The notes under the pieces: model-generated | Databases searched by the model: none | Told to the model about the DNA's origin: nothing | What the model saw: the letters and a program-made list of their open reading frames with translations, nothing else | DNA from: Omphalotus guepiniiformis | Lineage: Eukaryota; Basidiomycota; Agaricomycetes; Agaricales; Omphalotaceae | NCBI GenBank assembly: GCA_028554645.1 | Contig: JAQOOI010000079.1 | Span: forward strand, 186,001 to 250,000 | DNA length: 64,000 nucleotides | Direction of reading: 5' to 3' | In this document: positions 1 to 64,000 of the stretch, piece after piece | Layout of the letters: the number at the start of each line of letters is the position of its first letter | Numbering within the stretch: position 1 is the stretch's first letter | Made by a program: the position numbers and the translations under genes

Positions 1-1480
1 CCAGTCCCAAGGATTAATAGGAAAGGAACCCAAACCTGAGTTTATACCTTGAGGCGTTGGGCTCATGACAGGTGGACATGCTGGCGTGACTTAATGGGCC
101 CACGAACTCGAGTTGAAACCTCAACGTGGTGCACATAGTTTGACGAGGCTTTGGACCCGCTGCTTCCAAACATGGGAGCTGGGCGCTACTGCCTCGAGAG
201 CAGCGCAGTGAAATGGTACCAAGGCTTTTCATGTTACCTTACAATGCTCGAGAAGCTCAACACCGCAGAGAAAGAGGTGCAAAAGCTGGTTCAAGAGATA
301 TTAGACGCTAATATCTATGCAGAGTTTTACCCAATGGGATGGGTATCTGGATACCATGTTCACTCAGTACCAATTGACTACGCTTCTGCATACACTACCC
401 ATCTATCCTTGGAGAAATCTCTCTTGACAAAATCGCTAGGCTCGAGTGAGGCATAGCATCCATGTTCTGAGCATGAGGCCAGTGAGGCCAGTGTGCTTTG
501 TTGCCACTGGATTTCTGCCCCGATGCGGTGAATGTAGACACCCAGCTTGCGCGCTTCTGCTGCTGAAGCCTGGCTGGCTTTTTCACGGAGGCCATGCAAC
601 TGGACACTTGTAAAAGCTATTTTCGAAAGTAGAAGGTAGAGTGGATAAGTACCTGGCATTGGTATTCAATCATCGGACTTAATTCTCATCGCTTTGAATT
701 TGCAGAATAACCTGCTTTGTGTTTGCACGCAGCTGCTATTCCTTGATATCAGCTTATCTCAAGTAGTCCATCAAACAGGTTGTAGAGGCAAGTGCGGTCT
801 GTTCAACTACACATCAGCTTCACCAGCCCTGTGCAGCCAGGGAGCAATCAGCTGTTAGAGAAGCTGGAGGTTCCTTCCTTCTAGTCCACATTAAGCTTCG
901 GGAACCTTCGCAGGGCTCTTGTGTGACTATTCCTGGAAGGGATCAATGAATCAGTCTGGCGTCCATCTGGACCCCCAGATTCTCAAGCAATGAATGTGAG
1001 AAAAGGTTGACAAATTGTCAGTTCTGAAACCTTGTTTCTCGCTGTGGTGTTCAGACGTGCTGGCGACCAGCCGTCTCACCACCCCGCTGAGGTATGATAT
1101 GTGCTTGAGCCGACGCCACTGATGATGCTGGTGGCCAGAAGGGGCGAAAGGGTGATGAGTGATGAAGAAAAAAACACAGGGAACTAAATTTGTTAGTATC
1201 AGTGAGGGAGTCTGAAGTATTGTGCCTCGTCCTCCTCAGTGCACGCTCGATATGTGCTGCTCTTTGCTGGAAAAAGCAAGTTGCAAATGGCCATCGTATA
1301 TCACATTGAATATCAGCGACCTTTCGTTGCAGTTGGACATGCTCCCCATGCGTCGCGAAAGACACTTACCATACCAAATATCTGGCAACACTTGCCCGCG
1401 CCAACCTTTGGGACAGGTTTGTGCACGGTGATGAGAATGAAACAGGGAAATGAACTGCTAAAGGGCTAATGAACAAAAAC
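1..1480. other. no recognisable gene
   Basis: I see no convincing coding region here. The longest open frames are 70-105 codons, overlap each other on both strands and match nothing I know. The stretch has mixed composition and no clear repeat. It may be degenerate intergenic DNA or an old element remnant. Confidence 0.5.
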
Positions 1481-2460
1481 CCAAAAACAACCAAAACAAC
1501 CAAGTCACTCGAAAGGTGTGAGTCTGAGGGGGCGTTGTCAAAGGTTCCGCACGACCAAACTTATGGCTTCTTTATCAGAACTTTATATCTTTATCACAAG
1601 AACTTTATAGTTGAGCTTTTAAAATGCACTAAGGCAAAAAGTAGCACAAGATGGTTTTGAACAAGACAGGTGTTCACTGCACAATCACAACCAATTGACC
1701 ACAAGATCAAACAACCAATTCCAATAACACAACCAGTTCAATTCAACCAACAATGATCTTTATACAATATCGCAATAAACACTGGACTATAAACAGACCA
1801 AGGCAACTTTATGTTTTTGATAGGATTTCCCTTCACAGGCACGATTCACGTTATAAAGACAATCCCCAGTGACCCTGTGACTCTATGGTACTCTCCTGGA
1901 TTTTCTCTCTCCAAGTTACTGCCCTTTTATACATGCCAGTCCAAAATTAATAAAAACGGAAATTATAGCTAAACTGTCCTGTTTTATATATATACCTATA
2001 TCTGTGTACGTAGGTTGTAAGTATCTGTGTCAAGTATGTCCATTATTACTTGTTATAGATCTATTCTATGAGACAAACCTCAAAAATGCATTTTAATTCC
2101 ATTATTTTTATTGTGGGCAATATTCAGCCCCTTTATTTCATTTTTACGGATTTCCTTGACATTTCTCGGGCATCCGGGTTCCATAGAGTTAATCACCTGA
2201 TAGCAATTATACCCCTCAAAGTATCACATTGTTTTGTCAAAGGAACTCCTTCAATTCAGTAGTATTCCGAGAAATTTTACTGATTGAGTTTTTACACCTC
2301 CTAACCGGTTTCTTGTCAAGCAATTTTCACCGGACAATTAATCAAAGCAAATTTCCTTGATCAACTTTTGTTCCTGGCGATTAATTAAGGGGTAAGTACC
2401 CCAAAACTATTCTAGATCCATGTTTTCGACTCTATTTTGCGTTCTATCCATTTTTAGTTT
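1481..2460 (-). repeat. LTR-like remnant, reverse orientation
   Basis: The segment is AT-rich and non-coding. At 1531-1553 it carries, on the minus strand, the signature GTGCGGAACCTTTGACAACG that also occurs near the 3' end of the B LTR (20571-20594) and of the solo LTR in D (37831-37855). That suggests an old LTR of a B-related family lying in reverse. The borders are not visible and the extent given is a guess. Confidence 0.35.
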
Positions 2461-3124
2461 CCGCCGGGTTTTTAATCTTTATTGACTGGAGGAAGATGTT
2501 CCCCTAATAATTATATGATGCAATTGACATTGTGATGTCAGAGTTCTCGTTACGAGATTGGGTGAGTCTGATTCAACAGTGAATGGCTATTGAACAATTC
2601 TCTACATCACAACTGTACTGACTAGCCTAGAACCTTGATACACATGTTGTACCGTAGGTAATAGAACATGCTTTATTACTCAAATCACAACACATTTTGA
2701 TTGACAAGGCGGGCACCTTTCAACCCTCTATATCCCTCACTGCAAATGCCTAAAGTGATTAATCACCTAGCTTTTAATGCAGGTGCCGAAAATTGGCGCA
2801 TCAGCGGCCTTCCCAACAATACAGCAGATTCACTCGCAATGATGAATCATCACCTCTCAACGATGATGGCCCGGTACCGAGGCTACAACTTAATTAGGTC
2901 TCATCACTGAGCTCTATCGAAATACGAGCCTGTCATGATTGCTGCCGCTGTACATCCTTTGCGTCAACTAAACTCTTTTCCAATCCATACCAAAGGATGT
3001 TCTTGGCCATTGGGTAGAGCAGGTCGGCAGGCCGTGTGCAACTGTGAGTTCAACCTCCCACACTCGGCCCTTTTTTTCCTTTGTCCCCGCCCTTTCTTCC
3101 TTTAAATGATGTAAATCACTCGTT
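2461..3124. other. no recognisable gene
   Basis: No supported gene or element end is seen. A tRNA-like stretch near 2998-3065 was considered and rejected. Confidence 0.4.
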
Positions 3125-3545
3125 GCAATTCACATCGAGAGCCATGGACATCCACTGTGAATGTCCATGGCTGTTTAACAGTGGGCATGGATGTCCTTGA
3201 TGGATGTCTACTGCACCTGGATGTCCTTGATGCTTGTCCATGGTTGGAAGTCCAGTGATGTGGGAAGGTCAAGAGGGATGTCCAGGCTCCATGGATGTCC
3301 AGGGTGGATGTCCAGTATGGATGAATGTCTATAATGGATGTCCATGGTGATCACCAGCACACGTGGATGTCCTTGATGATGTGAAGCACACATGAATGTC
3401 CATGATGGATGTCCAGGTATATGGATGTCCATGGTGGATGTCCAGTGTACACTGGATGTCCTTGATGGATGTCCATGTTGGAGGTGCAGGGCTCTTGGAT
3501 GTCCTTGATGGATGTCCAGGATACACATGATGGATGTTCACAGTG
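3125..3545. repeat. minisatellite with core GGATGTCC
   Basis: About 400 bp are built from variants of (A)TGGATGTCC separated by short variable spacers such as TTGATGGATGTCC, ATGGTGGATGTCC and AGTGTACACTGG. The unit length varies, so this is a degenerate tandem array and not a clean satellite. Overlapping open frames on the minus strand rich in DIHQGHP-type repeats are a by-product of the array and are not annotated as genes. Confidence 0.9.
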
Positions 3546-3740
3546 AAATATCATTAGTTACAGTGTATTCCTTTATTTTGGGAGTGATTGCATATAGCAC
3601 CCTGTTTCTACTGTCTCACTGTGTCACCTGCAGGTGGGCTTAAGTGTTATTCAATGAATAGCTTAGGAGATTGAGCTAGTGAAGTTAAGTATGAAGTACA
3701 TAACATCAAATACAATGAGAAAACACCCCAGGGACCCAGG

Positions 3741-3812
3741 ATGGACATCCCTAGGAGGTCCCCTGAGACCCCTGTCACACATGGACATCCACCTTGGACA
3801 TCCACAATGTTT
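3741..3812 (-). repeat. minisatellite core in reverse orientation
   Basis: Three or four copies of GGACATCC, the reverse complement of the core of the array at 3125-3545, lie 200 bp beyond it. The array therefore has a small inverted satellite patch. Confidence 0.6.
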
Positions 3813-4506
3813 GGGCCAAAAATGTCCCAGGGATGTAGCTCTACTTAGGAGGGTTTAGTCACCTCATAATGTAGCCTAAGTTGGGGGTATTTGGGGCTGC
3901 CTGAAGTGGCTATGGGGTCTAGATGTCAGAATAGGAGAATATATGGAAGCCTGACGGGATAAACAACTGGAAAATGCCCTCGGCGCCCCTATAAGTACAC
4001 TGTAAAACAGTTACGAAGATGAATAATAACAAAATGCATAGGAGTAGTTCGTTTAGAATGGCTCAAGTGCATGATAAGAAGGGTCTAGATGTACCAAAAA
4101 CATCACTAAAATATAATACTTACACATATATACCCAAGAACTGCACATAATTACCCTCTAGACGTGCCTACCTACCCAACTCAGTCATATTGTTTCTGTT
4201 TATATTCATTTTATACTCGATTTTATCTCTCTGTTTATTTTACTTACTCCACTCAGTTTTCTATCTATTTATGAAATACTTACAAGCAGTAGAGTACATA
4301 TACTGTCATGTATAGGGTCGAGCACCCCAGGTTACGACTGCCAGCCAAATTGGAGAACTTTATGTATCTTCTAGAGTGTTAAATCACAGAAGGCCTCTTG
4401 ATTGTGAACATCAGGCCCCAGTTCTTCGGGCTGGTAGAGGCAGACTATTAGGAATTGCAGTGCTTTAATAGAGTGCTAAATATCTGAACATCTGTTGTGT
4501 TTGAAC

Positions 4507-4547
4507 TGTCTGTCTGTCTGTCTGTCTGTCTGTGTCTGTCTGTCTGT
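4507..4547. repeat. TGTC microsatellite
   Basis: About ten TGTC units in a row, interrupted once by an extra TG. It lies in the putative LTR or leader of element A. Confidence 0.95.
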
Positions 4548-4642
4548 TTTGCTGTTTCTGGTGCTCATCGACGGGTCTAGACGGTGATCTTTCAGTTCAG
4601 TTAGTCTTTCCTACAGTCTAGCTCGACTTTAGTCAGTTTTCT

Positions 4643-4670
4643 GTGTGTGGAATCTTTGCCAACGCCAGAC
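4643..4670 (+). other. conserved LTR signature
   Basis: The sequence GTGTGGAATCTTTGCCAACG followed by CCAGAC closely matches the signature 83-106 nt before the 3' end of the 1844-bp B LTR (20571-20594). It also occurs in reverse at 37831-37855 and 1531-1553. Conservation across otherwise dissimilar LTRs suggests a functional RNA or processing element. The function is unknown. Confidence 0.6.
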
Positions 4671-5394
4671 TACACTTGCTTTTACAAGGCAACCTTTGAG
4701 TCTAGACAAGTTCCTACATCTTAGAGTGCTCATTTTGCTGCTATTACCGTTTGTAAAAAAAATGTTGCAATTTAGTCTAATTGTACAGATGGAAAGGTGC
4801 CACAATGCTTGCCTGTCTGCCCAGCCTTTTCTCCTTCCATTGTCAATGAACTCTCTTTGTTTTGGCGGGAAGGGTTGAACAAATTGTTTGCATCTGTGAA
4901 GAGAAGTTGTAGCCCAGACATCATGATTTAGACACAGAAATGTGCACCCGTCCTTGACACAGCTTCGTTGAGATGACTTTGCTCCTGTAACGCATATGGC
5001 TGTTACTGGGTAGATTACTTAATCATCTATCTTTTGAACTCTTACTCTTACTACGCTCATACTACGACTACTGTTTTTACTATACCTCGTGCCAATTATA
5101 AAGCACTGACTGGTTACTTGTCGAGTGAGCTGGTGAGAGACCCCTTACACATTTTTTTAACCTCAGATATTGTCCACAAGGACAAGTACTAACAGTATTG
5201 AGTTCGAGTTTTTCGACCTCATAGATTTCATTTCCGGGTAACGAATTGCGAAGATTCGTGCTCAACACACCCGCTCGTATAGTAGACGGCTCGCCGTTGA
5301 AGCGCAGGAGCTTCCCTTTGCTGCCGAAACTTCATTTTCCCCCCAATCGAATTCACACCCGTTTGGACAGTTACCACCAAACCATCGAAAGGAT

Positions 5395-7002
5395 ATGTCT
5401 TCTACATCGACAGCAAAACCCGCAGCCACCCCTTCTGCTCGATATCAGCTACCAAAGTCGAGGAATCGAACATCACCGCGTGGTTCGGACATAGGAAGTA
5501 GTGGTGGAAATATGTCGCCGTCGTCTCGAATCCCAGGAGGATTCAGAGCTGAGACATTGCGAGGATTTCGTGGCCATGCTGAGAGCATGGAGGGTGAACG
5601 GATATATGGGTATGAGGAGATGAGAAGAGAGATGACGCCTGAGCTGTCATCCACACCGAATAGGAATGCGAAAGGAAAGGCTAGGGCTATGAATCCATCT
5701 GACAGTGAGATGGGAGCAGACGTACCTTTTAGGGATAATACACATTATTCTCCCCATACTGCTGAAGAAGCTGGTGACGACGTGTTGCCCGACGACTCTG
5801 TATCACAATCCGCAGGAGGTGCAAAAGCACCGGCTGAGCAGGCACCAGGTGTACCCGGCAGGAGTCCGTCTAATGTATCCATGACAACTAGCGTCAATCG
5901 TGCCATGCAGTACCAGCATGACCTCCGTCGATGTGTAGCTCTTCAAATGCTACGATTGAATGACCTTCTCAATAGCAGTATAACCTCAATTAGTGATCAG
6001 AAGATCATGTTCGATGGAGCCATGGGGTATGATCCTACTTTTCCAGAAATGAGAGTTGATTCAGCAACCATAGATACTGAGCTGCTTGAAGCATGCTGTC
6101 GAGCATACCCACTGGTATTTCCATCCCGTGAACCTGAAGTTCGCAGTCATTGTCAACGGAGGAACCGTCATCAAGACGGCAATAACCCTGACACTCTACC
6201 GCGAGCGCATACCGCATCGGGCATGCATCAGTCTCAACCTGGACACGAGCGGAGGCATCGAGATACCCCTCATGGGCCAGGTCAACGAAATTTATCCCCT
6301 TCTCCTTATGACCCTTCAGCGTATAGAAGGTATGGTAATGGTACCGGTGGAGGAGGTGGAGGAGGCCCTCCGGGAGGTTCACCCAACCCAGGTAGTGGTG
6401 GTGGTGATGGAAATAGTGATGGGCCTAACAATGGCAGGCGAGATCGCACACCGTATATGCAAAATCGCTATAATTCAGAAGACCCAAATGCGAATATTGA
6501 GGAAGTTTATATGTATGACCCCACTCCTCGAAGTGAGGATGAGGTATTACGTGCGTCCTTCCATCATTATGAACAAATGATTATGTTCTATTTATATGGT
6601 CCACCTACGAACCTTACTTCAGCTGCTCAAAAGGCAGTATTACAGAACGTTCCGAAACCGCATAAGTACGGAGGTAGTACTGATTACGTCAAGTTCGATG
6701 ATTGGTTTTCTGAACTCATTCAGTGGATGAATGTTGCAGATCAATGTGGTTCACCAACGAGATTCAGTGAATCACAGGGTGTATATGTACTGTCAGCTGT
6801 AGATCTGACTAGAACTAATACGTTGGCTTCATTCCTAGAAGGGGAAGCTCTTCGTTGGTTCCGAGAGGAGGTACAGCGAGTGCCGGATGGGTTTGCACTG
6901 AACCCGGACCCATTGGCTTATCGGTGGACATTCATGCAAGTTGTGAATGGACTCTATCAATGTTTTATTCACGAAGCTTCAATTTCTCAGATATCTGATT
7001 GA
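5395..7002 (+). pseudogene. Gag of element A, N-terminal part
   Basis: This is the Gag structural protein of element A, expected to form cytoplasmic particles. The ATG at 5395 is a normal start, and the first 160 residues are Ser/Pro/Arg-rich. A Gly-rich linker near residues 317-345 precedes the capsid region. From about residue 410 a Ty3-type capsid is visible, with KYGG, FDDWFSELIQWM, FLEGEALRWF and a Trp/Tyr-rich helix segment, where retrotransposon Gag proteins have their helical core. The frame meets TGA at 7000-7002 and continues without shift, so the stop looks like a point mutation. The downstream piece carries the end of the capsid and the nucleocapsid. Confidence 0.8.
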
Positions 7003-7044
7003 TTCTACGATGTAACCTATTCTCGTAACAAGGGAATAAAAAGT

Positions 7045-8664
7045 ATGTTCAGTGAGCTACACCGTTGGGCTGTGTGTATGCCCATACCCCCAGATTTGTA
7101 TACCTTCAAGAAACGGATACTAGTGCTGGTTCCACCGGCAATGTGTGACGATATGACCCGCATAGAGAAGGTTACGGCGGAGTGTTCGACTGTAAATGAG
7201 ATAATGCAAGCGGGAATTGCTTGCGAACGCAGTGACCGCACAGGGAAGTATTATGCTACTGCCCGAAATGCTGCGGAGCAAAGTCAGTGTTCAATGAAAG
7301 TTTTGAATCGGGAAAGTAACCACACTAACCCAACCAAGGAGAGACGATCTCAGTCCCCTCCAAAATGTCTTCAGATTGTTGAACGTCGAAGGTACCAGGT
7401 AATGGACCATGCCCAAGTACGGAAGAATGAAAACAAACCTGACAAACGACCAGATCCAGAGAACCCCGCGGCATCATCAGGAGATGGTAAGCGACCGGTA
7501 GGGGTATGCTTCGCATGTGGGAAACCTGGGCACTATCGTGGATCCCCGTTATGCCCTGAGAATAAGGATGGTCAGAGACCAACCAACTTCCGCCCAAAAG
7601 CAAAGCTGTATTGCATTGCAGAGGAAATTGTCGAAAAGGGCGAACGGTTATACCGATTAGAAGAATCATTAGATGATGATAATGAACGTCAGTCTAGTTC
7701 CGATGATGAGATTTGGGCACGGTATGAGCACCCATCAGATGACGAATTGTCGGAGGATCAGAAGGATGAACACGATCCATGGGGAGGTTCACAGTACGAT
7801 AGCGATGCTGCTGATGAACCATATATGGTACAAGAGGATGTGACTGAGGAACGTATGGGCATGATAGCAGACATGAGCTTATCCGAAGAAGAAGACAGTG
7901 ATGAGGACATGGTGGATGGCTACGAAACAGCTTCTGAACCCGAATTGATAGACTCCAATTCAGAGAAATCCGACGACGAGGTTGTGGAGGATGTTTATAC
8001 ATTGAATTACACTGAATTCATTAGGACCATGAGCAATGCTGAGAATAATGGATATAAAGCTACATTACCTGCACAACCACGGAAGTTTTCTCAAATTGGT
8101 TCTCGACCTATTCGCACACCGGACGAGAATCGTTGTCTGAGTGCATTTGTAGAAATCAATGGTGTTCAGGCATTCACCTTGTTCGATAGCGGAAGTACTG
8201 CTGACGCTGTAAGCCCCGACTTTGCTCGAATAGCCCATTTGAAGGTATTCCAGTTGGAAAACCCAGTCACACTGCAACTAGGAACGAAAGGCAGCCGTTC
8301 TCGTATACTCCACGGTGCAATATCACCATATCGTTTGACCGTTGACAAATCGGCTATAGTGGATGCGTCTGATTATTTTGACATAGCTAACGTTGACCGA
8401 TATGATGCTGTTTTTGGCACTGTTTTTATGCGGAAACATGGTATTCTACTAGACTTTGAGAAAGACGTCATCAGAATGAAAGGCAGTACCATAAAAACCC
8501 TCACCGAAGGAGAGGAAAAGGGTGAAGTTGCACGTCGGTATGCTAAAAATGTCTCATTGACATTTGTTCTTAAAGAGGGGGAGGAGTTACCCATAAAACC
8601 TAGACCTAAAAAGTATGGGCTAAGTAAACCGGGAAAAACTCGAGTGGAAAAAACCTCACCTTGA
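7045..8664 (+). pseudogene. Gag C-terminus and protease of element A
   Basis: The frame continues from the preceding piece after the TGA at 7000; 7045 is merely the next ATG. It begins with the end of the capsid (PIPPDLYTFKKRI). Near 7507-7554 there is a zinc-knuckle-like CFACGKPGHYRGSPLC, where the last spacing is longer than the usual CX2CX4HX4C. A strongly acidic linker follows (7660-8000), with many Asp-Asp and Glu-Glu pairs. The aspartic protease follows with active-site DSGST at about 8184-8198 and a later YDAVFGTVFMRKHG segment, the usual position of the second conserved protease block. The piece ends at TGA 8662-8664. Confidence 0.8.
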
Positions 8665-8802
8665 CTGTATGAAGGTGCAAAACCGGCACGTTCGGATCGT
8701 GCATCACCACCATGGTTGAGATATGGTGTCACTATTGATGATGAATTGGATGAGGAGATAAATAAGGACCGTGTGTCTCTAAATTGACAATTACCGGTAT
8801 TA

Positions 8803-9750
8803 TTGGACCCTAAAGATGAGGTGTCATTGGATGACATTGAGGCACTAATAGAGGAAGTCACAACAGGATCATTTTCTGATCCTAACTATAATTCTCGCCT
8901 TCATGAAGTGGGTGAAGTAGTAGAGGAATTTTGTCAAGTAAGGTTTGCCAATGTAGCAAACTCTAACAGAGACTCAACGTCGAAACCGTTACCTGATGTA
9001 ATGAAGACCTTAGACGCGACTTCAGAGCGATTCAAAGAACGGATTCGAAACAACTCACCATTATTGAATCAACGGGTATACACGGATAAGGATATACCAA
9101 GGCTTCGTGAACAATGGTTGGAGAGCTGCAAGGATATTATGAGTGGTGTCCCAGAAGAAATGCCGCCCTGGCGAGAAGTAAACCATACCATTCCTCTTAT
9201 AAACCTAGATCAGAAGTACCGCTATTACATGCCTCGGTGCCCTGATTCACTGCGTCAACAGCTATCTGAAAAGATAGCAAGGTACGTGCGAGCTGGTTGG
9301 TGGAAACCAATGACTTCCCAACAAGCAGCTCCCATGTTATGTCTCCCCAAGAAGGATGGGACACTTCGCGTCACCATTGACTGCCGTGAACGTAACACCA
9401 ATACAGTTAGAGACGTTACACCACTGCCTGACCAGGATACCTTGCGTATGGATGTGGCAAGGAAGAAGCTCCGGTCCAAGATTGACTTGTCAGATGCCTA
9501 TGAACAAGTGCGTATCGTAGCCGACGATGTATGGAAAACTGCGTTTGCAACAGTCAGTGGTACCTTTGTGAGTAATACAATGCAGCAAGGAGACTGTAAC
9601 GCACCTTCGACGTTCCAGCGACTAATGAACACAATATTTCGGGATTACATTGGTGTTTTCATGCATGTTTATCTGGATGATATATTTGTGTTTAGCGATA
9701 CAATAGAGGAACACGAGAAGCACTTAGGCCTTGTGTTTGACAAGCTCTGA
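8803..9750 (+). pseudogene. reverse transcriptase of element A
   Basis: The RT domain makes element cDNA from RNA. It is in the same frame as the protease, after TGA codons at 8662 and 8785. Conserved RT blocks are visible: LPKKDGTLRVTIDCRERN, then SKIDLSDAYEQVRI with the first catalytic Asp, then QQGDCNAPSTFQRLM, then YLDDIFVFS with the catalytic Asp pair. The catalytic residues look intact. The piece ends FDKL-TGA-EQHLFLK; relatives have Arg at such a position (FDKLREQ), so the TGA probably arose from CGA. Confidence 0.88.
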
Positions 9751-9759
9751 GAACAGCAT

Positions 9760-11126
9760 TTGTTCCTGAAGGCTAGTAAGGTACAATTGTATGCTGAAGT
9801 GATGGATTGCTTGGGCCATGCCATTGATAGAGGTCTCCATGCAGACACTGATAAACTAGAGAAAATACGGAACTGGCGTCAGCCCAGATCATACAACAAT
9901 GTTCAGAAATTCTTAGGATTGGTGAATTACCTTGCCCATTTCCTTCCTGACATATCATCGTACACTACACCACTTTCGGAGATGTCCCGAAATGATCAAC
10001 CATTCTTTTGGCGACCTATTCATGATACATGTTTCCAACATATCAAGGATTTGTGCTGCCGTACTCCAATATCACGACCGATCGACCCTCGGAGAGACAC
10101 TTCAATCTGGGTGGTTTGCGATGCTTTAGTATCGGGAGTTGGGGCTGTCTACGGGCAAGGTGACTCGTGGCAAACATGTCGACCTGCAGGATTTATGTCC
10201 CGTAAATTCACGGATGCTCAACGAAACTATCAAGTGTTTGAATGTGAGATGCTTGCGATATTAGAAGTGCTTCTGAAGTGGGAAGACAAATTAATAGGAT
10301 ATAAGATCCATATTGTTACAGATCACGAAGCACTCACGTTCTTCCAGACTCAACGTCGTCTGTCCAGCCGACAAATGCGATGGATGGAATATCTGAGTAG
10401 ATTTGACTTAGACATAACATACGTAAAAGGGGTGACCAACCGGGTCGCTGATGTGCTATCTCATTATTATGAGAGTGACGCCGTAGATGAGAGACATGCC
10501 CCGAGAGAGTATGTCCATGCTGACATACGGCTGGATAAATTAGGCGAGGATTTACCTATTGGACGACGCAGTGAGTTCGTGAACATGGTTGAGCAATTAC
10601 GAACCCAACGTGAGGCTCAAGACATCATTGAGGAACGTGACCGAGAGGCCGCGGAGCTAGAGACGTTCCGAGAGCCTGACTCATTAACACCTACAGGGAT
10701 TGGTGAAAATCCAACTGTATCAGATTCTCAGATGCCTAAGGGTGCTGGAAAGGCCCCCTATGAAGTGCTAAAAAATGAGGACACCTTTATAAATGACATA
10801 AAGGCTGGGTACTTACACGACACACTATTCAGTAAGATTATTGCAAAGCCATCCGAACACCCGCGGTTTGAGGTGGTGGACGGTCTCATATGGACAACAA
10901 ATCTAGCCGATACAAAGGTAGTATGTATCCCACAGTCTTTGAAAGGATCATTGTCGTTGCGGGGTACAATCCTGGAACAAGCTCATCAGACAGTAGGACA
11001 CTTTGGGCCACAACGCACCGCCGATTATGTTCGTCGATGGTATTGGTGGCCGAAGATTCATGGCATGTGTGAAAAATTCTGTAAAACTTGTGAGTTTTGC
11101 CATAGAGCCAAAGGAAATTATCGCGC
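9760..11126 (+). pseudogene. RT connection, RNase H and integrase N-terminus of element A
   Basis: The frame continues from RT after the TGA at 9748. The thumb block (FLGLVNYLAHFLPD) is followed by RNase H with Asp in WVVCDAL, Glu in FECEMLAILE, Asp in VTDHEAL and Asp in NRVADVLSH. After a variable linker comes the integrase zinc domain: His-x3-His in HQTVGH and the CKTCEFC cysteines, with YWWPKIHG between. The DDE catalytic core and C-terminal domain are missing because the frame is cut at 11126 by the LTR of B. Apparent codons after 11126 are LTR sequence. Confidence 0.88.
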
Positions 11127-11871
11127 TGTTGCGTCAAAAAGCCTTTCAGTACTGAAATCTATCAGATTGAAGTAAATATGGAATGTTCAAGCATTGGAAA
11201 CTGAACATAAAGGACTAGAGTCACCCCAGACTGCTAGTTAAGACATGAAACATACTTGTACTCACAATACCTAAGTGTAGTGTTTGCTACAGTACTGAAT
11301 CTGGTACTAAGCAACTGTGACCAATGGGTTATACAAAGAGATACTAGTTATGCCTCTCCAGATGTGTTGGAATTCCAATGTTCCATACCAGATTGAGTTG
11401 GTCAGACCCACCCTCTAATAACTAGAGACTCTACCAAGTGTTGTTGACTGTAATCCAAGGGGTTGATGGATTTTCACTTCAATTGAACAACTATCTAAGT
11501 CCTTTGGACTGATCAAAAGTTCCAGCTGGTCTTGCTAACTAAGTTGGCACTATAAGATTGAATGCTGAGAATATGGGCAATCTTGAAGATTGTATTACCA
11601 GAGAAATATTGTACATTGAGTACTATGTGGATATAATGTCACTGAGATGAAATGCCAATCTGTGTAATAAGGGAAGTAGATTCAAAAGTTACATCTGCAC
11701 AAATGAGTTAGATACTCAATACTCATGCTGGAAGGAGTTAGATACTGAAAATGAGTATCTCTCTGGATCTGAGTATCTCTCTGAAATTCAGTAACCCTCT
11801 GAACTTGATGAAAGACAAAGGCGCTCTAATTGGAGGTCTTGGACGAAACTATGGGATAGAATACTGTCCTA
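11127..11871 (+). repeat. 5' LTR of element B, first part
   Basis: It begins TGTTGCGTC and is collinear with 33517-34260, then breaks off at the TA duplicated by the inserted DNA transposon. It carries several GTTAGATACT and GAGTATCTCTCT motifs (for example 11708 and 11738), which recur in the introns of the antisense genes of B. Confidence 0.95.
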
Positions 11872-12408
11872 CACCGTAAAAAATATTTGACCTTGGGAAA
11901 ATACCACACGCGGGAGATATGTTAGGTATTGGGCTCATAGTAAACCGACATGATGGCGTAGGCCAATATTACCCTAGTCCTAGAATCAATTTTATCCCAA
12001 TTTGAGGTGTGATGTTTTTTTGGCATTGTAATACTATGTTGTTGTAATGTGGCCCAAGACACCAAGTTGATGTCAGGCATCTGCCTCTGAAGATCCAAAA
12101 CTTTTTGTTCCTCAGATTGTATTTTAAACATTGTATGCATAGGTCAAGAGGTATTAGTTCAATGTAGTTGTAGGTATTCTGTAAATGCAAGATTGTGTGC
12201 CATAGAAATGTCGTCGTCGACATTCAATTCATCACCAATATTTTGGCAATCAACCGCAATATTAGACTGTTTCTTGTCGTTGTCTGTGATGTATCTCAAC
12301 ACTTGGTGTAGACAAGAAAACGATATTTCAATACATATACATTCAAGATCACAATGTACAAAATACAGGCACTCCTTCAACATTATATTTACATATGCCA
12401 TCGACCCT

Positions 12409-13776
12409 TTAGACATCCTCGGCATTCACTTGGTCATCACGCCTCCTCTTTCCTTTGCGATTCTCATCCGCAAGCATAGGCTTAATGGTTTTGGCAAATG
12501 TGTCGATGGTGCGCTGGTGGGTAAAGACTTCATGCATCGACACGAGCTCGATCTCCGTGGTGGCAGGGTCTCCATATTCAGCAATATCGCTCTTGTATAT
12601 ATTTTTGAATACACTGCATTCGATGTTGAGCAAGCATGCAATAAGAATACAACACGCAACATACCTAAGGAGCTCCTCCGCACTTGTGGTGTCTGTACGC
12701 CATTGGTAAAGATCGTTGTCGACTGCCTGCCACCATTTGTCTGGCTCAACTGAGTGCATCTTGCATTCCCAGCGCTTCAAGAGCATATAGCTGTTAGCAA
12801 GAACTATACAGAATACAGAACAACACCAACACATACCAGGAGAGCAATACGCATGTAGACAGTGAGAGTTGGTTGCACACCCTTGTTGCCGATGATGGTC
12901 TTGGTCAAGAGCGCAATGTTTCGATCCTTTGCGCCGGGTGACAAGGAATCCTTAATCTATATATATGATAGGTGACAATCAGTGTGAAGTGCAACTCACA
13001 AGAGATCAACTTGAACGTACCTTTGCCTTGATCTGATTCCGATGTTGAGTGACCAAGTTAGTAATGAACGTGCGCAATTCCTTTACTGCACTCATTTCAT
13101 GCTGGGCTGGCATGTCTCGAACACCTATTACACGCATTGCTTCCTGTTCGCTGTTGAGTTGTAACCTCGCAAATCTTTGTTTGAATAAATACTCACAATG
13201 ACTTTTTCGGCCACATTGCCCTTGTACGAAGTAATCTCGCCAGATAGCAACATACAAAACGAGTAGTTGCGAGCGTCAGTCTTAAGAACGTGGTACGTTA
13301 GCTTGTCAGAGCTGATAATATAAATTGAATTTTACCTTCAGAGTCTCGGGAAGGGTATATGTTTCGGTCTTACAGAGCTTTTCGAGAAGCTCGTTTTGGT
13401 GAAGTATGAACCCTGCCAAATAATAAATATGCTCTCCTTCGTTGGCCTTGAAGAAGCGAGGGTCAGAGGGTGGTTAATGCACAACATAAAGAGGGCAACA
13501 TACCGCTATGAACTTATCCAACAAGCCCGAGGCTTTCGTCTGCAGACCCAAAGTCCGCTTGATGCGCAAACTGAGGTCGGAGAGCTGTTCGTTGATGAGG
13601 CTGTCAGGAGGTGTAAAGATTGCGTCTCCAGTGTGATCGGGAGTGTAATTGTAAGGTTGAGAGAACGAGTTACTGAATTCATCCGGCGCTGGCAGTTCCG
13701 CACGCATGTTCATCAATAACAGCTCCGCAGGAGACAAAAGAGCCGGGTCGAGGTTTGGGTTGGACATTTCAGACAT
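12409..13776 (-). CDS. accessory gene 1 of the DNA transposon, unknown function
   Basis: A spliced gene on the minus strand, divergent from the transposase. The ATG at 13776 starts MSEMSNPNLDPALLSP. Exon blocks with good GT-AG borders run from LDKFIA to ANEGEHIYYLAG, LPETLK, TDARNYSFCMLL, MRVIGVRDMP with ELRTFITNLV, IKDSLSPGAKDRN, then a C-terminal block with YMLLKRWECK and KNIYKSDIAEYGD, ending in a basic tail with KGKRRRDD, a possible nuclear signal. One junction near 12800 does not keep frame in my model, so the exons are approximate. I do not recognise the family. By position it could be a DNA-binding helper like TnpA of CACTA elements; that is inference. Confidence 0.6.
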
Positions 13777-14145
13777 GGCAAGGGACGACGACAGAGATTT
13801 TGATGGGTGAGATAAAAGAAAAGAGAGATAATATATATTGCAGGCCCATCGTGTGCTTTGATACTGGAAGGTGATAAAATGTGGCCCTGCGCGACTTAGA
13901 CCAGAACCATTAGAGGCCAAAGAGAAGATGCCGAAGCCATGAGAGGGCAAAGAGAAGACAGAGACGGGGAGGACGTTGCATGCCATCGTCTGCAGTGTGC
14001 CAAAGGTGCCGGTGAAAGGTCAAAGAAGAAGATTGAGAGAAGTGGCATTTGCGCGCGACGCGACAATGTGCAGGTCACATGCTGATGCTGACACATACAC
14101 TCTGGACTCGGAGGGGATGACCGTGACTTACCGTGAATCAACGAT
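13777..14145. promoter_or_regulatory. bidirectional promoter region of the DNA transposon
   Basis: About 370 bp separate the start codons of accessory gene 1 (13776, minus) and the transposase (14146, plus). Both must be controlled from here. No decisive TATA box was seen. A TATATATT stretch near 13833 is a candidate for the minus-strand gene. Confidence 0.45.
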
Positions 14146-17100
14146 ATGGCTCCCGGAAAAAAACCATTGCCTCCAGGTAAGGAACACTTTTGAAACTTGA
14201 GCTTTGTGCTATACACGCGGCTCACTCCTTATTCTATGTAGGCTTTGAAGAGCAACCTGGTACAAATGGCAAAAAAACTCGATGTATTGTGTGCCGCAAT
14301 ATGGATCCTCTGGGCTCAGGCTCAGATTGGATGCTCCGTTCCTCAGCGAAGCAACATATGGAGTCGGCGAAGCATCGGTACAACACTCAAAGAGAGGAGG
14401 ACTTACAAGCGCAGAAAGATGAACAGCAGGTCAAGCTTCGTGATACATACACTGGCACCAGCAGCTTGCAGGATGTGAGCTTTTCCCTTCCGAATTTCGC
14501 GTCTCGTCCCAGTTTCTCAGATGCCGGCCCATCTATCTTGTCTGGTGACCCCACTTCGCACTCATACCTTGACAATATGGAACCGTTCATGGACCCAAAC
14601 CCTCTTCACAATCCGGAGAACGAACGGGAAAAGATAGCCCAGGAATTTCAGGCACTGATGCTACGGGCAGCTTTTGAAGAAGAATACGAGGAGGATGTAG
14701 GCAATACAAACATTGCGGAACTCATGCGTGAGCTTGGATGTGAGTTATACAATCTTCACTCTGGAATTTCATTGAATGCATTTAAATCATAGTGGATGAG
14801 AATGAAGAAGATGAAGTGCTTGGCAACGATGAAAATGCATTCCGACCAACTGCAGCTATCGATAATATGTCCGATTATTCGCCTTATCCCAACAAACTGG
14901 TACGCTATTCGCCGTCGATAGCGACTACTTAATATCTCTACTCAAACTTTCTGTTAGATGCTGTTGCTTGATATCATGGACAATCTTCCTCGATTACGGC
15001 TGTCATCTGCGCATTTCAAGTTAATTCTTTGGCTATTGAAGGAATCTGGTGTCACAAATGTTCCATCTTACTCCGCGTTCCGAGATATGCAAAAGAACCT
15101 TGACTCAATGTGTAGTAACGAACCAATTCCTTGCACGTCCACGCTTGGTAACCACTTTTTCGTCAACGATCCTCGAGAAGCAATCAAACGGGTAAAGTAC
15201 ACCCCTGTTACGTTCCTGATATTGTATAGCTAACCTGTACACTCACTCAGAATTTTGCCAACCCGCAGGTTGCGCCCCATCTAAACTTCTATCCAGAGGA
15301 GACCACAGGGCCTGTTTCAGAAGTATGGCAATGTGAACGCTGGAAGGAATATGACCCATCGCAACATACTCCAATGTATTCCACAGGAGGAAAGCAGTTC
15401 TATATTGAAGAGGTGTCGAAGCTGTATGATGGTCGCATGGTGATTCCGATTACCTGGCTGAAGCGCGATGGGATTTTATATGCGGACTCAAATCTGATTT
15501 TGATTACTGCGGAGGTGTGTTTTAGTCGAGCTATATATACATGCTATATTTATTGTTACTTAGGAAGGAAAATGGGTCCGTAGCCACGAAGTTGTCTCTG
15601 TTCCCTCCGATCAATTTCACTTGAACCACATTGACATCATGCAATCAATTCAAGGTGCGATTCCCTGGAACCGTGAGTTTCTTTGTATGGAATATGTGTA
15701 TCGAGAGCAACCGTAACAGTAACGGTGTTCATAGATCCTGACGAACTGCCCGAAATGCCCAATCCAAATCGCAAGCTGGTACCTGAGGGCTACGATCTTT
15801 ACGATATCTTCATGCCAGTGTGGGCGGGTGATGTTTCTGGCAACAAATCTAAGCAGTATAACAAACACATCAACATCTATGCAGCCAACTCGAACCTTCC
15901 TGGCCGCCTGCTTCAGCAAGAATATTTTGTACAATTTGTATCGACTTCACCAAACGCAAGTTCTCCTGAGCAATTCTCCGTCATTAAGGATATATTTAAG
16001 TGCGTAATGTTTTTTTTCTCATTGAGGGTGGATAGTATTTCCTAATTTCATGATGTAGCAAAACATGCACTGAACCCATTATATGCTTTAACGTGGCCAC
16101 CAAACGAATGTGTGGAGTGCGAGTGCGACCTCCTGCACTTCCCGCGGACAATCCTCAGCAGGCGGAAGAGGCTTCGCACATTGGCGGCAATTCACTTTGT
16201 CGATGTAGAAAATGTAATGTGGGTGGGCCACCGGAGATTACAGAGTCAGACAAAGGCTATCATGAAATGTATACGGTATGCATTTATTCATTTCGCTTTA
16301 CAGTTTATGTCTTTAACACCATGTGCTACTTAGACTGGGGTCGCTCGCTCCGCTGCAGAGACGAAGAGGCGGCTTGAGCTTCAGCTGAAGTTGGCAATGA
16401 GTGGCAACAAGAAGGCTGTAGTCGAAGCACAGCGAGGAACTGGAACGAAGGACAAAGTCGCAGAATATTGGATTCAACTTTTGCTCACCAAACATGACGA
16501 GATAGAAAAGACCGACCCACACAAGACCAACGACGAAATTACTGCTGAGCTTGAGCAATGGTTTCAGGAACAGCCAGGAGATAAAATGAATCCCTTACTT
16601 GACATTGATGGTTGAGTCAGACCTTTTTTTGGGTGCCAAAAGTTCTAATGGTTATGTTTGAAGGCCTTGACCCAACGCAAGATACTCCGGTGGAAATTCT
16701 ACATACAATACTTCTTGGGGTGGTGAAATATGTCTGGCACATGTTCCATACATCACTCAGCGAAGCAAACCGGGAGCTCTTTGTCACCCGATTACAATCC
16801 ACTGATATTGACGGTCTTACAATCCCACCTTTACGGGCAGCGTACATGATGCAATATCGCAACAATTTGATTGGGAAGCATTTCAAAACTCTTATGCAGA
16901 CCATGGTCTTCCACGTACATGGTCTTGTCACTCCTGACGAATTTACGCTCGTAAAGTCAGTTGGATCGCTGGGTGCGATGCTCTGGGTACACGAGATTGA
17001 AAACATGGACAAGTATTTGGTATGTGATAATGCAATTACACCAAAAATTCATATCTAAACTGAAGTTGATAGCAAGATCTTGAAATTGTAATCGCGAATA

Positions 17101-18545
17101 CTCTGGACGCTTTCGCTGCTGTGGATCCTGCAAAGATCATCAATAAGATCAAGATCCATCTTCTGCCACATCTCATATCCGACATTCGACGATTTGGACC
17201 AGCGATCCGTAACTCAACGGAAATTTTTGAATGTTTCAACGCGATCTTCCGCCTATGCTCTGTGTACAGCAACCATCAAGCACCCAGTCGAGATATTGCA
17301 CGCAAGTTCACCTCAATGGATCGCTTGAAGCATATATTGAGTGGAGGATACTGGCTTTACAAGGACGAATGGGTTCAAGCATCATTACGTGTGCGAAGGG
17401 TGTTGATGTCGCATCCCATTATCCAGCGACATCTGGGCTGGATATCTTCCACACATATTCAACCAGGTAAGTTTGTTTCCAAATCTAGAACGGCAATTTC
17501 TTAACTTTGTACCAGGGAAAATGACGCCACTTGCGAAGAAGAAAACCGAAAGCTGTGACTGGTCAGAAACTAAGGCGGCAACGGCGATACAGCAAGCCTG
17601 GCCCAAATGGAATACCAATCAGTCCGTCATTGCTCGGTCTGGTGACCGTTGCCTTCTGAATTCTTGGGTTGCAGTACAACTTGACTCAGATACAGTATGT
17701 ATGAACTATCTCTCCATCCACCAGCAACTAATTGAAGCACTCATAGAGTTTTGCTATCGGCCGAATCGTTGAGCTGCTTTCACCTGAGATACAAATGCCC
17801 AGTACTTCAACTTCAATTCCCGAAAACCTAGTCACAGTCGAGCGATTCACTGTGGGTCAAAATCGACATCCAGATTTCGAAATGCCCGTCGTGTATCGCC
17901 CACCTGCCAATGAAGGAAACAGGTTTTTAAGTGTTGCGCCAAAGGTGATGTTGGTTAAGTTCTGACCATCCAAGATTGAGTCTAAAATATTTTACATAGG
18001 ACGTACTGTTTCGTTTGTCTGTTCAGCACGACTGTCATCTCAAGGGCTGCGTTGCTTCAGGATCTCGCCCGGTTATTCAGGAGCGACAGGAGACTCATCG
18101 TAGAGTCAATGTCATCATTCATACTGATGACGACTGCTTTGTTATTAACACGCATGCACTGCACAACGCCATGCTGTTGCGAAAACTACTTCCAGTGCTG
18201 ACTTCCCCAAAGGTAATACATATAGACAGGGAGAAATGGCATGGAGAAGTTGCAGCGAAGCTTCGTGCATTGCAATCTGACAAACGTCGAAGGACTCAAG
18301 AAAAGCGGAAAGCAACATTAGAAGCAAACAAGAAGAGGGCAGTTGCACGACAAGCCACAATGGAAGATGGTTCACCTGATGACGACCAACTCGATCTCCT
18401 AGGTACCATCGATGAAATTTTGACCTCTATGGACGACGTCGATGGCGAGAATGTGTTTGAAAGAGGCGAAAATGAGGGCAGTACTATGGAAGAACAAACA
18501 CCGGCTGGGACAGGCCATTCACGCAAGCGGCGACGCAAGGATTGA
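14146..18545 (+). CDS. transposase-like protein, about 1224 aa, 14 exons
   Basis: Probable transposase of the inserted element. With GT-AG introns of about 48-65 nt the exons are 14146-14176, 14242-14739, 14793-14899, 14958-15191, 15251-15514, 15564-15672, 15735-15999, 16059-16275, 16334-16610, 16664-17019, 17073-17466, 17516-17694, 17747-17944 and 18000-18545. They sum to 1225 codons in frame. The N-terminus has CIVC and a later H-x5-H (QHMESAKH), a BED or C2H2-like finger. Central blocks include LPGRLLQQEYFVQFVST, a CRCRKC zinc motif, DTPVEILHTILLGVVKY and PSRDIARKFTSMDR. The C-terminus is basic (SRKRRRKD). I remember such proteins as a repeated family in Agaricomycetes, but cannot name the superfamily or assign the DDE residues. 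No stop interrupts it. Confidence 0.75.
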
Positions 18546-18586
18546 AAGATACAATGTATTTCATTTGGCTATTTGTATAACACACT

Positions 18587-19509
18587 TTATTCACGTTTCT
18601 CATCGGATTCGGTGGTGGTGGGACGAGAAGCTGTGAGATCTTTATGAATGTAACATATCGGCCTAACACAAGGATCCTCGCATTCGGATTCTGACTCAAT
18701 GACAGATTCATCAGAACTGTCTACAAGCCGTCGTGCAAGCTATGAAACGTCGTCAATCAGTATATATATCATATGATATATGAAAGGTAGAGATTCTATA
18801 CCATTCGTTCAAAATCACGAAGCGGTGACGGAGTGATAAAAGGTGAGCAATGAGCCACATTCTCCTCCACATTCTCCTCTGTATTCTTCAGCACTGAACT
18901 ATCTCTTGCCCTGACGATGTGCGCTCGGCTGATACGATCTGGTTCTGAATCCGGGATACTGATAGCTGGAGAGACTGAACGTTGGTAACGGGCACCAGAA
19001 AGTACAGGGCCATTTGCGGAGAAGATCATATTGAAAATCTATAATATCAATGTGAGCGTTATACATACTAAATCCCGAAAAAGTTGATGAAAACTTACAA
19101 TAGGTGCGTTCGAACCCGTCTTCACAGTTACAGACAAGGGCCTCGAAGCCGGCCCACAAAAGATATTAATGCCTTCAGTCGAAGAAAGCTCGATATGCTC
19201 GGAGTCACTGGTCATAGGAAAATGTTCAATATAGGGTCTGAGGAAGGCAATATATAGCTTGAAAATACCTGGTCAAAGCCCAATGGCCTAAGCTAAAACC
19301 TGATGAAAAGTTGGTGTCCTACAGAATGTGGCTGCAGGCTCGAGTGTTGTTACCGTGGTGTGCTGCCAGTTGAGGCCAAATTGACAACAAAGCGCGCGTC
19401 GTGTTGAGGTTTCCCACGGAGTCTCTGGCTGGTCTCGCTCGTATACCTTCGGTGGACCTCTTGGCTTAAACATATCAAATTGATACCTAGTGGTGCGACT
19501 ACTCGACAT
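18587..19509 (-). CDS. accessory gene 2 of the DNA transposon, unknown function
   Basis: A small spliced minus-strand gene, tail to tail with the transposase (stops 41 bp apart). The ATG at 19509 starts MSSSRTTRYQFDMFKPRGPP. Exon blocks then read EHFPMTSDSEHIELSS with NIFCGPASRPLSV, MIFSANGPVLSGARY with SISIP-like and PLRDFERMV, and a last exon ending TASRPTTTESDEKRE with the stop at 18587. Introns at about 19030-19100 and 18735-18800 have good borders. The first one, near 19235-19300, is uncertain. The protein would be about 220 aa, Ser/Glu-rich and probably largely disordered. I do not recognise it. Confidence 0.5.
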
Positions 19510-19576
19510 AGATACAGGAGCTCTCTCTGGTGGCTACATCATTACATTGACTTGCCCTGGATTTTCTTTTGCGGTG

Positions 19577-20677
19577 TAGGAGAAGCTGAGAGCTATCCTA
19601 AACAAGAAATATAACCTGAGTACAAATCTGACCAAAAAGAGATGTATAGGGGTAAAACTTGAAATAAACAGTTACTGTACCTTACTGTGGCTGATAGAAA
19701 CGATGAAGCCTGGTCTAGATAAGCTCTAGAGCTTCTACACAACTCCTAATGCTGCCCTAAGTAGAGGAGAATGTGCCAATTTTGGAGAAACTTATAGGGG
19801 ACCAGATTTGCAATGCACTGAGGAGAATGTCACCTGTCAGGATACTGGTTGCTATTTACAGGTTCTGGACCTTTATTTAGGTACCCTGGGTACGTCCTAA
19901 CACACCTAGAACGCGGACAAAGCGATAAATTTCTGTTTTTATACCAATCTATACCCAAAGTTCCTACATTTTGACTATCTAACTGGAAAATTACCTAGAA
20001 AACTACCTAAAAAGAATCCAATCTCTGCTCAATTGATACTTACTTACTTTTGACTCATTTACTGTTCAGATTACTCTTTTAATTTCGAGATATATGTTTG
20101 ATTTTATGATTTAGTATATATAGCTTACAGAGTATCTATTTAGATTTTCTTAAGCAAGTACTGCCCAAAGCTACAAGCCAAAGCAGGAAAACCTTCTTAG
20201 ACGAAATATAGCCTGGCTCTTTAGAGTTCAGTTCGAGAAATATCCAGTTGTGAAAACTTCTGTAAAGTCCCTTGTGGCAGATAAATTGAAAGAGATACTG
20301 AATCTTTGCTGAAACTGCTGTTCTGTCTGTGCTGAATCTGCCTGCTGAAACTGTCTGTGCTGCATCTGAAACTGTTCCCTGCATTGTCTGACCATTGGAT
20401 CGAGTTTAAACATCGAGATTGATTGTCCTGAATCCCTCCTGAACCCTGAAACCACCCTTACCTTCTGTCTGAATCTTGTGTTTTGAGATACCCTCTGCCA
20501 TTTTTCACCCAGATTGAGATAAAGACATCTGTAACCCTGCAGATTCAAAGTTCAATTGTTGCGTCTAACTGTGCGGAATCTCTGACAACGCCAGTCACAC
20601 CTCACCCTACATCATTTTGATTTGAGTTGGATTGTGCTCATTTGAGTATCTCTCTCGTTCATTTCATAGTCACTACA
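19577..20677 (+). repeat. 5' LTR of element B, second part
   Basis: It resumes the LTR at TAGGAGAAG after the DNA transposon and ends CACTACA at 20677, directly before the primer-binding site. It carries a TATATATAG box near 20114, a CTGAA(A/T)CTG-rich stretch (20290-20470) and the conserved signature at 20571-20594. I noted one base difference from the 3' LTR: C at about 20237 where the other copies have T. Confidence 0.95.
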
Positions 20678-20698
20678 TCTGGAGCCCACCGCGAGGGG
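20678..20698 (+). other. primer-binding site of element B
   Basis: TCTGGAGCCCACCGCGAGGG plus G follows the LTR end. The same 21 bases follow the LTR of element C at 48657. TGGAGCC at two bases from the LTR is the usual place for tRNA annealing. The primer tRNA would end GGGCUCCA, with U before CCA, which is unusual and would fit a Cys-type or similar tRNA. The tRNA is not identified. Confidence 0.75.
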
Positions 20699-20850
20699 TG
20701 GCTTTAGACTTGATAATTGAACTATCTGTGTATTTACACGTGTCTGGAAATAAATCTGGACTTTTTCTGTGTTGAACTTTGCCCTGTTCCTCACTTAGCA
20801 ACAATTTCCTTGAAGTTGTTGAACCATCTATAAGTTTTATAACTTAGAGT

Positions 20851-22749
20851 TTGCTTGTCAAAATTAGCAGCTCACAGAGAAACACACGTCCTAGAAAGAC
20901 TAAGAATTCTGAGAGAGCTGGAACAGAAGAATTGTCACTGAACCAGTCATCCAGAAGGAAAAGTTCCAAAGGAAAAGAGAAAGAAGTCATACCTGAACCA
21001 GCTTCAAGTTCCCTTTCGTCTCTTTCGTCCCTAAGTACGATTCCTGAACGGAATACACCTCCAGATTTATCTGAACTCTCAGCTAGATACAAGAAAAATA
21101 AGAGGAACTTTGTTAACAGTCCTCAATATTTTGCCTTGACACATAAAAGAATCCCTGTTAAAATAATAAGGAACCCGAGAAACAATATGTCTACTCATGA
21201 CAATGCTACTGGGAATGAAGCTCCCCAACAACAAGGACCTACCCAAGGACCTGTTGAGATGGAAGAGATCTTCATTTTTGGAAATGCAACAGGAATGCAG
21301 ATTCCTGTTCCTGCAGCTAAAGAGTTGCAAAATGAGAAACTACCTAAAGTCTCTAAGCAGGCCCCCATCTTCGATAAGAAACATCCATCTGAATTGGTTG
21401 CATGGTTGGCAGAGCTGGAAGGCATCTTTGTGTCAACCGGAACAAAAACAGATGCGGCTAAAGTGATGTTGGCACTCAGATACATGGAGTTCCATACCCG
21501 TGAAGAGTTTCAACGGCTTCAAGCTGTTAAAGATTTGGATTGGGATGCTTTCAAAGAGGCATTAATGAAAAATTTCCCTGAATCTGCAGATAGAGGACTG
21601 GGATCTAGACAAAGATTGTATGCTATCATTGATGCATATAAGCTCATAGTGCTTGGTGCTATTCAGAAACTGATGGCATTTAAAAGGGAGTATGAGATTG
21701 AGTATGAGAAACTATCTTCTGGTACCACACCTGTAGTATCAAACTCAGAAGCTGTAGCTGGTTTCTTGAGTGCACTAGATGAACCCTTCAGAAGGAAACT
21801 TCTGGACCGCTTAGAAAACAAAGTGATCAATGGCCACTTACAAGTTCAGAGAGAGGATGACCCTTTTACTCTGAAAGATGTAATGTCTGAGGCTGAAAAA
21901 CTCTGTTCTGTAAAAAGAGCAGGGGGATACAACTTTGGTTTATTCTTGAATGGTCCAAATCTGGCAGAAGGATACTCTAGGATACTCCCAACAACTGAGC
22001 AGAGTGCTACAAGGAAGTTATATGATCCTTACCAAGTAGCATCTACTGTGAAGTCAGAACCAGATCAGTGGGCAATGAAATTGTCTGCAACAGTGGATAG
22101 TCACCAGAACCAGTTTAACCAGATTAGACAAGCCCAGGAAACGAATCTGGCAGCTCTTGCAAAGCTATCTGAGACAGTTGCTAACTTGGCAAAAATGACC
22201 CAAGCAACTTCTAGCTCAGTTAGGATGAACATGAATGCTCCAAATTCCCAATCTGGACCTGGAATGAACTCTAATGGACACAATAGTGTACAAAGATCGT
22301 CCCAGATGTCATCTGTGAATAATAATACTCATGCTGACTCCAATTGCTATATGTGTGATGAGCCTGGACATAGATCTATGGACTGTCCACATCAACTTAG
22401 ATTTATCAGGTTGGGGTGGATGATCAAGAATAGTGCTGGTAAATGGGCATTGAAAGATGGAGTATATTGGCCAAGAGCTGATCCGTCTGATACTCGGTCT
22501 AAGAAAGAGAAGATTGAGGAAATTGCCAAAAGACATGGATGGGAACAACCTTCCTCTCATGTTGACCAGAACTTGTATGCTTTTGAAGATGAGGATTCGG
22601 CTATAGCAGGTCCCTCTCAAAGTAGTTCATTAGATGCTATCAACAGCCTTGTTGCTCAATTCAGTCAGGTTTGCAATACTTTGCAGAATCTGGCACCAGC
22701 AGCTAAATCTGAAACTAAGCAGATTTTGAAACGAGGAAAACAACTCTGA
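20851..22749 (+). CDS. Gag of element B
   Basis: Structural protein of the element's particle. The open frame runs to TGA at 22747-22749. The part from 20851 has no ATG. The first ATG in frame is at 21187 (MSTHDNATGNEA), so either translation starts at a non-AUG codon or the basic Ser/Lys-rich stretch upstream is not translated; element C has the same arrangement. The capsid region follows, with FDKKHPSELVAWLAELEGIF and LRYMEFHTREEFQRLQ. A single zinc knuckle CYMCDEPGHRSMDC (CX2CX4HX4C) lies at about 22349-22390. The stop is in frame with pro. No inactivating change is seen. Confidence 0.88.
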   Translation: MLVKISSSQRNTRPRKTKNSERAGTEELSLNQSSRRKSSKGKEKEVIPEPASSSLSSLSSLSTIPERNTPPDLSELSARYKKNKRNFVNSPQYFALTHKRIPVKIIRNPRNNMSTHDNATGNEAPQQQGPTQGPVEMEEIFIFGNATGMQIPVPAAKELQNEKLPKVSKQAPIFDKKHPSELVAWLAELEGIFVSTGTKTDAAKVMLALRYMEFHTREEFQRLQAVKDLDWDAFKEALMKNFPESADRGLGSRQRLYAIIDAYKLIVLGAIQKLMAFKREYEIEYEKLSSGTTPVVSNSEAVAGFLSALDEPFRRKLLDRLENKVINGHLQVQREDDPFTLKDVMSEAEKLCSVKRAGGYNFGLFLNGPNLAEGYSRILPTTEQSATRKLYDPYQVASTVKSEPDQWAMKLSATVDSHQNQFNQIRQAQETNLAALAKLSETVANLAKMTQATSSSVRMNMNAPNSQSGPGMNSNGHNSVQRSSQMSSVNNNTHADSNCYMCDEPGHRSMDCPHQLRFIRLGWMIKNSAGKWALKDGVYWPRADPSDTRSKKEKIEEIAKRHGWEQPSSHVDQNLYAFEDEDSAIAGPSQSSSLDAINSLVAQFSQVCNTLQNLAPAAKSETKQILKRGKQL

Positions 22750-22770
22750 GTCGAAAAACTAGAGTTTCCA

Positions 22771-24168
22771 ATGAAGGAGATTGGTGAAGAAGCTGTATAT
22801 ACTCAGAATCCTTCTCACAAAACAGGTCAATCTCCTGAGGAAAATAAACTTGTAAAGAAAAAGAGAGTTGAAGTGTTACTACCTACACTAAGACCATCTG
22901 AAAGGGAGAAATACAGACCCCCTGCTATGAGAAAAGAGCCCGTTCGTTTTGAACTACCCGTTGATTCTGACACTGAGGAGATTGAATCTCCCTCTGAAAA
23001 TAACAACGATGTTGCACGGAGAGTATCTAACCGTCCGTTTGATCATGTAAAGGCAATAGATAGGCCACCTATACCAAAGGGAATGCCTGTAGGGAGCCAG
23101 AATAAGTCAAATGAGACTGAAGGAGCTCAATCTGGAACTAAAGATGGAATGAGTAATGATACAAGGAATGCTATTGTATACACAAAGCCTCCGCGTAAAT
23201 CTGAGCCCGATTTCAAGCTTAGAAACTCACTATTCAAACCGGGTCTAGCAGAAGAAATTGCAGACAAAATCTTTAGATCTGAGATAGATATAAGTAGTGG
23301 GGACCTCATTGCTATATCTCCGGCACTTCAGAAGATTATGCAGAGAAAATTGAAGAACAACAGGGTGTATAAGCGTCCTGTAAAGGCTTTTGTTCATGAA
23401 GTAAGGGATGAAGATGATCCTGATGGTATTCTACCAGAAGAAGATGTCAATCTGGTACAGGCAAATTATATGGTCTTTATTGAAGATATGGCCTATGAAA
23501 GGGAAGATGTGTTTATTGTCCTAGATGAAGACACAGATGACCTTAAGAAAGGCTCAGTGGTACACAAGGATGTTGTGGACCAGTATCAGAAAGATGTACC
23601 TCCAGATGAGAGGAACAAGATCATTATAGTAGCCAGCCAGACTGACAGTCTAAAGGCAATCTACCCAAAGATTAATCACTCTGATCAACAAGTTGAGACA
23701 GTAGTTGATAGTGGTTCTCAAATTGTGTCCATGGATACAAGAGTAGCTATTGGACTTGGTTTAAGATGGGACCCAGAGACTGTGATCCATATGCAAAGTG
23801 CAAATGGTCAATTACAGGCTACTAGGGGACTAGCAAGAAATGTACCATTTACCTTTGGAGAAATAACTATCTATATGCAGATTCACATAATAGATAAAGT
23901 GCCTTATGATGTTCTTTTGGGAAGACCATTTGATGTGTTAACAAGCAGTGTAGTCAGAAACTTTGAAACTGGAGAACAAGAGATCACCATTACAGATCCA
24001 AACAGTGGAATGAAGTGTACAATGGGAACATATGACAGAGGTAGAGGAATTAAGGTTAAACCTATTCCTGGTGAACCAAAGCTTGTCCCTGAAACACAGA
24101 GATCTGCGAGTGTCCCTGTGAAAAATGAGGGAGACTCTCAAAATTTTCATCGGACCTCAATGAACTGA
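22771..24168 (+). CDS. aspartic protease region (Pro) of element B
   Basis: This frame is the same as gag, separated by one UGA at 22747; the ATG at 22771 is seven codons after it. Expression would need stop-codon readthrough or reinitiation. The first 300 residues are a low-complexity, charged linker. The protease has active-site VVDSGSQIVS at about 23704-23733, then RNVPFTFGEI and YDVLLGRPFDVL, the usual substrate-groove and C-terminal blocks of retroviral-type proteases. It processes the polyprotein. The end overlaps the open pol frame, with a slippery heptamer at 24141. Confidence 0.85.
   Translation: MKEIGEEAVYTQNPSHKTGQSPEENKLVKKKRVEVLLPTLRPSEREKYRPPAMRKEPVRFELPVDSDTEEIESPSENNNDVARRVSNRPFDHVKAIDRPPIPKGMPVGSQNKSNETEGAQSGTKDGMSNDTRNAIVYTKPPRKSEPDFKLRNSLFKPGLAEEIADKIFRSEIDISSGDLIAISPALQKIMQRKLKNNRVYKRPVKAFVHEVRDEDDPDGILPEEDVNLVQANYMVFIEDMAYEREDVFIVLDEDTDDLKKGSVVHKDVVDQYQKDVPPDERNKIIIVASQTDSLKAIYPKINHSDQQVETVVDSGSQIVSMDTRVAIGLGLRWDPETVIHMQSANGQLQATRGLARNVPFTFGEITIYMQIHIIDKVPYDVLLGRPFDVLTSSVVRNFETGEQEITITDPNSGMKCTMGTYDRGRGIKVKPIPGEPKLVPETQRSASVPVKNEGDSQNFHRTSMN
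24141..24147 (+). promoter_or_regulatory. candidate -1 frameshift site, element B pro-pol
   Basis: In the pro frame the sequence reads A AAT TTT, a heptamer of the canonical X XXY YYZ type. Slipping back one base joins pro to the pol frame, which is open from 24129, and yields FSSDLNELIRDQGE. At the same place element C gives FSSFEELIPDQGE, so the fusion peptide is conserved. Downstream RNA structure was not evaluated. Confidence 0.75.
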
Positions 24169-24203
24169 TAAGAGATCAGGGAGAGGTAGCTGTTTGTATT
24201 GAA

Positions 24204-27200
24204 ATGGATGAAGATGGCAATGCCACAATTGCTGGATATAAGCTGCCAGACAATGAATTGTTTTCAGAACCTGAAAAGGCTGAGGCATTTGTGTTTGCAG
24301 CTGAATCCATCATAAGAGAAAACGATATAGCGGCTGCAGATTCGGTTAGATCGTATTTAAATCGGTCTGTAGACTCAGAAAAGAAACAAGTGTTCTGTAC
24401 CTGGCGAGAAAATTTAAATTTGAATTCAAAAGAGCACTTAGATACTCAGAATTCAGACTTAGATACTTGCACGGTACTTAATCACACTTCGGAACCCGCA
24501 TCTGGAACTGAAAAGAGGATGAATAAGGGTAAAACGGTCAAAAGAGAACCGAAACCAGTCCAATCTTCAAGACCCAGATGGAGTAGAGATAAGAATGGCA
24601 ACAAAATGGCCAGATTGGTGACTGTTTTGGCTTCTAGAAAGTACAAACCAGTTGCTATTAAGGTCAAACCTGTTAAAGCTACCTTACCTGCGGAGTTCCG
24701 GATTGAAAGAAAAATAATTGGAGATCCGTTAAAAGATATGCCTGAGTTACCTACTCATCCTCCAGATTTCACTCCTGGTGAGAGGTACTCTCAAGAAAGA
24801 AAAGAAATTGTAGACAAGAATCATAATGAAGGTTTCTTATGGCCTGAAGAAATGAAACTTGTACACCATCTTATGAAAGTCCAAGAAAAAGCATTTGCAT
24901 GGGAAGCATCTGAAGGAGGAACCTTTAATACAGAGTTCTTTCCTCCAGTAAAGTTTCCAGTGTTACCACACACTCCTTGGGTAGAAAGGAATATTCCTAT
25001 ACCTCCAGGGATCTATGATCAAGTGTGTAAAATGATTAAGGACAAAATAGATGCTGGTGTATATGAGCCTTCTAGTTCATCCTATAGATCCAGATGGTTC
25101 TGTGTCTTAAAGAAAGATGGGAAAAGCTTAAGATTGGTCCATAGTTTAGAACCACTCAATAAAGTGACTATTCAACATTCAGGAATTCCTCCTGCAACTG
25201 CAGATATAGCTAGAAGCTTCTCTGGAAGAGCATGTTTGGGTTTACTGGATATCTTTGTTGGGTATGATGAGAGGCTGGTTGATGAAAGTTCAAGAGATCT
25301 TACCACCTTCCAAACACCTTTTGGCCCACATAGATTAGTGAAGTTACCTATGGGTTGGACAAACTCTGTCCCTATCTATCATGATGATGTTACATATATC
25401 TTCAGAGATGAAATTCCACATGTAACTAAACCTTACATTGATGATGTACCAGTAAAAGGGCCTGTCAGCAGATATGAAACTGCAGATGGAGGTTATGAAA
25501 CTATCCCTGAAAATTCTGGCATCAGAAGATTTGTGTGGGAGCATCTGCAGAATATGAACAGAATTGTGCAAAGAATGAAACATGCTGGTGGTACCTTTGC
25601 AGGGACCAAAGCTTTCATCTGTGTAGCTGAAGGTGATGTTGTTGGACATCATGTCAGTTATGAAGGAGAAAAGCCAGTGGAAAGGCTAGCTGAAGTTGTC
25701 CTGACTTGTGATGCATCAAAATGGTCTGAGAAGAAAGATATCCGGTCATTTTTGGGCACTGCTGGTCAGATGAGGATGTTCATAAAGGATTATGCCAAGA
25801 AAGCAAAACCTTTGACAATCTTAACTGGAGATGTGCCTTTTCAAATGGGTCCTGCAGAACTGGAAGCTGTAGAAATGATTAAAGATGGGATTAGGAATGC
25901 TCCAGCACTCCGTCCTATTGACTATGATTTAAGTACTGGAATCACCCTTTCAGTAGATACTTCCTGGATGGCAGTAGGTTTCCAACTATATCAGAGAGAC
26001 CCTGCAGATTCAAAGAAAAAGTTCTACAACTGGATGGGTTCCATTACTTTAAATGAAAGAGAAGCAAGGTTTTCTCAACCCAAGAGAGAACTATATGGCT
26101 TGATGTTGGCCTTACAACAAACATATTACCAGACATATGGATGTAGGGATCTTACTGTGGAAACAGATGCAAGCTATATTAAAGGAATGCTTGACAAACC
26201 CAGTAGTGGTCCCAATGCAACTATAAACAGATGGATTGAAGAAATAAGGAAGTTCCACTTCACCTTGGTACACATCAAGGGCACTGAACATAAGGGACCA
26301 GATGGACTATCTAGACCACCTAGAGGAACCATACCAACTGAAAGAGCGGCATCTAGAGATCCGGATTCATTTGTTGATGAAGATGATGGTCTGCCGGTGA
26401 AATTCAGAATGGGAGATGGTGAATCTGAGGTACCCTTTGATTTTGAAGCCTTTAAAGATGAAATAGATACACGAGGTGGTTACTTGCAGGAAGTGGCAAA
26501 GTCAATAGACGACTTTGAGGACGATTTGCAAGAAGCTCTTGAAGAAGAACGTCACTTGAATTCCATTAGAGAGCTGTTAGCAATTCAACATCCAGTATCT
26601 AACTCGATGTTGCAGTTTGCACAGACCTTGGTTATACCTGAAGGAGGTACTGAATGGAAACATGAACACCCGTATAGAGAGGATCACAGATCTGCATCTA
26701 CAAAGGAACTGGATGAACAACTCGACCTAATCAAAGATTGGTACCTGCAGGGCAATCAGCCTCTAGCTCACCTAGGTGAGACTGCTATGAAAAAGTTCAT
26801 TTCCAGGGCTGTAAAGTTCTTTGTAGACAGAGATGGTAGACTCTATAGAAGGAATGATGATACAGGAGGCCAGCATAGACTGGTTGTGCCTAAAGAGAAA
26901 AGGATGTACATGATGCATGCTGCTCATGACCATCTGGGACATAAAGGAATGTTTGCAACAAAAGCTCTCATAGAGAAGCGTTTTTGGTGGCCAGATTTGA
27001 ATGGAGATGTCAATTGGTTTGTCAAATCCTGCCAAATCTGCCAGAACCGAAAATTAGAATTGTTGAAGATTCCTCCCACTCTTACACACACTCCCTCCCT
27101 GTTTCAGAAGATTCATGTGGATGTATTTAAAGTATCACCTCCAAGTAATGGTTGCAAGGATGTTGTACATGGCAGATGTGCACTCTCATCCTGGTCTGAA

Positions 27201-28247
27201 GGAAGAGCCTTAAGATCTGACAATGCTAGATCATTGGGGGAATGGTTCTTTGATGATATTATATGCAGATGGGGATGTCCGGATGAAGTAGTAACTGATA
27301 ATGCACCCCAGATGCGAGCTATGCTTAAATGGCTAGAAGATAAATATGGAATTAAAGGAATTACTATATCTCCTTACAATTCCCAAGCAAATGGCAAGAT
27401 TGAGAGAGCCCACTTTGACATTAGAACTGCCTTGGCAAAAGCTACAGGTGGAGATCTAAAGAGATGGTGGTGGTTCCTCAAACATGTCTTCTGGGCAGAT
27501 AGAATTACAGCTAGAAAAGGACTTGGATGTTCACCATACTTCCTTGTTACTGGAGCTGAACCTATCCTACCCTTGGATATTGTTGAATCTACATGGTTAG
27601 TAAAACTTCCAGATAGAATCTTGACATATGAGGAACTTATTGGCTATAGGGCACAAGCTCTAGCTAAGCATAGAACCCATGTGCAGGAAATGATATCTAG
27701 AATTAATACAACCAAGAAAGAGACTCTTAGACAATATGAAGAAGAATACAGAAATGTTATCAGAGATTTTGATTTCAAACCTGGTACACTTATACAAGTC
27801 AGAAATACACAAGTTGAGAAGAACTTGGACAGAAAAATGTATCCTAGATACCTGGGACCCATGATTGTAATAAGGAGAACCAAAGGGGGATCCTACATTG
27901 TGGCCCAGATGGATGGCACAGTACTCAGAGAAAAGGTTGCTGCCTTCAGAGTACTACCCCATGTAGCTCGATATGAACCAATTGAACTGCCTGAGAACAT
28001 TCATGAACTTATAGACTTGACTAGTGAACAGCTAGAAGAGATGGTCAATGATAACAATGAGTTGGACCCTGAACTTGAGAGAGATTACATCTTTGACAGT
28101 ATTCCTCAACTGAGAATTCCTGCTGAAGATGAAGATCTTGATGAGTCCAGTGATGAAGAACTACAATCTGCAAACGATGCAGATGAAGAAGAACCAAATT
28201 GGGATGCTCCAGTCCTGACTAGGTCTCAATCTTCACAAAATAAATGA
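24204..28247 (+). CDS. Pol of element B: RT, RNase H, integrase
   Basis: The frame is open from 24129 and the first ATG is 24204; it is probably made as a Pro-Pol fusion by -1 frameshift. RT blocks: SYRSRWFCVLKKDGKSLRLV, then GLLDIFVGYDER, LPMGWTNS and PYIDDVPVKG with the catalytic Asp pair. About 30 extra residues (YETADGGYETIPENSG) follow this motif, as in C. RNase H: LSVDTSW, FSQPKRELYGLM, VETDASY and GPDGLSR. Integrase: HAAHDHLGH and CQICQ zinc residues, then HVDVF, VTDNAPQ and NGKIERAH carrying the D, D and E. A GPY/F-like segment (PRYLGPMIVIRR) and an acidic tail end the protein. I see no chromodomain. The frame is intact over 1347 codons. Confidence 0.93.
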   Translation: MDEDGNATIAGYKLPDNELFSEPEKAEAFVFAAESIIRENDIAAADSVRSYLNRSVDSEKKQVFCTWRENLNLNSKEHLDTQNSDLDTCTVLNHTSEPASGTEKRMNKGKTVKREPKPVQSSRPRWSRDKNGNKMARLVTVLASRKYKPVAIKVKPVKATLPAEFRIERKIIGDPLKDMPELPTHPPDFTPGERYSQERKEIVDKNHNEGFLWPEEMKLVHHLMKVQEKAFAWEASEGGTFNTEFFPPVKFPVLPHTPWVERNIPIPPGIYDQVCKMIKDKIDAGVYEPSSSSYRSRWFCVLKKDGKSLRLVHSLEPLNKVTIQHSGIPPATADIARSFSGRACLGLLDIFVGYDERLVDESSRDLTTFQTPFGPHRLVKLPMGWTNSVPIYHDDVTYIFRDEIPHVTKPYIDDVPVKGPVSRYETADGGYETIPENSGIRRFVWEHLQNMNRIVQRMKHAGGTFAGTKAFICVAEGDVVGHHVSYEGEKPVERLAEVVLTCDASKWSEKKDIRSFLGTAGQMRMFIKDYAKKAKPLTILTGDVPFQMGPAELEAVEMIKDGIRNAPALRPIDYDLSTGITLSVDTSWMAVGFQLYQRDPADSKKKFYNWMGSITLNEREARFSQPKRELYGLMLALQQTYYQTYGCRDLTVETDASYIKGMLDKPSSGPNATINRWIEEIRKFHFTLVHIKGTEHKGPDGLSRPPRGTIPTERAASRDPDSFVDEDDGLPVKFRMGDGESEVPFDFEAFKDEIDTRGGYLQEVAKSIDDFEDDLQEALEEERHLNSIRELLAIQHPVSNSMLQFAQTLVIPEGGTEWKHEHPYREDHRSASTKELDEQLDLIKDWYLQGNQPLAHLGETAMKKFISRAVKFFVDRDGRLYRRNDDTGGQHRLVVPKEKRMYMMHAAHDHLGHKGMFATKALIEKRFWWPDLNGDVNWFVKSCQICQNRKLELLKIPPTLTHTPSLFQKIHVDVFKVSPPSNGCKDVVHGRCALSSWSEGRALRSDNARSLGEWFFDDIICRWGCPDEVVTDNAPQMRAMLKWLEDKYGIKGITISPYNSQANGKIERAHFDIRTALAKATGGDLKRWWWFLKHVFWADRITARKGLGCSPYFLVTGAEPILPLDIVESTWLVKLPDRILTYEELIGYRAQALAKHRTHVQEMISRINTTKKETLRQYEEEYRNVIRDFDFKPGTLIQVRNTQVEKNLDRKMYPRYLGPMIVIRRTKGGSYIVAQMDGTVLREKVAAFRVLPHVARYEPIELPENIHELIDLTSEQLEEMVNDNNELDPELERDYIFDSIPQLRIPAEDEDLDESSDEELQSANDADEEEPNWDAPVLTRSQSSQNK

Positions 28248-28449
28248 TAAACACACTATATTTGAACAAAGTACGAGATAGACACTGAAAAAGTGACTAT
28301 CTAGTTGCAGATGAAAGTAAAAAGTGGGTAACAGTAGTTTGCACTACTAAGATAAACATAAAGGGTGTTTGAGGATGTCCTATACGATGTACCAATACCG
28401 TGTAAACTGCCCATAAATGATACTGAGATGTCCAGATGTAACATTAAAG

Positions 28450-29843
28450 TCAGAGAATGTCTGCAGATGGAAATGCATGGAAAGGAGCTGGATCATCAGC
28501 AGTACCTGGACCAGACTCCAAGGGACTCTGGTTGGCCCTGTAAGCCTTCTCCTTCTGTCTTCGGAGCAATTCCAGACGGGAAAACTCCTTGTAGGCAAAT
28601 CTGTACTGAGAATGATGATACTGAATGGCATGTTGATGAACACTGAGTTCTGTCTTCAAGAAGTTGGAAATTGATTGAAGAACCTCAGGAGAGAAGTGGT
28701 CCAAGTCCATGAAAGGGAACAGAGCAGTGATACGAGTCACAATCTCTTCTCCACTCTCCCGGAGTTTGCGCTCATCTGCAGGATAATTGAGTTAGAAACT
28801 CGAAAAACCGCAGATTGGGTGACTACTCACGGTCTGTCTCCTCTCTAAGGTTGACGATTGGGTTCTCAATACGAGGCTTCTTCATGACAATCACCTTGTG
28901 GGGCTCAGGAATAGGTTCATTCTGCAAGAACATTTATGATCAGTACATGGAACTACTTGAGCAACTCCAGATGGAACTAAAAACTTACATCTTTGGGTCC
29001 AACTGAGGTGGCCTGTAAAAGTGACCATGGTACATCAGTCTAGAGAAACGAATGAACAGTTCTGAACATAAATCTGCTTACCCTTGGAGAAGTAATTACT
29101 ACTTTTTCCTTGGAAGACTTATGAACTGTGGTAGTAGTGGGAGAACCTTTGGTTTTGTCCTTGCTAGAGTCCTTGTTATCCTTATTGGGAGCGTGGATCG
29201 ACGCAGAAAGCCCAAGGGAAGGTCCATCTGCCATCTAAGAAAAGAAAGACCATGTTGAGATTTGAGTTAGGTACTCAGGAGTTAGATACTTACAGTAACG
29301 TCTCCGTCACCAGTAATGACCTCAATCTCTTCATCGTCATCATCGTCATCCTCAATAAGTTCGGGAGTTTTAGCTGGCTACACACCGATAGGCAGTTAGA
29401 TACTCGAAATGAGAGGGATGGTCAATAAAAACGTACTTTGCGCTTCTTAGATCCGCTGAGAGTCTCTCTGCGCTTTGCCAAGTCGTCCCGGAAAGCTTTA
29501 ATGGCGGAGAAAGTGTCAGGTTCACCTACAGATGGAAACTTTTTGACTGCATCTGCGACCAGATTGACACCTTTGTCGAACAAAGTGAACGCTTCCTCGG
29601 ACTTAGCAACTGCATATGCAGGCAGAGACTTCTTCTGTAATAAGAAATCAAGTTAGATACTGGACCTGGAATCAAAGATTGAACATTTACAAGATGACTA
29701 GCAAGGGCTGTAATAAGCATCCCAAGCAGTTCAGTATCCGCATCTTTGGCCTCCATGGCTCCAGTAGCTCGAGAAAGATATCGCTGCGTTGTGGCAACCC
29801 ACTCAGGACGCTCAGGCCAAGTCTTGGGACCTTTAGGGGCCAT
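28450..29843 (-). CDS. antisense gene 2 of element B, 342 aa, 7 exons
   Basis: A spliced gene on the strand opposite to gag-pol; its stop lies 200 bp from the end of pol. Exons, in transcription order, are 29843-29691, 29634-29437, 29377-29294, 29234-29082, 29012-28989, 28921-28831 and 28775-28450, with GT-AG introns. They sum to 343 codons in frame. The N-terminus (MAPKGPKTWPERPEWV) is predicted helical. Next come an acidic run (LIEDDDDDDEEIEVI), a Lys/Ser/Thr-rich linker and VIVMKKPRIENP, a possible nuclear signal. The C-terminal region looks helical (EVLQSISNFLKTELS, FSRLELLRRQKEK). Introns contain the TTAGATACT motif of the LTR. No family is recognised. The copy in B' starts identically as far as it runs. 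Confidence 0.8.
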
Positions 29844-29937
29844 AACTGTAAAATATAGAGATAAAGAAATGATAAAAGTGGAAGGGATGTAGAACCAAGT
29901 AATAGATGGTGCTGAGTCGTTCTGAATCTGCGCTGCA

Positions 29938-29946
29938 CCTTTTATA
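29938..29946 (-). promoter_or_regulatory. TATA box of antisense gene 2, element B
   Basis: On the minus strand it reads TATAAAAGG, 95 bp before the start codon. Element C has the same nine bases, preceded by a similar ACCAG or CTGG context, 38 bp before the start of its antisense gene. The copy in B' is at 63501-63509. Confidence 0.7.
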
Positions 29947-30037
29947 TCTGGTCTACCCCGTCTAAATCTGCACGTTGGTCATTACTCCTATGCTGTTCAA
30001 ACAGGCACAATGAGGCCTAGCCAGCGTAGCAGATTGA

Positions 30038-30078
30038 TCAACGGGGACGTTGAAGTTAATTTTACTTGGGGGGAGAGA
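30038..30078 (+). other. internal hairpin and polypurine tract, element B
   Basis: TCAACG-GGGA-CGTTGA forms a perfect six-base-pair stem with a GGGA (GNRA-type) loop at 30038-30053. ATTTTACTT and a purine run GGGGGGAGAGA follow at 30068-30078. This resembles the terminal arrangement directly before the 3' LTR (33483-33516), where the stem sequence differs but pairs and the loop is the same. Confidence 0.75.
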
Positions 30079-30683
30079 GCACACAAAGTTGACAAGGCCA
30101 AAATTTTGAATTTTTGAAATTTCAAATATCTCAAATCTGGAGATCTAGACAGCTTTGACCGCAGAGGACTTAGCCGAATAGCATTGCCGAGTAACCGAGA
30201 GCTCTCAACCTTGACAGAAAGGACTTATTAAATTCAATGTATCCTCAAAAAGAAACGATACTTATTGAAAATTGTGGGCTTAAGTCATTTAAAGAATTGT
30301 TTCCCTCTAGAATCGAGTTAGATACTCAACTTGAAGGAGACGCTCAATATGATTTCTTATGTTTCACACCAGATTCATGCCAAGAAAAATGAAATATGTA
30401 TTTTTGAGCATAGAAGCTCAGGACTATAATAAGAGATACTTCGACCTATACTACTATAAAGTAAGTACAGGGAGTATCTACAGAAAAAGCGATGTATAAA
30501 ATTTTTATATATTTGGGCAACCTGGTGTGTTGAACACCAGAGTTACCCGCGACGAGATGCGAACGGATACGGCAGGTCCCAGCCAAGCGAAGAAAGCGAC
30601 AGATCTGTGAGATTGGGACTGAGAGATGGAGAAAGTAAAGGGAAAAAGGGGTACGAACTATGCGTGCACCCGAGCCTTGAAAG

Positions 30684-33212
30684 TCACTCTGAGAGGGGAT
30701 CGTCCCTCCCAGCTAGTGGACTGCTTTCTGGCACCAGTACCTTGCCGGCTGTCTCCTCCTCCAGCTCGTCTTCCTTGTCTTCGTCCTCTTCGACCGTGAC
30801 TTGCGAAGCACCGACCGCCTGAGGCGATTCGTCGATGTCAGCTGTAGCAACGGGAGTGGAACGGATATTGGAAGGACCGGGCTGCGGCTCGACCTCTGGA
30901 TCCACCACGATGAAATGACCTGCTTCGTTCCTAGCGATGTAGCTGGCCCGAGACACCAGGTTGATGTCCCATCCAAGCGCGGTAGCCAGTAGTTTGAGCT
31001 GTTCGTCCGAATAGTCGAACGTCGGGTCGCCAGTCTGAACCTGATGTAAAACAAGACGAGGATCGCGACACGAAGCTTTGATATGATCTTGACGCTGCAA
31101 AACCGTTCGGTGTACCCGTTCCATCGCCCGCATCTGCGCGGAGACGCTGTTCTGCATGTCCTCGTAGGTGTCGATAAGAATCTGCAACTGCTCAGCTTCC
31201 TGAGAGACAACTAAGAAACGAAGAACCTTTAATAAAAGATGTCTAAAGAAATGAAAGGAATACTTACCTGTACTGCCGCTGCGAGCCAATGTGTATGAAA
31301 GGCATCGCAACTGATCGCTGCCTTCCAAACCGTACGACCAGCTACAGGTATGATTGTCCTTCGCGCAAGTCGCGCAGCGCCATTCGAAAGTCTTGCTGTT
31401 GAACTGAGGACGGCATTCTCTACCTTCAGTGTGAGTACCGCCGACGCAGGCAGCACAAATGGAGTCGCCGAAGAACTAAAAGAGTGACGAAAAGAAAATT
31501 TAGCGGGTATTAATCTCGAGTCAGAAAGATACTCACCCTATCGAATGTGCGGTTGACTGAAACGAGTTGCTGTAAAGTAACAGGACGGCCATAAGGCCAT
31601 CCAAAGACAACACGGCCTGTAAAAGAACCGTTAAACAAACACTAGAAAAATGAAATAAAAGAGATACTTACCGGGTATCGCTTCAAAGTCCTCCTTCGCA
31701 CGATTTTGAGGTGTTCGTCCATCCGATCGCTAAGGAAAGACATTGTCAGTAAAAGGAAATGAAATAAAAAGAAATGACAAGACTTACTTGAAGATTTGGG
31801 GCCTCGTAACGAGTGCCCGGAGCAAGAGAAACAGAAGAAGTAGAGAAATCAGCGCGAGAAGCCCATAGAGGTGCCTCGAAGTCGACGTTAAGATTGACTG
31901 GGGCTTTAGTACCCTCAGTCTTGACTGCTTTCTCATCTTCCTTCTTCTCCTCTTCCTCGTCGCTGGATGCAGGAACAGTAATTGAAGTCGCCTTGGAGCG
32001 AGTCTTTCGAGACGCTGGTTCATCGGCAGGCTCTTCTACCCGCATCTTCCGAATCTTCGGTTTTGGCTTGACCACCTGTTTACCCTTGCCCTGTGTAAGA
32101 AAACATGAGAAAAGAATAAATAAATCTATAAGGAAACGTACCTTTGAAGCTGCAGCTGCAGGCTTCTTACCCTCAGAAACGCGAGACTTCTTGACCGGAG
32201 GCTCAGAGTTCTCGGACTCGAAGTCAGTATCATCGTCGTCGTCGTCGGTCAGCTCAGTAGATTCGGCCGTGGCTTCAACGTCGGAGATCTTGTGTTTCAT
32301 CTAAAAATGATAAAATAAGAAGGACCTCTTCAAACAAAAAGAAAAGACATACCGAACGACCCGGTAAGGGCGTTACACTAGTCTTGGCCTTTGGCTTTGG
32401 CTTTGGCTTTGGTTTTGAAACCGGTGCCGAAACCTTCGAAGATTCAGCGCGAGCAACCTTGGCGGACGAAGCAAGTGTGGCGAGAGGCGGGAGTAAGATC
32501 TCATCGTCGTCGTTGTCTTCCTCGAGCTGCGGAGTTTGCTTAAGCTTAGGAAATGGAGGTAGTGGTTCCCACAAATTGCGAAGCTGTAAAGAGTTAGCAA
32601 AAGAAATGAAAACCAGTCTGAGAGATACTTACTGTATACTTGAGGCAGAAAGAATCAAGTTTAGCGCGATTTAGCCCCCAGGGCGGCACAATAAATGAAG
32701 TCGGTTTGGCCTGATGAAGCCATAAAGCGAGATTGCATACAGAAAGAAAAGAACCGGTAAAATAGTCGGGGAGATGTGTATGTGCTCGCTGGGAGCGATT
32801 GAAAGTCAAAGCAACGCGAGTCTGTCAAGATGAGGTTAGCTATAACGAAGATGAAAAGAAATGATGCCTACCAAGGCGAGATTCAAATCGTCGAAAGCGG
32901 ATGTAATGGTCCTCAACCTAAGACCCTTTCCAAACTCCTTGAACGATTGGTCCCGTAGACGTCGGTCCAAGTCGCCTAGCCTTGAAACGATGGCGGAAAG
33001 AGCCTTGTAATCCTCTTCGTTCATGTCTGAGAGCTGTGAGAGGGAAAAGAAAAGAAAGAGGCCGTCAATTGAGAGCGGTTCTCGAATATATATGTGACAC
33101 ACTGTGAAAAGCAGCGCGTGAGAGAAAGGAATTAAAAAGGACTTACCGGTACCTCGGAAGGCTCCCTACTGAGAGTGATAGAGGAAGCCAATTGCCTTGA
33201 AAAGTCATCCAT
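30684..33212 (-). CDS. antisense gene 1 of element B, 660 aa, 10 exons, Zn2Cys6-like
   Basis: A spliced gene on the strand opposite to gag-pol, starting about 300 bp inside the 3' LTR. With GT-AG introns of about 50-113 nt the ten exons sum to 661 codons in frame; exact borders are given for the B' copy at 60235-62763. The N-terminal half has a helical region (NEEDYKALSAIVSRLGDLDRR). Next come Lys-Pro repeats, acidic runs (LTDDDDDDTDFESENSE) and PPVKKSRVSEGKK, a possible nuclear signal. A cysteine cluster CX2CX10CX12CX2CX6C follows, close to fungal Zn2Cys6 DNA-binding domains except for the longer first loop. A coiled-coil-like region (EAEQLQILIDTYEDMQNSV) and an acidic C-terminus end it. A DNA-binding regulator is plausible but inferred. 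Confidence 0.82.
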
Positions 33213-33482
33213 CGGGGGACGAAGTGAGATGTGAAGAGAAAACGAGAATCACTGTCTGTTTAAGTCGAAACTTCGACAGAAGTAGATTGCGGGTTTCGCC
33301 GAAGTCTGACATTGCCGTCACATGCCGATGTAAATGTATTGACTGGCGATCAATCGAGAAAAGTTTTGCCTGAAGGCAGTCCGTGAGACGTGATATTGTG
33401 ATATTGAACAGTACGAAATGTGCTTCTATGACAAATCTGCTAGTAATAATTGTATCTAACTCGATTTTGGCCAATCTGGTAC

Positions 33483-33516
33483 GATCGGGGACGATCATAT
33501 TTTACTTTGGGGGAGA
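33483..33516 (+). other. terminal hairpin and polypurine tract of element B
   Basis: GATCG-GGGA-CGATC forms a five-base-pair stem with the GGGA loop (33483-33496). ATTTTACTTT and the tract GGGGGAGA (33509-33516) follow, ending directly at the 3' LTR. The tract is the expected primer for plus-strand DNA synthesis. On the opposite strand this segment lies upstream of antisense gene 1. Confidence 0.85.
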
Positions 33517-35360
33517 TGTTGCGTCAAAAAGCCTTTCAGTACTGAAATCTATCAGATTGAAGTAAATATGGAATGTTCAAGCATTGGAAACTGAACATAA
33601 AGGACTAGAGTCACCCCAGACTGCTAGTTAAGACATGAAACATACTTGTACTCACAATACCTAAGTGTAGTGTTTGCTACAGTACTGAATCTGGTACTAA
33701 GCAACTGTGACCAATGGGTTATACAAAGAGATACTAGTTATGCCTCTCCAGATGTGTTGGAATTCCAATGTTCCATACCAGATTGAGTTGGTCAGACCCA
33801 CCCTCTAATAACTAGAGACTCTACCAAGTGTTGTTGACTGTAATCCAAGGGGTTGATGGATTTTCACTTCAATTGAACAACTATCTAAGTCCTTTGGACT
33901 GATCAAAAGTTCCAGCTGGTCTTGCTAACTAAGTTGGCACTATAAGATTGAATGCTGAGAATATGGGCAATCTTGAAGATTGTATTACCAGAGAAATATT
34001 GTACATTGAGTACTATGTGGATATAATGTCACTGAGATGAAATGCCAATCTGTGTAATAAGGGAAGTAGATTCAAAAGTTACATCTGCACAAATGAGTTA
34101 GATACTCAATACTCATGCTGGAAGGAGTTAGATACTGAAAATGAGTATCTCTCTGGATCTGAGTATCTCTCTGAAATTCAGTAACCCTCTGAACTTGATG
34201 AAAGACAAAGGCGCTCTAATTGGAGGTCTTGGACGAAACTATGGGATAGAATACTGTCCTAGGAGAAGCTGAGAGCTATCCTAAACAAGAAATATAACCT
34301 GAGTACAAATCTGACCAAAAAGAGATGTATAGGGGTAAAACTTGAAATAAACAGTTACTGTACCTTACTGTGGCTGATAGAAACGATGAAGCCTGGTCTA
34401 GATAAGCTCTAGAGCTTCTACACAACTCCTAATGCTGCCCTAAGTAGAGGAGAATGTGCCAATTTTGGAGAAACTTATAGGGGACCAGATTTGCAATGCA
34501 CTGAGGAGAATGTCACCTGTCAGGATACTGGTTGCTATTTACAGGTTCTGGACCTTTATTTAGGTACCCTGGGTACGTCCTAACACACCTAGAACGCGGA
34601 CAAAGCGATAAATTTCTGTTTTTATACCAATCTATACCCAAAGTTCCTACATTTTGACTATCTAACTGGAAAATTACCTAGAAAACTACCTAAAAAGAAT
34701 CCAATCTCTGCTCAATTGATACTTACTTACTTTTGACTCATTTACTGTTCAGATTACTCTTTTAATTTCGAGATATATGTTTGATTTTATGATTTAGTAT
34801 ATATAGCTTACAGAGTATCTATTTAGATTTTCTTAAGCAAGTACTGCCCAAAGCTACAAGCCAAAGCAGGAAAACCTTCTTAGACGAAATATAGCCTGGC
34901 TCTTTAGAGTTCAGTTTGAGAAATATCCAGTTGTGAAAACTTCTGTAAAGTCCCTTGTGGCAGATAAATTGAAAGAGATACTGAATCTTTGCTGAAACTG
35001 CTGTTCTGTCTGTGCTGAATCTGCCTGCTGAAACTGTCTGTGCTGCATCTGAAACTGTTCCCTGCATTGTCTGACCATTGGATCGAGTTTAAACATCGAG
35101 ATTGATTGTCCTGAATCCCTCCTGAACCCTGAAACCACCCTTACCTTCTGTCTGAATCTTGTGTTTTGAGATACCCTCTGCCATTTTTCACCCAGATTGA
35201 GATAAAGACATCTGTAACCCTGCAGATTCAAAGTTCAATTGTTGCGTCTAACTGTGCGGAATCTCTGACAACGCCAGTCACACCTCACCCTACATCATTT
35301 TGATTTGAGTTGGATTGTGCTCATTTGAGTATCTCTCTCGTTCATTTCATAGTCACTACA
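33517..35360 (+). repeat. 3' LTR of element B
   Basis: 1844 bp, from TGTTGCG to CACTACA. It is uninterrupted and shows the empty site of the DNA transposon at 34258-34263. The TATATATAG box lies near 34798 and the conserved LTR signature at 35254-35277. Near-identity with the 5' LTR indicates recent transposition. Confidence 0.97.
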
Positions 35361-35934
35361 ACGCTCCTCAAATCCAGATACCCGTTATCGCTTTATTTGT
35401 GCTACTGTTGATTCTGGAGTGTCTCGACTAGCATCTATGACCTCATTTCCTCCTGGTGCTTCCTCCACAGTCAACAAATATGTTTGACAGGTGAACGTGA
35501 CTCTGAGTCATATTCAAGATGTGGTTTGTTGTGCTGACACAGTGAATGCTTCAATTATTGATAAGAAGGATCTCGTTACAGCATTTGATACTGTGGGTTA
35601 TCGAAATAGTTCCATGTTTCCTCCTGTCAAACATCTGGCAGTTTTTGTTCAAGTCCCGGGTCATGCTTCTTCTCATTTATTTGCACCCTTTGAAGGCGAT
35701 ATAATGCCTTGTCACCGTCCTCAATTCCCTTCTTTGGCCGATGCCATCGACTTGACCGGACTTGGTGCAGATGAAGAAGAAGATGCCGATGACAATGAAG
35801 GTGCAGATGAAGATACTGATGTGGTTGCGCCTGCTGCTGGTCCTTCGATGAGTCGCAAGCGATTGGTCAATGAACGCGATGGGGATGATGATGTTGTGAT
35901 AGTGTTGCCCATAAAAAAGCCTCGATTCGAGTAG
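35361..35934 (+). pseudogene. antisense gene remnant of element D
   Basis: A coding-like stretch on the strand opposite to D's pol, converging on it (stops 140 bp apart). The frame reads from RFICATVDSGVSRLAS through one in-frame TGA near 35488 to DVVCCADTVNASIIDKKDLV, then an acidic run (GADEEEDADDNEGADEDTD) and a basic C-terminal end LPIKKPRFE. The 5' part is lost at the LTR of B. The position and the acidic-plus-KKPR composition match the antisense genes of B and C. The basic end also resembles VIVMKKPRIE of B antisense gene 2. No family is recognised. Confidence 0.55.
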
Positions 35935-36075
35935 TAGTTCAGTACTTTTTTTGTTGATTATGACATATCCTTTCTTGCTTTTTCTTGGTTGTTAGATTTT
36001 TGTATTTTGTTTACGTGCTTTTCTCAAACATGATATCGTACAATCTTCTTTTTTCCTTTCGGCACTGCGTGATTC

Positions 36076-37753
36076 TTAGTCCTCGTCATCGGACCCATTG
36101 GGTCGATTCTGAGACTCCTGCTCGATGTGTATCCATCGTTGCATAGAAGGTTGTGCCTTCCGTGGATTCGATTGATGCCATTTTCTGAGTAAATTGACTG
36201 ATCCTATCATGTTGTACCAGTGCACCCAAGAATTGTGAGAGTTGTCATACCCCAACCATTTAACATAGTATTCGAGGTGTCAGTTGGTTCGATGTCAACG
36301 TGACTGTAGGATTCGTTCGACTTGGTGTTCCTCTCCTCCGTTGATTTGAATTGAAGGTGGGGGAGGCTCTTGTTGATTGGGAAATGGATCATTTTTGTAG
36401 GGACGCAGTAGACTGACATTGAATACATCATGAATGCATCTTAATTCATAAGGTAGGTCGAGTCAAAAAGCATGAGTTCCAACTGCCTCCTTAATCACAT
36501 AGGGACCAATTCATCGCTGGTTCAGCTTCTTGGATGGTCGTGTGGTGGAAATATTAGTGGTATTCAAGAACACTTTCTTTCCCGGTTGAAACTTTTCTTC
36601 ATCAACTGGCAATCAATCTCAATTGGCATTTCTTGTTGCCACTGTATTGGCTTTACTAATCTCCTTCTTCAAAAACTCATGTAACTCGTGTAGGCTCTCC
36701 ACTTGTCGATTAGCATCAATGTCTCCGACATCTGTAAGCTTGATGCTTAGTTTCGGATGATAGCCTTTGTTCACTAGGAAGGGACTTTGTCCAATCAATG
36801 CATTAGGAGTGTTGTTGTAAACAAATTCAGCAATTGGCAGTAGCATTGCCCAGTCATTTTGGTCATAGTTGATATAAATTCGAAGGTACTGTTCCAAAGT
36901 CTGGTTTGTATGCTCGGTTTGACCATTGGATTGGGGGTGATATGCTGTCAAAAAATTGGATTGAATGTCAAGAGCATTGCAAATCAACTGCCAAAACGCT
37001 GATATAAATAGGGTACCTCTGTCGGACATGATATCAGAAGGTAACCCATGTTTTGAAAAGACGTGAATGATGAACAGTCGAGCCAGCTCATCAGCAGTGT
37101 CTGTAGTAAAACAGGGAATGAATATGGCTTGTTTGGAGAATCGACACACGACTACCATGATAGCATCAAATGGGTTGATTTGATCAGAACACTGTTTCGA
37201 TGGGGGTAGATTTACAATGTGGTCAACTGAGATTGAATTCCATGGTCTTTCTCCTATTGGCAACAGTTTCAGAAGGCCAAAGGGTTTCCTACGAACATCC
37301 TTTGCACGGATACACTTGGAACATGTGCAAACATAGTGCAAAACATCCTTGTATAGTCCAGGCCAGAAGTATGACTGTGAAACTAGTTGTACGGTCTTTT
37401 GAATTCCGGGATGGCCTCGAAGTTTATGATTGTGGTGGGATTTAATGACCTCCATCTGCAGATTCACACTATTGGGCACATAAATTTGATTTCTCCTTTT
37501 AATAAGCCATTGTCGATTGAGAACCCTTGCTTATTCATCCCTTTAATTTCAGCTTCCGCTCAATGCCAGTACTGGTTCTTTTCAGCTTTTCGAATCTGTG
37601 CGAGCTGTAAGTCCTCATTGAGGATTAAATTGGCCATCAGCTGCACAGGTCGGATGAGAATCATGTTGTTATGGTTCTTTAGCTCCCCCTTTTTAGGGTA
37701 AACATCCAGTCTCCGTGTGAGCGCGTCAGGTTTGGCACCTAATACTCCGGTAA
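36076..37753 (-). pseudogene. integrase and chromodomain of element D
   Basis: After the solo LTR the frame resumes at ITGVLGAKPDALTRRLDV, the usual end of RNase H. The integrase zinc domain has HNHKLRGHPG and CTCSKC. Core residues are Asp in ISVDHIVNLPP, Asp in IMSDRGTLF and Glu in SNGQTEHTNQTL. A C-terminal chromodomain is recognisable from VERIL, YYVKWLGYDNSHNSWV and LLRKWH. Chromodomains direct such elements to modified chromatin. Several stops lie before 37479, after the integrase core and inside the chromodomain. The frame ends at 36076. Confidence 0.85.
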
Positions 37754-39543
37754 TGTGCAAGAATTAGACTGAGAGGGAGTCTCAAGAAACAACCTCTAAC
37801 TCAATTCTAGGGGGGTTTGTGGAGGTGTGGCTGGTGTTGGCAAAGGTTCCGCACAGTTAAACTCGACAATCAAACTCGATACTGAGCTAGCAAGTGTCTG
37901 CAGTCCACTCTGAACAGGGTATAAGTGACAGGGCAACTCAAAAACACTGGTTCAAGACAGAGGGCAACTAGTTTCTCAGGGGTTCAGGGGATGGGTCAGG
38001 GCAATAATCAGAGTGGGCAACTCGATCCAATGGTCCAAACAGTGACAGTATCAATCAGAACAGTAGCAGCAACAGTTTCAGCAGGCAGAACAGCACAGAC
38101 AGAACAGCAGGGACAGCAACAGTTTCAGTATCTCTCTCAAGGTTTGCCACAAGGGACTTTACGGAAGTTTGCACAACTGGTATATTTCTCTATAACTGAA
38201 CTCCTAAGAGCCAGGCAATTTTTGGTCTAGAAGAAGTTCTGCTTTGGTAGTGAGCCTAGGCAGTCCTAACTTAAGGAAAATATCTACAAGTAGGTAGTTC
38301 TTATATACAGGTCAGAAAATAAATATAGTAAGTCTCGAAAATGTAAGGGAATCTGAGCAGAGTAAACAGAATAGATAACAGAAAGACTAATTGAGCAGGG
38401 ATTGGTGTCTTTTTAGAGGTATTTTCAGTTAGATACTGTCATGTATAGGTATCTTGGGTATAAAATCTGTTATAAAAATCGCTTTGTCCACATAGTGGCT
38501 TGGCAATCAAGTCCAGGGTATCTACCCAGGGTGTACAGCACGCAATATCAGTCCAGAATGGTGTCATATGACAACATCTTTTATGATTTTGAAATTTGCA
38601 ACTCTTTTGGATTTCCTAACTGGGGTTTGCTGGTGAGGTTCCTAGCATATCCAGTGGTTATTTCTTCGTTTCAGAGGTCATCTAGACCCTACTCCGTTGT
38701 TACTATCATCCACAAGCTGTACAGTAGCACATGTGTCTATCTGACCAGATCTTGCATCTGATTTGTCTCCAGGAGGTACTTCTCCTTTTAGCTGGTTTTA
38801 GCAACAAGCTATGGGCAGTATTATGTCCCAATAATCGTTTATTCTTCCCTATTTTGGGTGTCTGGATTCAGGGTATCACTCAGTTAGATGCTACATTTCA
38901 GAGGGATACTCCAGAATCAACATCTAGCTCCATGGTAGGATGGCTTGAGTATCTAACTCCATTCTTCAGAAATAACTTAGAGGATTTTTCCTCTTCAGCC
39001 AACAGACAAAGGTGGTTCACAAGTTGTAACACCATCCTAAGCATAGTACCAAATTTACAACATATTTCTCTGGTCAGAACAATACAAGATTGTCTGCACT
39101 CTCAGCATTCAGTCTTTACAGCCAACCTGAGTTAGCAAGACCAGCTGGAGTTAGATAGTCCAGTGGACTTAGATGTTTCTCAGATTGAATTGTAACTTCC
39201 ATCATTCCCTTGGATTACAGTCAAACAACACTCATGAGAGTCTCTAGTTTTTAGAGGGTGGGTCTGACCAACTCAACTTAGCATGGAACATTGGTACTCC
39301 AATACAAAGTGAGAGGCAAAACTAGTATCTCTCTCCATGATCCCATTGGTCACAGTTGCTAAGTACCATATCATGTACTGTAGCTAACTCTACACTCAGG
39401 CTTGAGGAACTAAGTGCGTTCTCATGTTTCAACTAGCAGTCTGGGTGAACTCTAGTCCTCATTGTTTAGTTTCCAATGTTTGAACAACCAAAATCTTTCT
39501 CAATCTGCATGATTTCAAGTCTAGACCGCTTTTAGTCGTGACA
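37754..39543 (-). mobile_element. solo LTR of a B-related element inserted in D
   Basis: D's coding frame is broken exactly here: NYRPG lies on one side and VLGAKPDALTRR on the other. The 1.79 kb between resembles the B LTR in reverse, with the CAG-rich stretch (38040-38130), the GGGACTTTACG-GAAGTTTGCACAACTGG region and the LTR signature at 37831-37855. It starts TGTCACGAC (minus strand) near 39543. No internal region is present, so it is a solo LTR. The flanks CCCGG and ACCGG look like a decayed 5-bp duplication. The left border is uncertain by a few bases. Confidence 0.85.
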
Positions 39544-40137
39544 CCGGGTCGATAATTGATCACGAAATCGAACCCGGATAAGAATTTGGACCATTGAGCC
39601 TGTCGTTGACTGAGCTTCTTGGTTGTTGTGAAATGCTACAGATTATTATGATCACTATAGACTTGAACCTGATATTTTGACTCTTTGAGATATGCCCTCC
39701 ACTGCTTAAAGCTTTCGACAACAGCAAGTAATTCCTTGTCGTAGATGTCGTAGTTAAGTTCTGCTGGTGTCATTGATCTAGCATAGTAGGCAATAGGGTG
39801 GACTTCCTTTGTCACAGGGTCGATTTGACTGAGAATCGATGCTATTGCTACATCTGACGCATCAGATTCTACAATGATGGGATTATTTGGATCGAAATGT
39901 TGGAGTATAGGGGCTTCAGAAAACGCGTTCTTTAGTGTTTCAAATGCTGTGAGGCATTCTGTATTGTTGAAATTGAAGTTTACTCTTGTTCAAAGCAATC
40001 TCGTGAGAGGTTTAGTGATGCCTGAGAAGTTATCAATGAATCGACGGTAGAAGTTTGCAAATCCGAGAAACAATTGGAGCTGCTTAATCAACTTTGGAGC
40101 TGGCCAGTCTTTAATCACTTGAACTTTGTATGGGTCC
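39544..40137 (-). pseudogene. RT thumb and RNase H of element D
   Basis: Continues RT after the [19 protein letters not shown], then [12 protein letters not shown]. RNase H shows VESDASDVAIASILSQ with Asp, YDKELLAVVE with Glu and VYSDHNNL with Asp, then [12 protein letters not shown]. There are in-frame stops near 39985 and 39645. Confidence 0.85.
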
Positions 40138-40140
40138 ATT

Positions 40141-40607
40141 CACTGCCCCAGACTCTTTCTTTCCTGTGCAAAAAACATAAATTAAAAGAAATTTTATTTC
40201 AATAAATATTGCAAAAGAATATTGTGTGAGAAAGTAAATGTAAACATCATTCTTTCTTATATCCAAAATGAAATCTTTGTCATTTAACAAAAAACTACTT
40301 TCTTGTAAAAGAAAGACAAAACAATGTTTCCACTTTCTTGTCCAGGAAACAAAATACCCACCTACTCACTCAAATCAGTGGGCATCTAGTGGGCACCTAG
40401 TGGGCACTTATTACCCATTTTGTTTCCTGGACAAAAAATTAAATCAATATTAGATGAGATAGAATACTTTTCTTCATCACAAAAATTAATAATTCTAGCA
40501 AGAGAAAGCAAATCTATTTATGATAAGAAAGCCTCTCATTGTTGTAATAAATAAATATTCTTTCTATTTATCTTTTCTTCATGGGAAAGAAAAGGTCTGG
40601 GGCAGTG
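40141..40607. mobile_element. 467-bp CACTA-type MITE in element D
   Basis: The left end CACTGCCCCAGACTCTTTCT and the right end (reverse complement CACTGCCCCAGACCTTTTCT) form terminal inverted repeats. The flanks are ATT on both sides (40138-40140 and 40608-40610), a 3-bp target duplication. The RT frame of D is restored if the element and one ATT are removed. The interior is AT-rich and non-coding. CAC ends with a 3-bp duplication fit non-autonomous CACTA (EnSpm) elements. Confidence 0.92.
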
Positions 40608-40610
40608 ATT

Positions 40611-41064
40611 GCTATGCCATCTGGGAAATTATCACACCCAGGTATTCGACACTGTGCTTGTGGAATTCAGATTTCTCCAGTTTAGCGTGCAAATTGTGTT
40701 CCTGGAGACGCTGTAGGACCTGTCGAACATGTTGGACATGGTCTTCCTCGTTCTTTGAATAGACTAGAATGTTGTTGAGGTATATCACCACATATATGTC
40801 CACCATGTCATGAAATATTTTGTTCATGAACAACTGGAATGCTGATGGAGCATTGGTGAGTCTGAATGGCATGACAAGATATTTGAATGCTCCGTAACAT
40901 GTTCGAAAAGCAGTTTTCCATTCATGATCTTCATGGATCCAGACATTATTGTAGCCTGCGCATAAATCGATCTTAGTGAAAATTTTAGCCTCACATAGTT
41001 GGTCAATCAGATTTCCAACGAGTGGCAAGAAATATTGATTCTTGATTGTGAGTTGGTTCAGTGC
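40611..41064 (-). pseudogene. reverse transcriptase palm of element D
   Basis: After the 542-bp solo LTR the frame reads ALNQLTIKNQYFLPL, KIDLCAGYNNVWI with the first catalytic Asp, PFRLTNAPSAFQ and then YLNNILVYS. The catalytic motif should be YxDD; both Asp are Asn here (codons at 40771-40776), consistent with G-to-A changes. The RT would be inactive even without the stops. Confidence 0.9.
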
Positions 41065-41606
41065 TGTTACGGCTATGCACCGGAACTTCAGGTCAGACCT
41101 CCGGTTTCTAGAATTTCTTTGATTCCTACTTCCTGACATCTATTCAATCTTTCCATATGGTTCGCTTTACAAATTCACGCTTTCCTATTCGTTCTTATTA
41201 TTCTTTTCTACTCCGGACATCCGAACATCTCTGACGTTCCATGTCCTTATTGTTCTTTAGTTTCATTCTTTCTCACACTATTGTTTTATTACTCCAAGTA
41301 TCTCTGGTAGAATACTCATATAAATACTTCACGTTTGTACTGTATATACTTTAGTTTTAAAATCAATTTAGTCTCTGGACTACTATCTTGGACTTCTCGT
41401 CTAAACTCTTATATCTCTCCTCGGACTTCCAATCCGGGTGCAGCACGGGGAGCAGTATCGAAATAATACTGCCTACCGGGTGAAGTCTTGTTGCCGGAGC
41501 AATTCAGAGCTCGGGCTTATCTTGTCTTATCCTATCGCACTTCTTTTCTCGGACCTCCTCGGAGGTCCTCGTTCTCTTACCGTCTCTAGTCCGCACGGGC
41601 TTAACA
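41065..41606 (+). mobile_element. 542-bp solo LTR in the RT of element D
   Basis: TGTTACGGC at the left and GGCTTAACA at the right give the short TGTTA/TAACA inverted ends typical of LTRs, flanked by AGTGC on both sides (41060-41064, 41607-41611), a perfect 5-bp duplication. The RT frame (NYRAL then NQLTIK) is restored on removal. A TATAAATA box lies near 41320. The parent family is not seen in the window. Confidence 0.9.
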
Positions 41607-43120
41607 AGTGCTCGATAATTGACACACAGTTGTAGGGTCCCATCCTTCTTTTTCGCACATAGGACTGGAGCTCCTACGGGTGATTTCGACGTGCAAATGA
41701 ACCCTTTGCCCAGCATGTCATCAATGTAATTCTTTAGCAATTTCAGCTCCGTTTCTGATAGATTGTAAAGCTTTCCCACTAGTGGCATGGCGTTATTCTC
41801 AGTGTCGATTCAAATGTCATATGGTCAATGGGGTGGAAGGGTTTTAGCTTCTCCTGGCGGGAAAACATCCATGAATTCAGAGTAACTTTCTGGCATGAAC
41901 TGGCTCAAGTACTCTTGTTCTTTTGTCTTCTCGGATGTTTTCCCATTTGTGGCTGCATTAGAAGCATTCCAGTTAATTTCAGAAACATCTTTTTTATCTG
42001 TTCCGATTTCATTTAACCTGGGCAATGAATGATGCCCTAAGTGATCACTCGGCAAAGTAGCCTTCTGATTGTCGTTAGCTGATCAAACATGTGCTTCATT
42101 GTCATCAGAAGCCGGCGCCACATTGATAATGAACAATGGAGTGCCCTCTTTTGCTATAAGTTCCATAGCAGCCGCATTGACCAAACTGATGGCAGGTGCT
42201 TTCGACTTCGCTGAGGGAGAGCTGTATTGAGAAACCTTGGGTGTCGATTTGATCTTGATGTTCAAGTGTCCCTTTCTTGTGGGTTTAGGGTTCATCAAAA
42301 ATTTTGGGGTATTTGACTCCACATTCCCAGCTAGTGTGAACTCATTAGCAATTTCTGTTGGGAGTTTGTATGTTTTCCCGTTTGCTGACGATTAGAATAC
42401 ATTTGTCAGGCCATGGAGAGTCTCGGTTGGAAGGAATTTCTGTTTGATCTTCTGACACGAAAATGTCCTCTTTTGAAGGCGCCTCATGTCCTTTTCCTTC
42501 TGACAACTCTTTGCTTGTCTTTGCCGTAGATTTCTCCTTCATCTTATCCACCCATTCATTGATATACAATAGGAGCGGATTGTCTATTCCCAATGACTCT
42601 CCCACTGAACTTGATTCTTTGTCCTCCACATCTTCAATTGTTACTCTGATTCTTGCTCGACCCTCATCAGTTGGGCCAATCTGCTCTTCCTCAATTGATT
42701 GATTGACTTGTTTGATGGAAGGTCTTTGGATTGCAGTTTTTGACAAATCAATGATAATTGCACGTAATTGTGTGCCATTGGATAGCCCTATGAGCGCTTT
42801 TGCCCAGTTAATCATTGGGTTGTGCTCTTTGAGCCAGGAGTATCCCAACACTACTGGTGCTGCAGGGTGTAGTTTTGTCACAAGGAATCAAATTTGATGC
42901 ATTGTTCCTTCTCCGTAAAATGTGTCAGCCAAGTATTGATGTGTTACTGCCCCGGCTGAGGTATCCTTCCCCTCAAATAGTGTCAGTCAAATAGGTCTAG
43001 CTAACTGAATCATCCGTTTGGGTTTTTGTAAAGCTATCGACTCGTCGATAAAGCAACGAGTCGCACCTGAATCAATCAGGGTGTTATGGAAAACAGAGTG
43101 TGTCGAATCGACCGACACAG
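41607..43120 (-). pseudogene. protease and RT N-terminal part of element D
   Basis: Going down the minus strand, the protease active site LIDSGATRCFIDES lies at about 43030-43070, followed by VVLGYSWLKEHNP near 42830, the second conserved protease block. An acidic linker follows. RT begins with YSEFMDVFPPGEAKTLPPH, YNLSETELKLLKNYIDDML, CAKKKDGTLQLCVNYRAL, ending at the solo LTR. Stops and a frameshift (near 42330) interrupt it. Confidence 0.85.
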
Positions 43121-44330
43121 GGTGCATAAAGGAAAGTTATGAATTGGAGTAGATGTAGGATACCCTCCTTTACCTCGACTATCTGCAGTCGTGCGGAGTC
43201 GACTTCTGGTCTCAGTGGTTCTCCGTCCCTGTCTGAGACCCATGCTCTTTTCCCTGTTCGTCGTCTTCAACTTCATACCTGGTGAAGGGTTGTTCCTGTT
43301 TTTCAATTGTAAATTTGATAGTCGGGTTCACATCTGCACCGCATAAAGCTTCCCGTTCCTCGTCCTCTAGTGCTGGTAGTATCATTTGACTAGCTTGATT
43401 TTTGTGCTCAGGGCATTCCCAAATGAAGTGATCCTTCGCCCCGCACTGTAGACACAATCCTTCCGCTCTTCGACGATCTCGTTCAGCTTTCCACTGCTTT
43501 AGAACCTCTGGGGTCGCATTGAAGGCTTTTGGACCTTGTCCACCTTGGTTGTATCTACACCTTGTCCATGGGAGACCCCTTTAGTCTGTTTGTAGTGCCG
43601 GAGACTCCGAAGTCGATTGCTGTGCTCGAATCGACTCGTCGATTTGTTCCAAGTTCATACTGGCTTGGGCTACTTGACGCTGTCGCTGTACCGGAGCCTG
43701 TTGTCAATACAGATATGTCGATTGAATCGGTCGGCTTAATCCAGCATCCATGAAGGCTTGTGTAGTCATATTGATATTGAGCAGCCATTGTTGAAGAGCC
43801 ATGTAACCATTCGGGATTGTTGCTTGGTTGATAAGCATATTACACAGATCAGGTCGTACCTTCTTGAGAAGATAGAAGTGTAATGCTGCAACATCATAGC
43901 CTGTAAGGAGAGCGTATTGTTTGAATCGAACAATGAACGAAGAAAAGGTTTCGAGAGCTGTCATATACATGCTCTCGACTTGAGATTGGGCATGGAGATG
44001 TTCGTTCTGCATGCCAAACATTGCTCCGAATGTTGCAAGGAAGTCGAACCATCTGGTGAGTGCTGGAACATGCTCTCCTTGTGCAGCCATATCCTCTAGA
44101 TTCTGATGGTACTGCTGAGCAGCATCAGTCAAATATGATAATGCCAATGCCACTTTTGATTCTTTAGCTGCATACAGATTGGGTTTGGCCCGAAGGATGG
44201 TGGTAAGTTGAGTAACAAATAGTCACCATTTCAATTTGTCTTGACCAGAAAACAGGGAGGGTTTGCGCAATTCAAGTTTCGATTCGCACATAATGTCCCG
44301 ATTCAACTGGTCCTGTGCTGGGTCTTAACC
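43121..44330 (-). pseudogene. Gag capsid and zinc knuckle of element D
   Basis: Capsid blocks ALALSYLTDAAQQYHQ, WFDFLATFGAMFG and FSSFIVRFKQYALLTGYD are typical of Ty3 Gag. The zinc knuckle CLQCGAKDHFIWEC (CX2CX4HX4C) lies near 43412-43453. Stops and a frame change near 43740 and 43500 disrupt it. Confidence 0.82.
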
Positions 44331-47300
44331 ATTACCATTGCCATTTTCTTGTAGTGGTGGTCCAGGAGATCCCAGAGGTCCTGGTGGGCCAGGTGGTCCT
44401 GGTAGTCCTTGACCTGGAGGCTGCTGTCCAGGAGGACCATTCAGTGGCAGAGGTGGGGGTTGTTAAGGAGGACTTTGCCCATAGTTATAATTATAAGGAG
44501 GATTCGGAGGACATGGTGGAGATGGTGGTCCTTGACCGAAGAGATCGGGTGGCCCTGAAGGTGGTGGTTGTGGTGGTGGAGCCTGCCCAGAGTTACCCTG
44601 TGTGGGTTGCATGCCTGATGGCTGTGGCTCCTGATTATAGAAATTCAGAGGTCCTGGTGGACCTGGAGGTTGTGTAGGTGGCATTCCTCTGACATAGGGT
44701 GCATTGTATGCCCCTTGCATGCCCGGGTAGGATTCAAAACCCTGATGCTGATCATTGTTTTGATTTGAAGTATTCGATTCGTTGGGTCAATTTGGTCCTG
44801 CACTATAGCCAGAGCCCACTCACAGATTTTCTGATACAGGTGGTTGTGTAGGGGGTAGGTTTGGCATTCCAAACCTCATTGACTGGGCTCCTACTCCAGG
44901 CATTCCATACTCTGTATTCGATTGATTAGGGAAACCAGGCAATGGATTTACTACATCCGATGGGCATAAAGGTGGACGTGCTTTTTCATATGCAGTCCAA
45001 TTGAATCAGACCCCCTTTGCCGGCATCGAAGATTGATTATCATGCTGAACATTTGGTGCCTTCTTTTCCTCTGGTGGTTGTGTTTGGTACCTCAGAGGAG
45101 CAGACACGCCTGTTTGTTGGTACTCCCAAGATGCATCGATTGGATTCTGCGAATGGTACCAGTGTTCGTACTGTTTCTTCAAATCCCAACTTGCATCAAC
45201 ATTATTACCCAGATAGATCCCAATTAAATTTGAAGTTGCTGTTGCATTATGTGGAGTCGGTTGAGTGACTTGAATATCCGGGATCATAGGTGTGGGAGGT
45301 TTTGAACTTAGTCGAATGGGTGGTGGCGCTAATAAAATCGATGTTGGCAATGTTTGGTATTGGGTATTGATATGGGCTGGTTGACATCCCATTTCCACTA
45401 TTTGGTGGAATCAATGACCCTGCCACACTTGGTGGCAGCTGGGCCATTATGTCCTCCTGTTTCATTCAATTTTGAGGCGCTGATTCAAAAGTTGGTTGAA
45501 ACTGTCCTTGATTTGATTCTTCTGGGATGTCAACTATAAATGCTGCTTTAGCATTTTGAGCAAGTGTCGCAAATTGGTGAATCAGTCCCAGATTGGTTAA
45601 TTTTACAACTCTTTTCAGGTGATCGACCATATCTTCGTAGCTCTTAGGCTGCAAAAGCAGCTTCTTATATCCCGGCTGTGGTCCTGACACAGCTCATATA
45701 AACACTTGTCCTGGGACCACAACTCCAATACTATTTCCTGCATCAATTGGAGCAGATAGAGATTGATGTCCTTCAGGGGGATTAGGGTCAGGCATCCTTC
45801 CGACCCTTAATCGAACTACTGGCACCCTTGGAGACTGTATTTTATTGTATCGGATTGGGTTCCAAGGCCAGCATTCATTTCATTTTGTTTTGTAGCTTCC
45901 ACTCCCTGGTTTGATACTATAAAGGTCTCAAATCATTGATTGAGCTACTAGATAGTACATTTGACGTTCGAGTTTCAAAAGCCATTTCCAAGGTGGAGGC
46001 TTCTCTCTTCCTTGGGACCAAGAAGTCATGACACTCTCCATTCGAAGTCGAATAACCCCTGGATCAGGAGTATCATAAGGCCACAACTCCCATTGTAAAC
46101 AGGTATACTGAAGTTTGTTGTGAAGTCTTTGGTTGAAATGGTCTGGATATTGTAGACTTTGACCATCAACAATAACACTAGGAAATTCGGTGTATTCAAA
46201 TGGATTGGCAGGGAATGCAGACATTGTTCAATCCATCATCGGATCGTTTTGCTGCTGACTGATCTTAAGAGTATTGTGAATGTACTCCGGAATTACATCT
46301 GTTGGTACTTCATTTGGGTGAAAAATGCCCCATTTCACAAGGTATTCCCGATTTCCGTAGATTTTGTCTAGAAGGCTCAAAAAAAAATGATAATTGTTGA
46401 TATCCCAGAACCAATATTGACCCATTGGGCCTAGATCCTGCCAGGTGGTTTGAGCAGCTTCGGATAACAATCGTATCCACCCCGCCCAATCATATTGATG
46501 AACAGTTTCTGCCCACCCCATGTTCCAAAGAACTCTTCTCGCTAATCGACCAGCGTGCTCTAGGCTAATTGATTGATCATTTGATTCAATCAACTGGCGC
46601 AGAGTAAAGATATCATTGGACACAGGTCTAGTGCTTCTTGAAAAGTCCAATCTGCTGACAATTCGAAGCGGCTGATAATGTGCTCCATTCACAGGCTGCA
46701 TAACAGCTGGTTGTTGCATCATTTTGACAGTAATTTCAGGAGCTTTATTGAATTCTGGAGAATTCGGTTGGACCCAATCTTCCCTTTGCTTCCCTTTCGC
46801 TGTAGAGGCAATTGGTTCGAGAGTATTTGGTGAAGGGTCACCTGGTGCCCCTCCCTGTGTTTTTGAACTGCCGTGAGAGGAATTCGACAATCCTGAGGAC
46901 ATGGAATGATTACTCGAAGGTAACCGCACATTGGCTAGTGTCATCTGTGGATTGCTGACACTACCTGGGTCCCCGGTTGTCAGATTGGGTCACTATCTGG
47001 GTCCCGGTTGTCGAATTGGTCATGCTGTCCTTGTGGTCGAACCAGTTGTTCAACACGAGATTCCTCAGGATCTCTCTTTTCATTCAAATTGAAAGATCCA
47101 GGGACAGGTGGCTTGTTGATGTCGTCTTCCGCTGTTCAAATTGGAGCTTCTGTCATTTCAACTGGATTCTGATTAGACTCCTGATGTTGGTCACTAGATT
47201 CACTGGTAAATGACATGGGAGGTGATTTCTCCACCTGGGAACGTGGCTCATTGTATTGCCTGCCCCAATTGATGCCTTGTCCAGAGGGACGAAGTCCTTG

Positions 47301-47492
47301 ACCAGTCAGTGCGAAGCCACGAACGCCTCGTCTGCAACCTTGTCCTCTTGCAGTCAACATTTCAGGAGTTGTGTTATAGCCAAATCGAGTTGGTTGTTGA
47401 GTTGATTGCCCCGTTGATACGACCGCGGGAATACCACTCCCATTTTCGGCCTCGCAGGATTGATCACTCCAGTACAAACCTACTAAATACAC
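44331..47492 (-). pseudogene. long N-terminal Gag extension of element D
   Basis: About 3 kb of minus-strand coding sequence precede the capsid: a Trp/Tyr-rich part (46224-46944, with AGRLARRVLWNMGWAETV and WFWDINNYHFFLSLL), then Pro/Gln/Gly-rich low complexity (44463-45465). The pieces are largely in one frame, with stops near 46228 and 45926 and a shift near 45390. Whether the whole stretch belongs to Gag or includes a separate upstream gene cannot be told, because C cuts it at 47492. Confidence 0.6.
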
Positions 47493-48656
47493 TGTATAGT
47501 CCTAAGTTCCGCGGTGTATTACGCACATTCAACCACTAGTATATGTGTACAAAGGTGTACAAGACTGTAGAACGGCACTAAATGGGTCTTCTCAGTGTAG
47601 GTATTACCTAAGTATGCACTCAAGTAAAGCGTCGCGGCACTTGTTCTAAGGTCCGACGTGTATAACTTGATGGCCCCAATACTGTATAAACCAACGCGTA
47701 GGTAACGAAGTACCGTGGCACTACTCAGAAGGCCAGACTTAGAAGCCAGGTAGCAGTAGCTCCGTGCACTAGTCATATCTAATGACCATGGTTGAGCCAC
47801 AGAAGGGTCTAGACGTACGATGTAACATGAAGTACTTCCGACGACGCGGAAGTAGAACACGTAAGGAGACACAGTGTTAGCGAACTACCGCGATACTTTC
47901 TAAAAGCGGCAAGATTATAACCCGATATAGGATACCCTGTTACCGCGTACTATACTTCATCCCTACCTTACGCGGTGCACCATATGCACCATATATCTCA
48001 TAACTGTCAAGTATCGCGACATTTGTTTGTACTATGTAAATAGAAATACTGTATATAAGAAATAGAACCTGGGCAAGGAAGGACAGGTTCCCGAGCCCCC
48101 CCCCATAGAGCTAATAGCATTTGTGTGTGGAAAAGCTTAAGTCCCTCTGAGTGATTAGAAGTTTTAAAGTGTTAACTGTCGCGTTAGTTCATAAGTCAGT
48201 GCGCCTAAGTGTTTACAAGCGGAATCGTCTGGTACCGCGGAGCCTGTGTGTGTAGTGTGAATAAGAGTGGATCGTCTGGTCACTCGTTGAACTCGTCGTC
48301 TGGCAGTTCTGAAATCCTCCTATACTCAACTCCACTAAGTGAGAAGTCGTCTGGCATCTCCCAACAATCGTCTGGTTGTTGTATCGTTTGTAGTCACTGG
48401 TCGCGGTGATTTGTTAAAGTTACGCGTTAGTTCGTTTGAGTGGTGTGTAGCATAGAGTTATCTGTGCCGCGTCGGTTTTGACTGTGTCTCCGAGCTCCTC
48501 TTACAACAACCTTATTCGCTTCACAGAGTTTGTTAGTCCCCCAAGCCCCACGAACTTAAAAGTCTTTGTGTGTTGTGTGTGTGTTTTGAGTGCTTGATAG
48601 ATTCATTCGAGTTAGTTAGCACTTCTTCTCATTCATACCCCATACCAAGCACATCA
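47493..48656 (+). repeat. 5' LTR of element C
   Basis: 1164 bp starting TGTATAGTCC inside the Gag of D and ending ACATCA directly before the primer-binding site. It contains about a dozen CGCG tetranucleotides. A 3' partner is not available, so the left border rests on the end of D's coding frame and the TG. Confidence 0.8.
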
Positions 48657-48677
48657 TCTGGAGCCCACCGCGAGGGG
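48657..48677 (+). other. primer-binding site of element C
   Basis: TCTGGAGCCCACCGCGAGGG plus G, identical to that of element B although the surrounding leader differs. Confidence 0.75.
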
Positions 48678-48743
48678 TTTCTGATTAATAAACTAAGTGA
48701 AGTGTTTTAGGTTTCGTACGAGACCGAAGAGTTATAGTCGCGG

Positions 48744-50507
48744 TTGTCTAACCAACAATCAGACAAAACGTCTAGACGAAGTTCACGGCCTTCAACGGTA
48801 GAGAATACCAGAGAGTCGTTAGCACGTACAAAGGCAATCAAAAGAGTTAGTAGCTACAGGAAGTCACATCCTGAAGTTGTTGCTCAACCCCGAGAATCGA
48901 TTAACGTAGTTGACACGGAAGATTCGAGTATTAGACAGTCGCGGAACTTTGACGAAGAACTATCTGATTACGGAGAAGGTACTTCATTTCAATTTCCTAG
49001 GCCAGACCCACCGTCGCGTCGAAACTCAGTAGTCCCACCAACTATTGATAGACATTCTCATTCGGACGAGGAACTATCCGAAGTCCACACACTTCTATTT
49101 GATTTACACATTTCACCGAACTCTGCACCTATTTTACCTATAATTCAAGAAAATATCATAAAAATGCCGGCTATGGATAAGATTCCGAGGAGAAGAGAAT
49201 GTGGAGCACCAGATTTGCGTCGCGATCATGATGTAGACGACGTCAGAGACTATCTGGGGGAAATTGAGGATATTATCCAAGATTTCAAAATAGAGGAAGA
49301 AGCGGATAAGAAATCAGTCGTGTTGCGTTACCTACCCGCAACTATAAGAGAACAATGGAAGGCGTTGCCTACGTATGAGAAAGAGGAAGGGACGTTTATC
49401 GAGTTCCGCGACGAGATTTTGAAGAGTTATGATGGAGGATCGGACGAGGGAACTTTCTCCTTCGCAAAATTCGAAAGAGCCGCGAAGAAGTATAAGCATA
49501 TAACGATGGAAGATCTCGAAGATGTATTAAGAATGAGGAATACCCTAAGGCCGTTCCTTAAGCACTACACTACGACCGCGTTGTATACTAACAGAGAAAT
49601 TGTCAGAGTCCTCCGCGGAATGTTTGAAGATGAATTTTGGAGATCCATCACGTTGACTTTGAAGTTACAAAAACGTGCGAACCCACCTGCAGAAGCTAGA
49701 CCGAGAGATGATGCCTATACAGCAGAAGAGATTCTGGACGAGGCAGAATTTAACGCGAGATCTCAGGTTGAGGAAGTAATTAGTCTTGGGAACGTAAGGT
49801 CCGCGAAGGAAGATAGAGGAAAGAAGGTAGAAAAAGTGAAGCATGAGCAAACGGAAGGATGGGTGGCGGAATTGAAAGATCTAATCACGATCCAAACAAA
49901 GAACCTTACCCAGAGAGCCGCGAGAGAAGAAGAAATGATGGGTAAACTGCTAGAGCAATTAAAGCTCGCGGCACCTGGAACGAGTAGCGGTACCAGGCAT
50001 CCAGAACGTATACCCTATATGGCGCCGCGGGACTATGGGAGAACCGCGTTGAATGACAACCGTCCCGACTACTTTCGAGCCGCGACGTGTTGGTTCTGTG
50101 GCTTAAACGGACATATGGCAGGGCAATGTATGGTACGCAAGCAGTACGTAGATGATGGAAAGATCATTTTGAAAGAAGGGATCACTTGTATGCCAGATGG
50201 AGAGCCAGTAGCACAGAAAGCTCCAAATGGGCCTCCTCAGAAAGACTTTGTGGACCGAAGACTGTCTGAAAAGAAAGTACAAGCTTCTCAGGTTGAGGTA
50301 CTACAGATGCAGCTAGAGGAGGTCGAGTCGTACAATAAACAGTACACTAGAGTTTGGCAAGAATATGAAGAGGCGAAGCGTGCTCAAGAAAGGGTGTTAG
50401 AATCCAATCTTAGCGCGGCCTATATTCGAGGTCCGGCAAGAGATTCGATAAGTAACGCGGCAGTTGGTAACAATGAGAAAGGAAGGTTCGAGGAGGGTTT
50501 TCGGTAA
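48744..50507 (+). CDS. Gag of element C
   Basis: Structural protein. The frame opens after the leader without an ATG: the first codon at 48744 is TTG, and the first in-frame Met is at about 49163 (MPAMDKIPRRRE), as in B. The N-terminal part is Ser/Arg-rich. The capsid region has VDDVRDYLGEIEDIIQDF and LRYLPATIREQWKALP. A zinc knuckle CWFCGLNGHMAGQC (CX2CX4HX4C) lies near 50093-50134. The frame ends at TAA 50505-50507, four bases after the slippery GGGTTTT. Confidence 0.87.
   Translation: MSNQQSDKTSRRSSRPSTVENTRESLARTKAIKRVSSYRKSHPEVVAQPRESINVVDTEDSSIRQSRNFDEELSDYGEGTSFQFPRPDPPSRRNSVVPPTIDRHSHSDEELSEVHTLLFDLHISPNSAPILPIIQENIIKMPAMDKIPRRRECGAPDLRRDHDVDDVRDYLGEIEDIIQDFKIEEEADKKSVVLRYLPATIREQWKALPTYEKEEGTFIEFRDEILKSYDGGSDEGTFSFAKFERAAKKYKHITMEDLEDVLRMRNTLRPFLKHYTTTALYTNREIVRVLRGMFEDEFWRSITLTLKLQKRANPPAEARPRDDAYTAEEILDEAEFNARSQVEEVISLGNVRSAKEDRGKKVEKVKHEQTEGWVAELKDLITIQTKNLTQRAAREEEMMGKLLEQLKLAAPGTSSGTRHPERIPYMAPRDYGRTALNDNRPDYFRAATCWFCGLNGHMAGQCMVRKQYVDDGKIILKEGITCMPDGEPVAQKAPNGPPQKDFVDRRLSEKKVQASQVEVLQMQLEEVESYNKQYTRVWQEYEEAKRAQERVLESNLSAAYIRGPARDSISNAAVGNNEKGRFEEGFR
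50495..50501 (+). promoter_or_regulatory. candidate -1 frameshift site, element C gag-pro
   Basis: In the gag frame the sequence is G GGT TTT, with the stop TAA one codon downstream. A -1 slip enters the pro frame (SVSSRMESQAPTKEK). The heptamer fits X XXY YYZ and is repeated at the pro-pol junction. Confidence 0.78.
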
Positions 50508-50515
50508 GTTCGAGG

Positions 50516-51721
50516 ATGGAAAGCCAGGCCCCTACAAAAGAGAAAAATCCTGTTAGGGCCGCGGCACCTGAGAATGATACTGAAAACAAGGGTAATGAAC
50601 GACGGTTGTGGAAAGAAAAGGACGTGGAACCTGAAAAGGACGCGAGCCTAGAGAAAGATAAGTATAAGGAGTTAGTCAGGAAAGAAAAACGTTTGAGATT
50701 CGATGGTGTCGAGATGCCTCCACTACCTACCGTAGTGAAGAAGAGCCGCGTACCAGAGGTTCCTTACGCAAACGTACCTGATGTGTCGTATTCGCCAACT
50801 GAGCAAGAGAAACTGAAAGCTCAGAAAGAGCGGTTAGAGAACCCGAGGGGGATAATTTGGAAGACAAGGAATGAGAAGGCCGCGGAGTCTCCTGTTATTC
50901 CGTTAACGAAACATCCTGACGCGGGAGAAACAGTAGTGGAATCAGAAATTTCACTCAGAGGAACGATCAAGTCAAGAGTCAAATTGAAGCCTGAAGAGAC
51001 CGCGGGAGGTTTGAGAGAGATCCTAGCCAAAAGCCCCCTATTACCTTTTAGCGAGGAAAATGTAGGAGAGGTTCACGTAACAACAAATACAGTCGCGTTA
51101 GCTGACCTTAATGTCACCGCGGAAGTTTTTGTTCTGAAACAGGCGGAAGGAGATCTTCCAGCAGGAGCGGTTGTGATTAGCGATCCAGTTGAACAGTACG
51201 TGGAAAGCCTGGGAAGCAAAGATAACCCAATTCAGATCTACGTGGCAAGAGATTCAGAGTCGCTTCGATGTGTGTATCCTTTAGTAAATGGTACCGCGAA
51301 GATCGAAAGTCTACTAGACTCGGGTTCGCAGATTATCTCTACATTGGAGAAAAGAGCTCGCGAAGCCGGTTTATCGTGGGACCCGGACATAGTAATCTTT
51401 ATGCAATCGGCTAACAAGGGTGTTGAGAAGTCTTTGGGATTGGCGCGTAATGTACCATTCTTACTAGGCGGAATCACCGTGTACTTACAAGTACATGTAA
51501 TTCGAGACCCCGCGTATGAATTGCTACTGGGACGGCCTTTTGACACGATCACGGAGAGTTTAGTGGATAATCATGCAGATGGAACGCAGGACCTCGTTAT
51601 TCAGGACCCTAACACTAAGAAGCGAGCTGTTGTACCTACCTATGAGCGAGGGAAAGGTTCTGTACCTATAAGCAAAGACAAGGAACAGACTCAGGGTTTT
51701 TCAGCAGCTTCGAGGAATTGA
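50516..51721 (+). CDS. aspartic protease region (Pro) of element C
   Basis: Probably made as Gag-Pro by -1 frameshift; the ATG at 50516 could also serve. After a charged linker the protease shows LLDSGSQIIS (about 51310-51339), RNVPFLLGGI and YELLLGRPFDTI, matching B. It ends at TGA 51719-51721, inside the open pol frame. Confidence 0.86.
   Translation: MESQAPTKEKNPVRAAAPENDTENKGNERRLWKEKDVEPEKDASLEKDKYKELVRKEKRLRFDGVEMPPLPTVVKKSRVPEVPYANVPDVSYSPTEQEKLKAQKERLENPRGIIWKTRNEKAAESPVIPLTKHPDAGETVVESEISLRGTIKSRVKLKPEETAGGLREILAKSPLLPFSEENVGEVHVTTNTVALADLNVTAEVFVLKQAEGDLPAGAVVISDPVEQYVESLGSKDNPIQIYVARDSESLRCVYPLVNGTAKIESLLDSGSQIISTLEKRAREAGLSWDPDIVIFMQSANKGVEKSLGLARNVPFLLGGITVYLQVHVIRDPAYELLLGRPFDTITESLVDNHADGTQDLVIQDPNTKKRAVVPTYERGKGSVPISKDKEQTQGFSAASRN
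51694..51700 (+). promoter_or_regulatory. candidate -1 frameshift site, element C pro-pol
   Basis: G GGT TTT in the pro frame. A -1 slip gives FSSFEELIPDQGE and continues into pol, parallel to B. It is the second use of the same heptamer in this element. Confidence 0.8.
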
Positions 51722-54700
51722 TCCCAGATCAAGGAGAAGCCGCGGTGGTTTTTGAATTAAATGACGAAGGTCTTTCCATTGGCATAAGTGATGTAGTATT
51801 TGCAGATATAAATGAAGAGCAAAAATCAAAGTTTGAGAAGCGAGAGTTACGTGATCTATACTTATCTGCCGCGGAGAAGTATATTGATCTAAAAAGTGAT
51901 AAAGAAACGACGAGACCCGTATTGAGATCCTATTTGAGTTCGGTGTATGGAGCGCAAAATCCTGCCGCGTACTCTCAAGCAAATTTCACGGTGCAAGAAG
52001 TAGAGTTAGAAGACGGCATAGAAGAGTTGCAGCAAATTCCCCTGTTTGATGTAAGGAGCATCGCGATGCTTGATGTATCCCCTGATATGAAAGATCAAGT
52101 GAGGAGGCACGCGTTGCGGCTGTGGAAGGAACGTTACGAACCAGTTAGTATCTTGGCAGGGAAGAAATACAAACCTGTCGCGTTGAAAACACGCCCTGTT
52201 CTAGGAGATTTACCATCGAAGTTTAGAATCATAAGAGAGATTAAAGGAGATCCATTGGCTGATATGCCGCAGCTTTCGCCTAATTATCCAGAATTCACGC
52301 CGACTGGTAGGTATACTCAGGAACGTAAAGAGATAATAGACGAGATACATAAGGAAGAGTTCCTTTGGCCAGAAGAACGGAAGTTGATGCATCATATGAT
52401 GATGCAGCAAGAGAAAGGGTTCGCGTGGGACGACAGTGAACGCGGAAGATTCAGAACAGATTTCTTTCCTTCAGTAGAGATGCCCGTGATACCTCATACA
52501 CCTTGGGTTGAGAGGAACATTCCTATTCCCCCTGGTATCTTTAATGAAGTATGCGCGGCAGTTAGACGAAAGATTGACGCGGGAGTTTACGAACCATCGA
52601 ACTCGTCTTACCGATCGAAGTGGTTCGCGGTGTTAAAGAAAGACGGAAAGAGTATTCGACTAGTACATAGTTTGGAACCGTTGAACGCGGTAACAATAGC
52701 ACATTCTGGTATACCGCCTGCTACTGAAGAGCTCGCGGAGAAATTCTGTGGTAGAGCTTGTGGAGGAATTCTAGATTTATATGTTGGCTATGATGAAAGA
52801 GAGTTGGCAATAGCATCGCGAGACTTAACTACATTCCAGACTCCCTTTGGAGCCCTGAGGTTAGTAACGCTACCGATGGGATGGACGAATTCAGTACCAA
52901 TCTTCCACGATGATGTAACACACATATTACAAGAAGAGATCCCGGAGTTTACGCAACCATACATCGATGATGTTCCTGTACGCGGTCCCGAAACGACTTA
53001 TCAAAGTGAAGATGGCACGTACGAGACCATTCCTGGTAATGATGGGATACGGAGGTTTATTTGGGAACATTTCACCAATATGAATAGGGTTATTCAAAGA
53101 ATGAAGTACTGTGGTGGGACTTTCTCAGGCCCCAAAGCTGTATTATGTAAAAGCGAGATTACAGTGGTCGGACATAGGTGTACACGAGAAGGAAGAGAGA
53201 TCGATCCGGAACGAGCGAAAACTATTACCAACTGGGGTGGACCTGAGAATATCCTAGAAGAGAAGGATATAAGACCATTCTTAGGCACCGCGGGACTAGT
53301 AAGAATGTTCGTCAAAGACTATGCAAAGATCGCGGAGCCTCTAACCCGATTTACGCGTAAAGATATTCCGTTCGAATGGCGACAAGAGCAAAGTGACGCG
53401 TTGGCAAAGTTGAAGGAGGCAGTAAAGAATAGCAAGGCATTAAGACCACTGAAGTATGATGTGGAAGATCCTGTTATATTGGCGGTAGATACGTCGTGGA
53501 AGGCTGTTGGGTTCTATATTTGTCAAGTGGATCCAGAGAATCCGCGACGAAGGTTCTACTCCAGATTCGGTTCGATTACACTAAGTGATCGCGAAGCTAG
53601 GTTTTCACAGCCGAAACAGGAGTTGTTTGGTTTGTATCGCGCGTTACGAGCGTGCCAGTATTGGTTGTTTGGTATTCGCAACCTTATAAACGAAACTGAC
53701 GCGAAGTACATTAAAGACATGTTAGAGCATCCTGATCAAATGCCGAACGCCGCGATAAATAGGTGGATAGAGTCGATCATGATGTTTCATTTTAAACTGA
53801 AGCACGTACCAGGCAAGATTCACGGACCTGATGGACTATCACGGCGGGATAAGCAAGTAGGTGATGATGAGTATGACAATCCTGAAGATGGTGAAGTTCA
53901 AGAACCCTACAAATTAGAGGAGTTTGTAGATAAGATCGACTCTAAGCATGGTTACGCGCACGTATTAGTTGATGAGAAAGAGGAATGGAAAAGTAATTAT
54001 ATGACTGGTTTAGCCGCGTTAGTAGACGACTTTAAGGAAGAATTGACGCGTGCTTATAAGCAAGAACGAGAGTTCCGCGACATACCAGAAGTAAAACAGT
54101 TTGTAGCCGCGAACTTGGCTAGTGAAGTACCAGAACTCGAGGAGCCACCAGAGCATATTGACGAAACAGAGTATGATGAGTCTAAGCGATCGAAGGGAGC
54201 GATAAACCAAGATAAAACAGTCGCGGAGGTTTTCAAATGGCTAACAGACACTTCTAAGAGGCCTGTAGGCTATGGGAATAACAAACACTTCAAGAACTTT
54301 TTAAGGTTAGCGCGGAACTTCTTTATACAAGACGGAAAACTCTATCGACGTGGAATCGAGGCAAAACATAAGCTGGTAGTTGAAAAGTCGCGTCGCGTCG
54401 CCATGATCCATGCTTGTCATGATAGTCTAGGGCACCGCGGCTTCTTCGCTACTAAATCCTTACTTATGGAACACTTTTGGTGGCCTGAAATGGAGAAAGA
54501 CATCTATGAGTATGTGAAGACCTGTCATACGTGCCAAATAAGACAAAAGACAAAGATCAGGATTCCTCCTACCGAGACGAAGACACCGTCAATCTTTCAG
54601 AAAATTCACGCTGACACCATGTATATGCCGGCGTCGAATGGCTACAAGCTGATTGTGCATGGTAGGTGCGCGTTAACCGGCTGGATGGAAGGAAGACCGT

Positions 54701-55665
54701 TGAAAGCAGAATCCGCAAGAGCGATTGGGCAGTGGTTATGGGAAGAAATTATCTGCCGCTGGGGCTGTCTTATAGAGATAGTTACAGATAATGGCGGACC
54801 TTTTCTAAAGGCGTTGGAATGGTTGGAGAAGAAATATGGCGTACGCGGTATTCGCATATCACCTTATAACTCCCAAGCCAACGGAATCGTTGAACACGCG
54901 CATTATGATGTGCGACACAGTCTCATAAAGGCCGCGGGAGGTGACGATTCAAAATGGTTTTACTATTTCTACTTAGTAATGTGGGCTGATAGGTGTACCA
55001 TAAGAAAGAGATTTGGTTGCTCCCCATTCTTCGCAGTAACTGGTGCGCACCCCTCGCTACCTTTTGATATCGTTGAGGCAACATGGCTTGTAGAATATCC
55101 TGATCATTTCATAAGTGATGCGGAACTAATTGGGCTACGAGCGAAAGCATTGGCTAAGCACGCGAAGCACGTAGTTGAATTGCGGGAACGCGTAACACGT
55201 GAGAAAAGGTCACGGTTGTTGAAGTTCGAAAAAGAGTATAAGTATGTTATTAAAGACTACGCGTTTAAGCCAGGTAGTTTGGTATTAGTTAGGAATACTC
55301 AGATTGAAAAATCTTTGAACTCTAAAACAAAGCCGCGCTACTTAGGACCTATGGTAGTACTCAGGCGTACCACAGGTGGCAGTTACATTGTGGCAGACCT
55401 GAATGGTGCGGTGTTCCAGAATAAAATCGGAGCTTTCCGCGTAATTCCATACTGGCCGCGGTCGCACATTGAGCTCCCCGAGAACCTAAGTGAGCTGATT
55501 GGTTTGTCAGAAGATGGCTTGTTGAGAATTGAACAAGGTCTAGAAGAAGAAGAAGAAGAATTATCCGTAGAACACGATCAAGCGGACCTAGATGGTGAAA
55601 TTCACGCGGACGTTTCAGTATACGACGCGAAGCACTGGATATCGAAGCCGAAGATCTTTCAGTAA
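51718..55665 (+). CDS. Pol of element C: RT, RNase H, integrase
   Basis: No ATG is needed if Pol is made by frameshift; the frame is open through the overlap. RT: SYRSKWFAVLKKDGKSIRLV, LDLYVGYDER, LPMGWTNS and PYIDDVPVRG, with the same extra segment (YETIPGNDGIRRF) as B. RNase H: AVDTSWKAVG, FSQPKQELFGL, NETDAKY and GPDGLSR. Integrase: HACHDSLGH with CHTCQ, HADTMYM, VTDNGGPF and NGIVEHAH, then PRYLGPMVVLRR. The tail is acidic (EEEEELSVEHDQ). No stop in 1315 codons. Confidence 0.93.
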   Translation: MIPDQGEAAVVFELNDEGLSIGISDVVFADINEEQKSKFEKRELRDLYLSAAEKYIDLKSDKETTRPVLRSYLSSVYGAQNPAAYSQANFTVQEVELEDGIEELQQIPLFDVRSIAMLDVSPDMKDQVRRHALRLWKERYEPVSILAGKKYKPVALKTRPVLGDLPSKFRIIREIKGDPLADMPQLSPNYPEFTPTGRYTQERKEIIDEIHKEEFLWPEERKLMHHMMMQQEKGFAWDDSERGRFRTDFFPSVEMPVIPHTPWVERNIPIPPGIFNEVCAAVRRKIDAGVYEPSNSSYRSKWFAVLKKDGKSIRLVHSLEPLNAVTIAHSGIPPATEELAEKFCGRACGGILDLYVGYDERELAIASRDLTTFQTPFGALRLVTLPMGWTNSVPIFHDDVTHILQEEIPEFTQPYIDDVPVRGPETTYQSEDGTYETIPGNDGIRRFIWEHFTNMNRVIQRMKYCGGTFSGPKAVLCKSEITVVGHRCTREGREIDPERAKTITNWGGPENILEEKDIRPFLGTAGLVRMFVKDYAKIAEPLTRFTRKDIPFEWRQEQSDALAKLKEAVKNSKALRPLKYDVEDPVILAVDTSWKAVGFYICQVDPENPRRRFYSRFGSITLSDREARFSQPKQELFGLYRALRACQYWLFGIRNLINETDAKYIKDMLEHPDQMPNAAINRWIESIMMFHFKLKHVPGKIHGPDGLSRRDKQVGDDEYDNPEDGEVQEPYKLEEFVDKIDSKHGYAHVLVDEKEEWKSNYMTGLAALVDDFKEELTRAYKQEREFRDIPEVKQFVAANLASEVPELEEPPEHIDETEYDESKRSKGAINQDKTVAEVFKWLTDTSKRPVGYGNNKHFKNFLRLARNFFIQDGKLYRRGIEAKHKLVVEKSRRVAMIHACHDSLGHRGFFATKSLLMEHFWWPEMEKDIYEYVKTCHTCQIRQKTKIRIPPTETKTPSIFQKIHADTMYMPASNGYKLIVHGRCALTGWMEGRPLKAESARAIGQWLWEEIICRWGCLIEIVTDNGGPFLKALEWLEKKYGVRGIRISPYNSQANGIVEHAHYDVRHSLIKAAGGDDSKWFYYFYLVMWADRCTIRKRFGCSPFFAVTGAHPSLPFDIVEATWLVEYPDHFISDAELIGLRAKALAKHAKHVVELRERVTREKRSRLLKFEKEYKYVIKDYAFKPGSLVLVRNTQIEKSLNSKTKPRYLGPMVVLRRTTGGSYIVADLNGAVFQNKIGAFRVIPYWPRSHIELPENLSELIGLSEDGLLRIEQGLEEEEEELSVEHDQADLDGEIHADVSVYDAKHWISKPKIFQ

Positions 55666-55883
55666 ATCACTCAAGAGATAGGGCCACATGGCAGTTTATT
55701 ATAAAAACGAGTGTATGATCTGTACGTGTTATGTTGAAATATACGCGACAAATTGGAAATAAATAAGTTACGCGGTAGTTGAATACAAGTGTGAGAGGGA
55801 AACGAAAAGTTACGCGGTACCTCTATTCACAACAAGAAGATTAAAAAGTGTCGCGGAAGCACGAGAAAAGTTCACGGAGCAGT

Positions 55884-57321
55884 TCAAGTATCAGTCACGG
55901 AGGGCATATCTTCGTCGCCAGTCATATCGATAAGAGGGACGTTGGTTTTATTAACCAGCTCCTTCTGCTGCGACGCGATGCTCTGGTAGCTCTTCATCAG
56001 CAAATCCCGCATTTGGAGCTGGAGACTGATCTGATGGTTGACCACGATAAGTTTAGAACGAGTCTCGAACTCCAGCATGGTGAGGCTACGATCGGTAGGC
56101 CCACTAACGGGTTCGAGCACCGCGAGATTGGCACGATCAACGAGTGACTGCACAACCGAGTTAGAGAAAGTGGAGACAGGGTCTACCAAAAGATAGGTTA
56201 GTTGAAAAGTCGCTAGCGGCAGTACGAAAACGTGACACGTACTAGGAGGTGCCAGAGGTGGATCAAGCATAGAGAAGTTGTGCGCCCAAGTAGGAGGAGC
56301 TGCCGCGACACTAACCACCTCCATCTTAGCTTTCTTGGCAGGAGGATTGATGGTACTCTTATCCACCGCGGCAACTGCCTTAAGGTATTGCCGTGAAGTA
56401 ATAAGCATGCGTGGTATCTCAGAAAAGTGGAGATATCTTACGGGGTGATTCGTCGACGCGTGGGGCTATGAAAGGAGCGTTAAGTCAGAATAACATTGGG
56501 AAAAGGAATTGTGGTCATACCCTTTTAACCGCCGCGACGCTAGGCTCAACCTTTGGAGTAAAGGGAGCAACGCGGGTGACTTCTTCAACTGCTGCGAGGT
56601 CGAGAGTCTGAAGCGAGGTACATAGTTTTAGCAACAGAGCAAGCTGGTTCGGGGTAGTGTGGCGACCTACCGTGGTATTAGTGGTGGAATCTGCAATAGA
56701 GGGGGATTCATCGTCACCCATAGCAATGTCGCTACCCGCCGCGTCGTCGTCAACCTCCTCGTCACTACTATCAATACGAGCTTGGGATGCAATACGCTTG
56801 CGAATCTAAGAAAAAGTTTAGTACCGGTGGTTATTCAAGAAAAAGAACTGATTACTTACGCGGCGGCTAGTACGAACGCGACCTTTGCCTTTGACGGGCA
56901 CTGGGGTTACAGCAGTTGGAACAGGTGCAGCCGCGGCGACTTTAGGAACCTCCTTGGGTTTACCAAACTGAACACATTTACCGCGGTACGGACCAAGTAA
57001 ATGATGAGTTGGTGTATACTTCGCGGTAACTGGGTCCCGCGGCAGTTGTTCAAAGAAGAACAGAGTGAAAGTACGAATATCAGCGTTAGCCAGCGCGGCA
57101 TCAGGGTGAGCTTTCCAGAGCTCGAGCTAAAAAGAGCGAAGTAAGGCACGGGAAGGGAGTCAGCGCAGTAGAAAACTTACGAGTTTTTGTGCACAAGACA
57201 TCGCGACGCGATTAGCATCGTCAGCACCACGTTTGGCTCGACGCTCGCTAAACGACTTATAAAGAGGTGCTACCTCTTCCACGAGAAACTGGACGTCAAC
57301 AGAAGAAGTATCAGTAGACAT
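55884..57321 (-). CDS. antisense gene 2 of element C, 383 aa, 6 exons
   Basis: A spliced gene opposite to gag-pol, its stop 218 bp from the end of pol. Exons are 57321-57181, 57126-56860, 56805-56521, 56465-56442, 56378-56243 and 56182-55884, with GT-AG introns, 384 codons in frame. The N-terminus is MSTDTSSVDVQFLVEEVAPL, then helical (LELWKAHPDAALANADI, FTLFFFEQLP). Ala/Pro and Lys/Arg-rich parts (KGKGRVRTSRR) and an acidic stretch (SSDEEVDDDAAGSD) precede NPPAKKAKMEVV, a possible nuclear signal. The C-terminus looks coiled-coil (QISLQLQMRDLLMKSYQSI). It holds the position of antisense gene 2 of B, but I see no convincing residue alignment. Function unknown. Confidence 0.78.
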
Positions 57322-57358
57322 AAGTAAATCCGATAGGAAGAACTTAGGGTTTGGAGGG

Positions 57359-57367
57359 CCTTTTATA
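57359..57367 (-). promoter_or_regulatory. TATA box of antisense gene 2, element C
   Basis: TATAAAAGG on the minus strand, 38 bp before the start codon at 57321, preceded by CTGGTCTGG. The same nine bases serve the corresponding gene in B. A 38-bp distance implies a very short leader. Confidence 0.7.
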
Positions 57368-57497
57368 CCAGACCAGGGCAGTCATGACTATGAGGAAACT
57401 TGTCAGTATAGAATTCTAAGTCCGCGATACTTACTGTCTTTCAAAGTTGACGCGGCGGACCATATGGTACTTTACCAAAGGACGCGAGTGTTCAAGA

Positions 57498-57535
57498 CAA
57501 CTGGGGACAGTTGCAATTTCAAAGATGGGGAAGGG
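57498..57535 (+). other. hairpin and polypurine-like tract of element C
   Basis: CAACTG-GGGA-CAGTTG is a perfect six-base-pair stem with the GGGA loop, followed by GGGGAAGGG. It lies upstream of antisense gene 2, as in B (30038-30078), but with a different, compensated stem. Confidence 0.7.
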
Positions 57536-57782
57536 TCACAGGAGTAGAAAAGGACCGCGGGGAATTAAGTAACGCGTAGAATGGCTTAAAATTCACAATT
57601 TCGCATAACGCGGGAAATGTTACACAGCTTAAAAGTCATTCTCAAGGAAACAGAAAGCTAATAACATTGCCGGGTTGTCAAAAATAAGGAAAACAAAGTC
57701 TCGCGATACTAATACTATAAAACTAAAAGCTTTTACTTTCGCGGGACCCGAACAAGAAAAGAGCGACAAAAGGCAGGGACCA

Positions 57783-58066
57783 CTAGTTCTGATATGCCTG
57801 ATGTTCAGAAGACGCGTTGATCGATTTGAGCTCCCCAGCCTCGATGGCGGGAAGGATCTTCTCATCTACAATCAACTGAGCGAGGTCTCCGCTAAGGCGG
57901 ACCTGTGTCAAGTAATCCCGGCCAAAGTTGTAGTAGCCCTGTACTAAAACATCTGCGAGTTCGTCGATCTTGGCTTGAGCCATCTGCTGAATGCCGTGCA
58001 TAGCGGCAACTTGTTCATTCAGGCGATCGGTTAACGCGGAGGCCTCAATTTGCAATGACATGGCAT
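57783..58066 (-). CDS. last exon of antisense gene 1 of element C, rest cut off by B'
   Basis: The exon starts after a good 3' splice site (CTTTTTAG) at 58066 and reads MSLQIEASALTDRLNEQ, then coiled-coil-like residues (GIQQMAQAKIDELADVL), ending HQAYQN at 57783. A phase-2 start indicates an upstream exon, but the LTR of B' begins 21 bp before the exon. By position it corresponds to antisense gene 1 of B, which also ends with a coiled-coil-like part. The remaining exons should lie beyond the window. Confidence 0.6.
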
Positions 58067-58086
58067 CTAAAAAGAGGATAAGACGA

Positions 58087-59930
58087 TGTAGTGACTATGA
58101 AATGAACGAGAGAGATACTCAAATGAGCACAATCCAACTCAAATCAAAATGATGTAGGGTGAGGTGTGACTGGCGTTGTCAGAGATTCCGCACAGTTAGA
58201 CGCAACAATTGAACTTTGAATCTGCAGGGTTACAGATGTCTTTATCTCAATCTGGGTGAAAAATGGCAGAGGGTATCTCAAAACACAAGATTCAGACAGA
58301 AGGTAAGGGTGGTTTCAGGGTTCAGGAGGGATTCAGGACAATCAATCTCGATGTTTAAACTCGATCCAATGGTCAGACAATGCAGGGAACAGTTTCAGAT
58401 GCAGCACAGACAGTTTCAGCAGGCAGATTCAGCACAGACAGAACAGCAGTTTCAGCAAAGATTCAGTATCTCTTTCAATTTATCTGCCACAAGGGACTTT
58501 ACAGAAGTTTTCACAACTGGATATTTCTCAAACTGAACTCTAAAGAGCCAGGCTATATTTCGTCTAAGAAGGTTTTCCTGCTTTGGCTTGTAGCTTTGGG
58601 CAGTACTTGCTTTAGAAAATCTAAATAGATACTCTGTAAGCTATATATACTAAATCATAAAATCAAACATATATCTCGAAATTAAAAGAGTAATCTGAAC
58701 AGTAAATGAGTCAAAAGTAAGTAAGTATCAATTGAGCAGAGATTGGATTCTTTTTAGGTAGTTTTCTAGGTAATTTTCCAGTTAGATAGTCAAAATGTAG
58801 GAACTTTGGGTATAGATTGGTATAAAAACAGAAATTTATCGCTTTGTCCGCGTTCTAGGTGTGTTAGGACGTACCCAGGGTACCTAAATAAAGGTCCAGA
58901 ACCTGTAAATAGCAACCAGTATCCTGACAGGTGACATTCTCCTCAGTGCATTGCAAATCTGGTCCCCTATAAGTTTCTCCAAAATTGGCACATTCTCCTC
59001 TACTTAGGGCAGCATTAGGAGTTGTGTAGAAGCTCTAGAGCTTATCTAGACCAGGCTTCATCGTTTCTATCAGCCACAGTAAGGTACAGTAACTGTTTAT
59101 TTCAAGTTTTACCCCTATACATCTCTTTTTGGTCAGATTTGTACTCAGGTTATATTTCTTGTTTAGGATAGCTCTCAGCTTCTCCTAGGACAGTATTCTA
59201 TCCCATAGTTTCGTCCAAGACCTCCAATTAGAGCGCCTTTGTCTTTCATCAAGTTCAGAGGGTTACTGAATTTCAGAGAGATACTCAGATCCAGAGAGAT
59301 ACTCATTTTCAGTATCTAACTCCTTCCAGCATGAGTATTGAGTATCTAACTCATTTGTGCAGATGTAACTTTTGAATCTACTTCCCTTATTACACAGATT
59401 GGCATTTCATCTCAGTGACATTATATCCACATAGTACTCAATGTACAATATTTCTCTGGTAATACAATCTTCAAGATTGCCCATATTCTCAGCATTCAAT
59501 CTTATAGTGCCAACTTAGTTAGCAAGACCAGCTGGAACTTTTGATCAGTCCAAAGGACTTAGATAGTTGTTCAATTGAAGTGAAAATCCATCAACCCCTT
59601 GGATTACAGTCAACAACACTTGGTAGAGTCTCTAGTTATTAGAGGGTGGGTCTGACCAACTCAATCTGGTATGGAACATTGGAATTCCAACACATCTGGA
59701 GAGGCATAACTAGTATCTCTTTGTATAACCCATTGGTCACAGTTGCTTAGTACCAGATTCAGTACTGTAGCAAACACTACACTTAGGTATTGTGAGTACA
59801 AGTATGTTTCATGTCTTAACTAGCAGTCTGGGGTGACTCTAGTCCTTTATGTTCAGTTTCCAATGCTTGAACATTCCATATTTACTTCAATCTGATAGAT
59901 TTCAGTACTGAAAGGCTTTTTGACGCAACA
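58087..59930 (-). repeat. 3' LTR of element B'
   Basis: 1844 bp, with one difference from the 3' LTR of B noted by eye (CTAAAG versus CTTAAG near 58612). The ends are TGTAGTG on + and GCAACA, that is CACTACA and TGTTGC on the element strand. Confidence 0.97.
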
Positions 59931-59964
59931 TCTCCCCCAAAGTAAAATATGATCGTCCCCGATC
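59931..59964 (-). other. polypurine tract and terminal hairpin of B'
   Basis: Reverse complement of 33483-33516: TCTCCCCC next to the LTR, then GATCG-TCCC-CGATC on the + strand. Confidence 0.85.
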
Positions 59965-60234
59965 GTACCAGATTGGCCAAAATCGAGTTAGATACAATTA
60001 TTACTAGCAGATTTGTCATAGAAGCACATTTCGTACTGTTCAATATCACAATATCACGTCTCACGGACTGCCTTCAGGCAAAACTTTTCTCGATTGATCG
60101 CCAGTCAATACATTTACATCGGCATGTGACGGCAATGTCAGACTTCGGCGAAACCCGCAATCTACTTCTGTCGAAGTTTCGACTTAAACAGACAGTGATT
60201 CTCGTTTTCTCTTCACATCTCACTTCGTCCCCCG

Positions 60235-62763
60235 ATGGATGACTTTTCAAGGCAATTGGCTTCCTCTATCACTCTCAGTAGGGAGCCTTCCGAGGTACCG
60301 GTAAGTCCTTTTTAATTCCTTTCTCTCACGCGCTGCTTTTCACAGTGTGTCACATATATATTCGAGAACCGCTCTCAATTGACGGCCTCTTTCTTTTCTT
60401 TTCCCTCTCACAGCTCTCAGACATGAACGAAGAGGATTACAAGGCTCTTTCCGCCATCGTTTCAAGGCTAGGCGACTTGGACCGACGTCTACGGGACCAA
60501 TCGTTCAAGGAGTTTGGAAAGGGTCTTAGGTTGAGGACCATTACATCCGCTTTCGACGATTTGAATCTCGCCTTGGTAGGCATCATTTCTTTTCATCTTC
60601 GTTATAGCTAACCTCATCTTGACAGACTCGCGTTGCTTTGACTTTCAATCGCTCCCAGCGAGCACATACACATCTCCCCGACTATTTTACCGGTTCTTTT
60701 CTTTCTGTATGCAATCTCGCTTTATGGCTTCATCAGGCCAAACCGACTTCATTTATTGTGCCGCCCTGGGGGCTAAATCGCGCTAAACTTGATTCTTTCT
60801 GCCTCAAGTATACAGTAAGTATCTCTCAGACTGGTTTTCATTTCTTTTGCTAACTCTTTACAGCTTCGCAATTTGTGGGAACCACTACCTCCATTTCCTA
60901 AGCTTAAGCAAACTCCGCAGCTCGAGGAAGACAACGACGACGATGAGATCTTACTCCCGCCTCTCGCCACACTTGCTTCGTCCGCCAAGGTTGCTCGCGC
61001 TGAATCTTCGAAGGTTTCGGCACCGGTTTCAAAACCAAAGCCAAAGCCAAAGCCAAAGGCCAAGACTAGTGTAACGCCCTTACCGGGTCGTTCGGTATGT
61101 CTTTTCTTTTTGTTTGAAGAGGTCCTTCTTATTTTATCATTTTTAGATGAAACGCAAGATCTCCGACGTTGAAGCCACGGCCGAATCTACTGAGCTGACC
61201 GACGACGACGACGATGATACTGACTTCGAGTCCGAGAACTCTGAGCCTCCGGTCAAGAAGTCTCGCGTTTCTGAGGGTAAGAAGCCTGCAGCTGCAGCTT
61301 CAAAGGTACGTTTCCTTATAGATTTATTTATTCTTTTCTCATGTTTTCTTACACAGGGCAAGGGTAAACAGGTGGTCAAGCCAAAACCGAAGATTCGGAA
61401 GATGCGGGTAGAAGAGCCTGCCGATGAACCAGCGTCTCGAAAGACTCGCTCCAAGGCGACTTCAATTACTGTTCCTGCATCCAGCGACGAGGAAGAGGAG
61501 AAGAAGGAAGATGAGAAAGCAGTCAAGACTGAGGGTACTAAAGCCCCAGTCAATCTTAACGTCGACTTCGAGGCACCTCTATGGGCTTCTCGCGCTGATT
61601 TCTCTACTTCTTCTGTTTCTCTTGCTCCGGGCACTCGTTACGAGGCCCCAAATCTTCAAGTAAGTCTTGTCATTTCTTTTTATTTCATTTCCTTTTACTG
61701 ACAATGTCTTTCCTTAGCGATCGGATGGACGAACACCTCAAAATCGTGCGAAGGAGGACTTTGAAGCGATACCCGGTAAGTATCTCTTTTATTTCATTTT
61801 TCTAGTGTTTGTTTAACGGTTCTTTTACAGGCCGTGTTGTCTTTGGATGGCCTTATGGCCGTCCTGTTACTTTACAGCAACTCGTTTCAGTCAACCGCAC
61901 ATTCGATAGGGTGAGTATCTTTCTGACTCGAGATTAATACCCGCTAAATTTTCTTTTCGTCACTCTTTTAGTTCTTCGGCGACTCCATTTGTGCTGCCTG
62001 CGTCGGCGGTACTCACACTGAAGGTAGAGAATGCCGTCCTCAGTTCAACAGCAAGACTTTCGAATGGCGCTGCGCGACTTGCGCGAAGGACAATCATACC
62101 TGTAGCTGGTCGTACGGTTTGGAAGGCAGCGATCAGTTGCGATGCCTTTCATACACATTGGCTCGCAGCGGCAGTACAGGTAAGTATTCCTTTCATTTCT
62201 TTAGACATCTTTTATTAAAGGTTCTTCGTTTCTTAGTTGTCTCTCAGGAAGCTGAGCAGTTGCAGATTCTCATCGACACCTACGAGGACATGCAGAACAG
62301 CGTCTCCGCGCAGATGCGGGCGATGGAACGGGTACACCGAACGGTTTTGCAGCGTCAAGATCATATCAAAGCTTCGTGTCGCGATCCTCGTCTCGTTTTA
62401 CATCAGGTTCAGACTGGCGACCCGACGTTCGACTATTCGGACGAACAGCTCAAACTACTGGCTACCGCGCTTGGATGGGACATCAACCTGGTGTCTCGGG
62501 CCAGCTACATCGCTAGGAACGAAGCAGGTCATTTCATCGTGGTGGATCCAGAGGTCGAGCCGCAGCCCGGTCCTTCCAATATCCGTTCCACTCCCGTTGC
62601 TACAGCTGACATCGACGAATCGCCTCAGGCGGTCGGTGCTTCGCAAGTCACGGTCGAAGAGGACGAAGACAAGGAAGACGAGCTGGAGGAGGAGACAGCC
62701 GGCAAGGTACTGGTGCCAGAAAGCAGTCCACTAGCTGGGAGGGACGATCCCCTCTCAGAGTGA
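60235..62763 (+). CDS. antisense gene 1, B' copy, 660 aa, complete
   Basis: This is the copy of the gene at 30684-33212. Exons: 60235-60300, 60414-60575, 60626-60814, 60864-61094, 61147-61305, 61357-61659, 61718-61775, 61831-61910, 61972-62179 and 62237-62763; total 1983 nt, 661 codons. The ATG at 60235 opens MDDFSRQLASSITLSREPS. The cysteine cluster lies in exon 9 (CAAC, later C, then CATC and C). I noted three differences from the B copy: His to Arg at the start of exon 5, and two silent changes in exon 10 (Ile ATT/ATC-type and Leu CTT/CTC). The ORF being intact in both copies argues that it is a real gene. Confidence 0.85.
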
Positions 62764-63368
62764 CTTTCAAGGCTCGGGTGCACGCATAGTTCGTACCCCT
62801 TTTTCCCTTTACTTTCTCCATCTCTCAGTCCCAATCTCACAGATCTGTCGCTTTCTTCGCTTGGCTGGGACCTGCCGTATCCGTTCGCATCTCGTCGCGG
62901 GTAACTCTGGTGTTCAACACACCAGGTTGCCCAAATATATAAAAATTTTATACATCGCTTTTTCTGTAGATACTCCCTGTACTTACTTTATAGTAGTATA
63001 GGTCGAAGTATCTCTTATTATAGTCCTGAGCTTCTATGCTCAAAAATACATATTTCATTTTTCTTGGCATGAATCTGGTGTGAAACATAAGAAATCATAT
63101 TGAGCGTCTCCTTCAAGTTGAGTATCTAACTCGATTCTAGAGGGAAACAATTCTTTAAATGACTTAAGCCCACAATTTTCAATAAGTATCGTTTCTTTTT
63201 GAGGATACATTGAATTTAATAAGTCCTTTCTGTCAAGGTTGAGAGCTCTCGGTTACTCGGCAATGCTATTCGGCTAAGTCCTCTGCGGTCAAAGCTGTCT
63301 AGATCTCCAGATTTGAGATATTTGAAATTTCAAAAATTCAAAATTTTGGCCTTGTCAACTTTGTGTGC

Positions 63369-63409
63369 TCTCTCCCCCCAAGTAAAATTAACTTCAACGT
63401 CCCCGTTGA
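63369..63409 (-). other. internal polypurine tract and hairpin of B'
   Basis: Reverse complement of 30038-30078. On the + strand TCAACG-TCCC-CGTTGA follows the pyrimidine run TCTCTCCCCCC. Confidence 0.75.
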
Positions 63410-63500
63410 TCAATCTGCTACGCTGGCTAGGCCTCATTGTGCCTGTTTGAACAGCATAGGAGTAATGACCAACGTGCAGATTTAGACGGGGTAGACCAGA

Positions 63501-63509
63501 TATAAAAGG
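63501..63509 (+). promoter_or_regulatory. TATA box of antisense gene 2, B' copy
   Basis: TATAAAAGG, 95 bp before the ATG at 63604, identical to the B copy. Confidence 0.7.
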
Positions 63510-63603
63510 TGCAGCGCAGATTCAGAACGACTCAGCACCATCTATTACTTGGTTCTACATCCCTTCCACTTTTATCATTTCTTTATCTCTATATTTTACA
63601 GTT

Positions 63604-64000
63604 ATGGCCCCTAAAGGTCCCAAGACTTGGCCTGAGCGTCCTGAGTGGGTTGCCACAACGCAGCGATATCTTTCTCGAGCTACTGGAGCCATGGAGGCCA
63701 AAGATGCGGATACTGAACTGCTTGGGATGCTTATTACAGCCCTTGCTAGTCATCTTGTAAATGTTCAATCTTTGATTCCAGGTCCAGTATCTAACTTGAT
63801 TTCTTATTACAGAAGAAGTCTCTGCCTGCATATGCAGTTGCTAAGTCCGAGGAAGCGTTCACTTTGTTCGACAAAGGTGTCAATCTGGTCGCAGATGCAG
63901 TCAAAAAGTTTCCATCTGTAGGTGAACCTGACACTTTCTCCGCCATTAAAGCTTTCCGGGACGACTTGGCAAAGCGCAGAGAGACTCTCAGCGGATCTAA
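63604..64000 (+). CDS. antisense gene 2, B' copy, 5' part (window edge)
   Basis: Exon 1 is 63604-63756 and exon 2 starts at 63813 and runs off the window. The protein starts MAPKGPKTWPERPEWV as in the B copy at 29843. The intron 63757-63812 contains AGTATCTAACTTG, the reverse of the TTAGATACT motif. Confidence 0.82.

What the first reader, a model, noticed from the sequence alone, without database searches (positions are those of the whole stretch)
28450..33212. Spliced antisense genes between pol and the 3' LTR, a plan shared by three Ty3 elements
B carries two multi-exon genes (660 and 342 codons) on the strand opposite to gag-pol. C has a 383-codon gene and the last exon of a second one in the same place (55884-58066). 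D, a chromodomain element, has a remnant in the same position (35361-35934). In all three the nearest antisense stop lies 140-220 bp from the end of pol. The exon sums are in frame and both B copies are intact. Antisense ORFs exist in some plant Ty3 elements, but I know of no described family of spliced antisense regulators in fungal Ty3 elements.
Basis: partly seen in the sequence, partly recalled or inferred. Interest (0 to 1): 0.9.

Follow-up and report, generated by a model that had tools for sequence, protein, structure and literature searches.

The report
Spliced antisense genes in fungal retrotransposons
Several families of LTR retrotransposons in this fungal genome carry, on the strand opposite to their replication genes, intron-containing genes that selection has kept as proteins, probably nuclear regulators of the element; antisense genes in such elements are known from plants and from Botrytis, but this paired, many-intron, zinc-cluster-like form looks new.

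Summary
Element B has two antisense genes behind pol: g1 (10 exons, 660 aa) and g2 (7 exons, 342 aa). In a subfamily whose exons are only 63% (g1) and 74% (g2) identical, all 15 introns keep place and GT..AG; usable dN/dS values against B are 0.11-0.15. Sixty of 62 B-type pol tails have g2 antisense behind them. Two further families (pol tails 62 and 65% identical to B) carry homologues of both genes. C has two antisense genes in the same slots, and two chromodomain-like families have one each; these are not detectably homologous to B's, so the slot is shared, not the protein. D is a weak fragment. Distal genes (B, B', E1, E2, C) share a six-cysteine pattern like fungal Zn2Cys6 regulators, but below Pfam's cut-off; g1 and g2 flank a second, hairpin-bearing polypurine tract. 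Most likely they are element-encoded nuclear regulators made from antisense promoters; transcription, splicing and function are inferred, not shown. Antisense accessory ORFs are known already (plant Grande, RIRE2, Retand; fungal Boty brtn), so this is a new variant of a known kind. The chromodomain-like family most frequent in my listing shows no such gene in the 3 kb scanned.

The parts
11127..35360 (+). Ty3 element B, copy 1; 5' LTR (11127-11871 + 19577-20677) split by a 7.7-kb DNA transposon (11872-19576); 3' LTR 33517-35360
   Evidence: self-comparison; junctions
20851..28247 (+). B gag (20851-22749), protease ORF (22771-24168), RT-RNaseH-integrase ORF (24204-28247)
   Evidence: ORFs; Pfam zinc knuckle (below its cut-off), Asp_protease_2, RT_RNaseH, Integrase_H2C2
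30684..33212 (-). antisense gene g1, 10 exons: 33212-33147, 33033-32872, 32821-32633, 32583-32353, 32300-32142, 32090-31788, 31729-31672, 31616-31537, 31475-31268, 31210-30684; 660 aa; six-Cys motif at residues 423-460; helix-rich stretch, acidic and NLS-like runs judged by eye
   Evidence: intron conservation; dN/dS; motif
28450..29843 (-). antisense gene g2, 7 exons: 29843-29691, 29634-29437, 29377-29294, 29234-29082, 29012-28989, 28921-28831, 28775-28450; 342 aa; last exon modelled with one long helix
   Evidence: outside homologue P0121, 59% identical over the last exon
29941..29946 (-). TATAAA 103 bp upstream of the g2 start codon
   Evidence: background 8 of 232 ATGs
30038..30079 (+). 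inner hairpin (TCAACG-GGGA-CGTTGA), T-rich stretch and polypurine tract between g1 and g2
   Evidence: covariation
33483..33516 (+). 3' hairpin (GATCG-GGGA-CGATC) and polypurine tract directly before the 3' LTR
   Evidence: covariation
60235..62763 (+). g1 of B copy 2 (element on the minus strand), intact, one aa different
63604..64000 (+). start of g2 of B copy 2, continues beyond the window
48744..55665 (+). element C gag, protease and pol ORFs
   Evidence: Pfam on pol
55884..57321 (-). C proximal antisense gene, exons 57321-57181, 57126-56860, 56805-56671, 56607-56521, 56465-56442, 56378-56243, 56182-55884; 362 aa; TATAAA 46 bp before the ATG
   Evidence: dN/dS
57783..58066 (-). last exon of the C distal antisense gene; the rest lies beyond the junction with B copy 2; a complete copy in L027 is modelled as 598 aa with a six-Cys motif
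35542..35934 (+). D: antisense open-frame fragment 141 bp from the end of D pol; weak support

Best explanation
The region between pol and the 3' LTR of these Ty3 elements holds accessory genes that serve the element itself. They are transcribed from their own promoters on the antisense strand, spliced, and translated into nuclear proteins: a distal six-cysteine (Zn2Cys6-like) protein with acidic, NLS-like and helical stretches (g1), and a smaller acidic, NLS-bearing, helical protein (g2). Being antisense to the genomic RNA, their introns are not introns in that RNA and so survive reverse transcription; this is why an RNA-copied element can keep genes with nine and six introns. The proteins most likely act in trans on the element's own expression or chromatin state (activation, repression or anti-silencing), as HBZ does for HTLV-1. 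Shown: gene structure, selection on protein, antisense position, presence next to nearly all pol tails counted. Inferred: transcription, splicing, nuclear location, DNA binding, regulation.
For: Frames close over 10 and 7 exons. Against subfamily copies L029 and L030, 15 of 15 introns keep GT..AG in each; exon length changes are multiples of three except one in L030 g1 exon 8 and +1 at the g2 end, while 7 of 15 (L029) and 10 of 15 (L030) introns change by other lengths; exon identity 0.63/0.74 versus intron interiors 0.52/0.56. dN/dS: g1 0.15 (L028), 0.11 (L029); g2 0.11, 0.14, 0.13; C gene 0.06, 0.21; CH gene 0.11-0.15 between subfamilies; L020 gene 0.17. Association: g2 60 of 61 hits antisense 163-457 bp behind a pol tail, 60 of 62 pol tails with g2; C 31/34 and 31/33; CH 12/13 both ways; L020 22/26 and 22/27; none on the same strand. 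E1 and E2 carry homologues of both genes (hhalign 97.0-99.8). Six-Cys motif: 0 of 20000 shuffles for each of four proteins. TATAAA upstream in 5 of 9 gene types looked at against 8 of 232 ATGs.
Against: No transcript or protein data. Pfam's Zn_clus does not reach its cut-off in any element protein tested (E 5.2 for C, 0.37 for E1, not listed for B, B', E2); the PDB sequence search found nothing for g1. No TATAAA in B g1, E1 g1, E1 g2, E2 g1, nor in CH copies L011 and L018. L029 g1 has an internal stop and L030 g1 a frameshift; L029 against L030 gives 0.49 for g1 (frameshift included) and the L030 comparison with B is unusable; CH L010 against L011 gives 0.43 on very few changes. Several dS values exceed 1 and are near saturation. 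Five loci of a frequent chromodomain-like family show no such gene, so it is not needed for Ty3 transposition in general.
Confidence: 0.6

Rival explanations
1. The proteins are real and useful to the element, but act in replication, particle assembly, nuclear import or integration-site choice rather than in regulating expression.
For: Helical and NLS-like stretches fit nuclear import or an integration cofactor; B and C pol show no chromodomain match at E<=1, so targeting could come from another protein. The conserved second polypurine tract beside g2 ties this region to replication.
Against: A protein made from the antisense strand of an integrated copy is made only after integration, which fits a regulator of resident copies better than a particle part; the zinc-cluster-like motif is typical of regulators (recalled).
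Confidence: 0.25
2. Antisense transcription itself (interference or double-stranded RNA) is what matters; the open frames are incidental.
For: Such roles are discussed for other elements (PMC7264820).
Against: Low dN/dS, frame-keeping exon indels and conserved splice sites point to selection on protein.
Confidence: 0.04
3. Captured host genes carried as passengers.
For: The L020-family gene has relatives in gene arrays near contig ends, one with a Pfam Zn_clus domain, so a host origin is possible for that family.
Against: Present behind most pol tails of each family counted, homologous across four subfamilies, purifying selection between copies. The listed own-genome hits of g1, g2, C and CH genes lie mostly beside pol tails; the lists are cut and I did not examine each unplaced hit.
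Confidence: 0.06
4. Gene-model artefact: chance antisense open frames.
For: My gene finder is home-made and chains short exons in noise; a looser first run produced long false models.
Against: In the tightened run shuffles reach at most 18 while the B, C, CH and L020 genes score 27-73; the conservation tests do not depend on the finder.
Confidence: 0.02

Closest known systems
Antisense additional ORFs (aORF-3R) of plant Ty3 elements: Grande gene23, RIRE2, Retand TRP28 (PMC7264820, PMC11963269)
   Different: No Pfam match to such a domain here; here two genes with nine and six introns, six-Cys motif, internal polypurine tract, fungal host
brtn of Boty-like elements, Botrytis cinerea (Zhao et al. 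2011, Virology 417:248; seen only as mentions in PMC8365987, PMC4227169 and PMC7264820)
   Same: Antisense extra gene in a fungal Ty3 element
   Different: Cannot be compared: paper not held; whether it is spliced is unknown to me
HBZ of HTLV-1 (passages of PMC10186651)
   Same: Spliced antisense gene, nuclear regulator of the provirus
   Different: bZIP protein with promoter in the 3' LTR; here no bZIP match, zinc-cluster-like motif, TATA boxes inside the element
Fungal Zn2Cys6 regulators (Pfam PF00172)
   Same: Cysteine spacing C-x2-C-x6..10-C-x8..12-C-x2-C-x6..7-C followed by a helix-rich stretch (by eye)
   Different: Below Pfam cut-off in all element proteins tested

Membership tests
antisense additional ORF of LTR retrotransposons (aORF-3R) | lies between pol and 3' LTR, antisense to gag-pol | tested here: met
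antisense additional ORF of LTR retrotransposons (aORF-3R) | present in most copies of the family and conserved as protein | tested here: met
   one search counts; dN/dS
antisense additional ORF of LTR retrotransposons (aORF-3R) | transcribed from its own promoter | not testable with these tools
   only TATAAA motifs
Retand TRP28 / transposase 28 | TRP28 domain | tested here: not met
   no such Pfam match at E<=1
Boty brtn | sequence homology to BRTN | not tested
   paper not held
Zn2Cys6 (PF00172) | six cysteines with the cluster's spacing | tested here: met
   B, B', E1 and C distal proteins, 0 of 20000 shuffles each; E2 read by eye; B and B' have 10 residues in the first gap against a canonical 6 (recalled); MAFFT lines up five of the six cysteines as invariant over seven rows
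Zn2Cys6 (PF00172) | Pfam model over its cut-off | tested here: not met
   met only in a homologue of the L020 gene outside the elements (29.7 bits)
HBZ-type retroviral antisense regulator | bZIP domain | tested here: not met
HBZ-type retroviral antisense regulator | modulates the provirus from the antisense strand | not testable with these tools
   no functional data
Ty3/Metaviridae | LTRs, gag, protease, then RT-RNaseH before H2C2 integrase | tested here: met
   (zinc knuckle 17.7 bits, below its 20.8 cut-off; the RT model PF00078 was not listed)

The most novel reading that the evidence does not exclude
Fungal Ty3 elements have a general antisense regulator slot behind pol that is filled again and again by unrelated, intron-rich nuclear proteins, in part recruited from zinc-cluster genes that lie in arrays near contig ends, and exchanged as a cassette between elements whose pol is nearly identical, much as temperate phages exchange immunity regions; in the B/E lineage the slot also contains a second, hairpin-marked polypurine tract that starts plus-strand synthesis internally.
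Probability: 0.22. Interest if true: 0.85.

Novelty: new variant of a known kind. Interest (0 to 1): 0.66.

Why it matters
It would extend antisense accessory genes, which the papers I saw report mainly for plants, retroviruses and one fungal family, to a whole set of fungal Ty3 families in one genome, with proteins of a regulator-like type. It gives a simple reason why such genes sit on the antisense strand: only there can introns survive an RNA-copied life cycle. And because subfamilies at several distances, matched pol backbones with different antisense cassettes, and a family with nearly identical LTRs exist in one genome, the open question of what antisense genes do for LTR retrotransposons becomes testable in a tractable fungus.

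Tried and rejected
Protein search with whole g1 in 5.8 billion proteins: none of 7998 candidates scored. This is weak evidence: low-complexity words probably filled the candidate list, and spliced genes are not predicted as one protein in metagenomes; a control with B pol gave 1371 proteins, one named Lentinula edodes, and a search with the g2 last exon gave one hit among 11 candidates. Viral contigs and genome contigs held no relatives by this tool. One antisense protein family across B, C, D and chromodomain-like elements: no detectable homology. Co-variation of antisense gene and LTR in L017/L018: not supported, a downstream 1.3-kb block is 90% identical while the antisense proteins are 63% identical; I did not delimit that family's LTR. 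CH models with two extra introns in the last exon were dropped because the frame is open through them in all five copies looked at. Structure: g2 last exon only, long helix 29-81, mean pLDDT 74.8, pTM 0.40, two-row alignment; no fold search was made. The first gene-finder settings were too lax and were tightened; L025's antisense signal there is another element's pol and was not counted as an accessory gene; L015's score of 14 exceeds its shuffles (6) but was not counted either. On rechecking, the probability of the novel reading was lowered from 0.25 to 0.22, because telomere repeats were seen at only one of five contig ends near the gene arrays.
Full report
WHAT WAS CHECKED. The window is C78:186001-250000 of an unnamed 42.5-Mb assembly; that it is a fungus, probably a mushroom-forming one, rests on intron style and on a Lentinula edodes protein among the B pol relatives. 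B copy 1 is an LTR element whose 5' LTR is split by a DNA transposon; the 5' and 3' LTR pieces are 99.9-100% identical, so I infer a recent insertion. Behind pol (stop at 28247) two genes lie on the other strand.

ARE THEY GENES? Strand asymmetry is strong (150 versus 21), but the decisive tests are comparative. Two loci of a diverged subfamily B' (L029, L030) were aligned to B. All 15 introns, projected from B, begin GT and end AG in both copies. Exon lengths change by multiples of three except +1 in L030 g1 exon 8 and +1 at the g2 end; 7 of 15 introns in L029 and 10 of 15 in L030 change by lengths not divisible by three. Exon identity is 0.63 (g1) and 0.74 (g2), intron interiors 0.52 and 0.56. 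Nei-Gojobori dN/dS against B: g1 0.15 (L028, bootstrap 0.07-0.29) and 0.11 (L029, 0.00-0.19); g2 0.11 (0.00-0.40), 0.14 and 0.13. Against this: L030 g1 is frameshifted, so its comparison with B is unusable and L029 against L030 gives 0.49; L029 g1 has one internal stop. dS above 1 is near saturation, but B against L028 (dS 0.05 and 0.03) gives the same answer.

HOW WIDESPREAD. Twenty Ty3 loci picked from the integrase search (150 of 352 candidates scored) were fetched and scanned over 3 kb behind pol. Antisense genes stand out in 11 of 20: L009-L011, L017, L018 (family CH, one 4-exon gene), L020-L022 (one 4-exon, 428-aa gene), L027 (C), L028 (B), and L016, whose gene later proved to be of the E1 type. 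L025's signal is another pol. Eight of 20 show none: L012-L015 and L019 (one chromodomain-like family, the most frequent open-frame sizes in the listing), L023, L024, L026 (L015 scores 14 against shuffles of at most 6). 'Chromodomain-like' is judged by eye; I ran no domain search on those pols.

Genome-wide counts (from the lists, several of which are capped, so these are lower bounds). g2 last exon: 60 of 61 hits antisense 163-457 bp behind a B/B' pol tail, and 60 of 62 pol tails with g2 (two second pieces of already counted pol tails left out). C: 31 of 34 and 31 of 33. CH: 12 of 13 both ways, integrase hits being all those whose profile match runs 2- or 3-59. L020: 22 of 26 and 22 of 27, integrase hits being all those running 4-59; I left out three partial gene matches, two of which lie behind pol tails counted here as lacking it. 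g1: 38 of 45 within 6 kb; three of the seven misses have a g2 on the same strand 17-18 kb away with an E-type pol tail between them, as after a nested insertion. No hit lay on the same strand as pol. Two more families, E1 (L040, L042) and E2 (L041), whose pol tails are 65 and 62% identical to B, carry homologues of both g1 and g2 in the same order. A metagenome protein, P0121, is 59% identical to the g2 last exon; it appears to read from the exon-6 motif through an intron-like stretch into exon 7.

ONE FAMILY OR ONE SLOT? Profile comparison links B g1 with E1/E2 g1 and B g2 with E1/E2 g2 (97.0-99.8), but nothing between these and the C, CH, L020 or D proteins; the best other value is 12.6, C distal against the L016 gene, at the cysteine cluster. 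So the families share position, orientation, introns and general make-up (acidic runs, NLS-like runs, helical stretches, judged by eye), not demonstrable ancestry. An integrase tree of 18 rows, without E1 and E2, does not settle whether the trait arose once: one origin is compatible but weakly supported (52/88; 55% of bootstrap trees). Stop-to-pol gaps are 99-218 bp in B, C, D, CH, L020, E1 and E2.

WHAT THE PROTEINS LOOK LIKE. The distal gene of B, B', E1, E2 and C has six cysteines spaced C-x2-C-x6..10-C-x8..12-C-x2-C-x6..7-C; C's 598-aa protein has only these six. The pattern occurs in 0 of 20000 shuffles of each of the four proteins tested (B, B', E1, C); E2 was read by eye. The spacing resembles the fungal Zn2Cys6 cluster (recalled), but Pfam's model stays below cut-off in every element protein tested, and other weak Pfam matches, such as Rep_fac-A_C at 0.014 for B, are below cut-off too. 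The L020-family antisense protein, which lacks the cluster, has homologues in arrays near contig ends (C4, C15, C1, C13, and C78:96-464 beside CCCCTAA repeats); telomere repeats were seen at one of the five ends looked at. One array member has a Zn_clus domain over cut-off, roughly where the antisense protein has one lone cysteine. No Ty3 pol matched in the two array stretches fetched. This hints at a host source for one family; the direction of transfer is unknown. AlphaFold on the g2 last exon gives a long helix, 29-81.

PROMOTERS AND REPLICATION SIGNALS. TATAAA lies 46-111 bp upstream of the ATG in 5 of 9 gene types looked at: B g2, C proximal, CH (L017; L010 if the ATG 93 nt further upstream is used; not L011 or L018), L020, E2 g2; not in B g1, E1 g1, E1 g2, E2 g1 (background 8 of 232 ATGs). 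B' and the C distal gene were not examined. Between g1 and g2, and again just before the 3' LTR, stands a short hairpin with a GGGA-type loop, a T-rich stretch and a polypurine tract ending GGGGGAGA. Left out: the 3' copies of B' (hairpin shifted or imperfect) and C (3-nt loop). The B' inner stem has one mismatch. About 10% of random 45-mers hold a stem of five or more. C has no inner copy by the patterns searched in L027. The inner copy may be a second start of plus-strand synthesis, a promoter element of g2, or a relic of an older 3' end.

CASSETTE EXCHANGE. L017 and L018 have pol tails with dS 0.09 but antisense last exons with dS 1.7 and dN/dS 0.15; identity falls from 0.94-1.0 in pol to 0.62-0.65 from 300 bp behind the pol stop. 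L020 and L022 show the same more mildly (0.065 versus 0.30). Recombination between element lineages explains this better than fast evolution, because dN/dS is low.

MECHANISM. Best supported: accessory nuclear proteins made from the antisense strand of integrated copies. Antisense introns are not introns in the genomic RNA, so they survive; this follows from established reverse-transcription biology. That the proteins regulate expression is inference from the motif, NLS-like runs and helices, and from analogy to HBZ (passages of PMC10186651) and to the nuclear Grande protein (PMC7264820).

KNOWN OR NEW. Antisense extra ORFs are reviewed for plants (PMC7264820, parts 1 and 2 of 3 read; PMC11963269, abstract, background and discussion read), with one fungal case, brtn of Boty (mentions only; the original is not held). 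My searches for antisense genes in fungal or basidiomycete LTR elements (listings and abstract beginnings seen) showed no description of spliced antisense gene pairs or zinc-cluster-like products; they cover only the open-licence library.

Noticed in passing
window 11872-19576: A 7.7-kb DNA transposon (CACCG ends, TA target duplication, transposase-like ORFs that look Plavaka-like from memory) sits inside the 5' LTR of B copy 1.
   Followed up: partly
window 11117-11126 and 35361-35370: B copy 1 shows no clear target-site duplication; its left neighbour is truncated element A, its right neighbour truncated element D, suggesting recombination between copies.
   Followed up: no
L017 and L018 (C19:338986-348900, C59:34700-44660): Nearly identical pol tails with strongly diverged antisense genes: cassette exchange between Ty3 elements.
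   Followed up: partly
L032, L033; C1, C13, C78:96-464: Gene arrays near contig ends, one match next to telomere repeats, homologous to the L020-family antisense gene; one member has a Pfam Zn_clus domain.
   Followed up: partly
L034 (C49:73500-78500): 385-aa ORF homologous to D's antisense fragment, with a six-cysteine ORF upstream on the same strand (no Zn_clus match), about 4 kb from the contig end; no telomere repeat there.
   Followed up: partly
window 37822-39557: Minus-strand LTR relic, pieces 71-79% identical to the B LTR, inside or next to element D.
   Followed up: no
window 24204-28247 and 51718-55665: B and C pol match RNase H and H2C2 integrase models but not the general RT model (PF00078) at E<=1, and the RT motif reads YIDD; gag, protease and pol are separate ORFs.
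   Followed up: no
L009-L011 beyond 2.8 kb, L017/L018 beyond 4.2 kb: Long, variable 3' region followed by a conserved block with internal repeats of about 100-250 bp; LTR limits of this family not worked out.
   Followed up: no
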